A stretch of DNA of 64,000 bases from Coffea arabica. Taxonomy: Eukaryota; Streptophyta; Magnoliopsida; Gentianales; Rubiaceae. The notes under the pieces are model-generated. The model had not been told where the DNA came from. It worked only from the letters and a program-made list of their open reading frames with translations, and made no database searches. Shown one piece after another: positions 1-64,000 of this stretch. A program made the position numbers and the translations under genes. The stretch is from positions 7,254,001-7,318,000 of the forward strand of contig NC_092329.1 of the NCBI RefSeq assembly GCF_036785885.1. The letters are read 5' to 3'. Position 1 is the first letter of the stretch; the number at the start of each line of letters is the position of its first letter.

Positions 1-2152
1 TGTATGGTACTTCATCTGCTAATAATTGAAAAGCTCATATTAGCTCATGGTTTCATCAAAATTCAATAGGAAATTGTGCATGTCCTTGTGATATAGGTTG
101 ACTTGTAAACTGTTAACACAAAATATGAAAATTGTGACTGTAGCCTTTTTTTTTTTTTTTTTTTTGCAACAAAATAGAATTCATGCATATGTGTGTGCAT
201 AAATACTAATACACATATCAGTTGAATTTCAAAAGAAGAGTATTTCTACTTCATATGTGCTTATATGTATATTAATCAAACTTTAAAAGAACTATTCTAT
301 TTCTCTAATTTTGAAGTTGGGTCAAATTTTATACCCCTGAAACATTACATCAATGAAACCAAAACATTCTTTGGAATCACATATTCTAAAAAATCTTATT
401 GTAAAATTCATTTTATTGTAATTATCATCAACTAATTCCCTAACTTGATTTATTAAAATTTTCCAAAAAGTCAATGTATTTACAACAAGAAGTATAATGT
501 TCTTTCAAACACAACTATTCTTTGTTTGTGGTAAATTCTTGGATGGACCCAGTCTTTCACCTGGATATAGACCAAGTGGAATTAAACTGCTATGCTGCTC
601 CTAATTTTATTTCATTTTTATTTGTTTATTTTGATTTTGGAGATCTTTACAGGTGCATCTATCTTACACCAAATCTTACACCAGACCTTTCCAGGTAATT
701 GGACGTATATGAGCAAAAATAAAAATGGTTTTGTTGCTCTCCACTACAATTGCTGTTTCGATGAGTACCTGATCAATTATAAAGCCCATTGAAGAAAATA
801 AAAACTTGTATTTCAGCAATTTGTAGTTTTTTTTTTTGGTATACGGAAGGTCTCAAATCCGAAAACTCTCGTTTACGTTTTCATCCCTCGTAACACTCAA
901 TTCATCTCTCCCCTAGTAATTTGTAGGTTACTAGATAGTTTCTGAATTTTTTATTACTTGTCTGAGGCATAATGGTAGAAAATGCATTCAATGTGTGAGG
1001 CAAGGCAATCTCATTGTTGCCCTTTTGAATCTTAAACACCTAATTATGGTTTGGTAGGAAATTAAATTAGCAGGATCAGGTAATAAATTTTTAGGGGACA
1101 AAATCAAGAATTAAACCTTATTTTTGGTAAGGCAAAGATGACAAAATAAAGACAAAGTACAACGAAAAATGTGAAAATTTGATTTTATATCATTTTATTT
1201 GCTATCACTGTGAGGTGTTCAAAAGTGTGATTGAAACTTTTTCGATTTGTATGATAGTTAAAAGATATATTTTTTGTTTTCTTTGTCTTTAATTTCCTAT
1301 GTAAAATGTACAATGTTACCTTAGTTGCTATCTTAAAGTTATAGTAATAAAAAAAACTAAGAAATCATTTGTTTTTATACTATTTGTTATTTAAAAATAG
1401 TACTAATCATATGATAATGTAGACACTTTATTAGTATACTCTATTAGTTGTTTTTATACTCTATTAGTATACTTTACAAGAAAACTAATTGTTAGTTAGG
1501 TAAAGGACACTTTATCAGAATAAATTAAACAAAATAACAGAAAGAATTATTGATAACTATATTTCAAAAGACAAACATTTTCACTTAAAAGACAATTAAT
1601 GAGTTCTGTACCTTCAGTATTAGATTACAATAGATTGCAGTTCTTGTATTTTCTTTCAAGCCGAAACCAGTAATAAATAAATTTTATGAAAATTCAAGCC
1701 ATTTCCTTCCTTCCTTGTTAATTTTATCCATTAAAAGTGAAGTTACAAAAAATTTTGAGAATTTGATTCCCTTCTGTTCCCAATTTTCGTATCCATTTCT
1801 CACTTATCATCCAAATTGTATACTCAATCCATTATTCAATGGTGGACTTGTAAGAAGCAAAGCGTCAAGCTTTTAAATGCTTTTAAAGTTCAAGGATTTC
1901 ACCAAACTAACGAACAACATTATTGAATGTAACAACGCGGACGGTAATACATCAAAGATGGTGCTAAATTGTAAAATCTGGAACCATTTGACTTAAAAAA
2001 AATATAACTGAAGTTGTATTAACTGCATAACCAAATCAACGAATGAATTAATATATTCTTTAACCTATGAACTACAAATGATTTTTTTTTTTTTTTGGCC
2101 ATCCTCACATATCATAATTTCTATGTACAAGCCACACCTATAATTAAGAAGT
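1..2152. other. gene-free AT-rich stretch
   Basis: No coding region, RNA gene or element boundary is supported here. The stretch is AT-rich with homopolymer T runs (for example near 147-165 and 824-836). Short open frames such as 592-792 lack family resemblance and look fortuitous. The last part is the 3' flank of the EXO-like gene that ends at 2153. Confidence 0.6.
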
Positions 2153-3103
2153 TCAAACGAAAGTGGAACACGAATTTGAGGTGGGATCAAAAAGAGCAGG
2201 AAGCAAGTACTTCCTCCCGTTGACGCCATTGCAGTTGTAGCTAGCACCAGTTGCAGAGTCCACAAGCAAGTTCCCGGCATAGCCCGGATAAGCCCCTTTA
2301 GCATAAATTCCGGGACATGCCGATGCAGCCTCAAGTGGTGCAGTTGCTGGTCCCTGATAGTAGCCATTCCCAAAAGGGTTGGTGACAGTCCCGGCCAAAA
2401 GGCTAGCCAGATTGATCACCATTCCATCCATACCCACATCATTGTTTGGTGCAACCAACGGTGGGCTCTGTGGTCCGTAGAGGGGCTGGTGGAATGGCCA
2501 GGCACATTGACCCGGGCACTGAGTTTCTGAATTTCCAACCCAAATATAAGTAAACTTTTGAGCATTACTTTTGTTCTTCTGAACGATTGTAGTTTGTTTG
2601 GAAGGGAGAGAACCATGAGTCCCGCATTTGCTAGAGCAGAACCCTTCAACAGCTACGTCGGACGAAGTCAGGACTACATTGATGGCATTGACTTGGCCAT
2701 TCTTGGCAGCCAGCTGTTCAATTTGCTGCATTTTCAGGGGTTTGCCTAAAGAATATTTCTCGTCCAGAATTTGGGTGCCAAGTGCGAGCTCGACTGGATT
2801 CTTGGACTTGATCAGGCTGTAGTATTTATCAGTGGACTTGATCCAAGCTGCAACTGAGGGCTGGACTTGCGATTGGGGCGATGAGAGGGAGGTAATGAAA
2901 TCAGATATAACAGCTCTTTGGGATGGCTTGAATTGTCCATACCAAATGAGATTAATTGAGACTTTCCCAGTAAGGAGAGGGCCCTTGTGGTATTGAAAAA
3001 GCATATTTTCTTGGAGGAGGACTCTTCCAGCGAAAACAACATTGAAAACCAATGCAAGCATCAGCAGTTGCATTGTGATCTGAGAGAAAATCTTAGAGGC
3101 CAT
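2153..3103 (-). CDS. EXORDIUM-like (PHI-1 family) secreted protein, array copy 1
   Basis: Intronless gene, 316 residues, normal for the phosphate-induced protein 1 / EXORDIUM family (about 310-330). Known family role: extracellular proteins; Arabidopsis EXO promotes brassinosteroid-dependent cell expansion and EXL1 acts under carbon shortage; no catalytic activity is established. Seen: hydrophobic signal peptide over residues 1-25 ending before GRVL, the [11 protein letters not shown] and [14 protein letters not shown] blocks (residues 36-65), [19 protein letters not shown] (about 145-163), [44 protein letters not shown] and a C-terminal CSTFV. The chosen Met is the one directly before the signal peptide. 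Odd: the ASYNxNG motif has Cys (ASYNCNG) where copies 2-5 have Ala, giving seven instead of six cysteines after the signal peptide. The family call is secure; the individual role is unknown. Confidence 0.95.
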
Positions 3104-3545
3104 GTTTTAAACTTGGAGGAGACTCACAAAAAAAAAAACTTTGATGCTGAACGAGGATTTGTATTAATGAAAGATCGGGGTTAGAGGTACTAGTGAAAGT
3201 AGGTGTTTGTTGTTGCGAAGTTGTTGGATTGGGAGGCATTTATATAGTAGCAGCAGCTAGCGGTGGAGTATGAAAAAAGCCAGAAGGAAGGGTCGAAGAA
3301 ACTGAGGAAAGTGAATTGTTGTGGACTGTCAAGCACCTGAAATTGTGAGAAAAGATCCAACCTTCCTTTGACGCGTTACATTTTAACGATATCCTGTTGG
3401 CAAGTTTTCAATGGTCTCTCCAACCGACCAGCGGCTGGGCGTTGATCATGGCCATTTGACCACAAAAAAAGGTGCTCAAGTGGTTTCTGATTTCCTCTAC
3501 TCTACTCTACTGGCCAGTTGAGATGTGAGGATGGGTGATCCAATT
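3104..3545 (-). promoter_or_regulatory. promoter region of EXO-like copy 1
   Basis: A TATA box (CTATATAAA on the minus strand, 3239-3247) lies about 140 bp upstream of the start codon. The segment 3269-3545 has a recognisable relative at about 4410-4700, where no coding sequence follows. It is therefore a duplicated promoter block, which helps to define the promoter's extent. Confidence 0.6.
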
Positions 3546-3560
3546 CCAGGGAACGACGTT

Positions 3561-4330
3561 TTGGATTAAGGAAAAAGTGCACTCATCAAAGTCAAAATTC
3601 AATATCTTTAATAATCTGAGTATTAGATAATACACACCCATACGTGGGTTCATGGAAATTCCTTTTCCAGCTTCCAAGTTCCTAGGTTCAATGTTGTTTC
3701 GGGTTTCTTTCAAAAAAAAAAAGAAAAGAAATGTTGTTGTTCCTTACAAAATTATTTCGGGCTAACATCGTAACAAAATCATTGACAAAAGAAAATATCC
3801 AAAATTTTGTGCAAAGAAATACTGAAGAAAAATATCAAATTTTGCTCGTAAAATTAAGGTATTAATTTTTAGATTTTTTAAAGTTTGATAGTGTAACTTA
3901 CAAAAAAAAAAAGGTGTGATAATATGGCCTATTTTATTATTGCTAATAGGGAGTACCTCCATTCCTTCTCTCTCTCTCTCTTTTATTATAATTTCAAGTC
4001 CTTTAAAGTAGAATTTGTTTGGATTGCTTGTTTCCGTCGAAAAATATTATCATTTTCCGTGATCACATTTCCCTATCACCTTTGTCCCTCACATATATCA
4101 AATCGCTACAGTAATTTTTCCATGAAAAATAACGGAAAATGCAATCCAAACACAACCGTAATTTCTTTATTCTTGTGACCTTAACTATTTTCAAGCATCA
4201 AGATACTTTTTAGCATTTTATATGAAGCGTTGACGGACATGGGTTCAAAATATGGGTGGTATTGGCAAGCATAATATTTGCGACAACAGGAAAACCAAGT
4301 GAAATTGTCAGAGAGATCTCTCAGATTATC
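3561..4330. other. gene-free stretch with a small MITE-like repeat
   Basis: No gene is seen. Within it, 4017-4151 (135 bp) is bounded by the inverted ends GTTTGGATTGC and GCAATCCAAAC. It carries an internal motif 'tatatcaaatcNNtacagta' that recurs near 29820, 30080, 62450 and 62705, so it belongs to a dispersed short repeat family. No clear target duplication was found. Confidence 0.5.
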
Positions 4331-4375
4331 CCTAATTTCTATATACAAGCTAAACCTTACAAATTACAATAAGGT

Positions 4376-4700
4376 TCAAACCAAAGTGGAACAAGAATTA
4401 GAAACTGTGGAGTGTGGAAGAAAAGCAAGAGAGAAGGGTCGGGGAAACTGAGGAAAGCGAATAGCTGTGGACACCACACCTGAAATTGTGAGAAAAGATC
4501 CACCAGTTTTCTTTTCTCGACGCGTTACTTTTTAATGGTTTCTTGTTGGCAAGAAACCGACCAGCAGCTGAATGCTGAGCTGATCATGGCTATGATTTTG
4601 ACCCCAAAATAAAAGAGCTCAAGAAGTGTTTTCTGATTTCTCCATCTCCACTCCACTGGCATGTGAATATGTGATGTTGGCTAATCCAATTTGGGAAAAA
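4376..4700 (-). pseudogene. EXO-like ghost: last codons fused to an EXO promoter
   Basis: Reading the minus strand, 4376-4399 encodes N-S-C-S-T-L-V and a stop, the exact C-terminus of the EXO-like copies, preceded by similar 3'-flank sequence (4340-4375). Directly upstream, 4410-4700 is not coding. It matches the promoter of copy 1 (3269-3545), including the 'cacctgaaattgtgagaaaa' stretch and the 'acgcgttac' motif. Nearly the whole coding sequence is therefore missing, as if an internal deletion joined the gene's last eight codons to its promoter. This is a host gene remnant, not expected to be expressed as protein. Confidence 0.8.
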
Positions 4701-4889
4701 AAAAAAAAAGACGTACTATTTGATTTGGGGGAAAGTCAAGTTATTAAAGTCAAAATCCTTTTTCTTTTATTATTTAAAAAATCTTCCAAGCTCGTAGGTT
4801 CAACTTTGTTCCTTGTTTTGTAGTATTCTCGTTTTCTTTAATAATTAGATGACCCTCGGACGTCAACCAGAAATTTGTTTTAGAATACA

Positions 4890-5245
4890 AATCATCATAT
4901 ATATGCAGGATGTCTTAATAGTAGTATATGATCCAGACAGGGCTAATGATCGTTTGCTATTGATTAACTTACCTAAACCAACTGCGTATACATAGCTTAC
5001 ATCTCGTTGTCCCTCCCATGGTCTGTGCCAAACTAGAGACGGGCTTCTGCAATGTGCAGTGGATGAAGATGATTTTTCAGAATTTGCAATATCTATTCTT
5101 CCTAGAACACTAGCACCATATGATGAAGTGGCTAGGCCAGAAGAGTGGATTCTTACGTACCATGCGGATCTAAATATGCTGTATTTGACGATGGGACAGT
5201 CAGAGTGTAGCCTCTTGGACCATTATTTGCACAAAGTTCGCTAGG
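4890..5245 (+). pseudogene. F-box protein C-terminal fragment
   Basis: Two plus-strand pieces in different frames resemble the C-terminal F-box-associated region of the At5g07610-like family. One reads VVYDPDRANDRLLLINLP (about 4910-4980). The other, from about 5040, contains LLQCAVDEDDFSEFAISIL and EEWILTYHADLNMLYLTMG, the usual C-terminal 'W...Y..DL' pattern. The N-terminal F-box is absent and the frame is broken between the pieces, so this is a remnant. It shares the LQCAVD block with the fragment at 18.74-19.29 kb. Confidence 0.65.
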
Positions 5246-6171
5246 CTTTCCTCTGAATCCACTACTTATTGCTTGTACTTGTTATTTTGGAGCATTGGAA
5301 GCTCTACTTTTGTTTTCTTCTTTCCCTTGCTGATGCATTCAATAATATTGTGGTAAAATCATCTTTTACTTGTTAATCAAATGATACATATTCTAAGTAA
5401 GAACGCTTTGGATGTTTCAATTTTCTGAGTTTGTTGCCTGTTTCAAGAATTTATTAAAATTCATTCAGGTAATGAGAGCCAAATTTTAACTACGTCTGCA
5501 AAGGCATTGCTGGGATTCAAGAATAGAAGTAGCAATCACTGTCGTTGCCATAAGTTTTACACGGAATGGAAACACTACAGCGGTGTGTCTTCATTGCTTT
5601 GGGTCCCTCTTGTCATTCCTTCATACCCTTTTTTAATTTTTAGTTCATCATTATGTTAGTTTAGGCCTTGATAATGTCGCTTAAAATCAGTAAAATCAAG
5701 TGCTATACACACGGCACGCATATGCATTTACATCCTCTCGATAAGACCATTGATCTGATTGATGTGCAGTATTAAATTTATTTTGGAGATGCTGTTATCT
5801 GCTTTTGTTGTTAATCATACATGATGGTTTTGTTCTTCATTTGCTGAAAAGGTTACTGGTAATCAATTAATGTCCAGCTTTGAAGAGTTCACAATTATTT
5901 GCATTTTCAAACGCCATAGACTGATCACATTAAAAATGTATACGCAACATTTGACTATGAAAATCTGTCATCAAAATTCTCGCACAGGTTTATGTGCTGA
6001 GGCCTAGATGACTGAAAATATGCAAACGAAACTCTCATAATAGTATAATTATTAACTGCATAATCTCAAATCAATGAATGAAATACCATCATATACGCAT
6101 GTACATTCCATTTTCTGTCCTCACTAGCCAAATTGTATATACTTACGAGATTACTGAACTACCACGAATTC
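5246..6171. other. gene-free stretch
   Basis: AT-rich spacer between the F-box remnant and the 3' end of EXO-like copy 2. No element boundaries, RNA genes or coding regions could be supported. Confidence 0.5.
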
Positions 6172-7119
6172 TTAAACCAAAGTGGAACACGAATTGCTAG
6201 TAGGATCATAAAGGGCAGGAAGCAGGTATTTCCTGCTATTTACACCATTTGCGTTGTAGCTGGCACCAGTTGCAGAATCCACGAGCAAGTTCCCAGCATA
6301 GCCCGGATAGGCCCCTTTAGCATAAATTCCAGGACAGGCTGATGCAGCCTCAAGAGGTGCAGTTGCTGGTCCTTGATAGTAGCCATTTCCAAAAGGGTTG
6401 GTGACCGTCCCGGCCAAAAGGCTAGCCAGGTTGATCACCATTCCATCCATACCCACGTCATTGTTTGGTGCAACCAATGGTGGGCTTTGTGGTCCATAGA
6501 GGGGCTGGTGGAATGGCCAGGCACATTGACCCGGGCACTGAGTTTCTGAGTTCCCAACCCAAATATAAGCAAACTTTTGATTGTTGCTGCCCTTTGCAAC
6601 AGTGCTTTTTGAATGTAGAGAACCATGAGTCCCACATTTGCTTGTACAAAACCCTTCAACTGCTACATCTGATGAAGTCAAGACAACATTGATGGCGTTC
6701 AATTGATCACCCTTTGCTGCCAGTTGTTCGATCTGCTGCATTTTGAGGGATTTGCCTAGAGAGTATTGTTCATCCAGAATTTGGCTGCCAGCTACGAGCT
6801 TGACTGAATTCGTGGCCTTGATCAGGTTGTAGTATTTCTGCGTGGAACTAAACCAGGTTGCCACTGAGGGCTGGACTTGAGACCTTGGAGATGACAGCGC
6901 GGTAATGAAATCAGATACAATAGCTCTTTGGGATGGCCTGAAATTTCCATACCAAATTAGATTAATGGTAATCTTTCCCATGAGTAGAGGACCTTTGTGA
7001 TACTGAAAAAGCATAGTTTCTTGTTCCTGGAGAACTCTTCCCGCAATAACAAGATTGAGAGACATTGCTAGGAGAAGGAATTGCAGGGTGATTTTGGAGG
7101 GAACACTAACACTGGCCAT
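6172..7119 (-). CDS. EXORDIUM-like (PHI-1 family) secreted protein, array copy 2
   Basis: Intronless, 315 residues from the chosen start at 7119. An in-frame Met 15 codons further upstream (7164) is open, but the MASVSVPSK start aligns with copy 1 and leads straight into the signal peptide (about residues 1-26, ending before GRVL). The family blocks are complete: [76 protein letters not shown] run of 105 residues beginning [10 protein letters not shown] is identical to copy 1 although the DNA differs at about 19 silent positions, which indicates strong purifying selection. Six cysteines follow the signal peptide. Predicted apoplastic; specific function unknown. Confidence 0.95.
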   Translation of the reverse strand: MASVSVPSKITLQFLLLAMSLNLVIAGRVLQEQETMLFQYHKGPLLMGKITINLIWYGNFRPSQRAIVSDFITALSSPRSQVQPSVATWFSSTQKYYNLIKATNSVKLVAGSQILDEQYSLGKSLKMQQIEQLAAKGDQLNAINVVLTSSDVAVEGFCTSKCGTHGSLHSKSTVAKGSNNQKFAYIWVGNSETQCPGQCAWPFHQPLYGPQSPPLVAPNNDVGMDGMVINLASLLAGTVTNPFGNGYYQGPATAPLEAASACPGIYAKGAYPGYAGNLLVDSATGASYNANGVNSRKYLLPALYDPTSNSCSTLV

Positions 7120-7244
7120 AATATATGATTGAAATTGGATATTAGCAAGTGAGATGTTGAACAAAAGTTTTTGAAGTATTCTGGAAGAGGAGATGAGGAA
7201 TTGGTTTTGTGGTTTGGTGTGAAGAACTTAAGGGATGGGGTGAT

Positions 7245-7255
7245 GTTTATATACC
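7245..7255 (-). promoter_or_regulatory. TATA box of EXO-like copy 2
   Basis: GGTATATAAAC on the minus strand, about 130 bp upstream of the chosen start codon. This is the same spacing as in copies 1 and 3, and supports the 7119 start over an upstream one. Confidence 0.6.
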
Positions 7256-8149
7256 AAGAGTTTGCTGGGAGCTGAGAAGGGTCCAGGAAAGGGTGAAAAT
7301 GTTGAAGCACATCCTCAAGTTGCGAGAAAACACTAACGAGCCAGCTTTTGCAACACGGTTTTCATAAAGGGCAGCTGTGACTATAAGAGACGCTCAAAGG
7401 CTCCAGTCGACCCCAGCTGAGATGGCCTTTGACTAAGAGAAAGAAACATTTTAAGGGGATGGGCTTTTAGGCAATACTTATAATATTCTTCACTTGGACT
7501 ATAGCATGTTTCTCTACACTTGATTGACTAAAAGAAGCCCTTCAACTTTCACGTAGAAAGCTCAAATAAAAAAAATTAATGCCCTAAAAACAACTGTTGT
7601 ACGAGCAACTAAGCAAGTTGTAATCCACCCATAGCCTAGAATTTGGCTGTGACTGAATTAACAGTTTTCATTCCCCAAAATCCACTGGCCTTGATGGTTC
7701 CTGAGAACACCTGGAGCTTAGTAGAAGACTGACATGTTTGTCGACAGACTACCACCTACCAACTTCCAACACAAAACAAAAAGAAAAAGAAAAGGTCAAA
7801 AGGGCACTTCATATAATATTATACAGTATGGGCCTGCCTCCAATCTAATGATTGAGCGCTGTTAGACTTCAATGTTTGTCGATATGTGGAATCTTCAAAT
7901 GCTAGTTCTCCAAGGTCGGTTTTATGGACTGTAGTCGGCTCCCATCTCTATTGACAAATTCACAGGGATTAAGCAAAAAGACTCCAACTTTATACAGGGA
8001 AGCAAATTTCAGCATTACTTTTCCTGTAATGCCAATACAGCAGAAGTACAAATTAATGCCTTGGTAAATACTTGTCAATTTAATTTTCGTGTACATGGGA
8101 GGCAAAAGAAGCAACGGTAAAGGCTGCCAGCAACAGCCAAGACAACTTG
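7256..8149. other. upstream region of EXO-like copy 2, gene-free
   Basis: Promoter-distal sequence without a supported gene. Frames open around 7902-8330 on the minus strand overlap the F-box remnant on the opposite strand and look like shadows. Confidence 0.45.
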
Positions 8150-8790
8150 CCTGATGATTGATTATCTCAATTCTATTCCTATGCCCTCTAAAATTTGTTG
8201 TCAGATTCAAGTGCATCTCCAAAACATGGGGTCGCATCCTCCCGGGGATCTTTGTTTTGCCGGGCTTACATCTCCTGGCAAAAGAAATCAGGGGTTCCAA
8301 TTTCCCTTCCTGCGCGTGACATTGTCCCAAGGAGATCCTGTCGATTTCGTTTGGGATATTGCGTTTCTGCCCACCAATAGTATCCAGAGAAGAGATGATC
8401 TCTTTGTAACTAGACTTGATTTTTGCCAGGATATTCCGTCGGCTTCGATGTCCGTCAAATGGTCTTGTTCTTTGCGGGAACTATCTAGATTTCCACGTCT
8501 TTAATCCCATCTTGAGGCAATCGTTTTCACTTCGAACACCCTGCTTCTTAAACTCGTATGGCGAAAATGGAAGTGCTCAATATTATTTTGCAGTATCAGC
8601 TTCTCCTGGATTTCTTCCTCCCAGCCAATATCCTGAGAATGTTTCCTTGCTCCCTAAACCCTGTTTCGGTATTGGCTACCCATCAAGCTGCTAGAGAAGT
8701 ATACTAGAATTTCAGACGCATCTCCTGGATTACTTTCCAGCGAATTTTGATAATGATTTCAAGGTGGTTGTGCCCATTGCACAAACAAAA
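8150..8790 (+). pseudogene. F-box protein fragment (middle region)
   Basis: Plus-strand pieces in more than one frame resemble an F-box protein. FKCISKTWGRILPGIFV (about 8206-8256) is like the end of an F-box helix region. SNGLVLCGNYLDFHVFNP followed by ILRQSF (about 8454-8530) matches the usual 'S.NGL.......NP.T.Q...LP' core of F-box-associated domains. Further weak matches, such as FPANFDNDFKVVVP, reach about 8785. No continuous frame covers the whole, so it is broken. It is related in layout to the fragment at 18.74-19.29 kb. Confidence 0.6.
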
Positions 8791-9448
8791 ATTCGTTCTG
8801 ACAATTGTAATTTTGAATTCTTCAAATACGGGACTTTGGGAAGGATTGAAACTTTTTGCAATTGACAACTTTTGAATTGAACCTCATATGCTCTCCCCTA
8901 AATTTTATAAAATTTTCTTTTACTCTCGTATTTCCTCCCTAAAAATATAAAATTTATTCACTATCCTATTTGAAAAGTGAAAAAAAAAAAAACCGCTTGA
9001 ACGGATAAGAATGTGAAGGCTTTTGAAACTAAGCACAAATGAGATAAGAATAACCTGTCTAATTTTTCTTCTGTATAACAAGAATTAAAACTTAAGTCAT
9101 ATACGTTAGTTCAATTTTCTTCTTTATACGCATGTTTATTATTCACAGCCATTGGTTGCAGTTGAGAGCAGGAAATGATAGCTAACCAAATAAAACAATT
9201 AAACCATCAATCTTTCGTCATTTTCTATCAAGAGCTACTTGAAAATGGAAGTTGCGGAATCCCGAACTATTGTAAATATGCTATACGAAGAAATTATTAT
9301 TAAAGTAATGAACCAAGCTATTTCTCTACATAGTTTACAATACCATATACATTTTTTTTAATATAAAACAATACCATGAATATTCTATCAATACTAGAAT
9401 ATATCATCAAACTAAGAAAGCACAGGCACAGCCCACTTCCCTAAAGGC
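8791..9448. other. gene-free stretch
   Basis: AT-rich spacer and 3' flank of EXO-like copy 3. I see no supported element. Confidence 0.5.
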
Positions 9449-10408
9449 CTAAACTAAAGTTGAACAGGTAGAAGTGGAAGGATCATATAATGCAGGAAGG
9501 AGATACTTTCTTCCATTGGTACCATGTGCATTGTAGCTTGCACCACTGGTAAGGTCTACCAACAAATCTCCAGCATAACCTGGGTAAGCCCCCTTGCCAT
9601 AAATCCCAGTACAAGCTGAGGCAGCTTCAAGTGGTGCATCAGCTGGTCCCTGATAATAACCATTTCCAAAAGGATTGGTTATAGTCCCGGCCAAGAGACT
9701 AGCTAAGTTGATCACCATTCCATCCAATCCTACATCATTGTTGGGTGCCACTAAAGGTGGGTTCTGTGGTCCATAAATTGGCTGATGGAATGGCCAGGCA
9801 CATTGACCTGGGCATTGAGTCTCTGAGTTTCCAACCCAAATGTAAGCGAACCTTGGGCTCTTGCCTTTGACAGTGGAGGTCTTCGAACGGAGAGAACCAT
9901 GTGTCCCACATTTGCTAGAGCAAAATCCTTCAACTGCCACGTCCATTGAAGTCAAGACAACATTGATGGCATTCATTTGATCACCCTTTGCTGCTAACTG
10001 TTCAATTTGCTGCACTTTGAGGGATTTTCCCAAAGGGTAGTCTTGAAAAGAGATTTGGTGACCCAAAAAGAGTTGGAATGAAGAAGATTTCTTGGATTTG
10101 ATTGCTGTGTAATACTTGTCAATGTTCTTGAACCACATTGCTACAGAAGGCTGGACTTGAGGTTGTGGTAATGAAATTAGAGAGGTGATGAAATCGGCTA
10201 TGATGGCCTTTTGGGATGACTTGAATTGGCCATACCAAATAAGATTGATGGAGATTTTTCCATGAAGGAGAGGACCATTATGGTATTGGAAAAGCACAAT
10301 ATCTTGTTCCTTACCATTCAGTACCCTCCCTGCTGAAGCTACACTGAGAAAGGCCAGTGCCAACAATACTTGCATTAGCACTCTGGTTTGGATGTTTGTA
10401 TAGGCCAT
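9449..10408 (-). CDS. EXORDIUM-like (PHI-1 family) secreted protein, array copy 3
   Basis: Intronless, 319 residues from the chosen Met at 10408. An in-frame Met five codons upstream (10423) is possible, but MAYTN aligns with the MAYTG start of copy 4. Signal peptide about residues 1-27, ending before GRVL. Family blocks: [95 protein letters not shown] lysine/serine-rich insert ([13 protein letters not shown]) between the first and middle blocks is shared with copy 4 but not with copies 1-2, so copies 3 and 4 form a sub-pair. Predicted secreted to the apoplast; substrate or partner unknown. Confidence 0.95.
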
Positions 10409-10538
10409 AAGTAATTTCTGCAATTCAAACCCTGCTAGACCAATATGGAAACCTTATAGGAGTTGAAAGAGATAAAATTTGTGTAATTTGCTTTCTGAGG
10501 TAGAAGTTGATATGAATTGGGATGTGGCCATTAGGCCC

Positions 10539-10546
10539 TTATATAG
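10539..10546 (-). promoter_or_regulatory. TATA box of EXO-like copy 3
   Basis: CTATATAA on the minus strand, about 130 bp upstream of the start codon at 10408. The spacing matches the other array members. Confidence 0.55.
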
Positions 10547-12237
10547 TTGATTGATTTGAGTTTCTAGAGCTTTCAACCTTAGTGAAGTGCCAGCATTAGA
10601 ACGTGTTGTTAGTTTAATGACACCTGTTAAGCCTGGTTGTATCTTTGCTATAGTTGACTGCTACACGGGAAAACAACATGAATTTGCCTTTTGCCAGTGC
10701 AAATTGAGGAGGGCCAGGGGCGGACTTGAAGGCTTTAATTGTTGTGTTATCAGCTTCATCCTTTATCCTTTCCTCTTGAATTTGAGTAAGAGAAACAGCG
10801 GACTTGTGGAATCCAAGGGGACCGCATGCACCTGGATTCATCCGGGCAGTTTCTTTCGGGCTGCTAAGTGCTTTGAATTTATTTTCTTGTTTTTAATTTT
10901 GTGCATGTTCCCTTGCTGTCCACTTTTGACTTGATTATGACATTTATCTACATGAATAATTTAGGGGCAATTTAGAAAAGTCAAATAGTATTAAAATGTA
11001 ATCAATGGCTTTAATTAAGTTGGTTGATACAAGTATGTCGATTATTTCTCCGGTCAATCAATTTTTAATAAGAAGTGAAAGTACCAATTCCAAGTTTTGT
11101 TTTGTCTTCAGAAAATTATCTATTCCGGCGGTCCGGCCATGCAAGGGTGCAAAGAGAGATTATGGTAGTAAGCTATTATAAAATAAGAGTAAAAAAAAAA
11201 AAAACCTAAACTTTACATACTAAACAGAAGCTGATGAAGTTAAAAGATTGGTCATAATGGAAAAAAAGAAGAAGGGAAAATGACAGGTCTCAGTTGATTC
11301 CTTGATTCACAATAACTAACGTAAGTTTTTTTTTCCCCTTCTTTTTCGCCTTTTGTTTAGTCAAAATTTTGGTCTAGAATTAACTCGAATTTATTTGAAC
11401 CAGTTTTGGGACTTGATGATAAGTAGCTCTAAGGACAGAAAGAGAGACTTCCTTTTATTCATAAACAAAAAAAAAATAATTAAGATAGAGAGAAACTTGA
11501 TGATAAATAATTAAGGCTGACAATATTGCCAGAGCAAAAATTTTCGAACTTTTTCTGGACAATTATCAGTTTAAAAGTCTGCCGTTTCATAGTTAGATGT
11601 AACCCCATAAAATACACGTAAATTTCCCCAGCTTCCATTCGGTTGAGTTGATTTTCATTTATTTCTTTTGCTTTTCTTCTTTCACTTTTCTTTTTTTTTT
11701 TTTTCAATCATCCTTGAGTTGATTTCTTTTTATTGCTAATTAAGTACCAAAAAAGTTTGGAACATTACAGCATAGGGAAGGCCATCTCCATATTTAAAAA
11801 GAAAAAAAAAAAAGAAACTGATCAAAATTAATCATGTATGGAAACCGTTTAAAAAGTATTTCAATCTCATTTAATCATGTATTACTCCAAAAATTAAATG
11901 TAGCGCTGAATGAGCTTGGCAATTTCCAGCCATCAGACCATATTTTTACCAGTATTCCGCAATAGTTATTTGCATTCCTAGCCAAGCCATGTCGAAGTTA
12001 TCTAGGAGCTTGGTTGACCAAGATCAATTTATTCTTTCTGTATCATTTTTTTGGTTGATTTTGAAAGCCATGATCATGCACCAAAATTGACAAAAGAAGC
12101 TGAAAAAATCTGTGGTAGAGTTGTTTCGCTTGTAATATTTTGATATTAAAGAATGAATGAATCAATTCTACAGCACCTATATATCAATGTCTCTATCGTT
12201 CAGTACAATAACTTTGTTTTTTTGTTTTTTTTTTCCC
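10547..12237. other. gene-free stretch between EXO-like copies 3 and 4
   Basis: No gene is supported. An open frame at 10587-10934 has no recognisable domain and overlaps an opposite-strand frame. The rest is AT-rich with several A/T homopolymers. The last part is the 3' flank of copy 4. Confidence 0.5.
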
Positions 12238-13215
12238 TCACACCAAAGTGGAACAAGTAGAAGTTGAAGGATCATATAGCGCAGGAAGCAAATACTTTCT
12301 CCCATTGCTGCCATGTGCATTATAGCTAGCACCAGTAGTAGCATCAACTAGTAAATCTCCTGCATAGCCCGGGTAAGCTCCTTTGCCATATATTCCAGGA
12401 CAAGCAGCAGCAGCCTCGAGCGGTGCATCAGCTGGTCCCTGAAAATACCCATTTCCAAAAGGATTGGTAACTGCCCCAGCCAAAAGACTAGCCAAATTGA
12501 TAATCATCCCATCAACACCCACGTCATTGTTTGGTGCAACCAATGGTGGGCTCTGTGGTCCATAAACAGGCTGGTGGAATGGCCAGGCACATTGACCTGG
12601 GCACTGAGTCTCAGAATTTCCAACCCAAATGTAAGCAAATCTTGGGTACTTGCCCTTGATTGCGGCCCTCGAACGGAGAGAGCTATGGGTGCCACATTTG
12701 CTAGAGCAAAACCCATCGACCACGACATCGGATGAAGTCAAGACTACGTTGATGGCATTCATTTGATCGCCCTTTGCTGCCAATTGTTCAATCTGTTGCA
12801 TCTTCAGGGATTTGCCCAGAGAGTAATTTTCATCCAAATTTTGGTTGCCCAGAAAGAGATGGAGTGAGGAGGATTTCTTGGATTTGATTTTGGTGTAATA
12901 CTTCTCGATGTTTTTCCACCACGTGGCAACTGATGGTTGGACTTGGGAGGACAGGGAAGGGGAGGACAGTGAGGTGATGAAATCAGTTACGATGGCCTTT
13001 TGGGAGGGATTGAATCTTCCATACCAAATAAGGTTGATTGAGATCTTTCCTGTGAGAAGAGGGCCATTGTGGTATTTGAAGACCATAGGATCCTGTTCTT
13101 GGCCTTGGCCTGTCTTACTAAGCACCCTCCCCGCAGAAGCAAAATTGAGCAATAATGAAAGAAGTAAGATGCAGATGGAGATCTTGATTGGGGTAGCATA
13201 CCCTGTATAGGCCAT
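12238..13215 (-). CDS. EXORDIUM-like (PHI-1 family) secreted protein, array copy 4
   Basis: Intronless, 325 residues, the longest of the array. Signal peptide about residues 1-28 ([13 protein letters not shown], cut before GRVL). Blocks: [94 protein letters not shown]. It shares the lysine/serine-rich insert with copy 3. The stop codon lies at 12238-12240 just past a T-rich run. Its upstream region (13216 to about 13700) has a diverged duplicate at 20.1-20.4 kb without a gene. Family assignment is firm; a brassinosteroid- or nutrient-responsive role is only inherited from family knowledge. Confidence 0.95.
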
Positions 13216-14087
13216 TGGTTTAGATTTTGGTAATAATACTAACTGGAAGAAATCCCTAGTATGAAAATCGTAAGGTGAAATTCTAGAGAAGAATTGAAGC
13301 GGAGGTTAATTTATATGCTAGTATATGATCAGATAGCTTTGGATTTGAGCGAGGACATCAGCATTGGGAATGTCTTTTTATACTTGGCCGAGTGAGAACG
13401 AGACAAGAAGGTTCCTGGCTAAGAAGATGAAGAATTCATGGGTCATATGCCAGCTTGATAACGCGACGTTAAATTAATGGATGGGTGTGGTGCTTTCATT
13501 ATTTGGGTGCTTCTTAACTGGCCTGGTCCCCAAAGTGGACATTGACCTTTAGTATGGAATTTATGGCAATTGAGGTGGTTTCCAGTCTGCAGAATTGAGT
13601 AGTAATGCTGGATGGGCAGCCTAAAGTCAAGAAAGTTCCAAATATCCAGCTTTGTTTAGTTTGAGTACGTCAAGTCTTTGCCCACTGCAAATGGAACTTC
13701 TCAAAGTCCAGCCATTCTCTCTTTTGGAGACCTTATTACATTTTGTGAATGAATTTGAAGTTTTAACAGTTATTGCTTAGTCTAAGTGGCATGGATCACA
13801 ATTGGTTCAAGACTGTATTCTGTACACAAGCTAGATACATAGTACATTGTAATGTTCTTTTCTGTTGTTCAACTTGTCATTATTTTTCTGTTCCTGAGTA
13901 AACCATCTGTGTTTACTTTTCCTCTCGAGCAGGTGTTAAGCATTACAAAGTCGTCATATTTTACCAAACTGAAAAAAAAATGCACTTTTAGTTCTCAAGA
14001 TTTAAAAGTTAAAATAAATTACTATTTCTAGTTCTCAACCTTAAAAAAAAAAAGGGTACCTACCTACCTACCTAAAATATTCAATTT
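13216..14087 (-). promoter_or_regulatory. promoter and upstream region of EXO-like copy 4
   Basis: A weak TATA-like GCATATAAAT (minus strand) lies at 13309-13318. The stretch about 13380-13700 is related to the orphan copy at 20085-20425, sharing blocks such as 'gaattgagtartaatgctgg' and 'aaatatccagctttrtt'. A short (tacc)n run sits at 14056-14073, just before the copia element. Confidence 0.55.
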
Positions 14088-14485
14088 TGTTATGAAATAA
14101 TGATAAGATGTGGATGTCCGTTGATATTCTCTAGATGTGGCTGTCCGTTGATATTCTCAAGAAGGATTACAAGATGAAGATGTCCGTTTGCATTCTCAAG
14201 ATGATAGTCACCTGTATTCTCCCTAGATTCATTGGTACATTGGATGAACTCATTTATGGATGTACTTGATGTACTAAATTCATGTATTTGTATTTAATAA
14301 GGTTCATGTACCTTTGATCTTGGATCACCTATATATAGGGGTGTATCCTACTTCCTTTGTAACCTTGTAACCTTGGAATCTGGAAGTACTTTGATCAATG
14401 AATAATACTATAGTTCTCTCTTCTCTTTTTACACTACTAATCCAATCCCTACTTTTTGGGAGTTTATTTTATTAGTTTCATAACA
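14088..14485 (+). repeat. 5' LTR of the 14.1-kb copia element
   Basis: 398-bp direct repeat identical by eye to 18126-18523. It has TG...CA ends and an internal TATA-like 'cctatatatagg', probably the element's promoter. Confidence 0.9.
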
Positions 14486-17400
14486 CGTTATCAGCACGAG
14501 TCTCTACCTTGAGTTAAGGAGAAGCACGAGTCTCTACTTTGAGCGAAGGAAAAGCACGAGACGCTGTCAAGGTTCTGCCCGAATAACTTTTGACTACTTA
14601 TCAAGGTAAATTTTTTCCTACGAATCTATTGCATAGTCTTATGGCTAATCTCACAAAACAAGAGTTCATACCTCTTGATATTTCTGGAAAAAAATTATTT
14701 ATCGTGGGTTTTGGATGTTGAAATTCATCTTGAGGCAATGGGTCTTGGTAATACTATTATTGATGAGAATGATGCCTCAAACCAAGACCGTGCTAAGGCC
14801 ATGATTTTCCTTCGTCGTCATTTAGATGAAGGATTAAAAGTAGAGTATCTTACTGTCAAAGATCCTCTTGTCCTTTGGCGAGATTTGAAAGAAAGATTCG
14901 ACCACCTGAAGTTGGTCGTTCTTCCAAAAGCCCGATTTGATTGGCTCCACTTACGACTACAAGATTTCAAATCTGTCAACGAATATAATTCAGCCATGTT
15001 CAGAATTACTTCTCAATTATCATTGTGTGGCGAAAAAGTCACTGATGAAAATATGTTAGAGAAAACATTCTCTACTTTTCATGTCACTAATATGCTCCTG
15101 CAGCAGCAATATAGAGAGAGAGGATTTAAAAAAAATATTCTGAACTTATTGCATGTCTTCTGTTGGCTGAACAAAATAATGAATTACTGCTGAAAAATCA
15201 TGAGTCCCGACCAACTGGTGCAAGTCCATTCCCTGAAGCGAATGGGACTCAATTTCAAAATTCTGGTCGAGGTCGTGGACGTGGCCGTAGAGGTGGCCGT
15301 GGAAGAGGCCGTGGACGTGGCCGTGGCCGTGTACGTGATCGTAGTAGATTTGTGCCTCGTGAAGATTATAGCCGTGGCAAGCAACAAAATATTTCCCAAA
15401 AAGGAGAAAATAACTACGATCCGAAAGAAGGAGAAAAGAAAGTTTATGAAGAAAAATGCTACCGATGTGGTATGGAAGGTCACTGGTCCCGTACCTGTCG
15501 TACGGCTGAACATCTTGTTGACCTCTATCAAGCATCATTGAAAAAGAAGGACAAAAATGTCGAGACAAATTTTATCGACCAAAAGGATGCTTATGATGAT
15601 GATGATGTTGACATGACACACCTGGATATTGCCGATTTCTTTGAGCATCCTGAAGATGCAAAATGATCATATTTTTAATATTTGTCTAGATGTTTGATAA
15701 ATTGTTAGTCTTGCAGGATTGTCTATTACTTTGGTATGTTGTTTGATATGTTGTTAGTTTTAATTTACTTTGCAAATGTCTATTCTCGCATCTTTTATCA
15801 ATGTTTAGTTTCATTTATTTTCTTCCTGAAGAAGAAATGGATGCCAAACATTTGGGACTATATAATGGTGATGATAATATTTGTCTCATTAATAGTGCTT
15901 CTACGCACATTATATTGAAAAATAAAAGATATTTTTCTTCTTTAGAGATGAGAGAGACAAATTTAATACCATCAGTGGTAGTGCAAAATTAATTGAGCGC
16001 TCTGGAAGAGTCACTCTATTTTTCCCTGAAGGAACCAAAATTGTCGTAAATAATGCACTACTCTCTCCCAACACTCGAAGAAATTTATTAAAGATATCCG
16101 TCGAGATGGATATCAAATTGAGACACTGAATGAGATAATAATAAAAATCAAGTCAGATGAAAGTTGATTATATCATATTAATCATTCGAGGGTGTAATGG
16201 TTATCGATATAGTTATCTTTATTCTCATTTGATTTATAATCATCACATGCAGTAAACCAGCAGTTTACTGATCCCAATGAATATATGATTTGGCAAAAGT
16301 GAGAATATTTGAATGTCGACAAGTATTTATACATACCCCCTTTATATTATACATGGCTCCAAAAGAAATTGATATCGGATATGCATCACCTTTTACGATT
16401 AAATATCGTAAAATATTGATGAGTGATCTATCCCGACATTAGGGGGAGGACAAGATCAACCGAAAGGAATCCTCATATAAAATAATGTGAACTAGAAGTT
16501 CAAGAAATTCTTCATTTGAAGAAAATTATATTTATCGACTCCAGAAGAGTTATTAAATCAACTATTCCTGCAGGAAATACTCTTGTTAAAATTGATGTCC
16601 CTGAAGGACATGTACCAGTGCTACAAATAAAGGCCGGCCTACCTATATAAGGTATACATTGATTTCAAATATCTCCGAAGATTAAATAAATGTCATGACA
16701 AAATTTAACCTCCTGAAGAGGTCGCTCCTGAAGAGCCAGCTCCCGAAGAGCCAGCTCCTGAAGAGAATGAAATTATAAAAAAGTTAATTGGAGCCTAATG
16801 AAATGTAGCACTTGATATTATAGAAGTTGATGAGGATCATGAATCTAGATCAGTTGATGAATGTCGGCATAGAAATGATTGACCAAAATGAAAAGGCCAA
16901 TACAATCTGAATTAGATTCACTGGCTAAAAGAAATGTTTTTGGGCCTGTAGTCCAAACGCCTGAAGGTGTCAAGCCAGTTGGATATAAATGGATTTTTGT
17001 GAGAAAAAGGAATGAAAAGAATGAAATAGTGAGATATAAAACAAGACTTGTAGCCCAAGGCTTTTCACAAAGGTCTGGATTTGATTATGATGAAACGTAT
17101 TCACCTGTAATGGATACGATCACATTTAGATATCTTGTGAGTATTGCAGTGCATGAAAAACTTGATATGCGTCTGATGGACGTTGTCACTGCTTATTTGT
17201 ATAAGAATCTTGACAATAATATTTACATGAGAATCCCTGAAGGATTCAATATGCCTGAAGCATGTAAATCAAATCCTAGAGATATGTATCCTATTAGAAT
17301 ACAAAAGTCTTTGTATGGGCTCAAGCAATCTGGACGTATGTGGCATAACCGCCTCAATGAATGCTTAACTAAAATGACCCAATATGTCCATGTGTTTTTA

Positions 17401-18125
17401 TCAAGAGAAATGGGTCAAATTTTGTGATTATTGCGATATATGTTGATGATCTCAATTTGATTGGAACTCCTGAAGAGATCCAAAAGGCTGTCGAATATTT
17501 GAGATCAAAGAGTTTGGAAAGACAAAATTTTGCCTTGGTTTACAAATTGAGCATTTAGAGAGTAAAATTTTTATCCACCAACCTACTTATACCCAGAAGG
17601 TATTAAAGCGATTTCGTCTGGATAAAGCACATACATTAAGTACCCCAATGGTCATCAGATTATTGAATCCTAATAAGGATCCCCTTAGGCCACAAGAGGA
17701 ACATGAAGAGATACTTGGTCCTGAAGTACCATATCTCAGTGCATTTGGTGCGCTTATTATCTTGCTAATTGTACAAGACCAGATATATCATTTGCTGTGA
17801 ATTTATTAGCAAGATTTAATTCCTCGCCTACAAGACGACGTTGGAATGAAGAATGGTGAGATTGATGTGCTACAAATCCGATCGGATAATAATTTGGCAG
17901 ATTTGTTTACCAAGGCTTTGCTGACTGCTACGTTTGGGAAACTGGTGAAGAATATTGGTATGCGTCGGCCAAAAGATCTCATATAATGTTTGCATCAGGG
18001 GTAGAATTTATTACACAAGAATAGTGTACTCTTTTTCCTTCACTAGGGTTTTTATCCCACTGGGTTTTTCCCTAGTAAGGTTTTAACGAGGCATATTCTT
18101 TGTGTCATGGACATCCAAGGGGGAG

Positions 18126-18523
18126 TGTTATGAAATAATGATAAGATGTGGATGTCCGTTGATATTCTCTAGATGTGGCTGTCCGTTGATATTCTCAAGA
18201 AGGATTACAAGATGAAGATGTCCGTTTGCATTCTCAAGATGATAGTCACCTGTATTCTCCCTAGATTCATTGGTACATTGGATGAACTCATTTATGGATG
18301 TACTTGATGTACTAAATTCATGTATTTGTATTTAATAAGGTTCATGTACCTTTGATCTTGGATCACCTATATATAGGGGTGTATCCTACTTCCTTTGTAA
18401 CCTTGTAACCTTGGAATCTGGAAGTACTTTGATCAATGAATAATACTATAGTTCTCTCTTCTCTTTTTACACTACTAATCCAATCCCTACTTTTTGGGAG
18501 TTTATTTTATTAGTTTCATAACA
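18126..18523 (+). repeat. 3' LTR of the 14.1-kb copia element
   Basis: 398-bp direct repeat of the 5' LTR, preceded by a purine-rich tract. Confidence 0.9.
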
Positions 18524-18739
18524 ATTTTCGACTAAATTAATTTTTAATGTCGCGATTGAAACAAACGTAGTCCTAAATTATATTATTGAGACCAAACTAG
18601 TTGCTAATGCTTTGTAAAATCTAGGAAAATTTATTAGTATAATATAAAAATACACGAAAATTTTGTAAAACTATACAAAAAAATCACAAAGAGGAGAGAC
18701 TCTTCCCTTACCATGACCAACCACCGTTCAATCGGGTCT

Positions 18740-19290
18740 GGATCACCATCAGGTTTTTATGCCTACGTTAGCAGGACCTGTTCAATGCATTAATTCCAAT
18801 GGTCTTATTCTTTACATCAACTCTTCCAATTTTCGTGTCCTTAATCCAGTTACGCGGCAGTGCATCTCATTCCCGAAAGCCTGCCTTGGTCCATTAATTG
18901 GTGGTGAATTGGGACCTCTTGGATTTCCTTCCAGCGAATTCGACATCGATTTCATGGTGGTCCTGCCATATTGTGTTGAACCTGGAAAATCCAATTGGAA
19001 ATCCCAGATGGTTAAGACTTACACTTCAAAACAAGGATTCTGGAAAGAATTCAATCTTGATATGCTCTTGATATAATCTTGTTTCTGGCTTAGTTCTGAT
19101 CCTAGCTTAATGAGGAGTTGCTTGATTGCCGATAATCCAGACAGGGATCAGTCTCACATCCAGTTGATTTGGTTATCTTCATTTGGGAGAACAAATCATT
19201 TTCCCAGTTTGTCTCAATTGAGTATGGGAATTCTGCAATGTGCTGTGGATGATGATAGAATTCCAGGTTTTGGTTGGTAGAAAGCTGGAA
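18740..19290 (+). pseudogene. F-box protein fragment (F-box-associated domain)
   Basis: The frame 18759-19076 contains SNGLILYINSSNFRVLNPVT and RQCISFPKA, the hallmark core of F-box-associated (kelch-type/At5g07610-like) proteins, then FPSSEFDIDFMVVLPYC. A stop ends it at 19076. The following sequence continues the family in other frames (DNPDRDQSHIQLIWLSSF, then ILQCAVDDD), matching the C-terminal piece at 4.9-5.2 kb. The F-box itself is missing upstream. It is therefore a truncated, broken host gene beside the copia insertion. Confidence 0.65.
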
Positions 19291-20084
19291 AGCTGGGGGG
19301 ACATGTGAAGTGATTTTCGCTAAAAAAGAAAAAAGAAAAAAGAACCGAGCCTAATGTATAGGATTCAGCTTGACCTGCCGGATGGAATATGGGCTATTCC
19401 TGTCTAGCATTATCTCCATGATCCACAACCTGATAAGTACGTGGTTCGAATGGGGTTCCATCCCTTCAATCCACTAGTTTCGTATTTTAGAATGGGAGAG
19501 AAAATCTTCTGCTGTCATGCTGAAGAAAAGAAACACGAGGCTAATTGCCTACCAGGGTGAACGCTTTGTTTGTAGGGAGGACTTATTGCTACTGGCCTTT
19601 GCTTTACCACATTGGCTTCCTCCCCCTCTGCCAAATAAGATGGAGGGGGGGGGGGGGGGGGGGGGGGGGTGGGTGTGAAAGATGAACAGAATTATTTGGC
19701 ATCTAGTTTGTTGTCAACGTACAGGAACCTGCTTCAGATTAGCTAGTCAAATACTCCGTAAATATCAGTGAAATCTTATATGCAAGGAGCTCAAACTTTA
19801 GAAGTTTTGGATCTTTAGAAGTTGTATTCATTGTTTGGTTCGTAATTTGCTTACTTTCCAAACACAAATTTCAATATATTTTTTTTATCTTTTCAATTAT
19901 TTTTTTTATTTCACATATATCACATTATAAAAAATGCTATAGTAATTATTTCAAATAATCTCCTATCCAAACAGTAGCACTACTATTTACCAAAAGAAAC
20001 TAATTGAAGAACTGATTCAATACTTTAGTAATTGCCCAGAAAATAGAGGATCTTGTTAGTGATTTTCTACATGTGGATGGCCTT
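19291..20084. other. gene-free stretch with a 25-G homopolymer
   Basis: No gene. It contains the G run at 19645-19669 and, at about 19830-19975, a MITE-like segment bounded by 'gtttgg' and 'ccaaac' with internal 'catatatcacatta', loosely related to the short repeat at 4017-4151. Confidence 0.45.
19645..19669 (+). repeat. poly-G tract, 25 G
   Basis: Uninterrupted run of 25 G followed by tgggtgtg. It could form G-quadruplexes and is length-unstable. The true length is uncertain because homopolymers are error-prone in assemblies. Confidence 0.9.
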
Positions 20085-20425
20085 TATATATTTATATACT
20101 CTAGAGGTATACATAGCATGGTTCCTAGAAGAAGAAAATTGACCTGAGGCACTTGATTTTGATGATGAGTAGCATGATTGGCAGCTTGGCAACGCGATAT
20201 GTTTAATTTAGTGGGGCGTTGTTTGCAGGTTTCTATCTTGCGATGCTCCTCAATTGGCCAAGTCCCCAAGTGGGCATTCAGCTTTTGTACAGAATTTTTG
20301 GCAACTAAGGTGCCTTCCAGCCAGTTCAGAATTGAGTAATGCTGGATGCCAGCATTTGGTCCAGCATTTGGTCCAAAATGTCCCAAATGCAAATATCCAG
20401 CTTTTGTTTATTTTGAGTATGTTAC
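20085..20425 (-). promoter_or_regulatory. orphan copy of the EXO-like copy 4 promoter
   Basis: Diverged duplicate of about 13380-13700. Shared blocks include the 'tggccaagtccccaa...gtgggcatt' region, 'gaattgagtaatgctggat' and 'caaatatccagctttt'. No EXO coding sequence lies downstream on the minus strand; F-box debris and the copia element lie there instead. A TATA-like run sits near 20085-20100. It contains a small internal duplication of 'ccagcatttggt' (about 20352-20375). Confidence 0.6.
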
Positions 20426-20491
20426 CTTTTTTTTTTTTTTTTTTTTTAAAAAAGTTGTCCAACACTCCAACTAGAGACTTCAAATCTTATA

Positions 20492-20727
20492 CGCCCTCCC
20501 TCCATTTCAAAATTTTAGTATTACTTTCTATTTTAAAATATCCCAAAATATTTGATCTGTTTAAAATAATGTCCCAATTTTTAATTAAATACACATTATA
20601 TTCAAATTTAAAATTTTAATTTTGAGAGGTAAGATTGAAAAAAAAAAAGTCCATATATCACAATTAAAATATTATTGATAAAAAATTAAATTTTCAAAAT
20701 ATGACTAAAATTTGGGGACGAAGGAAG
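20492..20727. mobile_element. Stowaway-like MITE
   Basis: About 236 bp flanked by TA on both sides (20490-20491 and 20728-20729). Inverted ends CCCTCCCTCCATTTCAAAAT and, read from the right, CTTCCTTCGTCCCCAAATTT are followed by matching TTTTAGT/ATTTTAGT. This is the 'CTCCCTCC...' signature of Tc1/mariner-related Stowaway MITEs. The interior is AT-rich with no coding capacity. Confidence 0.65.
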
Positions 20728-21049
20728 TAAGAAGGAAGGAAGAAAGGGGAAAAGTTTTGAGAGTCAAAACTAAGAAAATCATGGTCACTTAACTAAAAGT
20801 AATTTAAAGTTTAGTCTCACTAATATGTTTATTTTCAAGGCTCATGCTTCAAAATCTGACTGCTTTGCTCTTTTATATTGGGTATAGGCTTATAAATAAA
20901 ATGTAGACTGCTTATACATCGAATTAGCAAACCAAAGAAATTTGCCGTTCTGATTAGTGGATGTATCGAATAAATAAATGAATCAATGAATTACAATAAT
21001 TTTACTGATTCTCCTAAGATGACAGCTTCATCTTGTACATCCTAAACTC

Positions 21050-22012
21050 TCAGACCAGAGTCGAGCATGTGGTAGTTGATGGATCATACAGTGCAGGTAG
21101 CACATATTTCCTGCCATTGGTACCATGTGCATTGTAGCTTGCACCAGTCGTGCGATCCACCAACAAGTTCCCAGGATAGCCCGGATAAGCCCCCTTAGCA
21201 TAAACCCCAGGACAGGCTGAGGCAGCCTCCAATGGTGCTTCAGCTGGACCCTGAAAGTATCCATTGCCAAAAGGATTTGTTGCAGTACCGGCCATGAGAC
21301 TACCCAAATTGATCACCATTCCATCCATGCCCACATCATTATTCGGTGCAACCAATGGTGGATTTTGTGGCCCGTATGTGGGTTGATGGAACGGCCAAGC
21401 GCAGTATCCTGGGCACTGAGTTTCTGAATTCCCAACCCAGATGTATGCAAATTTGTAATTTTTCCCCTGAATTGCAGCCCCCTTGGACGATCCGTGCGAC
21501 CCGCAAGTACTCTGGCAAAACCCATCCACGATAACGTCAGCTGCAGTCAAAACAACGTTGATGGCATTTCTCTGTTCACCCTTGGATGCCAACTCCACGA
21601 TTTGTTTCCTGGTGAGTGATTTCCCCAGGGAGTAATTCTCGTCCAAGATTTGTTTGCCTAAATAGAGGGATAGCGAAGAGGGCTTTTTGGAATTCGCGAG
21701 CTGGTAGTATTTTTCAGTGGTTTTCCACCAGGATGCCACGGACGGCTGGGTTTGAGCCGGGGCGGAGGATGAAGAAAGTGAGGTTATGAAATCAGCTATG
21801 ATAGCCCTTTGGGATGGCTTGAATTTGCCATACCATATTAAGTTGACAGAAATCCTTCCACTGAGAAGTGCACCTTTGTGGTATTCCAGTAGCTGGAATT
21901 GATTGTCTTGGCCCAATGTTCTGCCAATGATTCTTGAACCAAAACATGAACTGAAGAGAGAAATCAGAAGAAAGAGCTTTAGGATGCAGTGGGATGAAGC
22001 AAAAGAGGCCAT
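21050..22012 (-). CDS. EXORDIUM-like (PHI-1 family) secreted protein, array copy 5
   Basis: Intronless, 320 residues. Signal peptide about residues 1-25 ([15 protein letters not shown]). The mature start SRIIGRTLG differs from the GRVL of copies 1-4. Blocks: [59 protein letters not shown] (Tyr in place of Gln), [35 protein letters not shown]. It is the most divergent of the five minus-strand copies and is separated from copy 4 by the copia element, F-box debris and the orphan promoter. Six cysteines follow the signal peptide. Predicted extracellular; no partner is indicated by context. Confidence 0.95.
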
Positions 22013-22143
22013 TTTTCTGGCTTAATTTTAGTAGATGTCAGCACTTACTTCTACTAGGAAGGAAAGAATAATGAGAACTGAGAAGAGGAGAGGAGCTGTT
22101 TGGATGGATGGATGGATGAATTGTTGTGGACTTGAGAAGTGGG

Positions 22144-22152
22144 TATTTATAG
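22144..22152 (-). promoter_or_regulatory. TATA box of EXO-like copy 5
   Basis: CTATAAATA on the minus strand, about 135 bp upstream of the start codon. Confidence 0.6.
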
Positions 22153-23207
22153 TAAGGGAAAGGCAGTTCCATTTGGACCAGCATTAAAGAAATCCAAAAA
22201 TTTCAAACATGCAATTATACGATATTGTGAATGGTCATGTTCAAACGTAGTTATTAGGTTTAATAAATATTTTGCGTGTTTGTGAGGAGAATCTGTAATA
22301 GTAGAAAAGGGCATTCGGTTCAGGAAAAAGGGGAAAGAAGAGAGAGGTCCAACGGCTACCTCAAACGCGTTCAGGACTTTCATTGCTTTTGATTTCCAAT
22401 TTTAAGCTACAGTCTACAGAACAGAACAAAGGGGATTACAGCTTTGGTCCAGTCCAGACTTACAAAAGTTGGACTACTAAATCAATTGTGGGGTGGGGGT
22501 TGTAAATTTACTAAAAAGACCATAGGATAGGACAGGCGGGAAATGATGAATTGAATGGGATGGATCCTGAATGGTAGGAATTTTTTTGGAAAGGTAGGGG
22601 TGTTTTTGGAAAATGGAGCGGAGTTTACAGGCTGGATAGGGGAAATGGCCAGCGGAGTGGTGTTTTGGGGAAGCGTAAGAGGGACAGTACAGTTGGCGGG
22701 CCAGCGACGGTGGGAGGTGGCAGTATTGAGATGTGTGAGGCGGAAGGTATCCTAGGACCGTGAAGGGGACGCCCCAACGTGGATATTACTCATCGCCCAA
22801 ATTACTCGTGAATTTAAGATTCACCAGCTCTCACGTGACAACTGTCTCGCGCTTCTCTCCGCGCCCGGGCAATCAATCTATTCTGGACCTGGGGCTGAAA
22901 CGGTTGTCAGTGTAACTGCCTCGGAAGCTTGTATGTATTTTGTACATTGTGTAACATTATTTGTACACGATATAACACTGAAATAATAGCGAAAAACACT
23001 AGAACAACATTTTATGAATTTCATACATGTTAAAATCTGGACCTTACAAATTTTGTTGGCCAAATCTTGGCCGGTAACCGTCCCTGCCCCTTCTCCATCT
23101 ATTCTAAGGGCGGGTATAAACTATAAACCAATTCGGAGAGTAGGTATAAATAAAGCAAAGTTAAGGGGTATACAAAGTACTAAAGTAATAGTAATATAAT
23201 AGAACTC

Positions 23208-23403
23208 AAGTGCTACGAGGCCTTTGGCCTGGTGGTCACCACCAACTTGGTGGTGTAGAAGGTCAAAGGTTCAATCAAAACTCGGTGCCTTCCACTAAAA
23301 TTTGTCATAATATGTGACGGTTTTAATTGGTCTTTTTCAATGGAGTCAATACTCATAACCTAATCTTATAACCTAATCTTATAATTTCGACAAAAAAAAA
23401 AAA
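23208..23403 (+). mobile_element. tRNA-derived SINE (plus strand)
   Basis: Box A-like region ggcctggtggtcaccacc (about 23227-23242), box B-like ggttcaatc (23268-23276), and an A-rich tail ending at about 23403 (12 A). Flanks 'atagaactc' (23199-23207) and 'atagaattc' (about 23405-23413) could be an imperfect target duplication. The body shares the 'ggtN ttaattg' and 'atggagtc' blocks with the minus-strand SINE next to it. Non-coding, RNA polymerase III type. Confidence 0.6.
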
Positions 23404-23424
23404 GATAGAATTCTTATAACCTAA

Positions 23425-23598
23425 TCTAGCCTAGTCTAAGGAGAAGGGGAGGGGGTTCGATGTGAGTACAGACTCCATCGATGAAGGTCAATTAAGACCG
23501 CCACAAATTGTGGCAAATTTGTGGGAGGCAGGGATTGAACCCCTGACCTCCAGCATCACCTTTAATGGTGATGACCACTGGACCAAACGGCCAGTGGC
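23425..23598 (-). mobile_element. tRNA-derived SINE (minus strand)
   Basis: On the minus strand, box A tggtccagtggtcatcacc (23567-23585) and box B ggggttcaatccctg (23529-23543) are spaced as in a tRNA gene. The body then continues with 'ggcggtcttaattgacc' and 'gatggagtctgtactca', paralleling the plus-strand copy. Perfect 18-bp inverted sequences (gatagaattcttataacc) flank it at 23404-23421 and 23599-23616. Confidence 0.65.
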
Positions 23599-26500
23599 GG
23601 TTATAAGAATTCTATCATTTGCCCTTTTCGGTATGTGGTGTTAATTTGAATTATCCTTTTGAGTATATGGCATTTAATTTGAATTAAAATATAGTATTTT
23701 GAATTTCTGTAATTTCCTTTCATTGTTTATTTGGAAATGTGGTAGTGGGTTTATGCTTATTGTGCATTACATTTTACGCATAACTAACTTTTGTCATTAA
23801 CGTGGAAGTTATTAAAATAGAAGTTGATGAGTTTTAGAAAATTTTTGAAGTAGATCCTTTAACAATAAATATTTGCTCCCAAGATTTTCTAAACTTAAAA
23901 GAGACCTCCCTGCTAAATTGCTGATGGGGTGTTATGAGCAAGAGGTCAATATAACTAACTCACTTTTTTCGCTTTACTCCACAGATAATTGAACATTTGT
24001 CGTCCAATTGTTTGAGATGGTTTCACACATTTCTGTGATTCCATGAATGATGCATCTCAGAAAAATTATTCTTCAACCAATTATAATAGAAGATCCTAGC
24101 TCCAATTTTTATTGAAAACTCAAAGAAACAATAAGAAAAATTTTCCAGGGAGCTGCAAGAGGTGAGGTCATCATGGCATTGGAGAGGCAAATTAACGAGC
24201 CCAAGTGTCTCCTTTCCTACAAATATCCAAATCGAGCCATGCATGCACCATGAGGCAAGCATTATTAACTCATAATTTTAATGAAGCCTTTGGATTGGCA
24301 AAATACTAACAATGAATATTTTTGGATTAGCTTAGTAGTTTGTGCAAGCTAATGCTACATCCAATAAATTAATGTTGGGTAATACGTCCCCCTGCAATGC
24401 TCAAAAACCCCGATAGATGTGCATGAATAATTTAGCGGGTCTGCTGGGTAGTTTTAGCACTGGATAAGTGGATATAGTTGCTGCGTCAGGCCTTGCTTCA
24501 TTATTCGCAAACACAAGAGATAATCGATGAAATTTTCTATTCCTCTGTGCGTTTTGCGAATTGCGAGACGAGGCCTATCGAATCTAGGCTTTGCATGCTT
24601 TAATGGAGTACTTAATTTTGGTTCCCCAACATGAGCTGTTTCTTTATTTCAATGGTGTCGGACACCTTCAAATTACAGCTGTGTTTCAATGATTCCGAAC
24701 CTCTTCCCTCTCCTAGTAGTGTCTTTGAAGGCTTGATGAGGTAACAACCATTGCTATCAAATATGGAGTATGTCTAGACGGCGGCGTATTATTTGAAATA
24801 TTATTTAAAATAATTAATATAGCACATTTGATTACATGATATATCTGATATAAAAATGATTATTCAAAATATAAAAGAATGGGTTAGCAAACGTATTCAT
24901 GGTAAGTAAAATGATATTTGAAATAATTTTGTATCTAAACACACCTAGTCTGGTATGCTGCTGGCCCATCATACTCATTCATCCAATCCTTTTTTCAAAT
25001 AGAGCTGCCTAAGTGTTGCCTACTTACCTACAATAAATTGCACCTTCCTAATCTAGATTTACAACCAGTTACGATCCTTTCGTTTCGGCTGTAAAATAAC
25101 TCTTCTTGTTGGTTTGTTTCCAAAAGAACATGGACCATTTATGTACTTAACTAAGTGGAGGGAAACTAGTAGGTTTCTTGGAACTATATCATAGGTTTCA
25201 ATCTTGTACTCCAAATAACGACGTGCATTTCTTTAAGTTTTGATGCCGGAAATGGAGAAAAAGGTCACCGTTGAATAAGGTTATCTCTCCATATATAATT
25301 GTACATGCACGATATCCCGAAAATGGAGATGTAATAACAGATAATGCATGCAAACTCTAGTAGAGACCAAGGGAATATTGTTGATCTGTCTGAGTTTTTC
25401 TCTCCCTTTTTTCAACTTAGCTGCCTTCATCTTAAAACTTAATCCATCCTTCAATTATTTTGTGACATAAAATGCATGCTTGGAAGCAAAGTCCTTTGGA
25501 CGTCTTTTTTGTTTTCTTCGAAGAATTTTGGTCGTGGAGATGGTTCAATTCAAAAGGAATATTAACTCTTTTGAAACGATAAACTACTTAATTTCTTACT
25601 TATTTTTCTAGTTTTGGAAGTGAACCTTGTGAAGTTTCTACGTACAATAATGTAATAATTAACAACTTCTGTTTGAATTATTTGAGCAGGTTTCATATAT
25701 CAAGAAAATCAAACTGAACATATATTACTCCATCCGACTTAACAATTTTAATATCTTACGCATCGCCTAGGGTATGAAATCATAAACTAATGCCACAAAT
25801 TAAGAACCAAATGGTTTTAGAAATATCACGGCAGCAATGAAATAAATTTCTTCAGAAAAAAAAATCTTTAAGATGCCTTGCTCAAGTTGTTTGTAATGTT
25901 ATACTAGAAAATCTGTTTGAATTTTCGCTTTCCAAACTAGCTTAGAGTACTACCACTGTTTATTCGTAGAAGTTAATCCAATTTAGATAACGTAAGTGTA
26001 AATTTCAGCAGAAACTTGGCAAACATAGCAGTAAATTTCATTTCTTCCTTCTTTCAGAAAGACAGCCTAAAAACAAAAACAAAACATAACAAAACAAAAA
26101 GGTTTGACGTTGTAGCTCCCATACAGGAAGGTTCCTTCTCAAGACGACCATCCTCGGGTCGACTTGTCACTTGCAGAAAAACTGATATCTACCTAAAGTT
26201 TGACAAAAATGCCTTGTGCCAGTTAATAATTGAGTCATTATTTAAAATCTTCCCTTGACTATTTTGAGATAATACTGCATAAAGGCACAAATAAGTTACC
26301 AGCTAGTCAGCACAAATCACAATGGGTCTCAAATCTGTAAGCGATCTCGAAGGTTCACGTGCAATTAAACCAGACCGAGAGCTATCTTATAGCTTTTGAA
26401 AATTTGACAATTACATAAAGACTAGATTTCAGGGGGCCTACTTTTGTTAATTACAATTTAATTAGTCCATAGTTATATGAATATATTGTAGTGGTTACAC

Positions 26501-28408
26501 GCTACTGTCTCACATAATTACCTAATTATGCATCTTCTTGCATGGCCTGAAGCAGTCTAACTGCGGCGTGTCTGATGGGTCCTTTTTTTCTTCTTCTCGT
26601 TTTAATTTTCATATGAATAAAGCTGTCCTTTTGACCAAGTTACAAACCAAGCTGTCTTGTTTCCTTGCTTGCATACATTAGGTAAGCAACCAATAAGTAT
26701 GTATTAAGACTGCAGACTGCAGATCATTGTTGTTGCACGTACTAGGCCTTGTAATTTCTGACCAGCGGGTTGCCTGCTTGCTTGCATTACTCTGTATTTT
26801 AGTAAGAATTAAATTCTTCTTCTTACCAACCAGAAGCAAAAGATACTGGTACTATGAATCTTGCTCTGGAACTTTGACTTTGTTAAGTTCCCTAGCTAGT
26901 ATGGCTTGTTTTTTCTGCGATTATGATGTGTAAGTAGCTAGGTGGTGTTGTCATCAATAATTGGGAGCATCTCTATGCTGACCATTCTTGATGCCAATTG
27001 TAGATTGCAAGTAAAGGAGCCCCCTTCAGGTTTGTGAAAACATTTTGGATCTCAGTAAACAGGGGCAAAATTGAACATTTTTGCTATTGCAAATTTACAT
27101 GGCCCTTGAGAGTTGGTGGAGCATTTTGGAGCCCAAAAACTAAAATTTTATAACTTCTTATGCCAAATTAAATTCAGGATTCCAAAATGTAAAATCAGGT
27201 TTAGTTGGAAGCTAGTCAGTTTTTTAAGAGTTCTCAACTACCCCTCTTGGTTTTTAGAAACTCCATGTGAAGAAAGTTATGGCTGAATCAGATCACAAAC
27301 TTCTTGAAGGATCAAATTGTATTCCATACTCCAATTATTTAATGAAATAACCCATTAATTTCTCCCCCAATAAACAAAGAACTCTTAACCCGAAATGTAT
27401 TTGGTCAACTCGTAACATGTTCAGTCCTGCCACATTCCTACCATGCATCCAGTACTTTGGACACAAAATCAACCAAATAGGCCCTTTCTACAACCCCACA
27501 AAAAAAAGAAAAGAAAAGAAGAACCGCTTAGGCTCTTGAACCTTGATGTAGAAAGGGCATGGGTGATGACCCCATACAAGCATGGAAAGCTTCATCAAGT
27601 CCCTTTTATCCTCCATTGGACATGCAGTGATGCAGGTGAAAGGGAAACCCAAGAATTTGGGTGCCCAAATGATGATTGCTCTAGTGCCCAAGTTCAGTGC
27701 ACAAACTGGCGTAGCAGAAGTTGAAATAATGACCAAGTTAGTCCCACTGCAGGCATTTAGTCTGTACCATTGCCAAGTTCCATAAACACAGGTCAGCAAG
27801 TCACCATCCCCAGAAAATGCCCCCCCATACCCTCTTATTCCTTCATTATTTCACTTAGTAAATTATAAAACTTCTCCTACATACGGCTTTGACTCATGCA
27901 ACATCAAAATTAGTTCGCCTCATTAAGCAACAAGGTGTCTATCATATTTGAAGCAGCTTGTTTAGGATAATCTTGATTATTACGACCAAAAATATTGATG
28001 CACCAGCGACTTCCACTACTAATTAGCTATGCATTAAAATGTATCAACAGTTCCTTACCAACAATTAATTGTAGCTACTAAACTGCCTTGGAAAAAGCTC
28101 TCGACACATGCACGAAACAGCATACACAGTGCCCACCCTTCCTTCATGCATGCGTGCAATATTTTTGGAGTTTTGAGACATTGATTGATGGCAGCATCTG
28201 CGAAGTATCCTATTCTCCTAAACCCATCTGCCAGAAAAACCCTTGTCCCAATGTCCAATCTTTTATCTTTTCTTTCCTTCATTCTCGTGATCTATGTACA
28301 CGTACTATTCATATATTTATTTATTTGTAAAATTCTACCACTGAAGCTGCTCAGGAAAGCGGCACCCCAACCTTCCGGATCTAATCTTCAATTCATGCAC
28401 CTAGCCAC

Positions 28409-28417
28409 CTATATATA
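28409..28417 (+). promoter_or_regulatory. TATA box of the plus-strand EXO-like gene
   Basis: CTATATATA about 115 bp upstream of the chosen start at 28527. This argues that the long in-frame open region further upstream (from 28185) is not translated. Confidence 0.6.
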
Positions 28418-28526
28418 CTCCCTCTCAACACACTCAACTCCCGCAATCCTATCCAAATTCCCATCTTTCCATACTCTATTCTTTGGTTATTTGTTTAATT
28501 TGTCAATTTTCACAAATTTTCTCTGC

Positions 28527-29477
28527 ATGGATTCCCTGAAAATTTCTAAAACTACTTCTATACTTCTTGTTCTTGTGCTTCTGAGCTTTGCCAATACAAG
28601 TTACGGGGCAAGAAAGCTATTTTCGCTGTACAAACCACCTCCTATGGCCCTTAAATATCATAAGGGCGCATTGCTACAGGGCAATATTAATGTCTCAATA
28701 GTCTGGTATGGAACATTCACTCCAGCCCAAAAATCCATTGTTGTTGACTTTCTTTATTCTTTAAATCCCAGTGTGAAAAATGCAATTTCTTCTGCTAACG
28801 AGCCATCAGTTTCAAATTGGTGGCAAAAAATTGGAACCTACATGAAAAAAGCAGGTAAAAAGCCCACCAATGTAGTATTGTCAACTCAAATTACTGATGA
28901 AAGATGTTCACTGGGCAAAAGCCTAAAGAATTCCCACATCGCCAGGTTGGCTCGCCGAGTGAACCCGAAACCCGGTGAGTTGACACTGGTTCTTACGAGT
29001 CAAGACGTTGCTGTGGAAGGCTTTTGCATGAGTAATTGTGGGAAACATGGATCGGTGAGAAGATTGAATTCGTGGTCGGTTTATATCTGGGCCGGTAACT
29101 CGGTGACTCAATGCCCGGGTCAATGTGCGTGGCCATTTTACAAACCGATTTACGGTCCACAAACGGAGCCATTGGGTGCACCCAATGGTGACGTGGGTGT
29201 GGATGGCATGGTTGTAAATATAGCCAGTCTTATGGCTGGAGCTGTAACGAATCCTTTCGGGAACGGCTACTTTCAAGGCCCAGCTGGCGCGCCGCTTGAA
29301 GCGGCTTCGGCCTGTCCCGGAGTTTATGGGAAGGGAGCTTATCCTGGCTATGCTGGGGAGCTGTTGGTGGATAAAACCACTGGTGCAAGCTACAATGCAG
29401 TGGGTACAAATGGAAGAAAGTATCTTTTGCCTGCCCTTGTTGACCCTAACACTTCAGAGTGCTCCACCATTGTGTGA
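28527..29477 (+). CDS. EXORDIUM-like (PHI-1 family) secreted protein, divergent plus-strand copy 6
   Basis: Intronless, 316 residues from Met 28527. The frame is open upstream to 28185, but that part contains the TATA box and no family sequence, whereas MDSLKISK leads into a clean signal peptide (about residues 1-27, ending SYG before ARKLF). Blocks: [96 protein letters not shown] instead of N-N-D and the IVWYG block resemble the EXL2-type branch more than copies 1-5. An extra Cys (DERCSLG) brings the total to seven. Its 3' end and flank were duplicated to 62 kb. Confidence 0.95.
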   Translation: MDSLKISKTTSILLVLVLLSFANTSYGARKLFSLYKPPPMALKYHKGALLQGNINVSIVWYGTFTPAQKSIVVDFLYSLNPSVKNAISSANEPSVSNWWQKIGTYMKKAGKKPTNVVLSTQITDERCSLGKSLKNSHIARLARRVNPKPGELTLVLTSQDVAVEGFCMSNCGKHGSVRRLNSWSVYIWAGNSVTQCPGQCAWPFYKPIYGPQTEPLGAPNGDVGVDGMVVNIASLMAGAVTNPFGNGYFQGPAGAPLEAASACPGVYGKGAYPGYAGELLVDKTTGASYNAVGTNGRKYLLPALVDPNTSECSTIV

Positions 29478-31743
29478 AAAAAAATACACATTGTACATTT
29501 TACATTTTTTGTTCATGTAAATATTAATATTAAGTAATTTTCATTTTCAATTTTCAAAAGCTGCTGCTTCCTTTTTTTTTTTCTTTTCCCTAACATTTTC
29601 CTTACGAAGCTCAAGTTTAATCTTCCATAAGAGAGAAAAGTAGATGTACAATCCCTATGTGACCAATTTTTTATGCCTTCATTTAGATTTCATATTTCTT
29701 TTGGTTTGTTTAATTAAGTGATCTTAATTACAAGTTAGTACTCAAGATGCAAGGGCTCTAAGTTGAGCTGACCTTTGGTTCATATTTTTTAATTACTTTT
29801 TTGTCTCGCATATATCAAATCATTAGAGTATATTTTTCTATAAAAATTTCAAAAAATAATAATCCAAATGCAACTGATTTCATATTTCTTTTAGTTTGTT
29901 TAATTGAGTGAGTTAAGTTACAACTTAGAACTCAACATGCATGGGCTCTAAGTTGAGTCGGCCCAAAATAGGGTGGAGTGGCTTGGATTTGGCCTTGTTC
30001 AGATTGAAGTTTTTCAAAGAATTTTTTTTAAAAATATTTTTCATGTTTACATTTTCTAATCACCTTTTTACCATGTATACATCAAATTATTACAGTATAT
30101 ATATATATTATAAAAATCCTATCAATCCAAATGCAACCTAATGTATCATGCTTCCTACGTCCCGGCCTAAAGGCACAAACCTTTGAGCTTAGATGAATAT
30201 CGCGCCTTAATGGACTCAAGGGAAAGGCGTGAAGTTTCGGACAATGCTCGTAACGCGCCCTAATGTACTCAAGGCAAAGGTCTTTGTAGGACGCACACAT
30301 ATAATCCTGGGTAACATCCTACAATGTCCTTTAGTCTCACGATGGTTAGTAGTTTCGGTTTGGATGATGCATTTTAGAATGGACAAACTCTTATTTCAAT
30401 TTCACTTAATGATCAAAGTAAATTCTTACGAACAAACTACGTTTAGGGCATAAGTGCAAAAGTACATTAATCAAGACCAGTTATAACACATGATTGAAAT
30501 ATTAGAGCAAACAACCTTTAAGTAAGAAAGAAACATGAAACAAAGAAGTGAAGAAACATTTATTAGTTTCAAAAACAAACCATGCACGTATGAGTACTTG
30601 AAAAAGAAAATCTCTAACCATGTCCGAACTTCAATGAGCCGAAGCACAATAATCTTAGATCTATAATAATCTCTAACCATTGGAAAAGTTTGGTTTAATT
30701 ATGACGCTACATTAAATACAAGCCGAGAAACAAGGCTTCCAAGTTGTGCTGGGCCATAATACGATGATAGGGAGGCATGGAAATGGTAGTAAACCATGCC
30801 TTTTGGATCCCAGCCTAAAGGCCCAAACATCTGAGCTTAGAGGATTTATGCACTCAAGGTACAGGCGTGAAGTTTCTGACAACGTTCGTAACTTGCCTTA
30901 ATGTACTCAAGGTAATTTTTTTTTTTTTTTTTTAAGGTGAAGGGTTCCTTTGATAGGACTGTCAATAGGGTCGGATTGGAGTTAGTTGGGCCCACTCAAC
31001 CTAAAAAAAATCGATGAATCTAATCTTTCATTGAGTTAGCTGGAATTTAACTTAAATATGAAGCCCGAACTAAATGCAAGTCGAACTTGAACTTTATTAG
31101 CCTCAAACCAGATACATGCTTGACTCGTTAATCTATACCTATATGTATAATTATCTATATAATAGGTGTATATAATTATATCCAAATAAATATATAATTA
31201 CTAAATCTTGCCTTTGTATGTAGTCTAAATCACCTCTAATATTAGGAATGTCATTAATGATGTTATAACTATGTCGTCTTTCTATTCTAAAGTTGTACTA
31301 GATAAAGTTGGCAGGGACCAAGTCCTCCTTGCCCATGAGTTAGCGGTGCAAGCTCACTGTTATGTTATTGCTACCTGTCATTAATATTAATTTCAAGTTT
31401 GTGTTTTTTTTAAAAGTTTTAATGTTGTGGTCATATGAATATTAAATTAATTTTAAAACTTAATAGTTCTAATAATTATATTGGATTAAACCCAAATTAG
31501 GCTTACATCAGAATATTTTGTGAGTCAAGTATGAGTTTTACGTTTATCAACCCAAAACTCATAACTCAAGATCCAAAAGTAATATTAACTATATGGGTTG
31601 AATTTGGACTTATTAAAATCCGACTCAAATGGCCTGATTGATAGACCTAGTTTTTTGGAATCAGATTGACAAGTCTAGTTTTTTAGGACGCAATAAATAG
31701 AAGATCATCTGCATATCGGCTTATGTTCCACGTTGCGCACACT
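29478..31743. other. 3' flank of EXO-like copy 6 and duplicated repeats
   Basis: 29371-30394 is the source-like counterpart of 61991-62999. It includes two copies of the short repeat family with 'catcaaatNattacagta' (about 29815-29875 and 30070-30137). The 'actcaaggNaaaggcgtgaagttt' repeat occurs at about 30160-30300 and again at 30838-30910. About 30530-30690 resembles the UGT 3' flank (compare 60715-60830), so it may be debris of another UGT unit. No gene. Confidence 0.5.
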
Positions 31744-33375
31744 TCCTTATACTATATAAAAATGAGTTGTAATCAAAAAGAGGTTTTGAATTTCAACCGC
31801 ATAGATAGGGGTATTTTCGAAATGTGGAATGATGTATAGTTTATTTTTAGCTTTGGATACAAGTGATGGTAGCATGTGTTTTGGTATATGTACAGAAATC
31901 TCCTCATGTTTGTACATTTAAAACGTATATTTTTGGAGACATTTGGATATCTTTGGAATGTGAGATTGTTTTATAATCGTTTTTGTATCGAGTTTATATA
32001 TTGGTGTAATTACTTAAATGGTGTTACAGACACATTTACTTGAAGTGTAGTATTTATTTTGCAATTGAAATGAGGACACATTACTGTAACCTTATCGCAT
32101 GAGGATATTCAATTGCCTGAAACATATTCAATTGTTTTTGCCATTTACATCTCAATTAAACTGAAGAAAACGTGGGTGTGTTAATGAATTAATGCCTCAG
32201 TATCGGTTTTTCGGTGGTTTAGCTTGAGGTGAGTTTTGTTCCTTAATTTTATTGTTTATGTGGGTGAGTTTGGTGGTGTGTAGCGTCGGTGACTGCTTTC
32301 ATCGCAAAATTTGAAAATCTAATTGCGTAATTTAACTGTAATATTATGATTTTTTCACAAATTTGATTGGTCTATGTAATTTGAATGGTGCGGTTATGAT
32401 GTAATAAGTTTGGAGCAACTGCAAGAAAAAGTTTTCTAAGGGGTATCTAGAACAAGGTAAGCCAAAAAAGTACTTTAATTAATTACTTCAATTATGGTGT
32501 GTTTTCTGCTGCATGTAGTAAGTGATTCATATATGAAATTCATTTTGATAGTAATTTGATATTGAAACATTGTGAATTGGTAAGTTACATGGTATACTGC
32601 TGATTTGAGTTTGAATTATTTAGTCACTGATGAATTAATAAAATAAACACCTACTAAGCCATTCATATTGGTAGTATTTTACATATACCTTCTAATTAAG
32701 CAGAGGTAATAGAAATGGTTTGATTTCCTTAGGCAGTGATGAATTTGTAAAAATTCCTTCAAGCAAACAACTTCAATGAGTGCTTTCTTATATTATAGAA
32801 TAATGAATGATTTCTTATACAAATAAACAAAACTAAAATTGCTGCAAAAAGCTAAAAAGATGAATCAAAAAGATGCGAAACAAAACCTCACACTATACAA
32901 GATGAGTGTGTCTTTGAATTTTAACCCCAAAAACAAACACATAACTAATGAAATTACTTCTAATTCATGAAATGTAAATTGAATAATAATCTGAAGAGAG
33001 GAAAACTTAAATAGCTTTTTTACAGATGCTATAGTCCTTCTTGATCAACGGGTTGATTAACATTTTAGCCTCAAGAGCAGACATATAGCTAATGAAATTA
33101 CCCATAATCTGTGAAATGCAAGTTGAATAATAATTTAAAGAGAGGGAGACTTAAATGGCCTTTGCAGACAATCTATTATTGAAACATATGCTATGAAGTA
33201 TTATCGTTTAGTATGATATCTCACTCTTATCTTCATTCATTTATTCTCCTACGAATTTAAATACATTCGAAACTCCACGAAATAACAACACAACCACCAA
33301 TAAACAACTATTTAAAAAACCTTTTTAATCACAGGTACCAAATACCCGTGCAATGTGCGGGCACTCCCTCCCTAA
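31744..33375 (+). mobile_element. non-autonomous Helitron candidate
   Basis: The 3' end shows a hairpin CCCGTGCAATGTGCGGG (33345-33361), ten bases, then CTAA directly before T (33372-33376). This is the Helitron terminus pattern (hairpin, CTRR, insertion next to T). A plausible 5' end is tccttatactatataaaa at 31744, similar to the TC...TATACTATATAAAA start of many plant Helitrons, but the base before it is T rather than the expected A. No Rep/helicase coding is seen. Inside, about 32925-33040 and 33065-33180 are diverged direct repeats. Confidence 0.45.
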
Positions 33376-34199
33376 TGCTTTCAAATAATATCATCTGTTA
33401 ATAGGAGCCCAAAAGTGTTAATTAGTGCACCAAAATAGGACGAATTGCATATATTAACAGAATTTACTTTCTATACATTGATAATATAATGATTTTTTAT
33501 ACAAACAATCATAAATGTATGTTACGTGTATGATTTGAATTTATATTATGTAATGTGATCTAACCTGTTAGTATAAAAAAATTATCTACTAATAATGTAT
33601 AAAAAAATTTACCCATGTTAATATTAATATTAATTAGAAGCACTTCTCAAAAGAATTCTTTGTTTCGATGGACTTTTCTAGCAAGTGCATAGGGTCACTT
33701 GTTAGACAAATTCAAATTTCATATGTTCCAACATCCGATGAAGGAGAAATTCTTACGTAAAATTGCACAACCAGCCATCTTTAGACCAAATTAAATTGTA
33801 GTACAACATTTTATCAACTTAAATCATAATCGTTCTTTCATGCTATTCCGTAGTTTCGTTTAGGATTTGTTTTATCTTTAAATACATTTAGCGGTCAAAG
33901 TAAATTCTTAAACACATTTCAAATTGCGTTTGCACCTTCGAACTCGGGTCAATGCGATGGGGCCATTTTCTCTAAGAAGTCATAAATCGACCTTTTTGTT
34001 AGTAACTGGAGCTCAAGTCATGTATGTAAATTTGTCCAATCTACGTTTATGAATGCCAAAGTACATTAATCAATCAGTTACACATATGATTGAAATATTG
34101 CAGCAAACAACGGATCAGTAATTAAAAAGAAAATCTCTAAACAAATCTCAAATTCAATGAGCCCAACAACAACTCTATAAATTCACGGTTCTTGATGTA
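33376..34199. other. 3' flank of the intact UGT gene
   Basis: No gene. About 33870-34115 is related to 55670-55851 in the duplicated block, with shared text such as 'gcagcaaacaacggatcag' at about 34101 and 55830. Confidence 0.55.
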
Positions 34200-35999
34200 T
34201 CAAATACTTGGATTGAGAAGCACTTGATGAATCAAATTCTCAAGATTCAAGTTAGAATCTGTCACGGCCGTTTCTGCCAATTTTTTCCAGTCCATGGCCT
34301 TTTTCTTCATTTCCTTACCTTTCTCTCCAGCCATTAACTCGCTAACAAGGCCTTCAACTTCATCCCTCTTGACATTATTGTCTATCTCCATTCCAATACC
34401 CCATTTAGTGCAGCAAAACCAGCAATTAGTTTGTTGGTCAGCAAAAAATGGCCAGCAGATCATAGGCACCCCATAACTAATACTTTCGATTGTGGAATTC
34501 CACCCACTATGAGTTAAGAATCCTCCAACAGCAGGATGGCTGAGAACTTTCTCTTGAGGGCACCAGCCTGCAAACATGCTTCTTTCTTTGGTTTCTTCAA
34601 GAAACTCACTTGGCAGAATAGCAGAACTGCCTGAGACAAGATCTGGCCTTAAAATCCACAAAAAGTTTTGTTTGCTATTAGCAAGTCCCCAAGCAAATTC
34701 GACTAGTTGCTCAGGTGTCATAACAGCAATGCTTCCAAAGTTGACATAAACCACAGAGTTTGGATCTTTGGAATCGAGCCATTCAAGACATTCTGGCTCT
34801 TCCTTCCAGAGATTTGATTGAATATCTGTTAAAGACTTATCATGCACATGATTATCAAGGAAATGTAGTGGTCCAATGGTGTAAATTGGTGGAAGAAAAG
34901 ATGAAAGTGCATCTAATACACCATGTTCGAGTTGTTGATAGGTATTTATAATGATGGCAGAAGCCTTTCTAGCTCTCTGAGTTTCTTGCAGGACGAATTT
35001 CACCATAAAATCATCGGGATTCGTGGTTCGTAAGAAGCTTGGAAGATCCTTCAAGCGTATACCCTCTAATTCTGGAATCCAGTCTAGAACAGTATCTAGA
35101 TATCCATTTGTCAAATAACTGGCATCTGCAAGGCATAAGATGTACGACACCAAGTATCATCAGAATCATTCAAAGGGCATGGGGGCAGTGCAAAATTTGA
35201 TGCTTTTTACAAAGTCATATTCTTGAAAAACAAATATTTTCCAACTTAGTTAAAAGAAAAAAAAATCTTACACTTTCTTATTCATTAAATTAAATTTTGA
35301 CTACAAAGTCAATGTTATGCGTCCGCCAATGACTATATGAAGTAAACCACAAAAAAAAATGGTGAGAATAGTACTGACAGTGCTTGAAGAAGCAATATTA
35401 TTTTATGGTGACACTGACAAAAATGGTCCGCAAAAAAATGGTGACACTGACAAAAAATTATTTTATTAAGAATTAGTACCTTTGAGTGGTATGATACCCT
35501 TTTCCATAAGCTTGGCATACTGGAAGAACCCCAAGTAGGAACATGCACTGGCGGTCCAAAAATGAACTTCAGGGATGCTTAGTTCTTCGGCAGCTGCAAG
35601 AGTGAAGGACGTTATTGCATCAGAAACTATGCAAGAAACTGGGGGTACTTTCGAGGAAGATGTATCGTTGAGTTCAGCAAGTAGCTCCCTGAAGGGACCT
35701 AAGCAAGTTCTATCGACAGATTCAAAAAGGGTTGGAATATCTTGGGTAGCATCGACATCTGAAGGCGGAAGTCCATCAGGAATGGCTTTAAATTGGAAAT
35801 CAGGCAATCCGTTGAGGGCATCAGGACCTCTGGATTTAAGCCAGCGCCTGTGGTTGAATTCTGTGTTGACAAAGGTGATATGGAAACCATTGTGATGGAG
35901 GAGCTTGGCTAGCTTCAGCATGGGGTTTATGTGGCCTTGAGCTGCCGCTGGTACGCAGACTGCATGAGGCTTCTTCTCTAATAGCGCAATGGAACCCAT
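34200..35999 (-). CDS. UDP-glucosyltransferase, UGT85-type, intact two-exon gene
   Basis: Exon 1 35999-35480, intron 35479-35126 (GT..AG, 354 bp, phase 1), exon 2 35125-34200; 481 residues. Family 1 glycosyltransferases move glucose from UDP-glucose to small molecules in the cytosol. Catalytic His23 sits in AAAQGHINP and the partner Asp127 in [10 protein letters not shown]. The sugar-nucleotide PSPG box (about 361-404) runs from [15 protein letters not shown] through [11 protein letters not shown] to WPFFADQ. The sequence and its single conserved intron after GIIPLK resemble UGT85A enzymes, such as 7-deoxyloganetin or cyanohydrin glucosyltransferases; the true acceptor cannot be read from sequence. 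The minus-strand TATA is at 36108-36116. Two damaged relatives follow at 39.8-45.3 and 60.9-62.0 kb. Confidence 0.93.
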
Positions 36000-36107
36000 T
36001 CAGTTCTTCTTGCGGGGGAATTTGAACAGATTAAATGGATACTGTTAATGGGATTTATGAGGCTTTGGGATTGGAACGATTGCAAAGTTGGTGAAAAGGT
36101 CGCTTCA

Positions 36108-36116
36108 TTTATATAG
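36108..36116 (-). promoter_or_regulatory. TATA box of the intact UGT gene
   Basis: CTATATAAA on the minus strand, about 110 bp upstream of the start codon. 36.0-36.45 kb is related to the upstream regions of the UGT pseudogene at 45.3-45.7 kb. Confidence 0.6.
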
Positions 36117-36947
36117 AGAGAGTCGATCAGTGGCAAAGTACTGCTGCAGTAATATTTTTCGGGCTGGGTCTGCGGTCTACCGGAGAATATTCTTCCACAG
36201 TGGCTTTCAAAATAATGAGGCTGTCAATCTCATACAGTGAAAAGTTAACCTCTGTTAATAGTAATTAGTCTATGCTAGGAACACTTCTTTCTTCGTCCAA
36301 GGATTAAAATAATTGCTTGGAGTTCTTCATTTTTTTCATCTACGTACTCAAGAAACTTCTGAGTAAGCTGGAACAAAACAAAATGGTGAATACAATATAT
36401 ATAATAAAGAAAAAAATGACACTTGTGATCTACGTGCTTGCGTTTTTATTATGGGAAAAAAGTGGCCGCTGCTGGAGTCATCACCAACACTAGAGGGTTA
36501 CCTCCAATTCAAGAAATCAAAGTTAGATTTCTTTATCGTCCCAAAAAGGGGTTCAATAATAAAATAGTAGAAAAAAAGCCGGGAGTTCTCTATCATTAGA
36601 CAATTTTGGCATTTGAAAACGCCACGCTTCTGATTTTCTTGAATTAAATTAAGCGGAGGGCTGGATTATGGGAGAGTCAAACCCATTCCTTAGAGTTTAG
36701 CCAGGATGACCTTTTCTAATCCCCTACCAATTGATTTAGTCCACTATAGTTTTTATTTTTTTTAAATCCATTTGATTTTCCATCATGTCTATTCATTTTT
36801 CTCCTCTTGGATTAGTCCGTGGCAATTTGAGGTTTAGATACATGCACTCCTTTATTTTTTGTATGTACAACTTGTGAGGGGAATGACGTGAACCCTTCAC
36901 GATTACTCAGAGGCCATAGCTGATAATTTGGTAGGACCGCGGTGCGG

Positions 36948-37219
36948 CCCTCCACCGTTGAGGAGGCATATTCAGCTACCATTAGTTTGCCCACGTCGGC
37001 GAGTTAATTGATAGACGAAGAAATACTCTTTATTCTGGGCAACAGCGAAGACACAATTTTACCGCAACGGATCTTCTGCCCCGCCCTCCACCGTTGAGGA
37101 GGCATATTCAGCTACCATTAGTTTGCCCACGTCGGCGAGTTAATTGATAGATGAAGAAATACTCTTTATTCTGGGCAACGGCGAAGACACAATTTTATCG
37201 CAACGGATCTTCTGTCCCA
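36948..37219. repeat. 136-bp tandem duplication, two copies
   Basis: Copies at 36948-37083 and 37084-37219, both beginning ccctccaccgttgaggaggc and differing by only a few bases. Each ends in 'caacggatcttctgNccc', which is the outer end of the foldback element starting at 37201. Confidence 0.9.
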
Positions 37220-37590
37220 CATCTTGTGCCACTTTCTGTCCCACTTTTTATTATATAACTGTTTCTCCTACATAAAAATCATGTTTTAGTTCTTTTTTGT
37301 TTCCTAAAAATTCAATAACTATTAATTGAGTAATATACAAAATTTAACAAATTCAAAATATCAAAATGCATAAAAAATGAGATTTTTTTATGAATTTTCT
37401 GCTGTATTTTTAAATTTTCTATTATATATTGCTTTTTGAAGGTGTTGTATTTATTTTTTACTTAATCAATAGTTATTGGATCTTTAGGAAACAAAAAGGA
37501 ACTAAAACATGATATTTATGTTGGAGAAATAGCAATATAATAAAAAGTGGGACAGAGAGTGGCACAGAGTGTGGGACAGAAGATCCGTTG
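37201..37590. mobile_element. foldback / MITE-like element with long inverted ends
   Basis: 390 bp. The left end caacggatcttctgtcccac is mirrored at the right (agatccgttg at 37581-37590, preceded by the complementary 'gtgggacagaa'). The inverted arms extend about 170 bp each around a short AT-rich centre. There is no coding capacity. Flanking 'caattttat' and 'caattctag' may be decayed target duplications, but this is weak. Confidence 0.7.
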
Positions 37591-38574
37591 TGCAATTCTA
37601 GTATCTTGACAGGTGAGGATTATTTTGACAAAAAAAAAAAAAAAAAGACCGGTGAGGATTAAACTATTTCAACTTTTGGTTTCGCCGGCTTAGGCAAATA
37701 GTTAAATCCAACAGTCACGTTAGAAATCCTAACAAAAGAAGAGATCAGAAAGAAAGCATGCCAAGTCCACCAATATGCAACAAGTGGTCTACGTAAATTT
37801 CTCATCAATTGATTAATTACGAGAAAAGTACTCCAATTCTTGTAGTTTTGTATAGTTGTTGCAAGTGAAATTTTTTTTTTTTTTTTGGCGGGATAACTAA
37901 GAAAGTGATTAATTCCAACTTCAAAGAGGCTACTTATGTTAACAATAGTTTACGACTTGACGAAGGAATATGCAATTTATGAAAATACAGGGTTCCAGAT
38001 TCAGCATGTAAGATGCATTTGATAATAAAAAATAGCACATCTGAATAAATGACACTGAATCTCTTAAGCAAACTTGCTCCAAAAGTGAGAAGTTATTCAC
38101 TTCCCATTTAATGTGATATACAATCAAATATATCATATTAATATTTAATAATTTAGTAATATAATATATTCAAATTTCAAATTTTAGTTTGCAAATTTCA
38201 GTTTTATCAAACGTGTTCTCAATCGAATTATTGTGCAATTCAAAGCACAAGAAACCACCAAGAAGATTTTCATCAAATTAAACTCTTTCTAAATGTTCGT
38301 ACTACCTCCTGCTTCTCTATATGTTCAAAACATGTGGACTGAATTATTTAATTAAATTAAATTAGACAAATTTTCAATTCAATAACTCCATGAGAGTCTT
38401 ATGTTTGCCCTTTTTTTTTATTTTTTGTTTCAATTTTTTAAGGTTGAGCCTTATTCTATTACAGCATAAGCATAAAAAAAGTTTACAAAGAGAAATATCT
38501 AACCAACTTAGCTAACTTAATTGGCCATTAGAGTCCCCTACTAGAGGACCATTATTTAAAAAGAAAAAAAGAAA
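37591..38574. other. gene-free stretch
   Basis: AT-rich spacer with A and T homopolymers (about 37630-37646 and 37869-37886). Nothing supported. Confidence 0.5.
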
Positions 38575-39298
38575 GGGAAAATGACCTGTTTCATCCCTTA
38601 CATTTCACAAAAATATTCTTTTCGTCCCTCACTTTTAAAACGAAGCAATTTGGTCCCTGACATTTAAAAATTAAACCTATTACATCCCTGAATCTAATTA
38701 TCAATCTAAATCAAACCATCCAATAACCCAGTGATAAATTTCGGAGATAGAATTGATAGATCATTCCGTCAACTCCATCATATTCATATGACATTTATTG
38801 AACCAAAAAAAATAAAAAGTATAAGATCATAAAAGGTCATTCTTTGTTTTGAAATAATAGAGTTTTTTTTTTTTGGTAAATCTTTTCATGTACCGTTAGT
38901 ATATACGCTTGCGAGTCTAGATGTATATCACAAATACAAAATGTGGCGTTTAAATTTAAATTGAAATGATGTGGCAGGTACATAAACCCATCAGTGTATA
39001 CAATGACATTGTAAGAAATATTAATTCTTCTTTTAGATGTTATAATTTTTTATTTTTTATTTTTGGGTTCATTAAACTTCACGTGAATATCAAGTTGAGT
39101 TAGTCAAGTGATCTACAAATTATACCCCTCAAAATTTGTAATTAAATTGATAGATGGTTTGATTCAGATTGATAATTGGGTTCAAGGATGTAATAGGTTT
39201 AATTTTTAAATGTCAGGAACCAAATTGCTTCGTTTTAAAAGTGAGGGACGAAAAGAATATTTTTGTGAAATGTAAGGGATGAAACCGGTCATTTTCCC
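38575..39298. mobile_element. MULE-type MITE with 9-bp target duplication
   Basis: 724 bp. Ends gggaaaatgacctgtttcat and, from the right, gggaaaatgaccggtttcat. Inverted similarity continues for about 150 bp. It is flanked on both sides by the 9-bp direct repeat aaaaagaaa (38566-38574 and 39299-39307), the length typical of Mutator-like elements. Non-coding. Confidence 0.85.
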
Positions 39299-40426
39299 AA
39301 AAAGAAATATCTCAAAGCAGTGAAAAAAGGAGGAATATCTCAATACAATGCACAAGCCTGTTCGAGCAACTCAAAGCTGCAATCAGAACTCAACACTCAA
39401 AAGAGGAAAGAAAACGGCTAAATAATACACAGACCAAAAAAACCTATACAGAGGAAAAAGCCGATTAAAATCCCATGCAGTACGATATCAAACCAATTAG
39501 CCTTCGTTCTGCTAATTCCTCTCCTTAAAGCAATAGAAGATTTAAAATGAATTTGCACATTTTTAACTCCAAGTAAACTGACATAGGCCGTCGTTTCACA
39601 AAAATTTACCTTGTAAAGAATTGGAGTTCGATTCAATTACATTTTCAACCAAACTACCAACAAAGAAATAAATGCAAAAAGGACCGAAGAAACGTTACAG
39701 CGATGCGCGCAATACAAGGCCAACAATATCTGTATCCAAGTCTCAAATTCAATAAGCTAAGCATGAGAATAATTTGGATACATTCACTTTAACGTGTCTA
39801 GTGTCTTGGATTGAGAAGCACTTGATTGATCACATTCTCAAGATTGAAGTAAACCTTTTGCGTAGCTGCTTCCACCAATCTTTTCCACTTCAAGGCCTTT
39901 CTCTTCATCTTCTTGCCTTTTTCTCCTACCATTAACTCTGTAACAAGCCTTTCAACATCATCCCTCTTAACATTATTGTCTATCTCCAATCCAATGCCCC
40001 ATTTTGTGCAGCAAAATCAGCAATAAGTTTGTTGGTCAGCGAAAAACGGCCAACAGATCATAGGCAGCCCATAGCTAATGTTTTCAATCGTGGAATTCCA
40101 TCCACTATGAGTTAAGAATCCTCCGACAAAAGGGTGCTTAAGAACTTTCTCTTGAGAGCACCAACTTGCAAACATGTTGGGATTCAAGTGCGGAACAAAT
40201 AACTATTGAAATATCAAGACACAATAATTTAATGACAAATGAACCACAAATATGAAAGATAACGACATAAAATATTTAACATAATCGACTCCATCGTTGA
40301 ACCTACGTCCACAGAGAGAACACCTATTCTTTATTATGAGAGGAAAACTCTATACAAGAATATAATTTGAACCCAATCTCAACCCTTATGTACTATCTCT
40401 TATCTCCCAATAACCCTCTCTCATCC

Positions 40427-42192
40427 CACTTCAGATCCTCGGTGACATGAATTCAATGCCAATTCAATGCCACCTCTAATTAAATCGTGTTTCAGGACGA
40501 GGGGCTCTTACATTGAGATCTCTTTTATCCTTTCCTCGTTTTCCTTCAGCACTACAACAAAATACCCTATCCATGAGCTTACCATTACTATCTTTGTGGA
40601 AGCTACTTCTTTTGATTCCAAAACCAACTTCCTTTGCATATGCTAAGTAAAAATTATAAGCATCTTCTTCACTCTCAAATTCCATGCCCATCTTCGGAAT
40701 TAGTTCAAAAGGAATCAATGTATGAATTTTATTTATATCCTTTATCACATTTAAAACTGGTGGAGTGGAAACCTCATCATTGGTAATTTGATCTATCTTG
40801 TCAAAATCCAATCTGCGACAGGATGATACCTCAGTTTCCATAGAAGCCTTAGCATCCATATCCTGCAACCTTTTAAGAGTCGTGACACAAGCAAGACTTG
40901 CTCTAACGCTTGACCCACTGGAAGCTCTTTCTTGTTTTTGCTTTTCCGGGCTTTTTCCTTTCAACAACCCTCGAATCCCGTGTCAACAAAAATCACCTAA
41001 AAATGACAACTAAACCACCTATAAATGACAACTAAGGTCAAAAGCTCCAAATTTGACATATAACGAAACGTGAAATGCAAGAAGGCAATGTTCCAGGTCG
41101 CAATAGAACACACATTTGACGTACAACTATACAAACAAAATAATAGATTACTTTTGATTTAATCATCATGTTTTCAAGATCAGTACATGCATGTTTTAAG
41201 AATTTCATGCAAGTTAATTGCAGTTCAATAAGGAAAAAATGTAAGCAAATTTTTTCCCTCAATAATTTATTAAAATAGTTGAATTTCCAATTCTACTTGT
41301 TCACTACTACTACTTGCAACTAGTCAGAAAAGCTATTTGTTACTTCTTGTATCTTTTTTTTAATTTGGTACATTAGTAAAATTTATAACAATTCTTGAAA
41401 TAATGAATAATTTTTTAATCCCACAAAGTAACTTATTTTCCAGGTATATTACAATTAGTGTGTAAGTAGTCAATTTGACCACTCAATTAATATTTAATCT
41501 TTCCAAACTCACAATTCAATGTAAATTTCACTTTAATGGAAATTGAAAATGAAGATATAAAATTGCATAACATAAGGTAGGGTGATATTGCTTATGAGTT
41601 GTTAAAATACTTACGAGTTGTTGTCTATTTCCTAACTTTCTTAATATTAAAAAAATTGAAATTCGAAATCAAGATCATGGAGCAAATAGTGATATTGATT
41701 TAATAAATCAAAGCTGAAAAACTCAAGACTTAAACCGGATGCAAGGTTGGATAATTACCTGAATAATGTGAAACGTTTTGGTTTGTTCTTTGCTGGAGAA
41801 AGCTAGGGATGGTTGGACTTTAATTTGAGTACTTCCTGAATCTTTGTAGTCAATTTGCTTCAATAGTCGGCCGCTGCAGTTTTAGCTTATTAGGCTACGG
41901 TTGATTGTTCTAAGCAATCAACGATAAAAAGGCTTGGACTTTGGAGGCAATTGTTTAGGGTTATTTTTTTCTTTTTCCTAAAGGAACCGATCTTGAGTGG
42001 TTGCTGTACAAAAATATTGGTAATGGAATTAGACCGGTTGGTTAATTTGGTTCAAAGTTTTAGAGGATAGAGAAAATTTGTGTTAAACCAAACCAAGTTG
42101 AATTATTAAAAAATTAAAGTGCAAATAATAATAGGCCAAGTGGCACAATACTATAGGTGGCATTGGATTCATGTCACCGAGGATCCCAAGTG
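40427..42192. mobile_element. Mutator-like element nested in the LTR
   Basis: 1766 bp with inverted ends CACTTCAGATCCTCGGTGAC (left) and CACTTGGGATCCTCGGTGAC (right, reverse complement). The similarity extends for about 45 bp, with an 11-bp internal duplication in the left end. It is flanked by the perfect 9-bp target duplication ctctcatcc (40418-40426 and 42193-42201). The sister LTR at about 43524 carries the single uninterrupted site, which confirms the boundaries. It contains one FAR1-like reading frame but no transposase core. Confidence 0.9.
40476..40967 (-). CDS. FAR1/FHY3-type DNA-binding domain fragment inside the Mutator-like element
   Basis: 163-residue frame. The C-terminal part (residues about 95-163) reads GMEFESEEDAYNFYLAYAKE, then VGFGIKRSSFHKDSNGK, VFCCSAEGKRGKDKRD and PRPETRF. 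This is the N-terminal half of the FAR1 zinc-binding domain, the DNA-binding module shared by FAR1/FHY3 factors and MULE transposases. It stops before the second part (the usual C-K-A-M and H-N-H segments) and before any transposase catalytic region. The start lies close to the right side of the frame with a basic N-terminus (MLKGKSPEKQKQ). It may be a captured host exon (Pack-MULE) or the head of the element's own degraded transposase. Expression is uncertain. Confidence 0.6.
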   Translation of the reverse strand: MLKGKSPEKQKQERASSGSSVRASLACVTTLKRLQDMDAKASMETEVSSCRRLDFDKIDQITNDEVSTPPVLNVIKDINKIHTLIPFELIPKMGMEFESEEDAYNFYLAYAKEVGFGIKRSSFHKDSNGKLMDRVFCCSAEGKRGKDKRDLNVRAPRPETRFN

Positions 42193-45100
42193 CTCTCATC
42201 CTATGTTTAAGGCTACATGTCATCCTTGTGTGCCCATTGTGCATCAATATGTAATATGTTAACCCATCTATTTATAAAAAATATTATTTAGCCAAAAATC
42301 AAATAATAACAGAAAATCAATACTAATTCCTAAATTTGTACAAAATAGAAAATAACTTCTAAATCCTAAACAAAATAGAAAATTTCTTGACTACTACTTT
42401 AAGTAACTAAAATCAATTAGAAAACTAGTTACTTTAACATAAATTAAGAAACTTACCAAAAAAAATTAAATCAATTTCCTACAAATCTCCACTTCGTACG
42501 ATATTTCTTTTAAGAACCATTTGCCTTCAATTATCAAACACACATCCGAATCAATATAGTCCTGACATTCAATTGATTCAATGGACAAATGAATAAGTGT
42601 AGTTACTCTAAACCCAACATCCTGTTGACTCGTGAGAAGGTGTCTCAATTTACCATCTCTCTTCATAGAATTTTTCTCCCCACCACTTGCAATTCGAAAT
42701 CCCATTCTGTGAGTTATATTTCTAACCGTTGAGACAATCAAACGGTAAAATCACCATACTTCTTCCTATTCTTAGAACTGTCTTGCCAAGTGTGGTTTTC
42801 AATACTCCACCTATTACATAAAACTCGTAGCCATCAGAGTCTTCTTGTGTTTGAAAATTAGATCCCTTCGTTTCTTTAGAACACATGTCACGCCACTTAA
42901 AGAACATAATCCAAATAAGAAAAAATCATTTGGGATGACATATCAACCGTTAGAATTGCGAGAACATCTCCACCGGCTCATGTCAAAAATTAATATTGGA
43001 CTTCACATTTTTCTTGACTCTTGAATCACCTGACTAAATTCACCATCAAGTGTTTTCATGTTTTTCGACTTTTCATTTTTCACCCCCAATGCTTTTTGTC
43101 AAACCCTTGAAACAAGGATATCATTCATTAAATTCTTCAATTGGCAACCGACACTAATATATTTGATCTCAATAATCAACCAGGATCCAACCATAAACCC
43201 CGCTTTGATACCAATTTGTTAAGATTCAAGTGTTTGTGAGCAACCCAATCTCACAATCAAACTCTGATACCACTTGTTGGGATCCAAACGCGGAACAAAC
43301 AACAATTGAGATATCAAATATACAACAATTTAGTGATAAATAAGTCATAAGTATGAAAGATAAACGGCATGCAATATCTAACGTGGTTCGATTCATCATT
43401 AAACCTATATTCACAGAGAGAATATCCATTCTTTATTATGAGAGAAAAACCCTATATAAGAATACAATTTAAATCCAAATCCAACCCTTATATACTATTT
43501 CTCGTCTTCCAAGAATCTTTTCTCATCCTATGTATAAGGTTACATGTCGTCATTATATGTTCATTATGTATCACTTTACAGTATGCTAACTCACCTATTA
43601 ATAGCGAATATTATTTAGCCAAAAACCAAATAATAACAGGAAACCAATGCTAATTCTTAAACTTGTACAGAATAGGAAATAACTTCTAAATTCTAAACAA
43701 ACTAGGAATTTCCTTGCCTACTGCTTACTGCTTTAAGTAATTAAAACTAGTTAGAAAATTAATTACTTCCATACAAATTAAGAAACCTATCTAGAACAAA
43801 TTAAACCAATTTCCTAACAAAAAAACATGCATCTTTCCTTGGTTTCTTCAAGAAACTAACTCGGAAGAATAGCTAAATCGCCTGAAACAAGATCAGGCCT
43901 TGAAATCCATAAAAAGTCTTGTTTACTATTAGCAAGTCCCCATGCAAATTCGACTATTTGCTCAGGTGTCATAATAGCAATGCTTCCAAAGTTGACATAA
44001 ACCATCGAGTTTGGATCTTTCGAATCAGACATTCAGGTTCTTCTTTCCAAAGATTTGATCCAATTTCTTTCAAATTCTTATCTTAACTTGATTATCGAGG
44101 ATGTTTAGCGGCCTAATGGGATAAATCGGAGGAAGATAAGATGAAAGTGCATGTAATACATGCTGTTCCAGTTGTTGAAAGGTATTTATAATGATGGCAC
44201 AAGCCTCTCGAGCTCTCCCAGTTTCTTGCATGATGTATTTTAGCATAAATTCATCTGGATTTGTGGCTCTTAAGAAACTTAGAAGATCCTTCAAACTTGT
44301 ACCTTCTCATCTTGGAATCCAATCTAGAACAATGTCTAGATATCCATTTGTCAAGTAACTAGCATCTGCAAGCCACAAATGTTTTACAACCAAAATATCC
44401 GGATCATAGAACTTGCAAGGAGAAAGGGGTTGGACCCACTCAAAGTTAAAATGTAAAAAAAAAAAAAAAATCATCTCGCACTCTATTATTTACATGAAAT
44501 GAAATTTTTTGCCCACAAAAGTCAATGTTTTGCTTCCACCAATGAGTAGAATGCAGTGAACCACGCAAGAATATTGTTGTCAAATGAGTCCAGAGTACTT
44601 TAGAAAGAAGCAGTAACTGTTCAAGCTATTTCTTTCCTTTTTTTTTTTAATTCCAGAAATACATGGAAGAAGAAAATAAATGACCTCGAAAAATTTTGAA
44701 CTAACATTTTTTTATCAAAAATTAGTCGTACCTTTGAGTGGTATGATACCCTTTTCGATAAACTTGGCAAACTGGAAATACGCCAAGTAGGAAGATGCGC
44801 TGGCGGTCCAAAGAAGAACTTCAGGGATGCAAGAAACTATTCAAGAAACTATTCAGCAGCTGCTAGAGTGAATGTCATTGCTCCATCGGAAACTATGCAA
44901 GAAACCGGGGGCACTCTGGGGAAGAGGTATAATTGAGTGTGGCGAGTAGCTCCCTAAATGAACCTAAGCAATTTCTATTAATAGATTCACAAAAGGTTGG
45001 AATATCTTGGGTAGCATCGACATCAGAAGGAGGAAGTCCGTCAGGAATGGCTTTAAATTGGAAATCAGGCAATCCATTGAGGGCATCAGGACCTGTAGAT

Positions 45101-45293
45101 TTTAGTAAGCGCCTGCGGTTGAATTCTGTGTTGACAAAGGTGATATGAAAACCCTTTGGTGGAGGAGCTTGGCTAGCTTTGCATGGGTTTAATGTGGCCC
45201 TGAGCTGGAGCTGTTATGCAGGCGGGGCTTCTTCTCCAAAAGAGCAATGGAAACCATTCTTCTTGCCGGGGGATTTGAGTGGACAAATTGTAA

Positions 45294-45405
45294 GTTATTA
45301 CAGAGCAGCCACGAGTTGGGAATTGGGTTGATGGCAAAGGAAAAGACACGTTATTACAGAGCAGTCACAAGTTAGGAATTGGGGTGATGGCAAAGAAAAA
45401 ACCAA
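45294..45405. repeat. 56-bp tandem duplication upstream of the UGT pseudogene
   Basis: Two copies starting gttattacagagcag at 45294 and 45350, with a few differences. It lies in the former 5' UTR/promoter of the pseudogene. Confidence 0.8.
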
Positions 45406-45904
45406 AGAAGAGGCTATGCAAATATATTGAAAGGGCCGATCTATTCCTCAACTTGTAACATAATGTTTCACCAAGTGGTCCTCAAATATAATCTTCAGCG
45501 CATGGCAGGTTCTGTCAATTTTTTAAAGCAAATTGACAGATTTTAACCATCGATGCTGTGATTTCTTCTCAATTATCTGTCCAAAATTAAAGTATAAAAC
45601 GCTGGAAGTTCTTCATTTCTTCGTCCACTGGACAAATCTTTCATGAAGGCGGTAACAAAAAGGTGTAATAGATATGTAGCAGAAGTTGAGGTGGCATTTG
45701 TAAGAGGGTTATCGAATGGAGAATTGGAATAAACCCCATAATTAATTGTTATTTGGATTACTCCTATGGAAATCGAAATTTTGGAATCATATCTAAAAAT
45801 TTAGAATTTCTCAATTCGCTAATAACTTGGAGGGTTTTGGATAAACCCCAAGTCTGATTCCCATTTAAAAATGGAGCCTGTCTCGCCACCCATTAAAAAA
45901 TTAA
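45406..45904 (-). promoter_or_regulatory. former promoter/upstream region of the UGT pseudogene
   Basis: Related to the upstream region of the intact UGT and to orphan copies at 48.06-48.2 and 55.03-55.33 kb. Shared text includes 'ggaagttcttcatttcttcg' (45609 and about 55216) and 'aaatctttcatgaagg'. Confidence 0.5.
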
Positions 45905-46710
45905 TATATAATTATGTACATACATATATAATTATGTATATAATATATATTATAATTATATATTTTGTTATAATATTAGTATAATTATATAATATATTTA
46001 TAATTATTATATACACATATATTATATATTACAAAAATATATATTATAATTATTTAATTAAATATAATTATATTTATATAATAATATTATAAATTTGTTA
46101 ATATTATATAATAATATACTTATATTATTTATATATATTTATAAATGTATTTATATGTGCATATAATTATACTATATATGTGTATATAATAATATATTAT
46201 ATAATTATAATTATATTTATTATTATAAATATAATAATATATACAAAAATTTATAATTAATATATAATATACTTTATAATTATATATTAATATAATTAAT
46301 ATTTACATATATTTTATAATCATAATTATATATTTTATTATAAAATTAGTTAATTATATAATGTTTTATATAAATATATATTATAATTATTTAATTAAAC
46401 ATAATTATATTGATACAATATGTTATAAATTTATTAATATTGTATAATAATATATTTATATTATATATGTATATTTATAAATATATATTATATGTGCATA
46501 TAATTAAAATATATATGTGTATATAATATTAATAAATTATATATTTATATATATATTTATTATTATGAATATAATAATATATAATAAACATTATAATTAT
46601 ATAAAATATTATTATAATTAATATTTATATGTATTATATAATTATAATTATATATTTATCTTATAACATTTGTATAATTATATTTAATTATATATATAAT
46701 ATTTTATTTA
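45905..46710. repeat. AT-only block with a hidden period of about 350 bp
   Basis: About 800 bp almost purely A and T. Longer-range order is visible: 'aattatatattttNttataa' begins near 45953, 46326 and 46648 (last copy partial), and the 'tatgtgcatataatta' motif recurs at about 46155 and 46491. This suggests 2-2.5 copies of a unit of about 320-370 bp rather than a simple microsatellite. Confidence 0.65.
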
Positions 46711-48059
46711 ATTAGTAAAAATTTCTTATATCCCATTTACAAAGAGCCAGCGAATCAAACATCAACTATAGTAATAATATACATTCCTCGTACCGAATTA
46801 AATAGATGTATTGGAATGATTGACTCCATTTCAAATCCAAGATGAATGATTCTAAATCCGAATCCGATTCCAACATACGAACCAAATGCCACCTGAATTT
46901 TTTTGAGCTAAATGCTTGCGTATTTATTGTGGGAAAAAGAGAGCTCATTCCTCAAGTTGTTTGATCAAATTCCACATGGAATAGGGGAGCTCATTGCTCG
47001 AGTCGTTACCAACGCCAGAGCTTGCCCCAAATTCCAGAATTAATGCTAAAATGATACTTTGTCCAAAAAAAATAAATAAATAAAATACTGGAAATTCTCT
47101 ACCACAAGGCATTTCTGGCCTTAGGAAGCTATATATGTCTGATTTTTTTAAAATCAAATTAAGAGGAGGGACCAGTAGGTTGAGCAGAATTAAACTCGTT
47201 CATTTCTAGAGTTAAGACACAATATGCTTTTCTAACCAATAGTTAATGAATTTTTCTAATGAATATCCAATTGATACTCATTAGTACACTTAGATCATAC
47301 CCAACTTATCATATGAATTCAAACTAACAATTATTATTCTATTTTATATTTATATATTTTTCTTAATTAACATTATTTTTTCAAAATGTGAACACCTTCC
47401 TAGATAGACCCGTGATTAATTATTTGGTTCTCCACCATGCCTCCTCATTCTTCTCTTCTTGGATAGCAAATTGGCACCATACCCCTCAAAACCAGTCTTT
47501 TTTTGTTTGTTGGGTTGGTTGTGCTTTTTGTGTGAATAGGATGGACATAGACGGTTGTGGCCCAAACGACATATGGCCGTCCCTTGGCCAGCAATGCAAA
47601 ATCTGTAAATGTTAGGTTTAGACAATAAGTCAAAACTCAAGAAATGTGAGTGTAATTTTTAAAATTTGAACAAAAGTCAGTGAAATAGTCAAAACCTCTT
47701 AAGAGGTTTCTAAAATCATCTCAATTAATTTTTTATAACGGGGAAACACCAATTCCCAGTGCGACCAATTTTGGGAGCCCATGAAAACCGTAGTAAATCA
47801 TGCTTGGAGGATTTGTGCACTCAAGGTAAAGGCGTGAAGTTTCTGACAATGTTCGTAATGCACCTTAATGTACTCAAGGTAAAGGGTTTTGTAGAACGCA
47901 CATAATAAATAGAAGCATTTCTTAAAATATATTTTAAAAACTCTGCTACTCTTAAATATCTCAAAATATATTCTAAAAAAATACTCTAAAAATTCTGCTA
48001 CAGTAAAATTTTTCAAAATCACTCCAAAAACAGCTAATTCGAACAGAGGCATAGAAAGG
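46711..48059. other. gene-free stretch
   Basis: 46.87-47.15 kb resembles the far upstream region of the intact UGT ('aatgcttgcgtatttattgtgggaaaa' type text; compare 36435). 47.80-47.90 kb carries the 'gcactcaaggtaaaggcg' dispersed repeat. Frames open on both strands near 47388-47640 match nothing I know. Confidence 0.45.
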
Positions 48060-48201
48060 GCCTATCTATTCCACAACGTGTAACATAATGTTTCACATGG
48101 CAGCTCCTGTCAATTATTTAAAGCAAATTTTACATATTATGTTTCACCAAATGGTCTCAAGAATAATCTTCCGTACATTGTAGGTTCTGTCAAATTTTTA
48201 A
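48060..48201 (-). promoter_or_regulatory. orphan UGT upstream-region copy 1
   Basis: Contains 'taacataatgtttcac' and 'aataatcttccgtacat', shared with 45.46-45.52 kb and 55.05-55.08 kb. It is cut off by the foldback element at 48202. No UGT coding sequence adjoins it. Confidence 0.5.
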
Positions 48202-49019
48202 GGGATAATTTTGTGGTTTCTGACTATGTCACTAGCTTTCCTCCAAATTTCAAAAATTATATTAACTTCCCTTGAGGTTAATTATCTTATAACATTTAGG
48301 TCAAACTAATAATTAAAAAGTGATATTAGGAGAGAGAAGATAACATAGTTCAATCAATGTCGTTCATCTATTACATTATTTAATTAATTTAATATCAACT
48401 CACACATTAAAAAAAATTACTCAAATTTGCTGTTTATCATTAGGAATCAAATTATATATACCATCAAAAAATAGTATATCATTTTATATTTTTCACTCGA
48501 TACAAGGACTAAATTACTTTTTTAATTACATATCCATTGTCAAATGTGATCAACAAAAAATAATAAAAAAATTGCAAATTAAAATATTATAGAGAACAAA
48601 TTTTAACATCATAAATATTCTTGTCAGCATATTAAGATTAGTTATTGAGATTTTATTGTGTTAAAGTTCATTCCTTATAATATTTTAGTTGCAAATTTTT
48701 TTGATTATTTGTTATTGATCATGCTTGACAGTGGATTCGTAATTAAAAAGAGTAATTTGAATCTTACATTAAGTGATATATAAAATGATATACTATTTTG
48801 ATACCATATATGATTTTAAATCCTGATGATAAACAGCAAATCTAGTGTTTTCTTTAATATTTGGGTTGGTATCAGATTAATTAAACAATTTAGTAGACGA
48901 GAGACGATGGTGAAATCATATTAATATCTTCTCTCTCCTAATATTATTTTTTAATTGTTGATTGGATCTAAATATTGCAAAATAATAAATCTAAAGTAAG
49001 AGGTTTTTGAAATTGTCCC
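48202..49019. mobile_element. foldback element, arms of about 400 bp
   Basis: 818 bp that folds back on itself. Left-arm text such as 'gatattaggagagagaagat' (about 48324) and 'atttgctgtttatcat' (about 48426) has its reverse complement at about 48925-48950 and 48825-48841. Ends gggataatttt and, from the right, ggggacaattt. Only about 20-40 bp lies between the arms. Non-coding. Confidence 0.75.
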
Positions 49020-49346
49020 CAATATTAACCCACCATTCACACGACTTCCATCCCTACAGAGGTGGTTATCGAGCGGTGGTGGGGGCTAATGGATATACAG
49101 ATCCAACTAGACAAAAAGAGTGTTATGGCACAACTCTTAAATTTTTTTCGCTGCAGGTGAGGGGTCCAAGGAGGGACTTGGCCACTGAGCCATTGGCTAA
49201 TAATTTTGCTCTTTCTTCAAATCAATTTTATGCACTTTATGATTTCATTATCTAACTTGGCCCCACAAGTTTAGACTTCTCAGCTGCTACAAATGTTTTC
49301 CGGATTGAATTGATGTGACGTTAGACTGAATACCTGGGGTTTCCCC

Positions 49347-50402
49347 TGGGGAAACCTTTATGGTGGGAAGGGCATTGACCGTTCCTACCATAGGTAGAGG
49401 AGCAGAGTATGACACGTATATTTGAAAATAAAGGTGCTAACGGACCGGTTATGTTGTAGTCCTAAAGCGCGTGGAGAAGGTCAGCCATATAGAAACATTG
49501 TATGTGATTTGGTATATTTTAATACTCTACCATTTTCAAAAACATTGATCAAACATGATCCGTTCAATTTCTTTCATTTTCTCCAAAAACTCTCGTTTTT
49601 TCTTCTTGTATCTTTTTCATTTTCAATACATCAGTTTGGACCAAAAAAATAAAATAAAATTGAAAATATGTAAAAGATTCATAAATTAACTCAAAAACAC
49701 TTTATAGGCTACCTAAAATATTATCTTTGTAACTTGCAAAAACTTCAAATAAACATTCAAATACTAACTATTGGTATTTAAAAAATGCACTATATTTTAT
49801 CGAATCAGAATAAATCCTTATACTTTTTTATTTTTATTTGTTTTTAATATACTCAAGTTTTGGTAATAAAAAGTAAGACAACGAAAGGGTAAATTTGGAA
49901 TTACATTTTTTAATATACTCGAAATGAATTCTTTAATATTATATTTTAAAATGAGTTGTAAATAAACAAATAGTTTAAAGTAAGGGAGGCAAGTGAGTTT
50001 CATACCCAAAAAAAAAAAAAAAAAAAGAGGCAAGTGAGATTTTTCAATATTTGTGAGTGTCAAGTAAAATTGTTAGAAACCTCCGGGGAGGTTTATGAAA
50101 TTATCCCAAACAAAAATTTAGAATGAATAAGTTACTTTTTATAACGGTTCTAAATGTTGCTTGAAACTTTATAAATTAGGTGTCTTGAGTTTGCAAAAAC
50201 AATTTCTTGCATATCTATAGCTAGTGGAAACGGAGTTTAAACTTGCTATAGGTTAGTTTCTTGTTTTCCATTATATCCTAGAGGGTAATTTGCCATTCAA
50301 CCTAATTTTATTCTAATTTTATCCAACTAATAAATTAGCTTATGGAAAAATGGGTAAATGGATAATTTATGGAGGAAAGCCATAAAGAGCTGGTGTTTTA
50401 TT
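49347..50402 (+). repeat. left arm of a 1-kb inverted repeat
   Basis: Reverse-complement partner of 53933-54978. The outer end ggggaaacctttatggtggg and the inner end ccataaagagctggtgtttt are mirrored in the right arm. It contains the MULE-MITE-like text 'gaaacctccNgggaggttta'. A 19-A run at about 50007-50026 interrupts it. It may be the long terminal inverted repeat of a large DNA element, but no transposase lies between the arms. Confidence 0.8.
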
Positions 50403-50725
50403 GGAAAACCGGTTTATTTTTAATTTATCCGATAAATAAATTTGTTTATGAGAAAACGGGTACTCTGTTCTTACAATGGAGGAAAGTCATAAAGAACTGG
50501 TGTTTTATTGGAAAATAGATTTATTTTTATTTTATCCGATAAATAAATTTGTTTATGGAAAAATGGGTACTCTGTTCTTATAATGGAGGAAAGCCATAAA
50601 GAGCTGGTATTTTATTGAAAAACTAGTTTATTTTTATTTTATCTGATAAATAAATTTGTTTATGGGAACATGGGTACTCTGCTCTTATAATGGAGGAAAG
50701 CCATAAAGAACTCGTATTTGATGGA
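50371..50725. repeat. 107-bp tandem repeat, three copies plus a partial one
   Basis: ggaggaaagNcataaagaNctNg recurs at 50371, 50478, 50585 and 50692, a constant period of 107 bp. Each unit carries 'tttatttttNNtttatcNgataaataaatttg'-type sequence. The first unit begins inside the end of the inverted-repeat arm, so the tandem array grew out of that arm. Confidence 0.9.
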
Positions 50726-53508
50726 AAAATGATACTTTAGAATACCAATGGATAACAGTTAAAACACATTCACAGATTTGATATTTTAAATAATGAGATT
50801 GTTTTTAGGGGAGTTTTTATGGTTGTATTTTGGGATATTTTTAGAATTTAAGAATTATTTGAGATATTTTATAAAAATTTCAACCACCCACCACCACCCA
50901 CTGGGACCACGGGCAGGAACGCTTGCAGCGGTTTTGTGCATTTTGCACACACGTAACTTTGTTTTCACACTACGTAATTTTGTTTTCATAACGCGTAACT
51001 TTAGAACAAATTTTTGTGGGTTCCACACACGTTGTTAAAAATGAGGTACAAGAAGTGATCTGAACCGTACAAATTTTTTTGGCCCAAATCTTGGCCGTGA
51101 ACAGCTCAGGAGCAGTCCATCTGATGACCGCTCCTGCCCCTCATCCCACCCACTGCCACCCCCCTTCTCCTCTCTCTCTCTCTCTTCTCCTTCTCCTTCC
51201 TCCATTTTCTTCTCCCTTCCACCACCGCCCCCGCTACCACCCACCACACACTGCCACTCCCACTCCCACCCCAATTGGCCCCCTCTCCCCCTCACGTTAC
51301 GTATTTTTATTAATGAAAATTTTTTCCGTCAATGACCTACTCTTTATGGTTTTCCTTTATTATATAATCAAAGTACCAGATTTTAACGAGTATTTTACAT
51401 TTATTTATTTAGTACTTTAAACAATGATATTCAGCAGTTTCTTTCCCTTTTAGACCAACTCTTTTGACTTGTGAACTTTTGTGCTCTCGGAAAAAATTCT
51501 CGATTAATTTTTTATAGAAATGCAAAAGAAAAAAATTAATTATGTATAAATTCCAAAAATACTAATTTATTCACAGGATAAAATCAGAGTAAAATTTCTA
51601 GTGAATAAATGGGTTTAATATGTAATACCCGTGTTCCCATTAATTATTATTTATTCTTGGCTTTCCTCCATAAAGTGCTCATTTTGCCCTTTTTCATGAA
51701 TTACTAGCTCTTTATATCACTCCTCCATGAATTATTTATTTAATTCATGTTGCATGCATAACCCACCAGTCTCCATTTCATAAGTCTAGGGTACCGAAGG
51801 ATTAATAATTTATTTATCAGATATAGTCAGAGTATATGGCGAATATGTGGGTTTAACATGTTATACCCATTTTCCCATAAATTTTTTATTAATTATGCAG
51901 GGTACTGTAGGATTAATAATTTATTTATCAGATAAAATCAGAGCAAATGGCCAATTATACCCGTTTCTATTTATTCTTTATAGAAATGCTACCAATTTAC
52001 AGCTTTGCTGCATGAAGTGCCCATTTTCCCATAACATACCAGCTCTTTATGGCACTTTTCCAACATATGAACATAGCACCCGCTCTTTATGAGTCGTTTA
52101 CTTTTACACATTTAATTGATGTTAAATGTATAATCTACTAGTTTACCTTTCATAAATGTAGGATACTAATGGATAACAGTTAAAACACATTCACAAGATT
52201 TGGTATTTTAAATAATGGCAGCTCTTTATGGCAGTCCTCCAACATATGAGCAAAGTGCCAATAATTAAACTAGTAATTTTTTCGATTTATACATAATTAA
52301 ATTTTTTTTTGGCATTTCCACAAAAAATTAATGAAAAATTTTTATCAGAAAGCACAAAAGTCAAAAGGATTGGTCTAAAAGAGAAAGAATAGCAGATATA
52401 TACAGTACTTGTATTTCACGTTCGAAATGTTACAGTGCTGTTTTTGAAAAACACCCCAAAAAATATCTAATCTAAACGGAGATAGTATTTTTCCACTGTT
52501 TCATCCTTAGAAGAGTGATATAAATACAGACTTATAAACACAGACATACATGTGTTGTGTGTGTATTTGAAGACAACTTCTGCATCCAAAGCTAGCTATT
52601 CAGCTTTTGTGTCTTCATTATTTTTTCTTAAGTATTATAAATTTTTGGAAATTAACGAAATGTCATTATTAGTTCTGTGTATGGATTCAATCCAAAAATA
52701 TGGTTGTATTAGTTAAGTTTAGTTCGTAAAGTTAAAGTCTTCCAAACATACCATAGGAAGAAGTAGCAAGCATTGGCAATGATTTTGCAATATAATATCA
52801 ATTTGAATAACTGACAAAAATTAAAATATCATCATGTTTGATATTGGTTAAGTTTACAAAAATAATAATGAACAATTAAATGGCAGAACCTACTATTAAC
52901 GAAACCTTCCCTAATTGCTTTAGACTTCGTATTAGACGGCAAACAAATTGATTTTGAAGTATTTATTTCCTATAAAACAAAGTTATGGAAAGATCATTTT
53001 TTTAATTGTAATTGTATTCAATTTAAAAAATGAACACATTAATAGTGTGAACATGAAACTAAGAAAATTGTAAATAATATGATTTCGGGGAAAAAAATTA
53101 TGCTATCGACTTTTTTGTATTTATCACGAATTCACATATTGTGGCTATAAATTAAAAAATTTTCGAGATCATCTTTTCATTAATTAGTCTTGTTTTTTTT
53201 TTCCGTACTATCGTTAGTTTGAATGGAAAGTTTAGTTGCACGTTGTTTGTGAGTAACTTCTAAAGTAACTATCCTAATAATTTTTATGATTGCTTAGTAT
53301 ATTTATGTCATGGGTATATATTGTTGGTATGTTGTTATTAATTTTAATAAATTTTTTGGTATATTAGGTGCAGAAAATAGTAGTTTCAGAATTTTTTGAA
53401 TGTAAAAAAGCAATGGGGGAAACAATGAAATAATTGCTGCGAGGGAAACACATGCACAGTGAACGGAGGAAAACATACACAGTAATTGGAGGGGAAAAAA
53501 GGCACAGC
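50726..53508. other. interior of the inverted-repeat structure, no gene
   Basis: 51.15-51.29 kb is a C/T-rich tract. 51.07-51.11 kb shares 'caaatcttggccgt' with 23.05 kb. 51.65-52.26 kb holds scattered, reversed relatives of the 107-bp unit ('tttcctccataaag', 'aataatttatttatcaga'). About 52430-52490 has the 'tgttacagtgctgtttttgaaaa' type repeat. No transposase or other coding region. Confidence 0.5.
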
Positions 53509-53523
53509 GAATGGCGAGAAACC

Positions 53524-53746
53524 TTTTAGTGGAGTTGGCCACCACCTTTGGTGTGGGGTGGGAGGTCCACTTAATGTGGCTTTGTTTAAGATCCATGTGG
53601 GTGCTGTGCACCTGTATGGTCCGATAGTGGTTTAGTCCCTATCAGTTCCCCGTGACCTTATTGGGTCACTCCCTTAGTATAGGCTAGATTAGAACTAGGA
53701 ATAGGTATAGATGTAGACTTTGACAAGTGACAAAAAAAAAAAGAAA
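53524..53746 (+). mobile_element. SINE with 15-bp target duplication
   Basis: About 223 bp ending in an A-rich tail. It is flanked by the perfect 15-bp direct repeat gaatggcgagaaacc (53509-53523 and 53747-53761), typical of LINE-assisted insertion. The head 'gttggccaccacctttggtg' parallels the 'ggtggtcaccaccaacttgg' head of the SINE at 23.2 kb, so a tRNA-derived origin is likely. It sits between the inverted-repeat arms. Confidence 0.75.
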
Positions 53747-53932
53747 GAATGGCGAGAAACCCAGCACTAATGCGTAGGGCCCACTGCATATATGACAACA
53801 GCGTACGGTATTCATTGGTTGGTTGCATCCGGACATGTTCGTTTGGTTTATCTCCGCGCGCATTAGCACTACAACATAACCGGTCCGTTAGCACCTTTAT
53901 TTCTAAATATACGTGTCATGCTCTGCTCCTCT

Positions 53933-54978
53933 AATAAAACACCAGCTCTTTATGGCTTTCATCCATAAATTATCCATTTACCCATTTTCCATAAGCTAAT
54001 TTATTAGTTGGATAAAATCAGAATAAAATTAGGTTGAATGGCAAATTACCCTTTAGGATACAATGGAAAACAAGAAACTAACCTATAGCAAGTTTAAACT
54101 CCGTTTCCACTAGCTATAGATATGCAAGAAATTGTTTTTGCAAACTCAAGATGCCTAATTTATAAAGTTTCAAGCAACCTTTAGAACCGTTATAAAGAGC
54201 AATTTATTCATTTTAAATTTTTGTTTGGGAAAATTTCATAAACCTTCCTGGAGGTTTCTAACAATTTTACTTGGCACTCACAAATATTGAAAAATCTCAC
54301 TTGCCTTTTTTTTTTTTTGGGTTGTGAAACTCACTTGCCTCCCTCACTTTAAACTATTTGTTTATTTACAGCTCATTTTAAAATATAATATTAAACAATT
54401 CATTTTGAGTATATTAAAAAATGTAATTCCAAATTTACCCTTTCGTTGTCTTACTTTTTATTTCCAAAACTTGAGTATATTAAAAACAAATAAAAATAAA
54501 AAGGTATAAGGATTTATTCTGATTCGATAAAATATAGTGCATTTTTAAAATACCAATAGTTAGTATTTGAATGTTTATTTGAAGTTTTTGCAAGTTACAA
54601 AGATAATGTTTTGGGTATTCTATAAAGTGTTTTTGAGTTAATTTATGAATCTTTTACATATTTTCAATTTTATTTTATTTTTTTGGTCCAAATTGGTGTA
54701 TTGAAAACGAAAAAGATACAAGAAGAAAAAAGGAGAGTTTTTGGAGAAAATGAAAGAAATTGAACTGATCATGTTTGATCAATGTCTTGAAAGTGGTAGA
54801 GTATTAAAATATACCAAATCACATACAATGCTTCTATATGGCTGACCTTCTCCACGCGCGTTAGGACTACAACATAACCTGTCCGTTAGCACCTTTATTT
54901 CCAAATATACGTGTCATGCTGTGCTACTCTACCTATGATAGGAACGGTCAATGCCCTTCCCACCATAAAGGTTTCCCC
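53933..54978 (-). repeat. right arm of the 1-kb inverted repeat
   Basis: Reverse-complement partner of 49347-50402. Immediately before it, about 53850-53932 duplicates part of the arm's outer end ('ccgttagcacctttattt' here and at about 54883), so a truncated extra terminus abuts the arm. Confidence 0.8.
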
Positions 54979-55024
54979 TGGGGATACAATGGGTCAGTCT
55001 AATACCCAATGAAATGGAGCCATT

Positions 55025-55330
55025 TGAAGAAGCTCCGACGTTGCACCAAGTGGTCCTCAACAATAATCTTCCGTACATGGTAAATTCAATCAAATTTTTA
55101 AATCAAATTTTACATATTTTAACCGTTGATGATGCTGTGATTTCTTCACAATAATAATCTTTCGTACATGGTAAATTCAGTCAAAGATACAGTTTAAAAA
55201 AAGAAAAAAGTGCTGGAAGTTCTTCATTTCTTCGTCTACTGGAGAAATCTTTCATGAAGGCTGTAGCAAAAGGGTGTAATGAACACGTAGCAGAAGCTGA
55301 ATTTTTATTTTGAACTGAATGCTTGCGTAT
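55025..55330 (-). promoter_or_regulatory. orphan UGT upstream-region copy 2
   Basis: Contains 'accaagtggtcctcaa', 'ggaagttcttcatttcttcg' and 'aaatctttcatgaagg', as upstream of the UGT pseudogene (45.47-45.66 kb). No UGT exon 1 lies downstream on the minus strand; the inverted-repeat structure is there instead. Confidence 0.6.
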
Positions 55331-55519
55331 TTATCATGTATTTAAATCAGCTACTTATACATTATCAATGTAAATAAGATTAATCCATAAATATTATATT
55401 TTTGTTCCAAAGATATAATTTGTATTAAATTATAATAGTTGCCCATTGAGCCTCCACTCTCCTGAGTAGGTATATACAAATTTTACATTCTCTAGAGTAG
55501 GTAATTTACTTCCTGTAAG

Positions 55520-55851
55520 GAGGATTTGTGCACTCAAGGCAAAGGCGTGAAGTTTCTGACAACGTTCGTAACGCGCCTTAAAAGCTCATCTGCAAATGGG
55601 CGTATGTTCCCCATTTATTCAAGTATAAAACTACACGCGTGTTTCTAATAATATCAAATCTGGTTAAACTCTGGTTAATAGTAAATTCTTAAATACATTT
55701 AGTGGTCAAAGTAAATTCTTGAATATATATTATGAACACATATCAAATTTCCTTTGCACCTTCGAACTCTGGTCAATGAGATGCCAAAGCACATTCATCA
55801 ATCAGTTACAAATATGATAGAAATATTGCAGCAAACAACGGATCAGCAATG
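55520..55851. other. duplicated block left of the second copia element
   Basis: In order it holds relatives of about 30838-30890, about 31690-31730 and about 33870-34115, without the Helitron candidate in between. The UGT 3' flank continues after the copia element at 60708. It is part of the permuted duplication. Confidence 0.6.
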
Positions 55852-56155
55852 TGTTGAAACTTTTACTTATGTTATTGTTTAACTTGTTTTTCAAATGGAG
55901 TCAATCATTTAGTGGCCTAGAGTTTAGGAATTTGCTGTATACGTTGGAGTCTTTCAGTTATGATTTAGTCAGCAGATTTAATGGCTTAATGGTCTAGTCT
56001 TTAGGAGTAGTAGGGTTATGGAGAAGGTGCCAGATATGGGACCTAATCTTTAGGGATTTCAGTTGTGCATTTTGCCTATTTAAAGGCTCCAAAAGGTTAT
56101 GATTAAATATGACTTTCGGCCACAGTAGTATTGTTATCTTTTTTGTCTCTTATCA
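55852..56155 (+). repeat. 5' LTR of the 55.9-kb copia element
   Basis: 304-bp direct repeat with TG...CA ends; partner at 60399-60702. Confidence 0.93.
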
Positions 56156-57827
56156 GTGGCATCAGAGCTACAAGATTCCTGAGACCCGAGAGTGAAACAC
56201 CTGAAATTATCTACTCCTCCCCACTACCCTATCCAAATGGCCAATGATTCAAATTTTGTGCAAGCCGCCATCCCTCGCTTTGATGGTCACTATGACCACC
56301 GGAGCATGCTCATGGAAAATTTTTTACGATCCAAAGAATATTGGTCAGTGGTTGAATCCTGAATTCAAGAACCACTAGTAGGTGCAACTGTGACAGATGC
56401 TCAACAAATAGACATTGAAGCTAGAAAGCTCAAAGACTTGAAAGCGAAGAACTATCTCTTCCAAGCTATTGATCATCCCATCTTGGAGACTATTCTTTGC
56501 AAAGATACATCCAAGGATAGTTGGGATTCAATGAAAAAAAAATATCAAGGCTCTTCCAGAGTGAAGCACGCACAGCTTTAAGCCTTGAGGAGGGATTTTG
56601 AAGTTTTGCAGATGAAGGATGGGGAATCTGTTACAAGCTTTATTGGAAGGACGATGGAAATTGCAAATAAAATGAGATGCTATGGAGAAGAGATTAAAGA
56701 TGTTAACATAGTAGAAAAAATTCTGCGTTCTATGACGCGAGAATTTAACTATGTTGTATGCTCAATTGAAGAGTCAAATGACATAGATGACCTCTCTCTT
56801 GATAAATTGCAGAGGTCTTTGTTAGTCCATGAACAGAAGATGAATCGAGGCTAGACAGCAGAGGAACAAGCTTTAAAAGGTTCTACCAACACTCGCTCTA
56901 ACAGCTCAAAAGGAAGAGGTAGAGGCCGAGGAAGAGGAAGGGGAGATCGAGATCATGACAAATCTAAGGTAGAGTGCTTTAGATGTCACAAATATGGTCA
57001 CTATGCTTCTGAATGTGTCACTGAGCTGCCAAATTATAAAGAAAGAGAGGAGAACTCAAATTTTGCCGAAGAAACGAATGAACCAGAAACTTTGTTGATG
57101 GCTGTCCATGAAGGAAAAAAGATTGAGTCGAATATTTGGTATGTCGATACAGGCTGCAGCAATCACATGAGTGGAAGTAAGTCTTCTTTTTCGAATCTAA
57201 ATGAAAGTTTTCACTCTACTGTCAGTTTTGGTGATTTCTCTACTGTGAAAGTGATGGGAAAAGGTGATGTTAAGATACATACTAAGAATGGCCTTGTGAA
57301 AACTATTTCTAATTGTTGTATGTTCTTGATTTGAAAAGTAATTTGTTGAGTGCTGGTCAATTGCAAGAAAAGGGGTATGTCATTACAATTAAGAATGGCA
57401 CTTGTGAAATTTATGATCCTGATAGAAGAAGTCCTATTGCGACTGTCTAAATGAGTTCTAATAGATTATTTCCAATGAAAATTGAAAGCATTCAATCTTG
57501 TTTGATGGGTGAAGTAAAGGACCCCTCATGGTTGTGGCATTTTCGTTATGGCCACTTAAGTTTTGGGGGACTGAGGGCTCTACAACAGAAAACCATGATG
57601 ACAGGGCCTTCGGAAATTACTGTTCCCTCCCTAATTTGTGAAGACTGTGTTGTCAGCAAACAACATCGTTCTCAGTTTCCCAAAGGAAAGTCTTGGAGAG
57701 CAAAGGATCTGTTAGAGCTAGTGCATTCAGATATTTGTGGCCCAATAAACCCATCCTTTAATAGAGGTAAAAGATACTTAATTACCTTTATTGATGATTT
57801 TTCAAGGAAAACGTGGGTTTATTTTTT

Positions 57828-57979
57828 GAGTTAATCTTTCCTACACTGACGGTGTATACACTATCAACGTTAGATTCATGACATGTGTGCAAAAGTTGAA
57901 TTTCAAATTCAAATTTGCATAGTTGTCATTCATCCAACGCTGATAGTGTAAACACTGTCAGTGTAGGAAAGATTAATCC
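57828..57979. mobile_element. MULE-type MITE inside the copia element
   Basis: 152 bp with inverted ends that share 'TTAATCTTTCCTACACTGAC' / 'ATTAATCTTTCCTACACTGA'. The arms run about 55 bp with few mismatches. It is flanked by the 9-bp target duplication ttatttttt (57819-57827 and 57980-57988). It inserted after the copia element, so it was mobile within roughly the last million years. Confidence 0.88.
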
Positions 57980-60398
57980 TTATTTTTTACAAGAAAAATC
58001 AGAAGCTCTTACTATATTTAAAAGGTTCAAAGCTCTTGTGGAAAATGAAGCAGGCAAGGCTATTAAGTCTCTTCGAACAGATCGAGGTGGCGAGTATTGC
58101 TCAGAATTTGAAGCTTTTTGCATGTAACATGGCATTTGAAGAGAACTTACAGCTACACATACACCACAACAAAATGGTGTATCGGAGCGAAATAACAGAA
58201 CAATTCTTAATATGGTGAGAACTCTATTAACAAGAGAAAGAGTTCCAAAGACCTTTTGGCCGGAGGCTGTAAACTGGAGTATTCATGTTTTAAACAAAAG
58301 TCCAACTTTTGCTGTTCAAAACAAGACTCTTGAAGAGGCCTGGAGTGGAAGAAGACCAGTTGTAGATCACTTTAGAATCTTTGGTTGCCTCGCTTATGCC
58401 CACATCCCGGATGCGAAAAGGAAAAAGCTTGATGACAAAGCTGAGAAATGCATCTTTCTTGGTGTAAGTGAATCATCCAAAGCCTATAAATTATTCAACC
58501 CACTAACGAAGAAGATTGTGACCAGCAGGGATGTTGTTTTTGAAGAAGAAAGCACCTGGGATTAGGATGGGCGGCAGCCTAAACAAGCCCTTTATGATGA
58601 TGATGCTAAACAGGAGCAAGTTCCAGCACTTGTCATGCCACAAAACTCTTCAGATACAACTCAAACAGTCACTGAAATTTCACAACCAGTTGCTAAAGTA
58701 AATGAAGAAGGAGCCCGGTCAGTTGGTCGAGTTAGAAGAAGGCCTGCTTGGATGGAAGATTGTGAGGTAACTGGGTTAAGTAATCCAATTACTCATTTTG
58801 CTTTGTTCGCAGATTGTGATCCTACAACTTTTGAGAGTGCCGTCAAAGAAGAAAAATGGCAAAAGGCAATGGATGATGAAATCAATTCAATTGAGAAGAA
58901 TGACACTTGGGAGTTGTGTGATCTTCCTAAGGGACATAAAACCATCGGTGTCAAATGGGTCTTCAAGACAAAGCTAAACAAATATGGCGGTGTTGACAAG
59001 TACAAAACACGCCTGGTGGCAAAAGGATATAAGCAGTAGTACGGGGTTGATTATACAGAAGTATTTTCTCCAGTTGCAAGACATGACACGATCAGATTGG
59101 TGGTTGCATTAGCAGCTCAAAATTCTTGGCCTATCTTCCAGCTAGATGTCAAATCAGCATTCTTGCATGGGTATTTGGAGGAGCAGGTATTTATTGAGCA
59201 ACCTCCTGGCTATATTAAAGTTGGGAATGAGAATAAAGTTTTTAGACTGAAAAAGGCTCTTTATGGATTAAAGCAAGCTCCGAGGGCTTGGTATAGTTGA
59301 ATTGAGACTTATTTTCTTAAAGTTGGTTTTATAAAATGTCCTTATGAGCGTACAATGTTTGTTAAGATTGAAGATGGGGGGAAGCTTCTTATAGTCTGCC
59401 TGTATGTTGATGACCTTATATTTACTGGAAATTGTGATACCATGTTTGGAGAATTCAAGAAATCCATGATGACTGAATTTGAAATGACTGATCTTGGTTG
59501 GATGCATTATTTTCTTGGCATAGAAGTAATGCAATCAGATGATGGAACTTTTCTATGTCAAACAAAATATGTGGGAGAAATTTTGAACAGATTTCAGATG
59601 AAGGATTGCAATTCTGTAAGTACTCCAATTGAATGTGGCGTGAAGTTACACAAAGATCATGATGGAAAGAAGATTGATAGCACATTCTACAAGCAAATTG
59701 TAGGCAGTTTAATGTATCTTACTGCAACAATGCCGGATATAATGTATTCTGTGAGTTTAATCAGCAGATATATGGAAAGTCCCACGGAGCTGCATTTGTT
59801 AGCCGTCAAGAGAATCCTTCGTTATTTGCAAGGAACTCGAAACCTAGGGATATATTACAAGAAGGGTGAAAAATCTAACTTGGTGGGTTATACTGATAGT
59901 GATTATGCAGGAGATCAAGATGATGGAAGGAGCATTTCTGGCTATGTTTTTATGCTTGGAACAGGTGCAATCTCCTGGTCGTCAAAGAAGCAACCAATTG
60001 TCACCTTATCCAGTACAGAAGCTGAATTTGTTGCAGCTACGGCTTGTGTTTGCCAAGCCATATGGCTGAGAAGAATACTTGAGGAGTTGTAGTTCAAGCA
60101 ATGTGGAGCCACTATAATACTATGTGATAACAGCTCTACAATCAAGTTATCAAAGAATCCAGTGCTATACGGAAGAAGCAAGGACATCGATGTAAAGCTT
60201 TATTTTTTGAGAGATCTTTGCAAAGATGGAACTGTTGATTTGATGCATTGTAAGAGTGATGATCAAGTTGCTGATATATTCACCAAGGCGCTCAAGAGAG
60301 AATCGTTTGTGAAACTCAGAGGATTACTAGGTCTCTGCAACCTAGGTTCAGTCAAGGTTGTAAACTGATGTTAGCAAACATCAGCTTAAGGGAGGGAT

Positions 60399-60702
60399 TG
60401 TTGAAACTTTTACTTATGTTATTGTTTAACTTGTTTTTCAAATGGAGTCAATCATTTAGTGGCCTAGAGTTTAGGAATTTGCTATGTACGTTGGAGTCTT
60501 TCAGTTATGATTTAGTCAGCAGATTTAGTGGCTTAATGGTCTAGTCTTTAGGAGTAGTGGGGTTATGGAGAAGGTGCCAGATATGGGACCTGATCTTTAG
60601 GGATTTCAGTTGTGCGTTTTGCCTATTTAAAGGCTCCAAAAGGTTATGATTAAATATGACTTTCGGCCACAGTAGTATTGTTATCTTTTCTGTCTCTTAT
60701 CA
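60399..60702 (+). repeat. 3' LTR of the 55.9-kb copia element
   Basis: 304-bp partner of 55852-56155. Confidence 0.93.
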
Positions 60703-60852
60703 CAATGAAAAATATTAAACAAGAAATAAAGAACTCAAGAAGCATTTTTGAAAACGAACAATGCATTACGAGTGATTAAAAAGAAAATCTCTAACCAAGT
60801 CCAAATTCAACGAGTCGAAGAACAACTCTTTAGATTCACGGTTCTTGATGTT

Positions 60853-61977
60853 TCAAATGCTTGGATTGAGAAGCACTTGATGAATCAAATTCTCAAGATT
60901 TGAGTTAGAATCTATCACAGCCATTTCTGCCAGTTTTTTCCAGTCCATGGCTTACTTCTTCATTTCCTTGCCCTTCTCCCCAGCCATTAACTCGCTAACA
61001 AGGCTTTCAATTTCATCCCTCTTGACATTATTGTCTATCTCCATTCCAATACCCTATTTAGTGCAGCAAAACCAGCAATTAGTTTGTTGATCAGCAAAAA
61101 ATGGCCAGCAGATCACAGGCACCCCATAACTAATACTTTCGATTGTGGAATTCCACCCACTATGAGTTAAGAATCCTCCAACAGAAGGATGGCTGAGAAC
61201 TTTCTCGAGGGCACCAGCCTGCAAACATGCTTCTTTCTTTGGTTTCTTCAAGAAACTCACTTGGCAGAATAGCAGAACTGCCTGAGACAAGATCTGGCCT
61301 TAAAATCCACAAAAAGTTTCGTTTGCTATTAGCAAGTCGGGTCCCCAAGCAAATTCTACTAGTTGCTCAGGTGTCATAACTGCAATGCTTCCAAAGTTGA
61401 CATAAACCACAGAGTTTGGATCTTTCGAATCAAGCCATTCAAGACATTCTGGCTCTTCCTTCCAGAGATTTGATTGAATATCTGTCAAAGACTTATCATG
61501 CACATGATTCTCTAGCAAGTGTAGTGGTCCAATGGTGTAAATTGGAGGAAGATAAGATGAAAGTGCATCTAATACACCATGTTCGAGTGGTTGATAGGTG
61601 TTTATAATGATGGCAGAAGCCTTTCTAGCTCTCTGAGTTTCTTCCATCATGAATTTCAGCACAAAATCATCGGGATTCGTAGTTCGTAAGAAGCTTGGAA
61701 GATCCTTCAAGCGTATACCCTCTAATCCTGGAATCCAATCTAGAACAGTATCTAGATATCCATTTGTCAAATACTGGCATCTGCAAGGCATAAGATGTAC
61801 GATACCAAGCATCATCAGAATCATTCAAGGGCATGGGGGCAGTGCAAAATTTGATGCTTTTTACATAGAAATATTCTTGAAAAACAAATATTTTCCAACT
61901 TAGTTAAAAGAAAAAAGAAATCTTACACTTTCTAATTCATTAAATTAAAATTTGACTACAAAGTCAATGTTATGCGT
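60853..61977 (-). pseudogene. UGT85-type pseudogene: exon 2 and part of the intron only
   Basis: Very close copy of exon 2 of the intact UGT (61780 down to 60853, stop at 60853-60855), followed by the first about 200 bp of the neighbouring intron up to 61977, where homology ends abruptly at the position equal to 35322. Exon 1 and the promoter are absent. Lesions relative to the intact gene: a 1-bp loss near 61772, a 5-bp insertion near 61338, a 2-bp loss near 61206, W to stop after CCTK (near 61054), and K to stop in the MKKKAMDW region (near 60954). PSPG residues [11 protein letters not shown] remain. Non-functional. Confidence 0.88.
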
Positions 61978-62999
61978 GGGTACAAATGGGATAAAACCAC
62001 TGGTGCAAGCTACAATGCAGTGGGTACAAATGGGAGAAAGTATCTTTTGCCTGCCCTTGTTGACCCTAACACTTTAGAGTGCTCCACTATTGTGTGAAAA
62101 AAACACATTGTACATTTTACTTTTTTTGTTCATGTAAATATTAATATTAAGTAATTTTCATATTCAATTTTGCAAAAGCTGCTGCTTCCTTTTTTTTTTT
62201 TTTTTTTTTCCTTTTTCCTAACATTTTCCTTACGAAGGTCAAGTTTAATCTTCCATAAGAGAGAAAAGTAGATGTACAATCCCAATGTGACCAATTTTTG
62301 ATGCCTTCATTTAGATTTCATATTTCTTTTGGTTTGTTTATTTAAGTGATCTTAATTACAAGCTGGAACTCAAGATGCAAGGGCTCTAAGTTGAGCTAGC
62401 CATTGGTTCATATTTTCCAATTACTTTTTTATCTTACATATATCAAATCATTACAATATATTTTTTTATAAAAAATTCAAAACATAGTAATCCAAATGCA
62501 ACTGATTTCATATTTCTTTTAGTTTGTTTAATTGAGTGAGTTAAATTACAACTTAGAACTCAAGATGCACGGGCTCTAAGTTGAGCAGGCCCAAAATAGG
62601 GTGGAGTGGCTTGGATTTGGCCATGTTCAGATTGAAGTTTTAAAGAATTTTTTTTATATTTTTATTTTCATATTTCCTAATCACCTTTTTACCTTGTATA
62701 CATTAAATCATTACAGTATATTTTTTTACAAAAATTCTATAAAATGTCAATCCAAATGCAACCTAATGTATCATGCGTCCTATGTCCCGGCCTAAAGGTG
62801 CAAACCTTTGAGCTTAGATGAATATCGCGCGCGTGAAGTTTATGACAATGCTCGTAACATGCCCTAATCTACTCAAGGTAAAGGTTTTTGTAGGACGCAC
62901 ACATATAATCCTGGGTAACATCCTACAGTGTCCTTTAGTGTCACGGTGGTTAGTAGTTTCGGTTTGGATGATGCATTTTAGAATGGGCAAACTCTTATT
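61978..62999 (+). pseudogene. truncated 3' end of EXO-like copy 6 plus its downstream flank
   Basis: 61991-62097 repeats the last about 36 codons of the plus-strand EXO-like gene ([20 protein letters not shown] ... CSTIV, stop near 62095). 62098-62999 then follows the same downstream flank as 29478-30394 at roughly 90-95% identity by eye. The 5' nine-tenths of the gene is missing; the left neighbour is UGT intron. It cannot encode a functional secreted protein. Confidence 0.9.
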
Positions 63000-63727
63000 A
63001 TTATACATATGTATAAAAGAGCGAATGCAATGGCCGAATTGAGTGCTTGTGTTGGTGATGTGGCCAATTGTGATTGGCTAAAGAGTGTTCGTCCAAATTT
63101 TTTATTCCCACGATGCTGTTACTGTTCACCATTTGCTCTGCAGGCCACTTTTTGTGGCCTTTTACACCGCAGACTTGATTGATTGACTGGTTAGAATTTG
63201 GGAGAAGTAGTGGACAAAAAATTTTCCTCCTCTCCCCTGATTTGATTTGCAGATCACCGTCACAAGTCATCTCCCACTCTACACTTTCCCCTCTCCATTT
63301 CTTCATCATCACCGCCTCCATTACTCCCTTTCTTCCTCTGTTTTCACTTTCTTTCTTTTTCGTCACCCTGATCATTATCATTCAGAAATGAAAAACTACA
63401 TCCAACCACCTCCACTTCTCCATTTTTTTCTTCTTTGAAAGCCGACCTTTTCATTTCTTTTTTTTTTCCCTTTCTTCTTTCTTCCTTTACCCAAGGGACC
63501 AAAACAGAAAAATGCAGATGATTACTATTGTCTCACATCTTGGTTGGAGAGTGTTCGTCCAACTTGTTTTCATTTTTCCTCTTTCATTGTTTCTCTGTTT
63601 TTCCTTCTAACTGACTAACTGATAACGTCTAATTCTAATTCTATTCTAACAAGACCTAAACTCCTAAACTAAGCCCTAGGGTTTTTGACGTCGCGCCGTT
63701 GTTTCTCCAAACCCCTCAGGCAACGAA
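63000..63727 (+). promoter_or_regulatory. promoter and 5' UTR of the RPL7A gene
   Basis: Polypyrimidine-rich (63220-63360 and 63430-63490), as is common upstream of ribosomal protein genes. It contains a telo-box (TAGGGTTT at 63677-63684, i.e. AAACCCTA on the other strand) 44 bp before the ATG, typical of translation-machinery promoters. A palindrome ggccactttttgtggcc lies at about 63144-63160. Confidence 0.6.
63677..63684 (-). promoter_or_regulatory. telo-box
   Basis: AAACCCTA on the minus strand, within ccctagggttt. This element is enriched near the start of plant ribosomal protein genes. Confidence 0.6.
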
Positions 63728-64000
63728 ATGGTAAGGCGGCTCTTCACCACCAAGTTATTTCTGTCTTCTCGATGATGATTGTTACTGATACACATATATG
63801 CAGATGCTGCATTCTAATTTCCAATCTTTCGTTTGGTTTTGAAAAAAAGGCCATATCTCTGACATTTTGAGTTCTTTGTGTTGTCATTGATGGATGCTTT
63901 TTTTTTGTTTTGAAGGCTCCAAAGAGAGGTGCGAGGGCTCCAGGTGCAGTGGCGAGGAGGAAAATCGAGAAGGTGGCGAATCCTCTGTTCGAGAAGCGTC
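63728..64000 (+). CDS. RPL7A: 60S ribosomal protein L7a (eL8), 5' part, cut by the window end
   Basis: Exon 1 contributes only the start codon (63728-63730), followed at once by a GTAAGG donor. The intron runs 63731-63915 and ends TTTTGAAG. Exon 2 starts GCT CCA AAG at 63916 and is open to 64000. Joined, it begins MAPKRGARAPGAVARRKIEK and continues to NPLFEKR. This is the basic N-terminus of cytosolic eL8, an rRNA-binding protein of the large subunit near the peptide exit side. An intron right after ATG is usual for plant eL8 genes. The remaining about 230 residues lie outside the window. No odd features. Confidence 0.93.

Follow-up and report, generated by a model that had tools for sequence, protein, structure and literature searches.

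A permuted UGT–EXO junction in Coffea arabica: a possible linear end-joining scar at the right end of a decaying tandem UGT array

At the right end of a 64,000 nt stretch of Coffea arabica DNA (contig NC_092329.1, positions 7,254,001 to 7,318,000; the window), a block of sequence carries the two ends of a neighbouring interval in swapped order. A preliminary description read this order as the trace of a DNA circle reinserted nearby. Does the block need a circle, or can linear events account for it?

Results

The source interval begins within EXO (28527–29477, + strand), an intact EXORDIUM-like gene of 316 aa (Phi_1; Pfam PF04674, E 8.1e-121), whose final 109 nt have a copy starting at 61989. 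Region X (29369–30395, +), the source of the right half of the block, comprises the EXO 3′ end and downstream DNA, including a repeat copy at 30160–30297. It is followed by UGT-0, the 3′-flank remnant of a lost UGT (30396–30680, +; score 107 against the UGT′ flank, shuffled maximum 45.5), by another repeat copy found by sequence alignment (30808–30923, +) and by the 3′ flank of UGT-A (33878–34199, +), which has partial matches at 55689–55850 and from 60771. UGT-A itself (34200–35999, −) is intact and encodes 481 aa: exon 1 spans 35480–35999, a 354 nt GT-AG intron 35126–35479 and exon 2 34200–35125. The UGT assignment (UDP-glycosyltransferase) comes from Pfam, which recognized no family in UGT-A exon 1 (35481–35999); we take UGT85 to be the subfamily name for the UGTs here. 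The 0–28 kb to the left of EXO yielded no UGT sequence, and the literature search found no papers joining UGT85A with tandem duplication, gene cluster and pseudogene.

Both halves of the block lie on the same strand as their source. Positions 60771–61977 align with 34117–35322 (BLAST 94.2%; 1201 columns with 59 substitutions, and 6 gap events totalling 11 bp), and 61989–62999 (+) with 29369–30395 (993 columns, likewise with 59 substitutions). BLAST identity of the second pair is 89.4%, a lower value owed mostly to 9 gap events that cover 52 bases. The end of the interval at 35322 is thus joined to its start at 29369, as the preliminary description had it. The right half, EXO′-X′, holds the final 109 nt of EXO, followed by some 0.9 kb from beyond the gene. 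It stops at 62999; the coding sequence of an eL8 (RPL7A) gene starts 0.9 kb further on, and the right flank runs into that gene (63000–64000, +; coding exon 2 from 63916; E 2.1e-05 to 4v7e, from wheat).

The left half is interrupted. The UGT′ 3′ flank opens with 55689–55850 (+), which matches the UGT-A flank, and is then broken by a copia element (55852–60702, +), whose reality is borne out by LTRs that are 97.7% alike (55852–56155 and 60399–60702) and by a 5 bp target duplication, CAATG. UGT′ (60708–61977, −) holds the rest of the 3′ flank, a frameshifted exon 2 and the 197 nt of intron between the splice site and the junction, where it is cut; it lacks exon 1. Pfam recognized no family in its ORF at 61300–61824. 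Left of the copia element small collinear matches were found (33878–33959 with 55689–55783, 34049–34122 with 55776–55850, and 31698–31734 with 55579–55615, 37 nt at 81%), which agrees with the earlier claim that pieces from 31.7 and 33.9–34.1 kb are present in order. Matches to UGT-A break off at 34122/55850 and resume at 34117/60771. The segment 60717–60770 is unmatched in UGT-A and resembles UGT-0 (from 30531); UGT′ is therefore no simple duplicate of the present-day UGT-A unit. Its closest relative is UGT-A, the 31.7 kb piece included, as a circle predicts.

The two halves meet at 61976–61991 (+), where an 11 nt filler (61978–61988) is embedded in 16 nt that recur 44 nt further into the EXO side, at 62020–62035. 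Among 16-mers of mixed base content in the window, 10 of 49559 recur within the next 100 nt (47 of 63784 for all 16-mers). Shuffled 11-mers were found within 100 nt of the junction in 31 of 200000 cases. Real 11-mers of the window recur more often (53/9099 within 100 nt on either side, 329/63789 within the next 100 nt), so the case for templating rests on the 16 nt match. According to PMC5217109, the match of a polymerase-theta-type filler lies no more than 100 nt from the break, and the primer end shares a short identity with the sequence before the template. The filler here has its match at such a distance too and is probably a mark of polymerase-theta-type end joining; it differs from the plant cases in being an old scar read from sequence, with a primer identity of 2 nt (GT) that is too short to weigh.

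The left edge proved to be no edge. The preliminary description placed it at 55520 and named the repeat at 30.84 kb as its parent. The stretch directly to the left (P3, 55040–55334, +; E 4.6e-42 and 8.9e-07) is DNA of the type found upstream of UGT-B (39722–45278, −), a broken gene whose exon 2 is split by an insert. The region upstream of UGT-B (45465–47868, +) ends in a repeat copy and is collinear with 55040–55581: 55040–55300, 55297–55334 and 55519–55581 correspond in order to 45465–45689, 46893–46927 and 47806–47868. Since it shares this collinearity, the left half looks like a regular unit of the UGT array, probably with array-type DNA continuing on its left. The repeat at 55519–55581 (+, by alignment) is one of at least five copies (30.16–30.30, 30.81–30.92, 47.80–47.90, 55.52–55.58 and 62.79–62.90 kb), and its alignment from 55520 fits 47806–47868 (59/63) as well as 30840–30901 (57/62). 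As tracers of the parent the repeat copies were rejected: the 55.5 kb copy shares some bases with the 47.8 kb copy and others with that at 30.8 kb. The interval 55339–55518 matched nothing in the comparisons made, so a break may lie within it. Upstream-type DNA also occurs at 48085–48201; it and the UGT-0 flank at 30396 are remnants of other lost units, and they show repeated duplication and loss.

The claim that the copy opens near 30.4–30.8 kb fared no better. In source coordinates the outer ends of the block are 30395 on the right and at best 30840 on the left; the 444 bases between them (30396–30839) are absent from the copy, array-type DNA continues leftwards, and most of source 30.9–33.87 kb has no counterpart. 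A search for a target-site duplication at the outer ends gave just ATTATA (55393 and 55429 versus 63000), which carries no weight. On the source side, clear 3′-flank homology starts at about 30398, where the X′ match ends (30395), and the preceding 30298–30395 matched four array stretches no better than shuffles did (scores 19.0, 11.0, 8.0 and 10.0; shuffled maxima 23.5, 18.0, 17.5 and 19.0). One alignment spans 30395 (30349–30444 with 33850–33931; score 28.5, shuffled maximum 25.0).

The preliminary description proposed comparing divergence on the two sides of the junction. A clear difference, which by that description would have refuted the circle, was found neither over all aligned sites (p = 0.30) nor at neutral ones (62/716 to the left of the junction, 56/884 to its right, p = 0.08). 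Near the junction, up to about 350 nt from it, the sides were alike (16/348 and 10/361, p = 0.23). Each side is itself uneven. On the left (p = 2e-4) synonymous differences were 9/38.0 in 34203–34400, 2/62.7 in 34401–34720 and 11/88.3 in 34721–35125, with 7/196 in the intron and 33/331 in flank; on the right (p = 0.001) there were 10/361 up to 29732 and 49/632 beyond. The left flank set is biased low: it consists of four BLAST-found pieces (255 columns) and 76 columns of 3′ flank, and omits the unalignable 55339–55518, 55616–55688 and most of source 30.9–33.87 kb. The noncoding set of X omits 109 EXO columns (3 differences). Leaving out the intron, a post hoc choice, gave 55/520 versus 56/884 (p = 0.0055). 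A gene-conversion tract is weakly suggested: the longest difference-free run on the left, 137 nt, was equalled in 210 of 5000 random placements, and that in X, 63 nt, in 4181 of 5000. With both sides uneven, divergence was rejected as a clock and cannot separate the models.

Discussion

We tentatively favour, at slightly less than an even chance, a linear end-joining scar at the right end of a decaying tandem UGT array, made by tandem duplication and deletion. Polymerase-theta-type end joining would have produced a tandem duplicate of the interval between a point in EXO and a point in a UGT intron, an event that gives exactly the intron|EXO junction; the preliminary description was right that duplication followed by deletions yields the same join. 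Whatever else the second copy contained, as far as the eL8 flank, would have been lost in a later deletion, and a circle would not be needed. Array-type DNA lies left of the left half. At neutral sites the left side is, if there is a difference at all, the more diverged, as would be expected if the UGT duplication predates the junction. Against tandem duplication and deletion stand the similarity of the two sides near the junction, equally predicted by a single-source copy, the closeness of UGT′ to UGT-A, the possible break in 55339–55518, and the number of events, two instead of the one required by a repair patch. Also against it, the DNA to the right of 62999 shows no trace of a second array copy.

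Such a patch is rather unlikely, if a serious competitor. A break at the array end would have removed UGT′ exon 1 and the DNA beyond it, and the gap to the eL8 flank would have been refilled with about 1 kb from EXO-X, some 25 kb away, by synthesis-dependent strand annealing or template switching, and sealed with templated filler. Both new adjacencies would then come from one event, the short junction filler is templated, and the left side may predate the right. Wicker et al. (2010) reportedly described repair-patch gene fragments in grass genomes. PMC3445842 and PMC4423477 describe filler insertion in plant break repair, but in the latter the fillers at transposon excisions averaged 13 bp (1–123 bp), far below 1 kb. 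The grass fragments in PMC3445842 are alike in that a copied gene fragment is joined at a break; here the donor is the neighbouring cluster, the length about 1 kb and the patch putative.

A circle appears improbable. It would comprise 29369–35322, closed by end joining at the UGT|EXO join, opened near 30.4–30.8 kb and inserted at the array end, with internal parts lost later. No more probable is its fullest form, a 5.95 kb circle carrying the EXO end and most of UGT, made by theta-type joining in the germ line and its copy later split by copia. The swapped order on one strand is real, the ends 30395 and 30840 are no more than 0.45 kb apart, divergence does not clearly differ over all sites, and the small matches at 31.7, 33.9 and 34.05 kb keep their order. 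Cattle colour-sidedness is said to involve circle-mediated segmental duplication. Human cases in PMC7450558 have microhomology or 1–13 bp indels at the joins, and the duplications described there and in PMC7188851 share with this block the swapped order on the same strand and the short indel. Here, however, the copy is local and in tandem, its left edge is no edge and large internal parts (most of 30.9–33.87 kb) are absent. PMC7450558 lists a non-tandem location, and PMC7188851 names source and copy within one tandem array as a false-positive setting. Array-type DNA beyond the supposed opening would require an extra left breakpoint; in place of a single opening point 444 bases are absent, although later deletion could mask one. 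The join proposed in the preliminary description stands, while the circle drawn from it is not specifically supported.

Very unlikely is the reverse history, in which EXO-X beside eL8 (62–64 kb) is the older order, a duplication put EXO-X left of the array (junction 30395/30396) and a UGT′–EXO′ deletion made the 61977 junction: the start of clear flank homology near 30398 and the shuffle-level scores before it fit, but the absence of UGT sequence in 0–28 kb requires an extra loss and one alignment crosses 30395.

A circle, if proved, would make this block a dated natural instance of circle-mediated duplication among the clustered metabolic genes of a plant. The junction shows just end joining with templated filler, and the scar looks to be of an ordinary, known type. 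Within a tandem gene array, blocks in permuted order can look like the product of a circle; here the left edge vanishes when the array units are laid out. The block adds one end-joining scar to the record of UGT clusters duplicating, truncating and losing copies.

Order-swapped duplicate blocks

Self-comparison of the window paired 34117-35322 with 60771-61977 and 29369-30395 with 61989-62999, on the same strand and in swapped order. The core of this observation is real, well outside what chance would give; recovery of both pairs bore out the order-swapped duplication of the preliminary description, whose observation was mostly right. Counted as substitutions alone, divergence amounts to 59 of 1201 columns in the first pair and 59/993 in the second. 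The BLAST identities (94.2% and 89.4%, respectively) look unequal mainly because X, the 29369-30395 block, carries 52 gapped bases.

The genes in the window are of plant type. X contains the 3′ end of an intact EXORDIUM-like gene, EXO (28527-29477, plus strand; Phi_1, PF04674, E 8.1e-121). The EXORDIUM-like ORFs in 2153-29477, five on the minus strand (2.1-22 kb) and one on the plus, form a second tandem family adjoining the UDP-glycosyltransferase (UGT) array. In this cluster an LTR element (14088-18523) is a very young insertion: its two 398-bp end repeats are identical, and its ORFs look copia-like by eye. UGT-A (34200-35999, minus strand) is intact, with 481 aa and one 354-nt GT-AG intron; its exon 2 matches PF00201, and among solved structures 2pq6 and the cyanohydrin glucosyltransferase 7zer come closest to this exon. 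UGT-B (39.7-45.3 kb) is broken, its exon 2 being split by an insert (40177-43822) in which one ORF encodes a FAR1 DNA-binding domain. Between UGT-A and UGT-B lies a palindromic element with identical 20-nt ends (37201-37590). The ribosomal protein eL8 gene starts right of 63.0 kb (match to 4v7e, E 2.1e-05).

Junction and divergence

The partial gene UGT′ (60708-61977) is cut within the intron, of which the 197 nt next to the 3′ splice site remain; an 11-nt filler separates it from EXO′, whose first 109 nt correspond to the end of the EXO reading frame. The filler with its edges (61976-61991), GTGGGTACAAATGGGA, recurs exactly at 62020-62035, and 14 of its 16 nt are present at 29400 in the source. 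Across the whole window 47 of 63784 16-nt words recur within the next 100 nt, 10 of 49559 among those of mixed content. The UGT side of the junction ends in GT, the same two bases that precede the copied stretch, a match too short to weigh. Insertions reported at Arabidopsis breaks likewise match sequence lying no more than 100 bp away, with a suggested link to polymerase theta (PMC5217109). The junction is therefore one of end joining, its filler templated from nearby DNA. It does not separate circle closure from linear duplication or patch.

Uniform divergence on both sides of the junction had been put forward as a sign of a circle. The sides were similar over all aligned sites (p = 0.30) and over the ~350 nt nearest the junction (16/348 left, 10/361 right, p = 0.23). 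At neutral sites the left (flank, synonymous sites and intron) differed at 62/716 (8.7%) versus 56/884 (6.3%) in X noncoding DNA (p = 0.08); dropping the intron, a post hoc choice, gave p = 0.0055. Each side is itself uneven, the left over five segments (p = 2e-4) and the right with 10 differences in the first 361 columns and 49 in the other 632 (p = 0.001). The test neither supports nor refutes a single common origin. Synonymous divergence between UGT-A and UGT′ is low in 34401-34720 (2/62.7 versus 20/126.3 over the remainder of exon 2), possibly by gene conversion.

Left edge and array order

The block had been said to start at 55520, but homology continues leftward, three segments matching DNA upstream of UGT-B in collinear order: 55040-55300 with 45465-45689 (E 4.6e-42), 55297-55334 with 46893-46927 (E 8.9e-07) and 55519-55581 with 47806-47868 (E 1.6e-22). 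Weak matches upstream of UGT-A (55204-55239 to 36307, E 0.006; 55308-55338 to 36423, E 0.002) point the same way. The proposed 30.84 kb parent of the 55520 piece does match (30840-30901, 57/62); however, the piece belongs to a repeat present in at least five copies, and its match to 47806-47868 is just as good (59/63). In a tandem array the order to be expected, head to tail, is upstream DNA, repeat, 3′ flank, UGT. Since this order is found here, UGT′ reads, on sequence, as an array member beside a decayed neighbour. The 180 bp at 55339-55518 had no match in the comparisons made, so a break may lie there.

A copia element (55852-60702) interrupts the block; its LTRs (97.7% alike) and CAATG target duplication place its insertion later than the block. 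Within it a MITE (57831-57976) has identical 20-nt terminal inverted repeats and, 3 nt outside them, a candidate 9-nt direct repeat, TTATTTTTT. The element at 49339-54987 has inverted ends of ~1.06 kb (95% alike); a search of its ends gave no target duplication above 4 nt.

On the source side, 30396-30680 represents a lost UGT, UGT-0, by its 3′ flank, scoring 107 against the UGT′ flank (shuffled maximum 45.5) and 63.5 against that of UGT-A (shuffled maximum 47.5). The UGT′ stretch 60717-60770 has no counterpart in UGT-A and resembles UGT-0 (from 30531 on; 76% across the full match). The UGT array has seen repeated gain and loss of members. A candidate insert in the source intergenic region (30960-31655) has imperfect terminal inverted repeats and resembles a hAT-type element; no clean target duplication was found.

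Origin of the block

Two new adjacencies have to be explained, UGT′ with EXO′ and X′ with the eL8 flank. Tandem duplication followed by deletion would create both in two steps, and we tentatively favour it as the origin, at somewhat under an even chance. Theta-mediated joining gives rise to tandem duplications in worms (PMC7368036), and in circle-rich Arabidopsis mutants large tandem duplications lacked matching circles (PMC10462705).

A repair patch would need only a single step for both adjacencies, but a patch of ~1 kb contrasts with the 1-123 bp fillers cited for rice transposon excisions (PMC4423477), and we consider it unlikely. The preliminary description put forward a circle of 29.37-35.32 kb that closed and then inserted, which also yields both adjacencies. 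The small matches at 31.7, 33.9 and 34.05 kb follow the source order, and UGT′ has its closest relative in UGT-A, both in favour of a circle. This route, however, also needs a left insertion edge, a 444-base loss at the opening and landing in array order next to UGT-upstream DNA, which makes it doubtful. Takahashi and Innan describe tandem duplication with partial deletion as a typical false positive for circle duplications (PMC7188851), and the human circle cases cited are listed as non-tandem (PMC7450558). A reverse history, in which X beside eL8 came first, is favoured by the clear 3′-flank homology that begins at ~30398, immediately beyond where the X′ match stops. It would require UGT DNA to have been lost from the left of EXO as well, however, and we regard it as very improbable.

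The swapped order stands; a circle remains unproved, and linear routes are more likely. As a mechanism this is ordinary, and what is instructive is how array structure mimics circular permutation.
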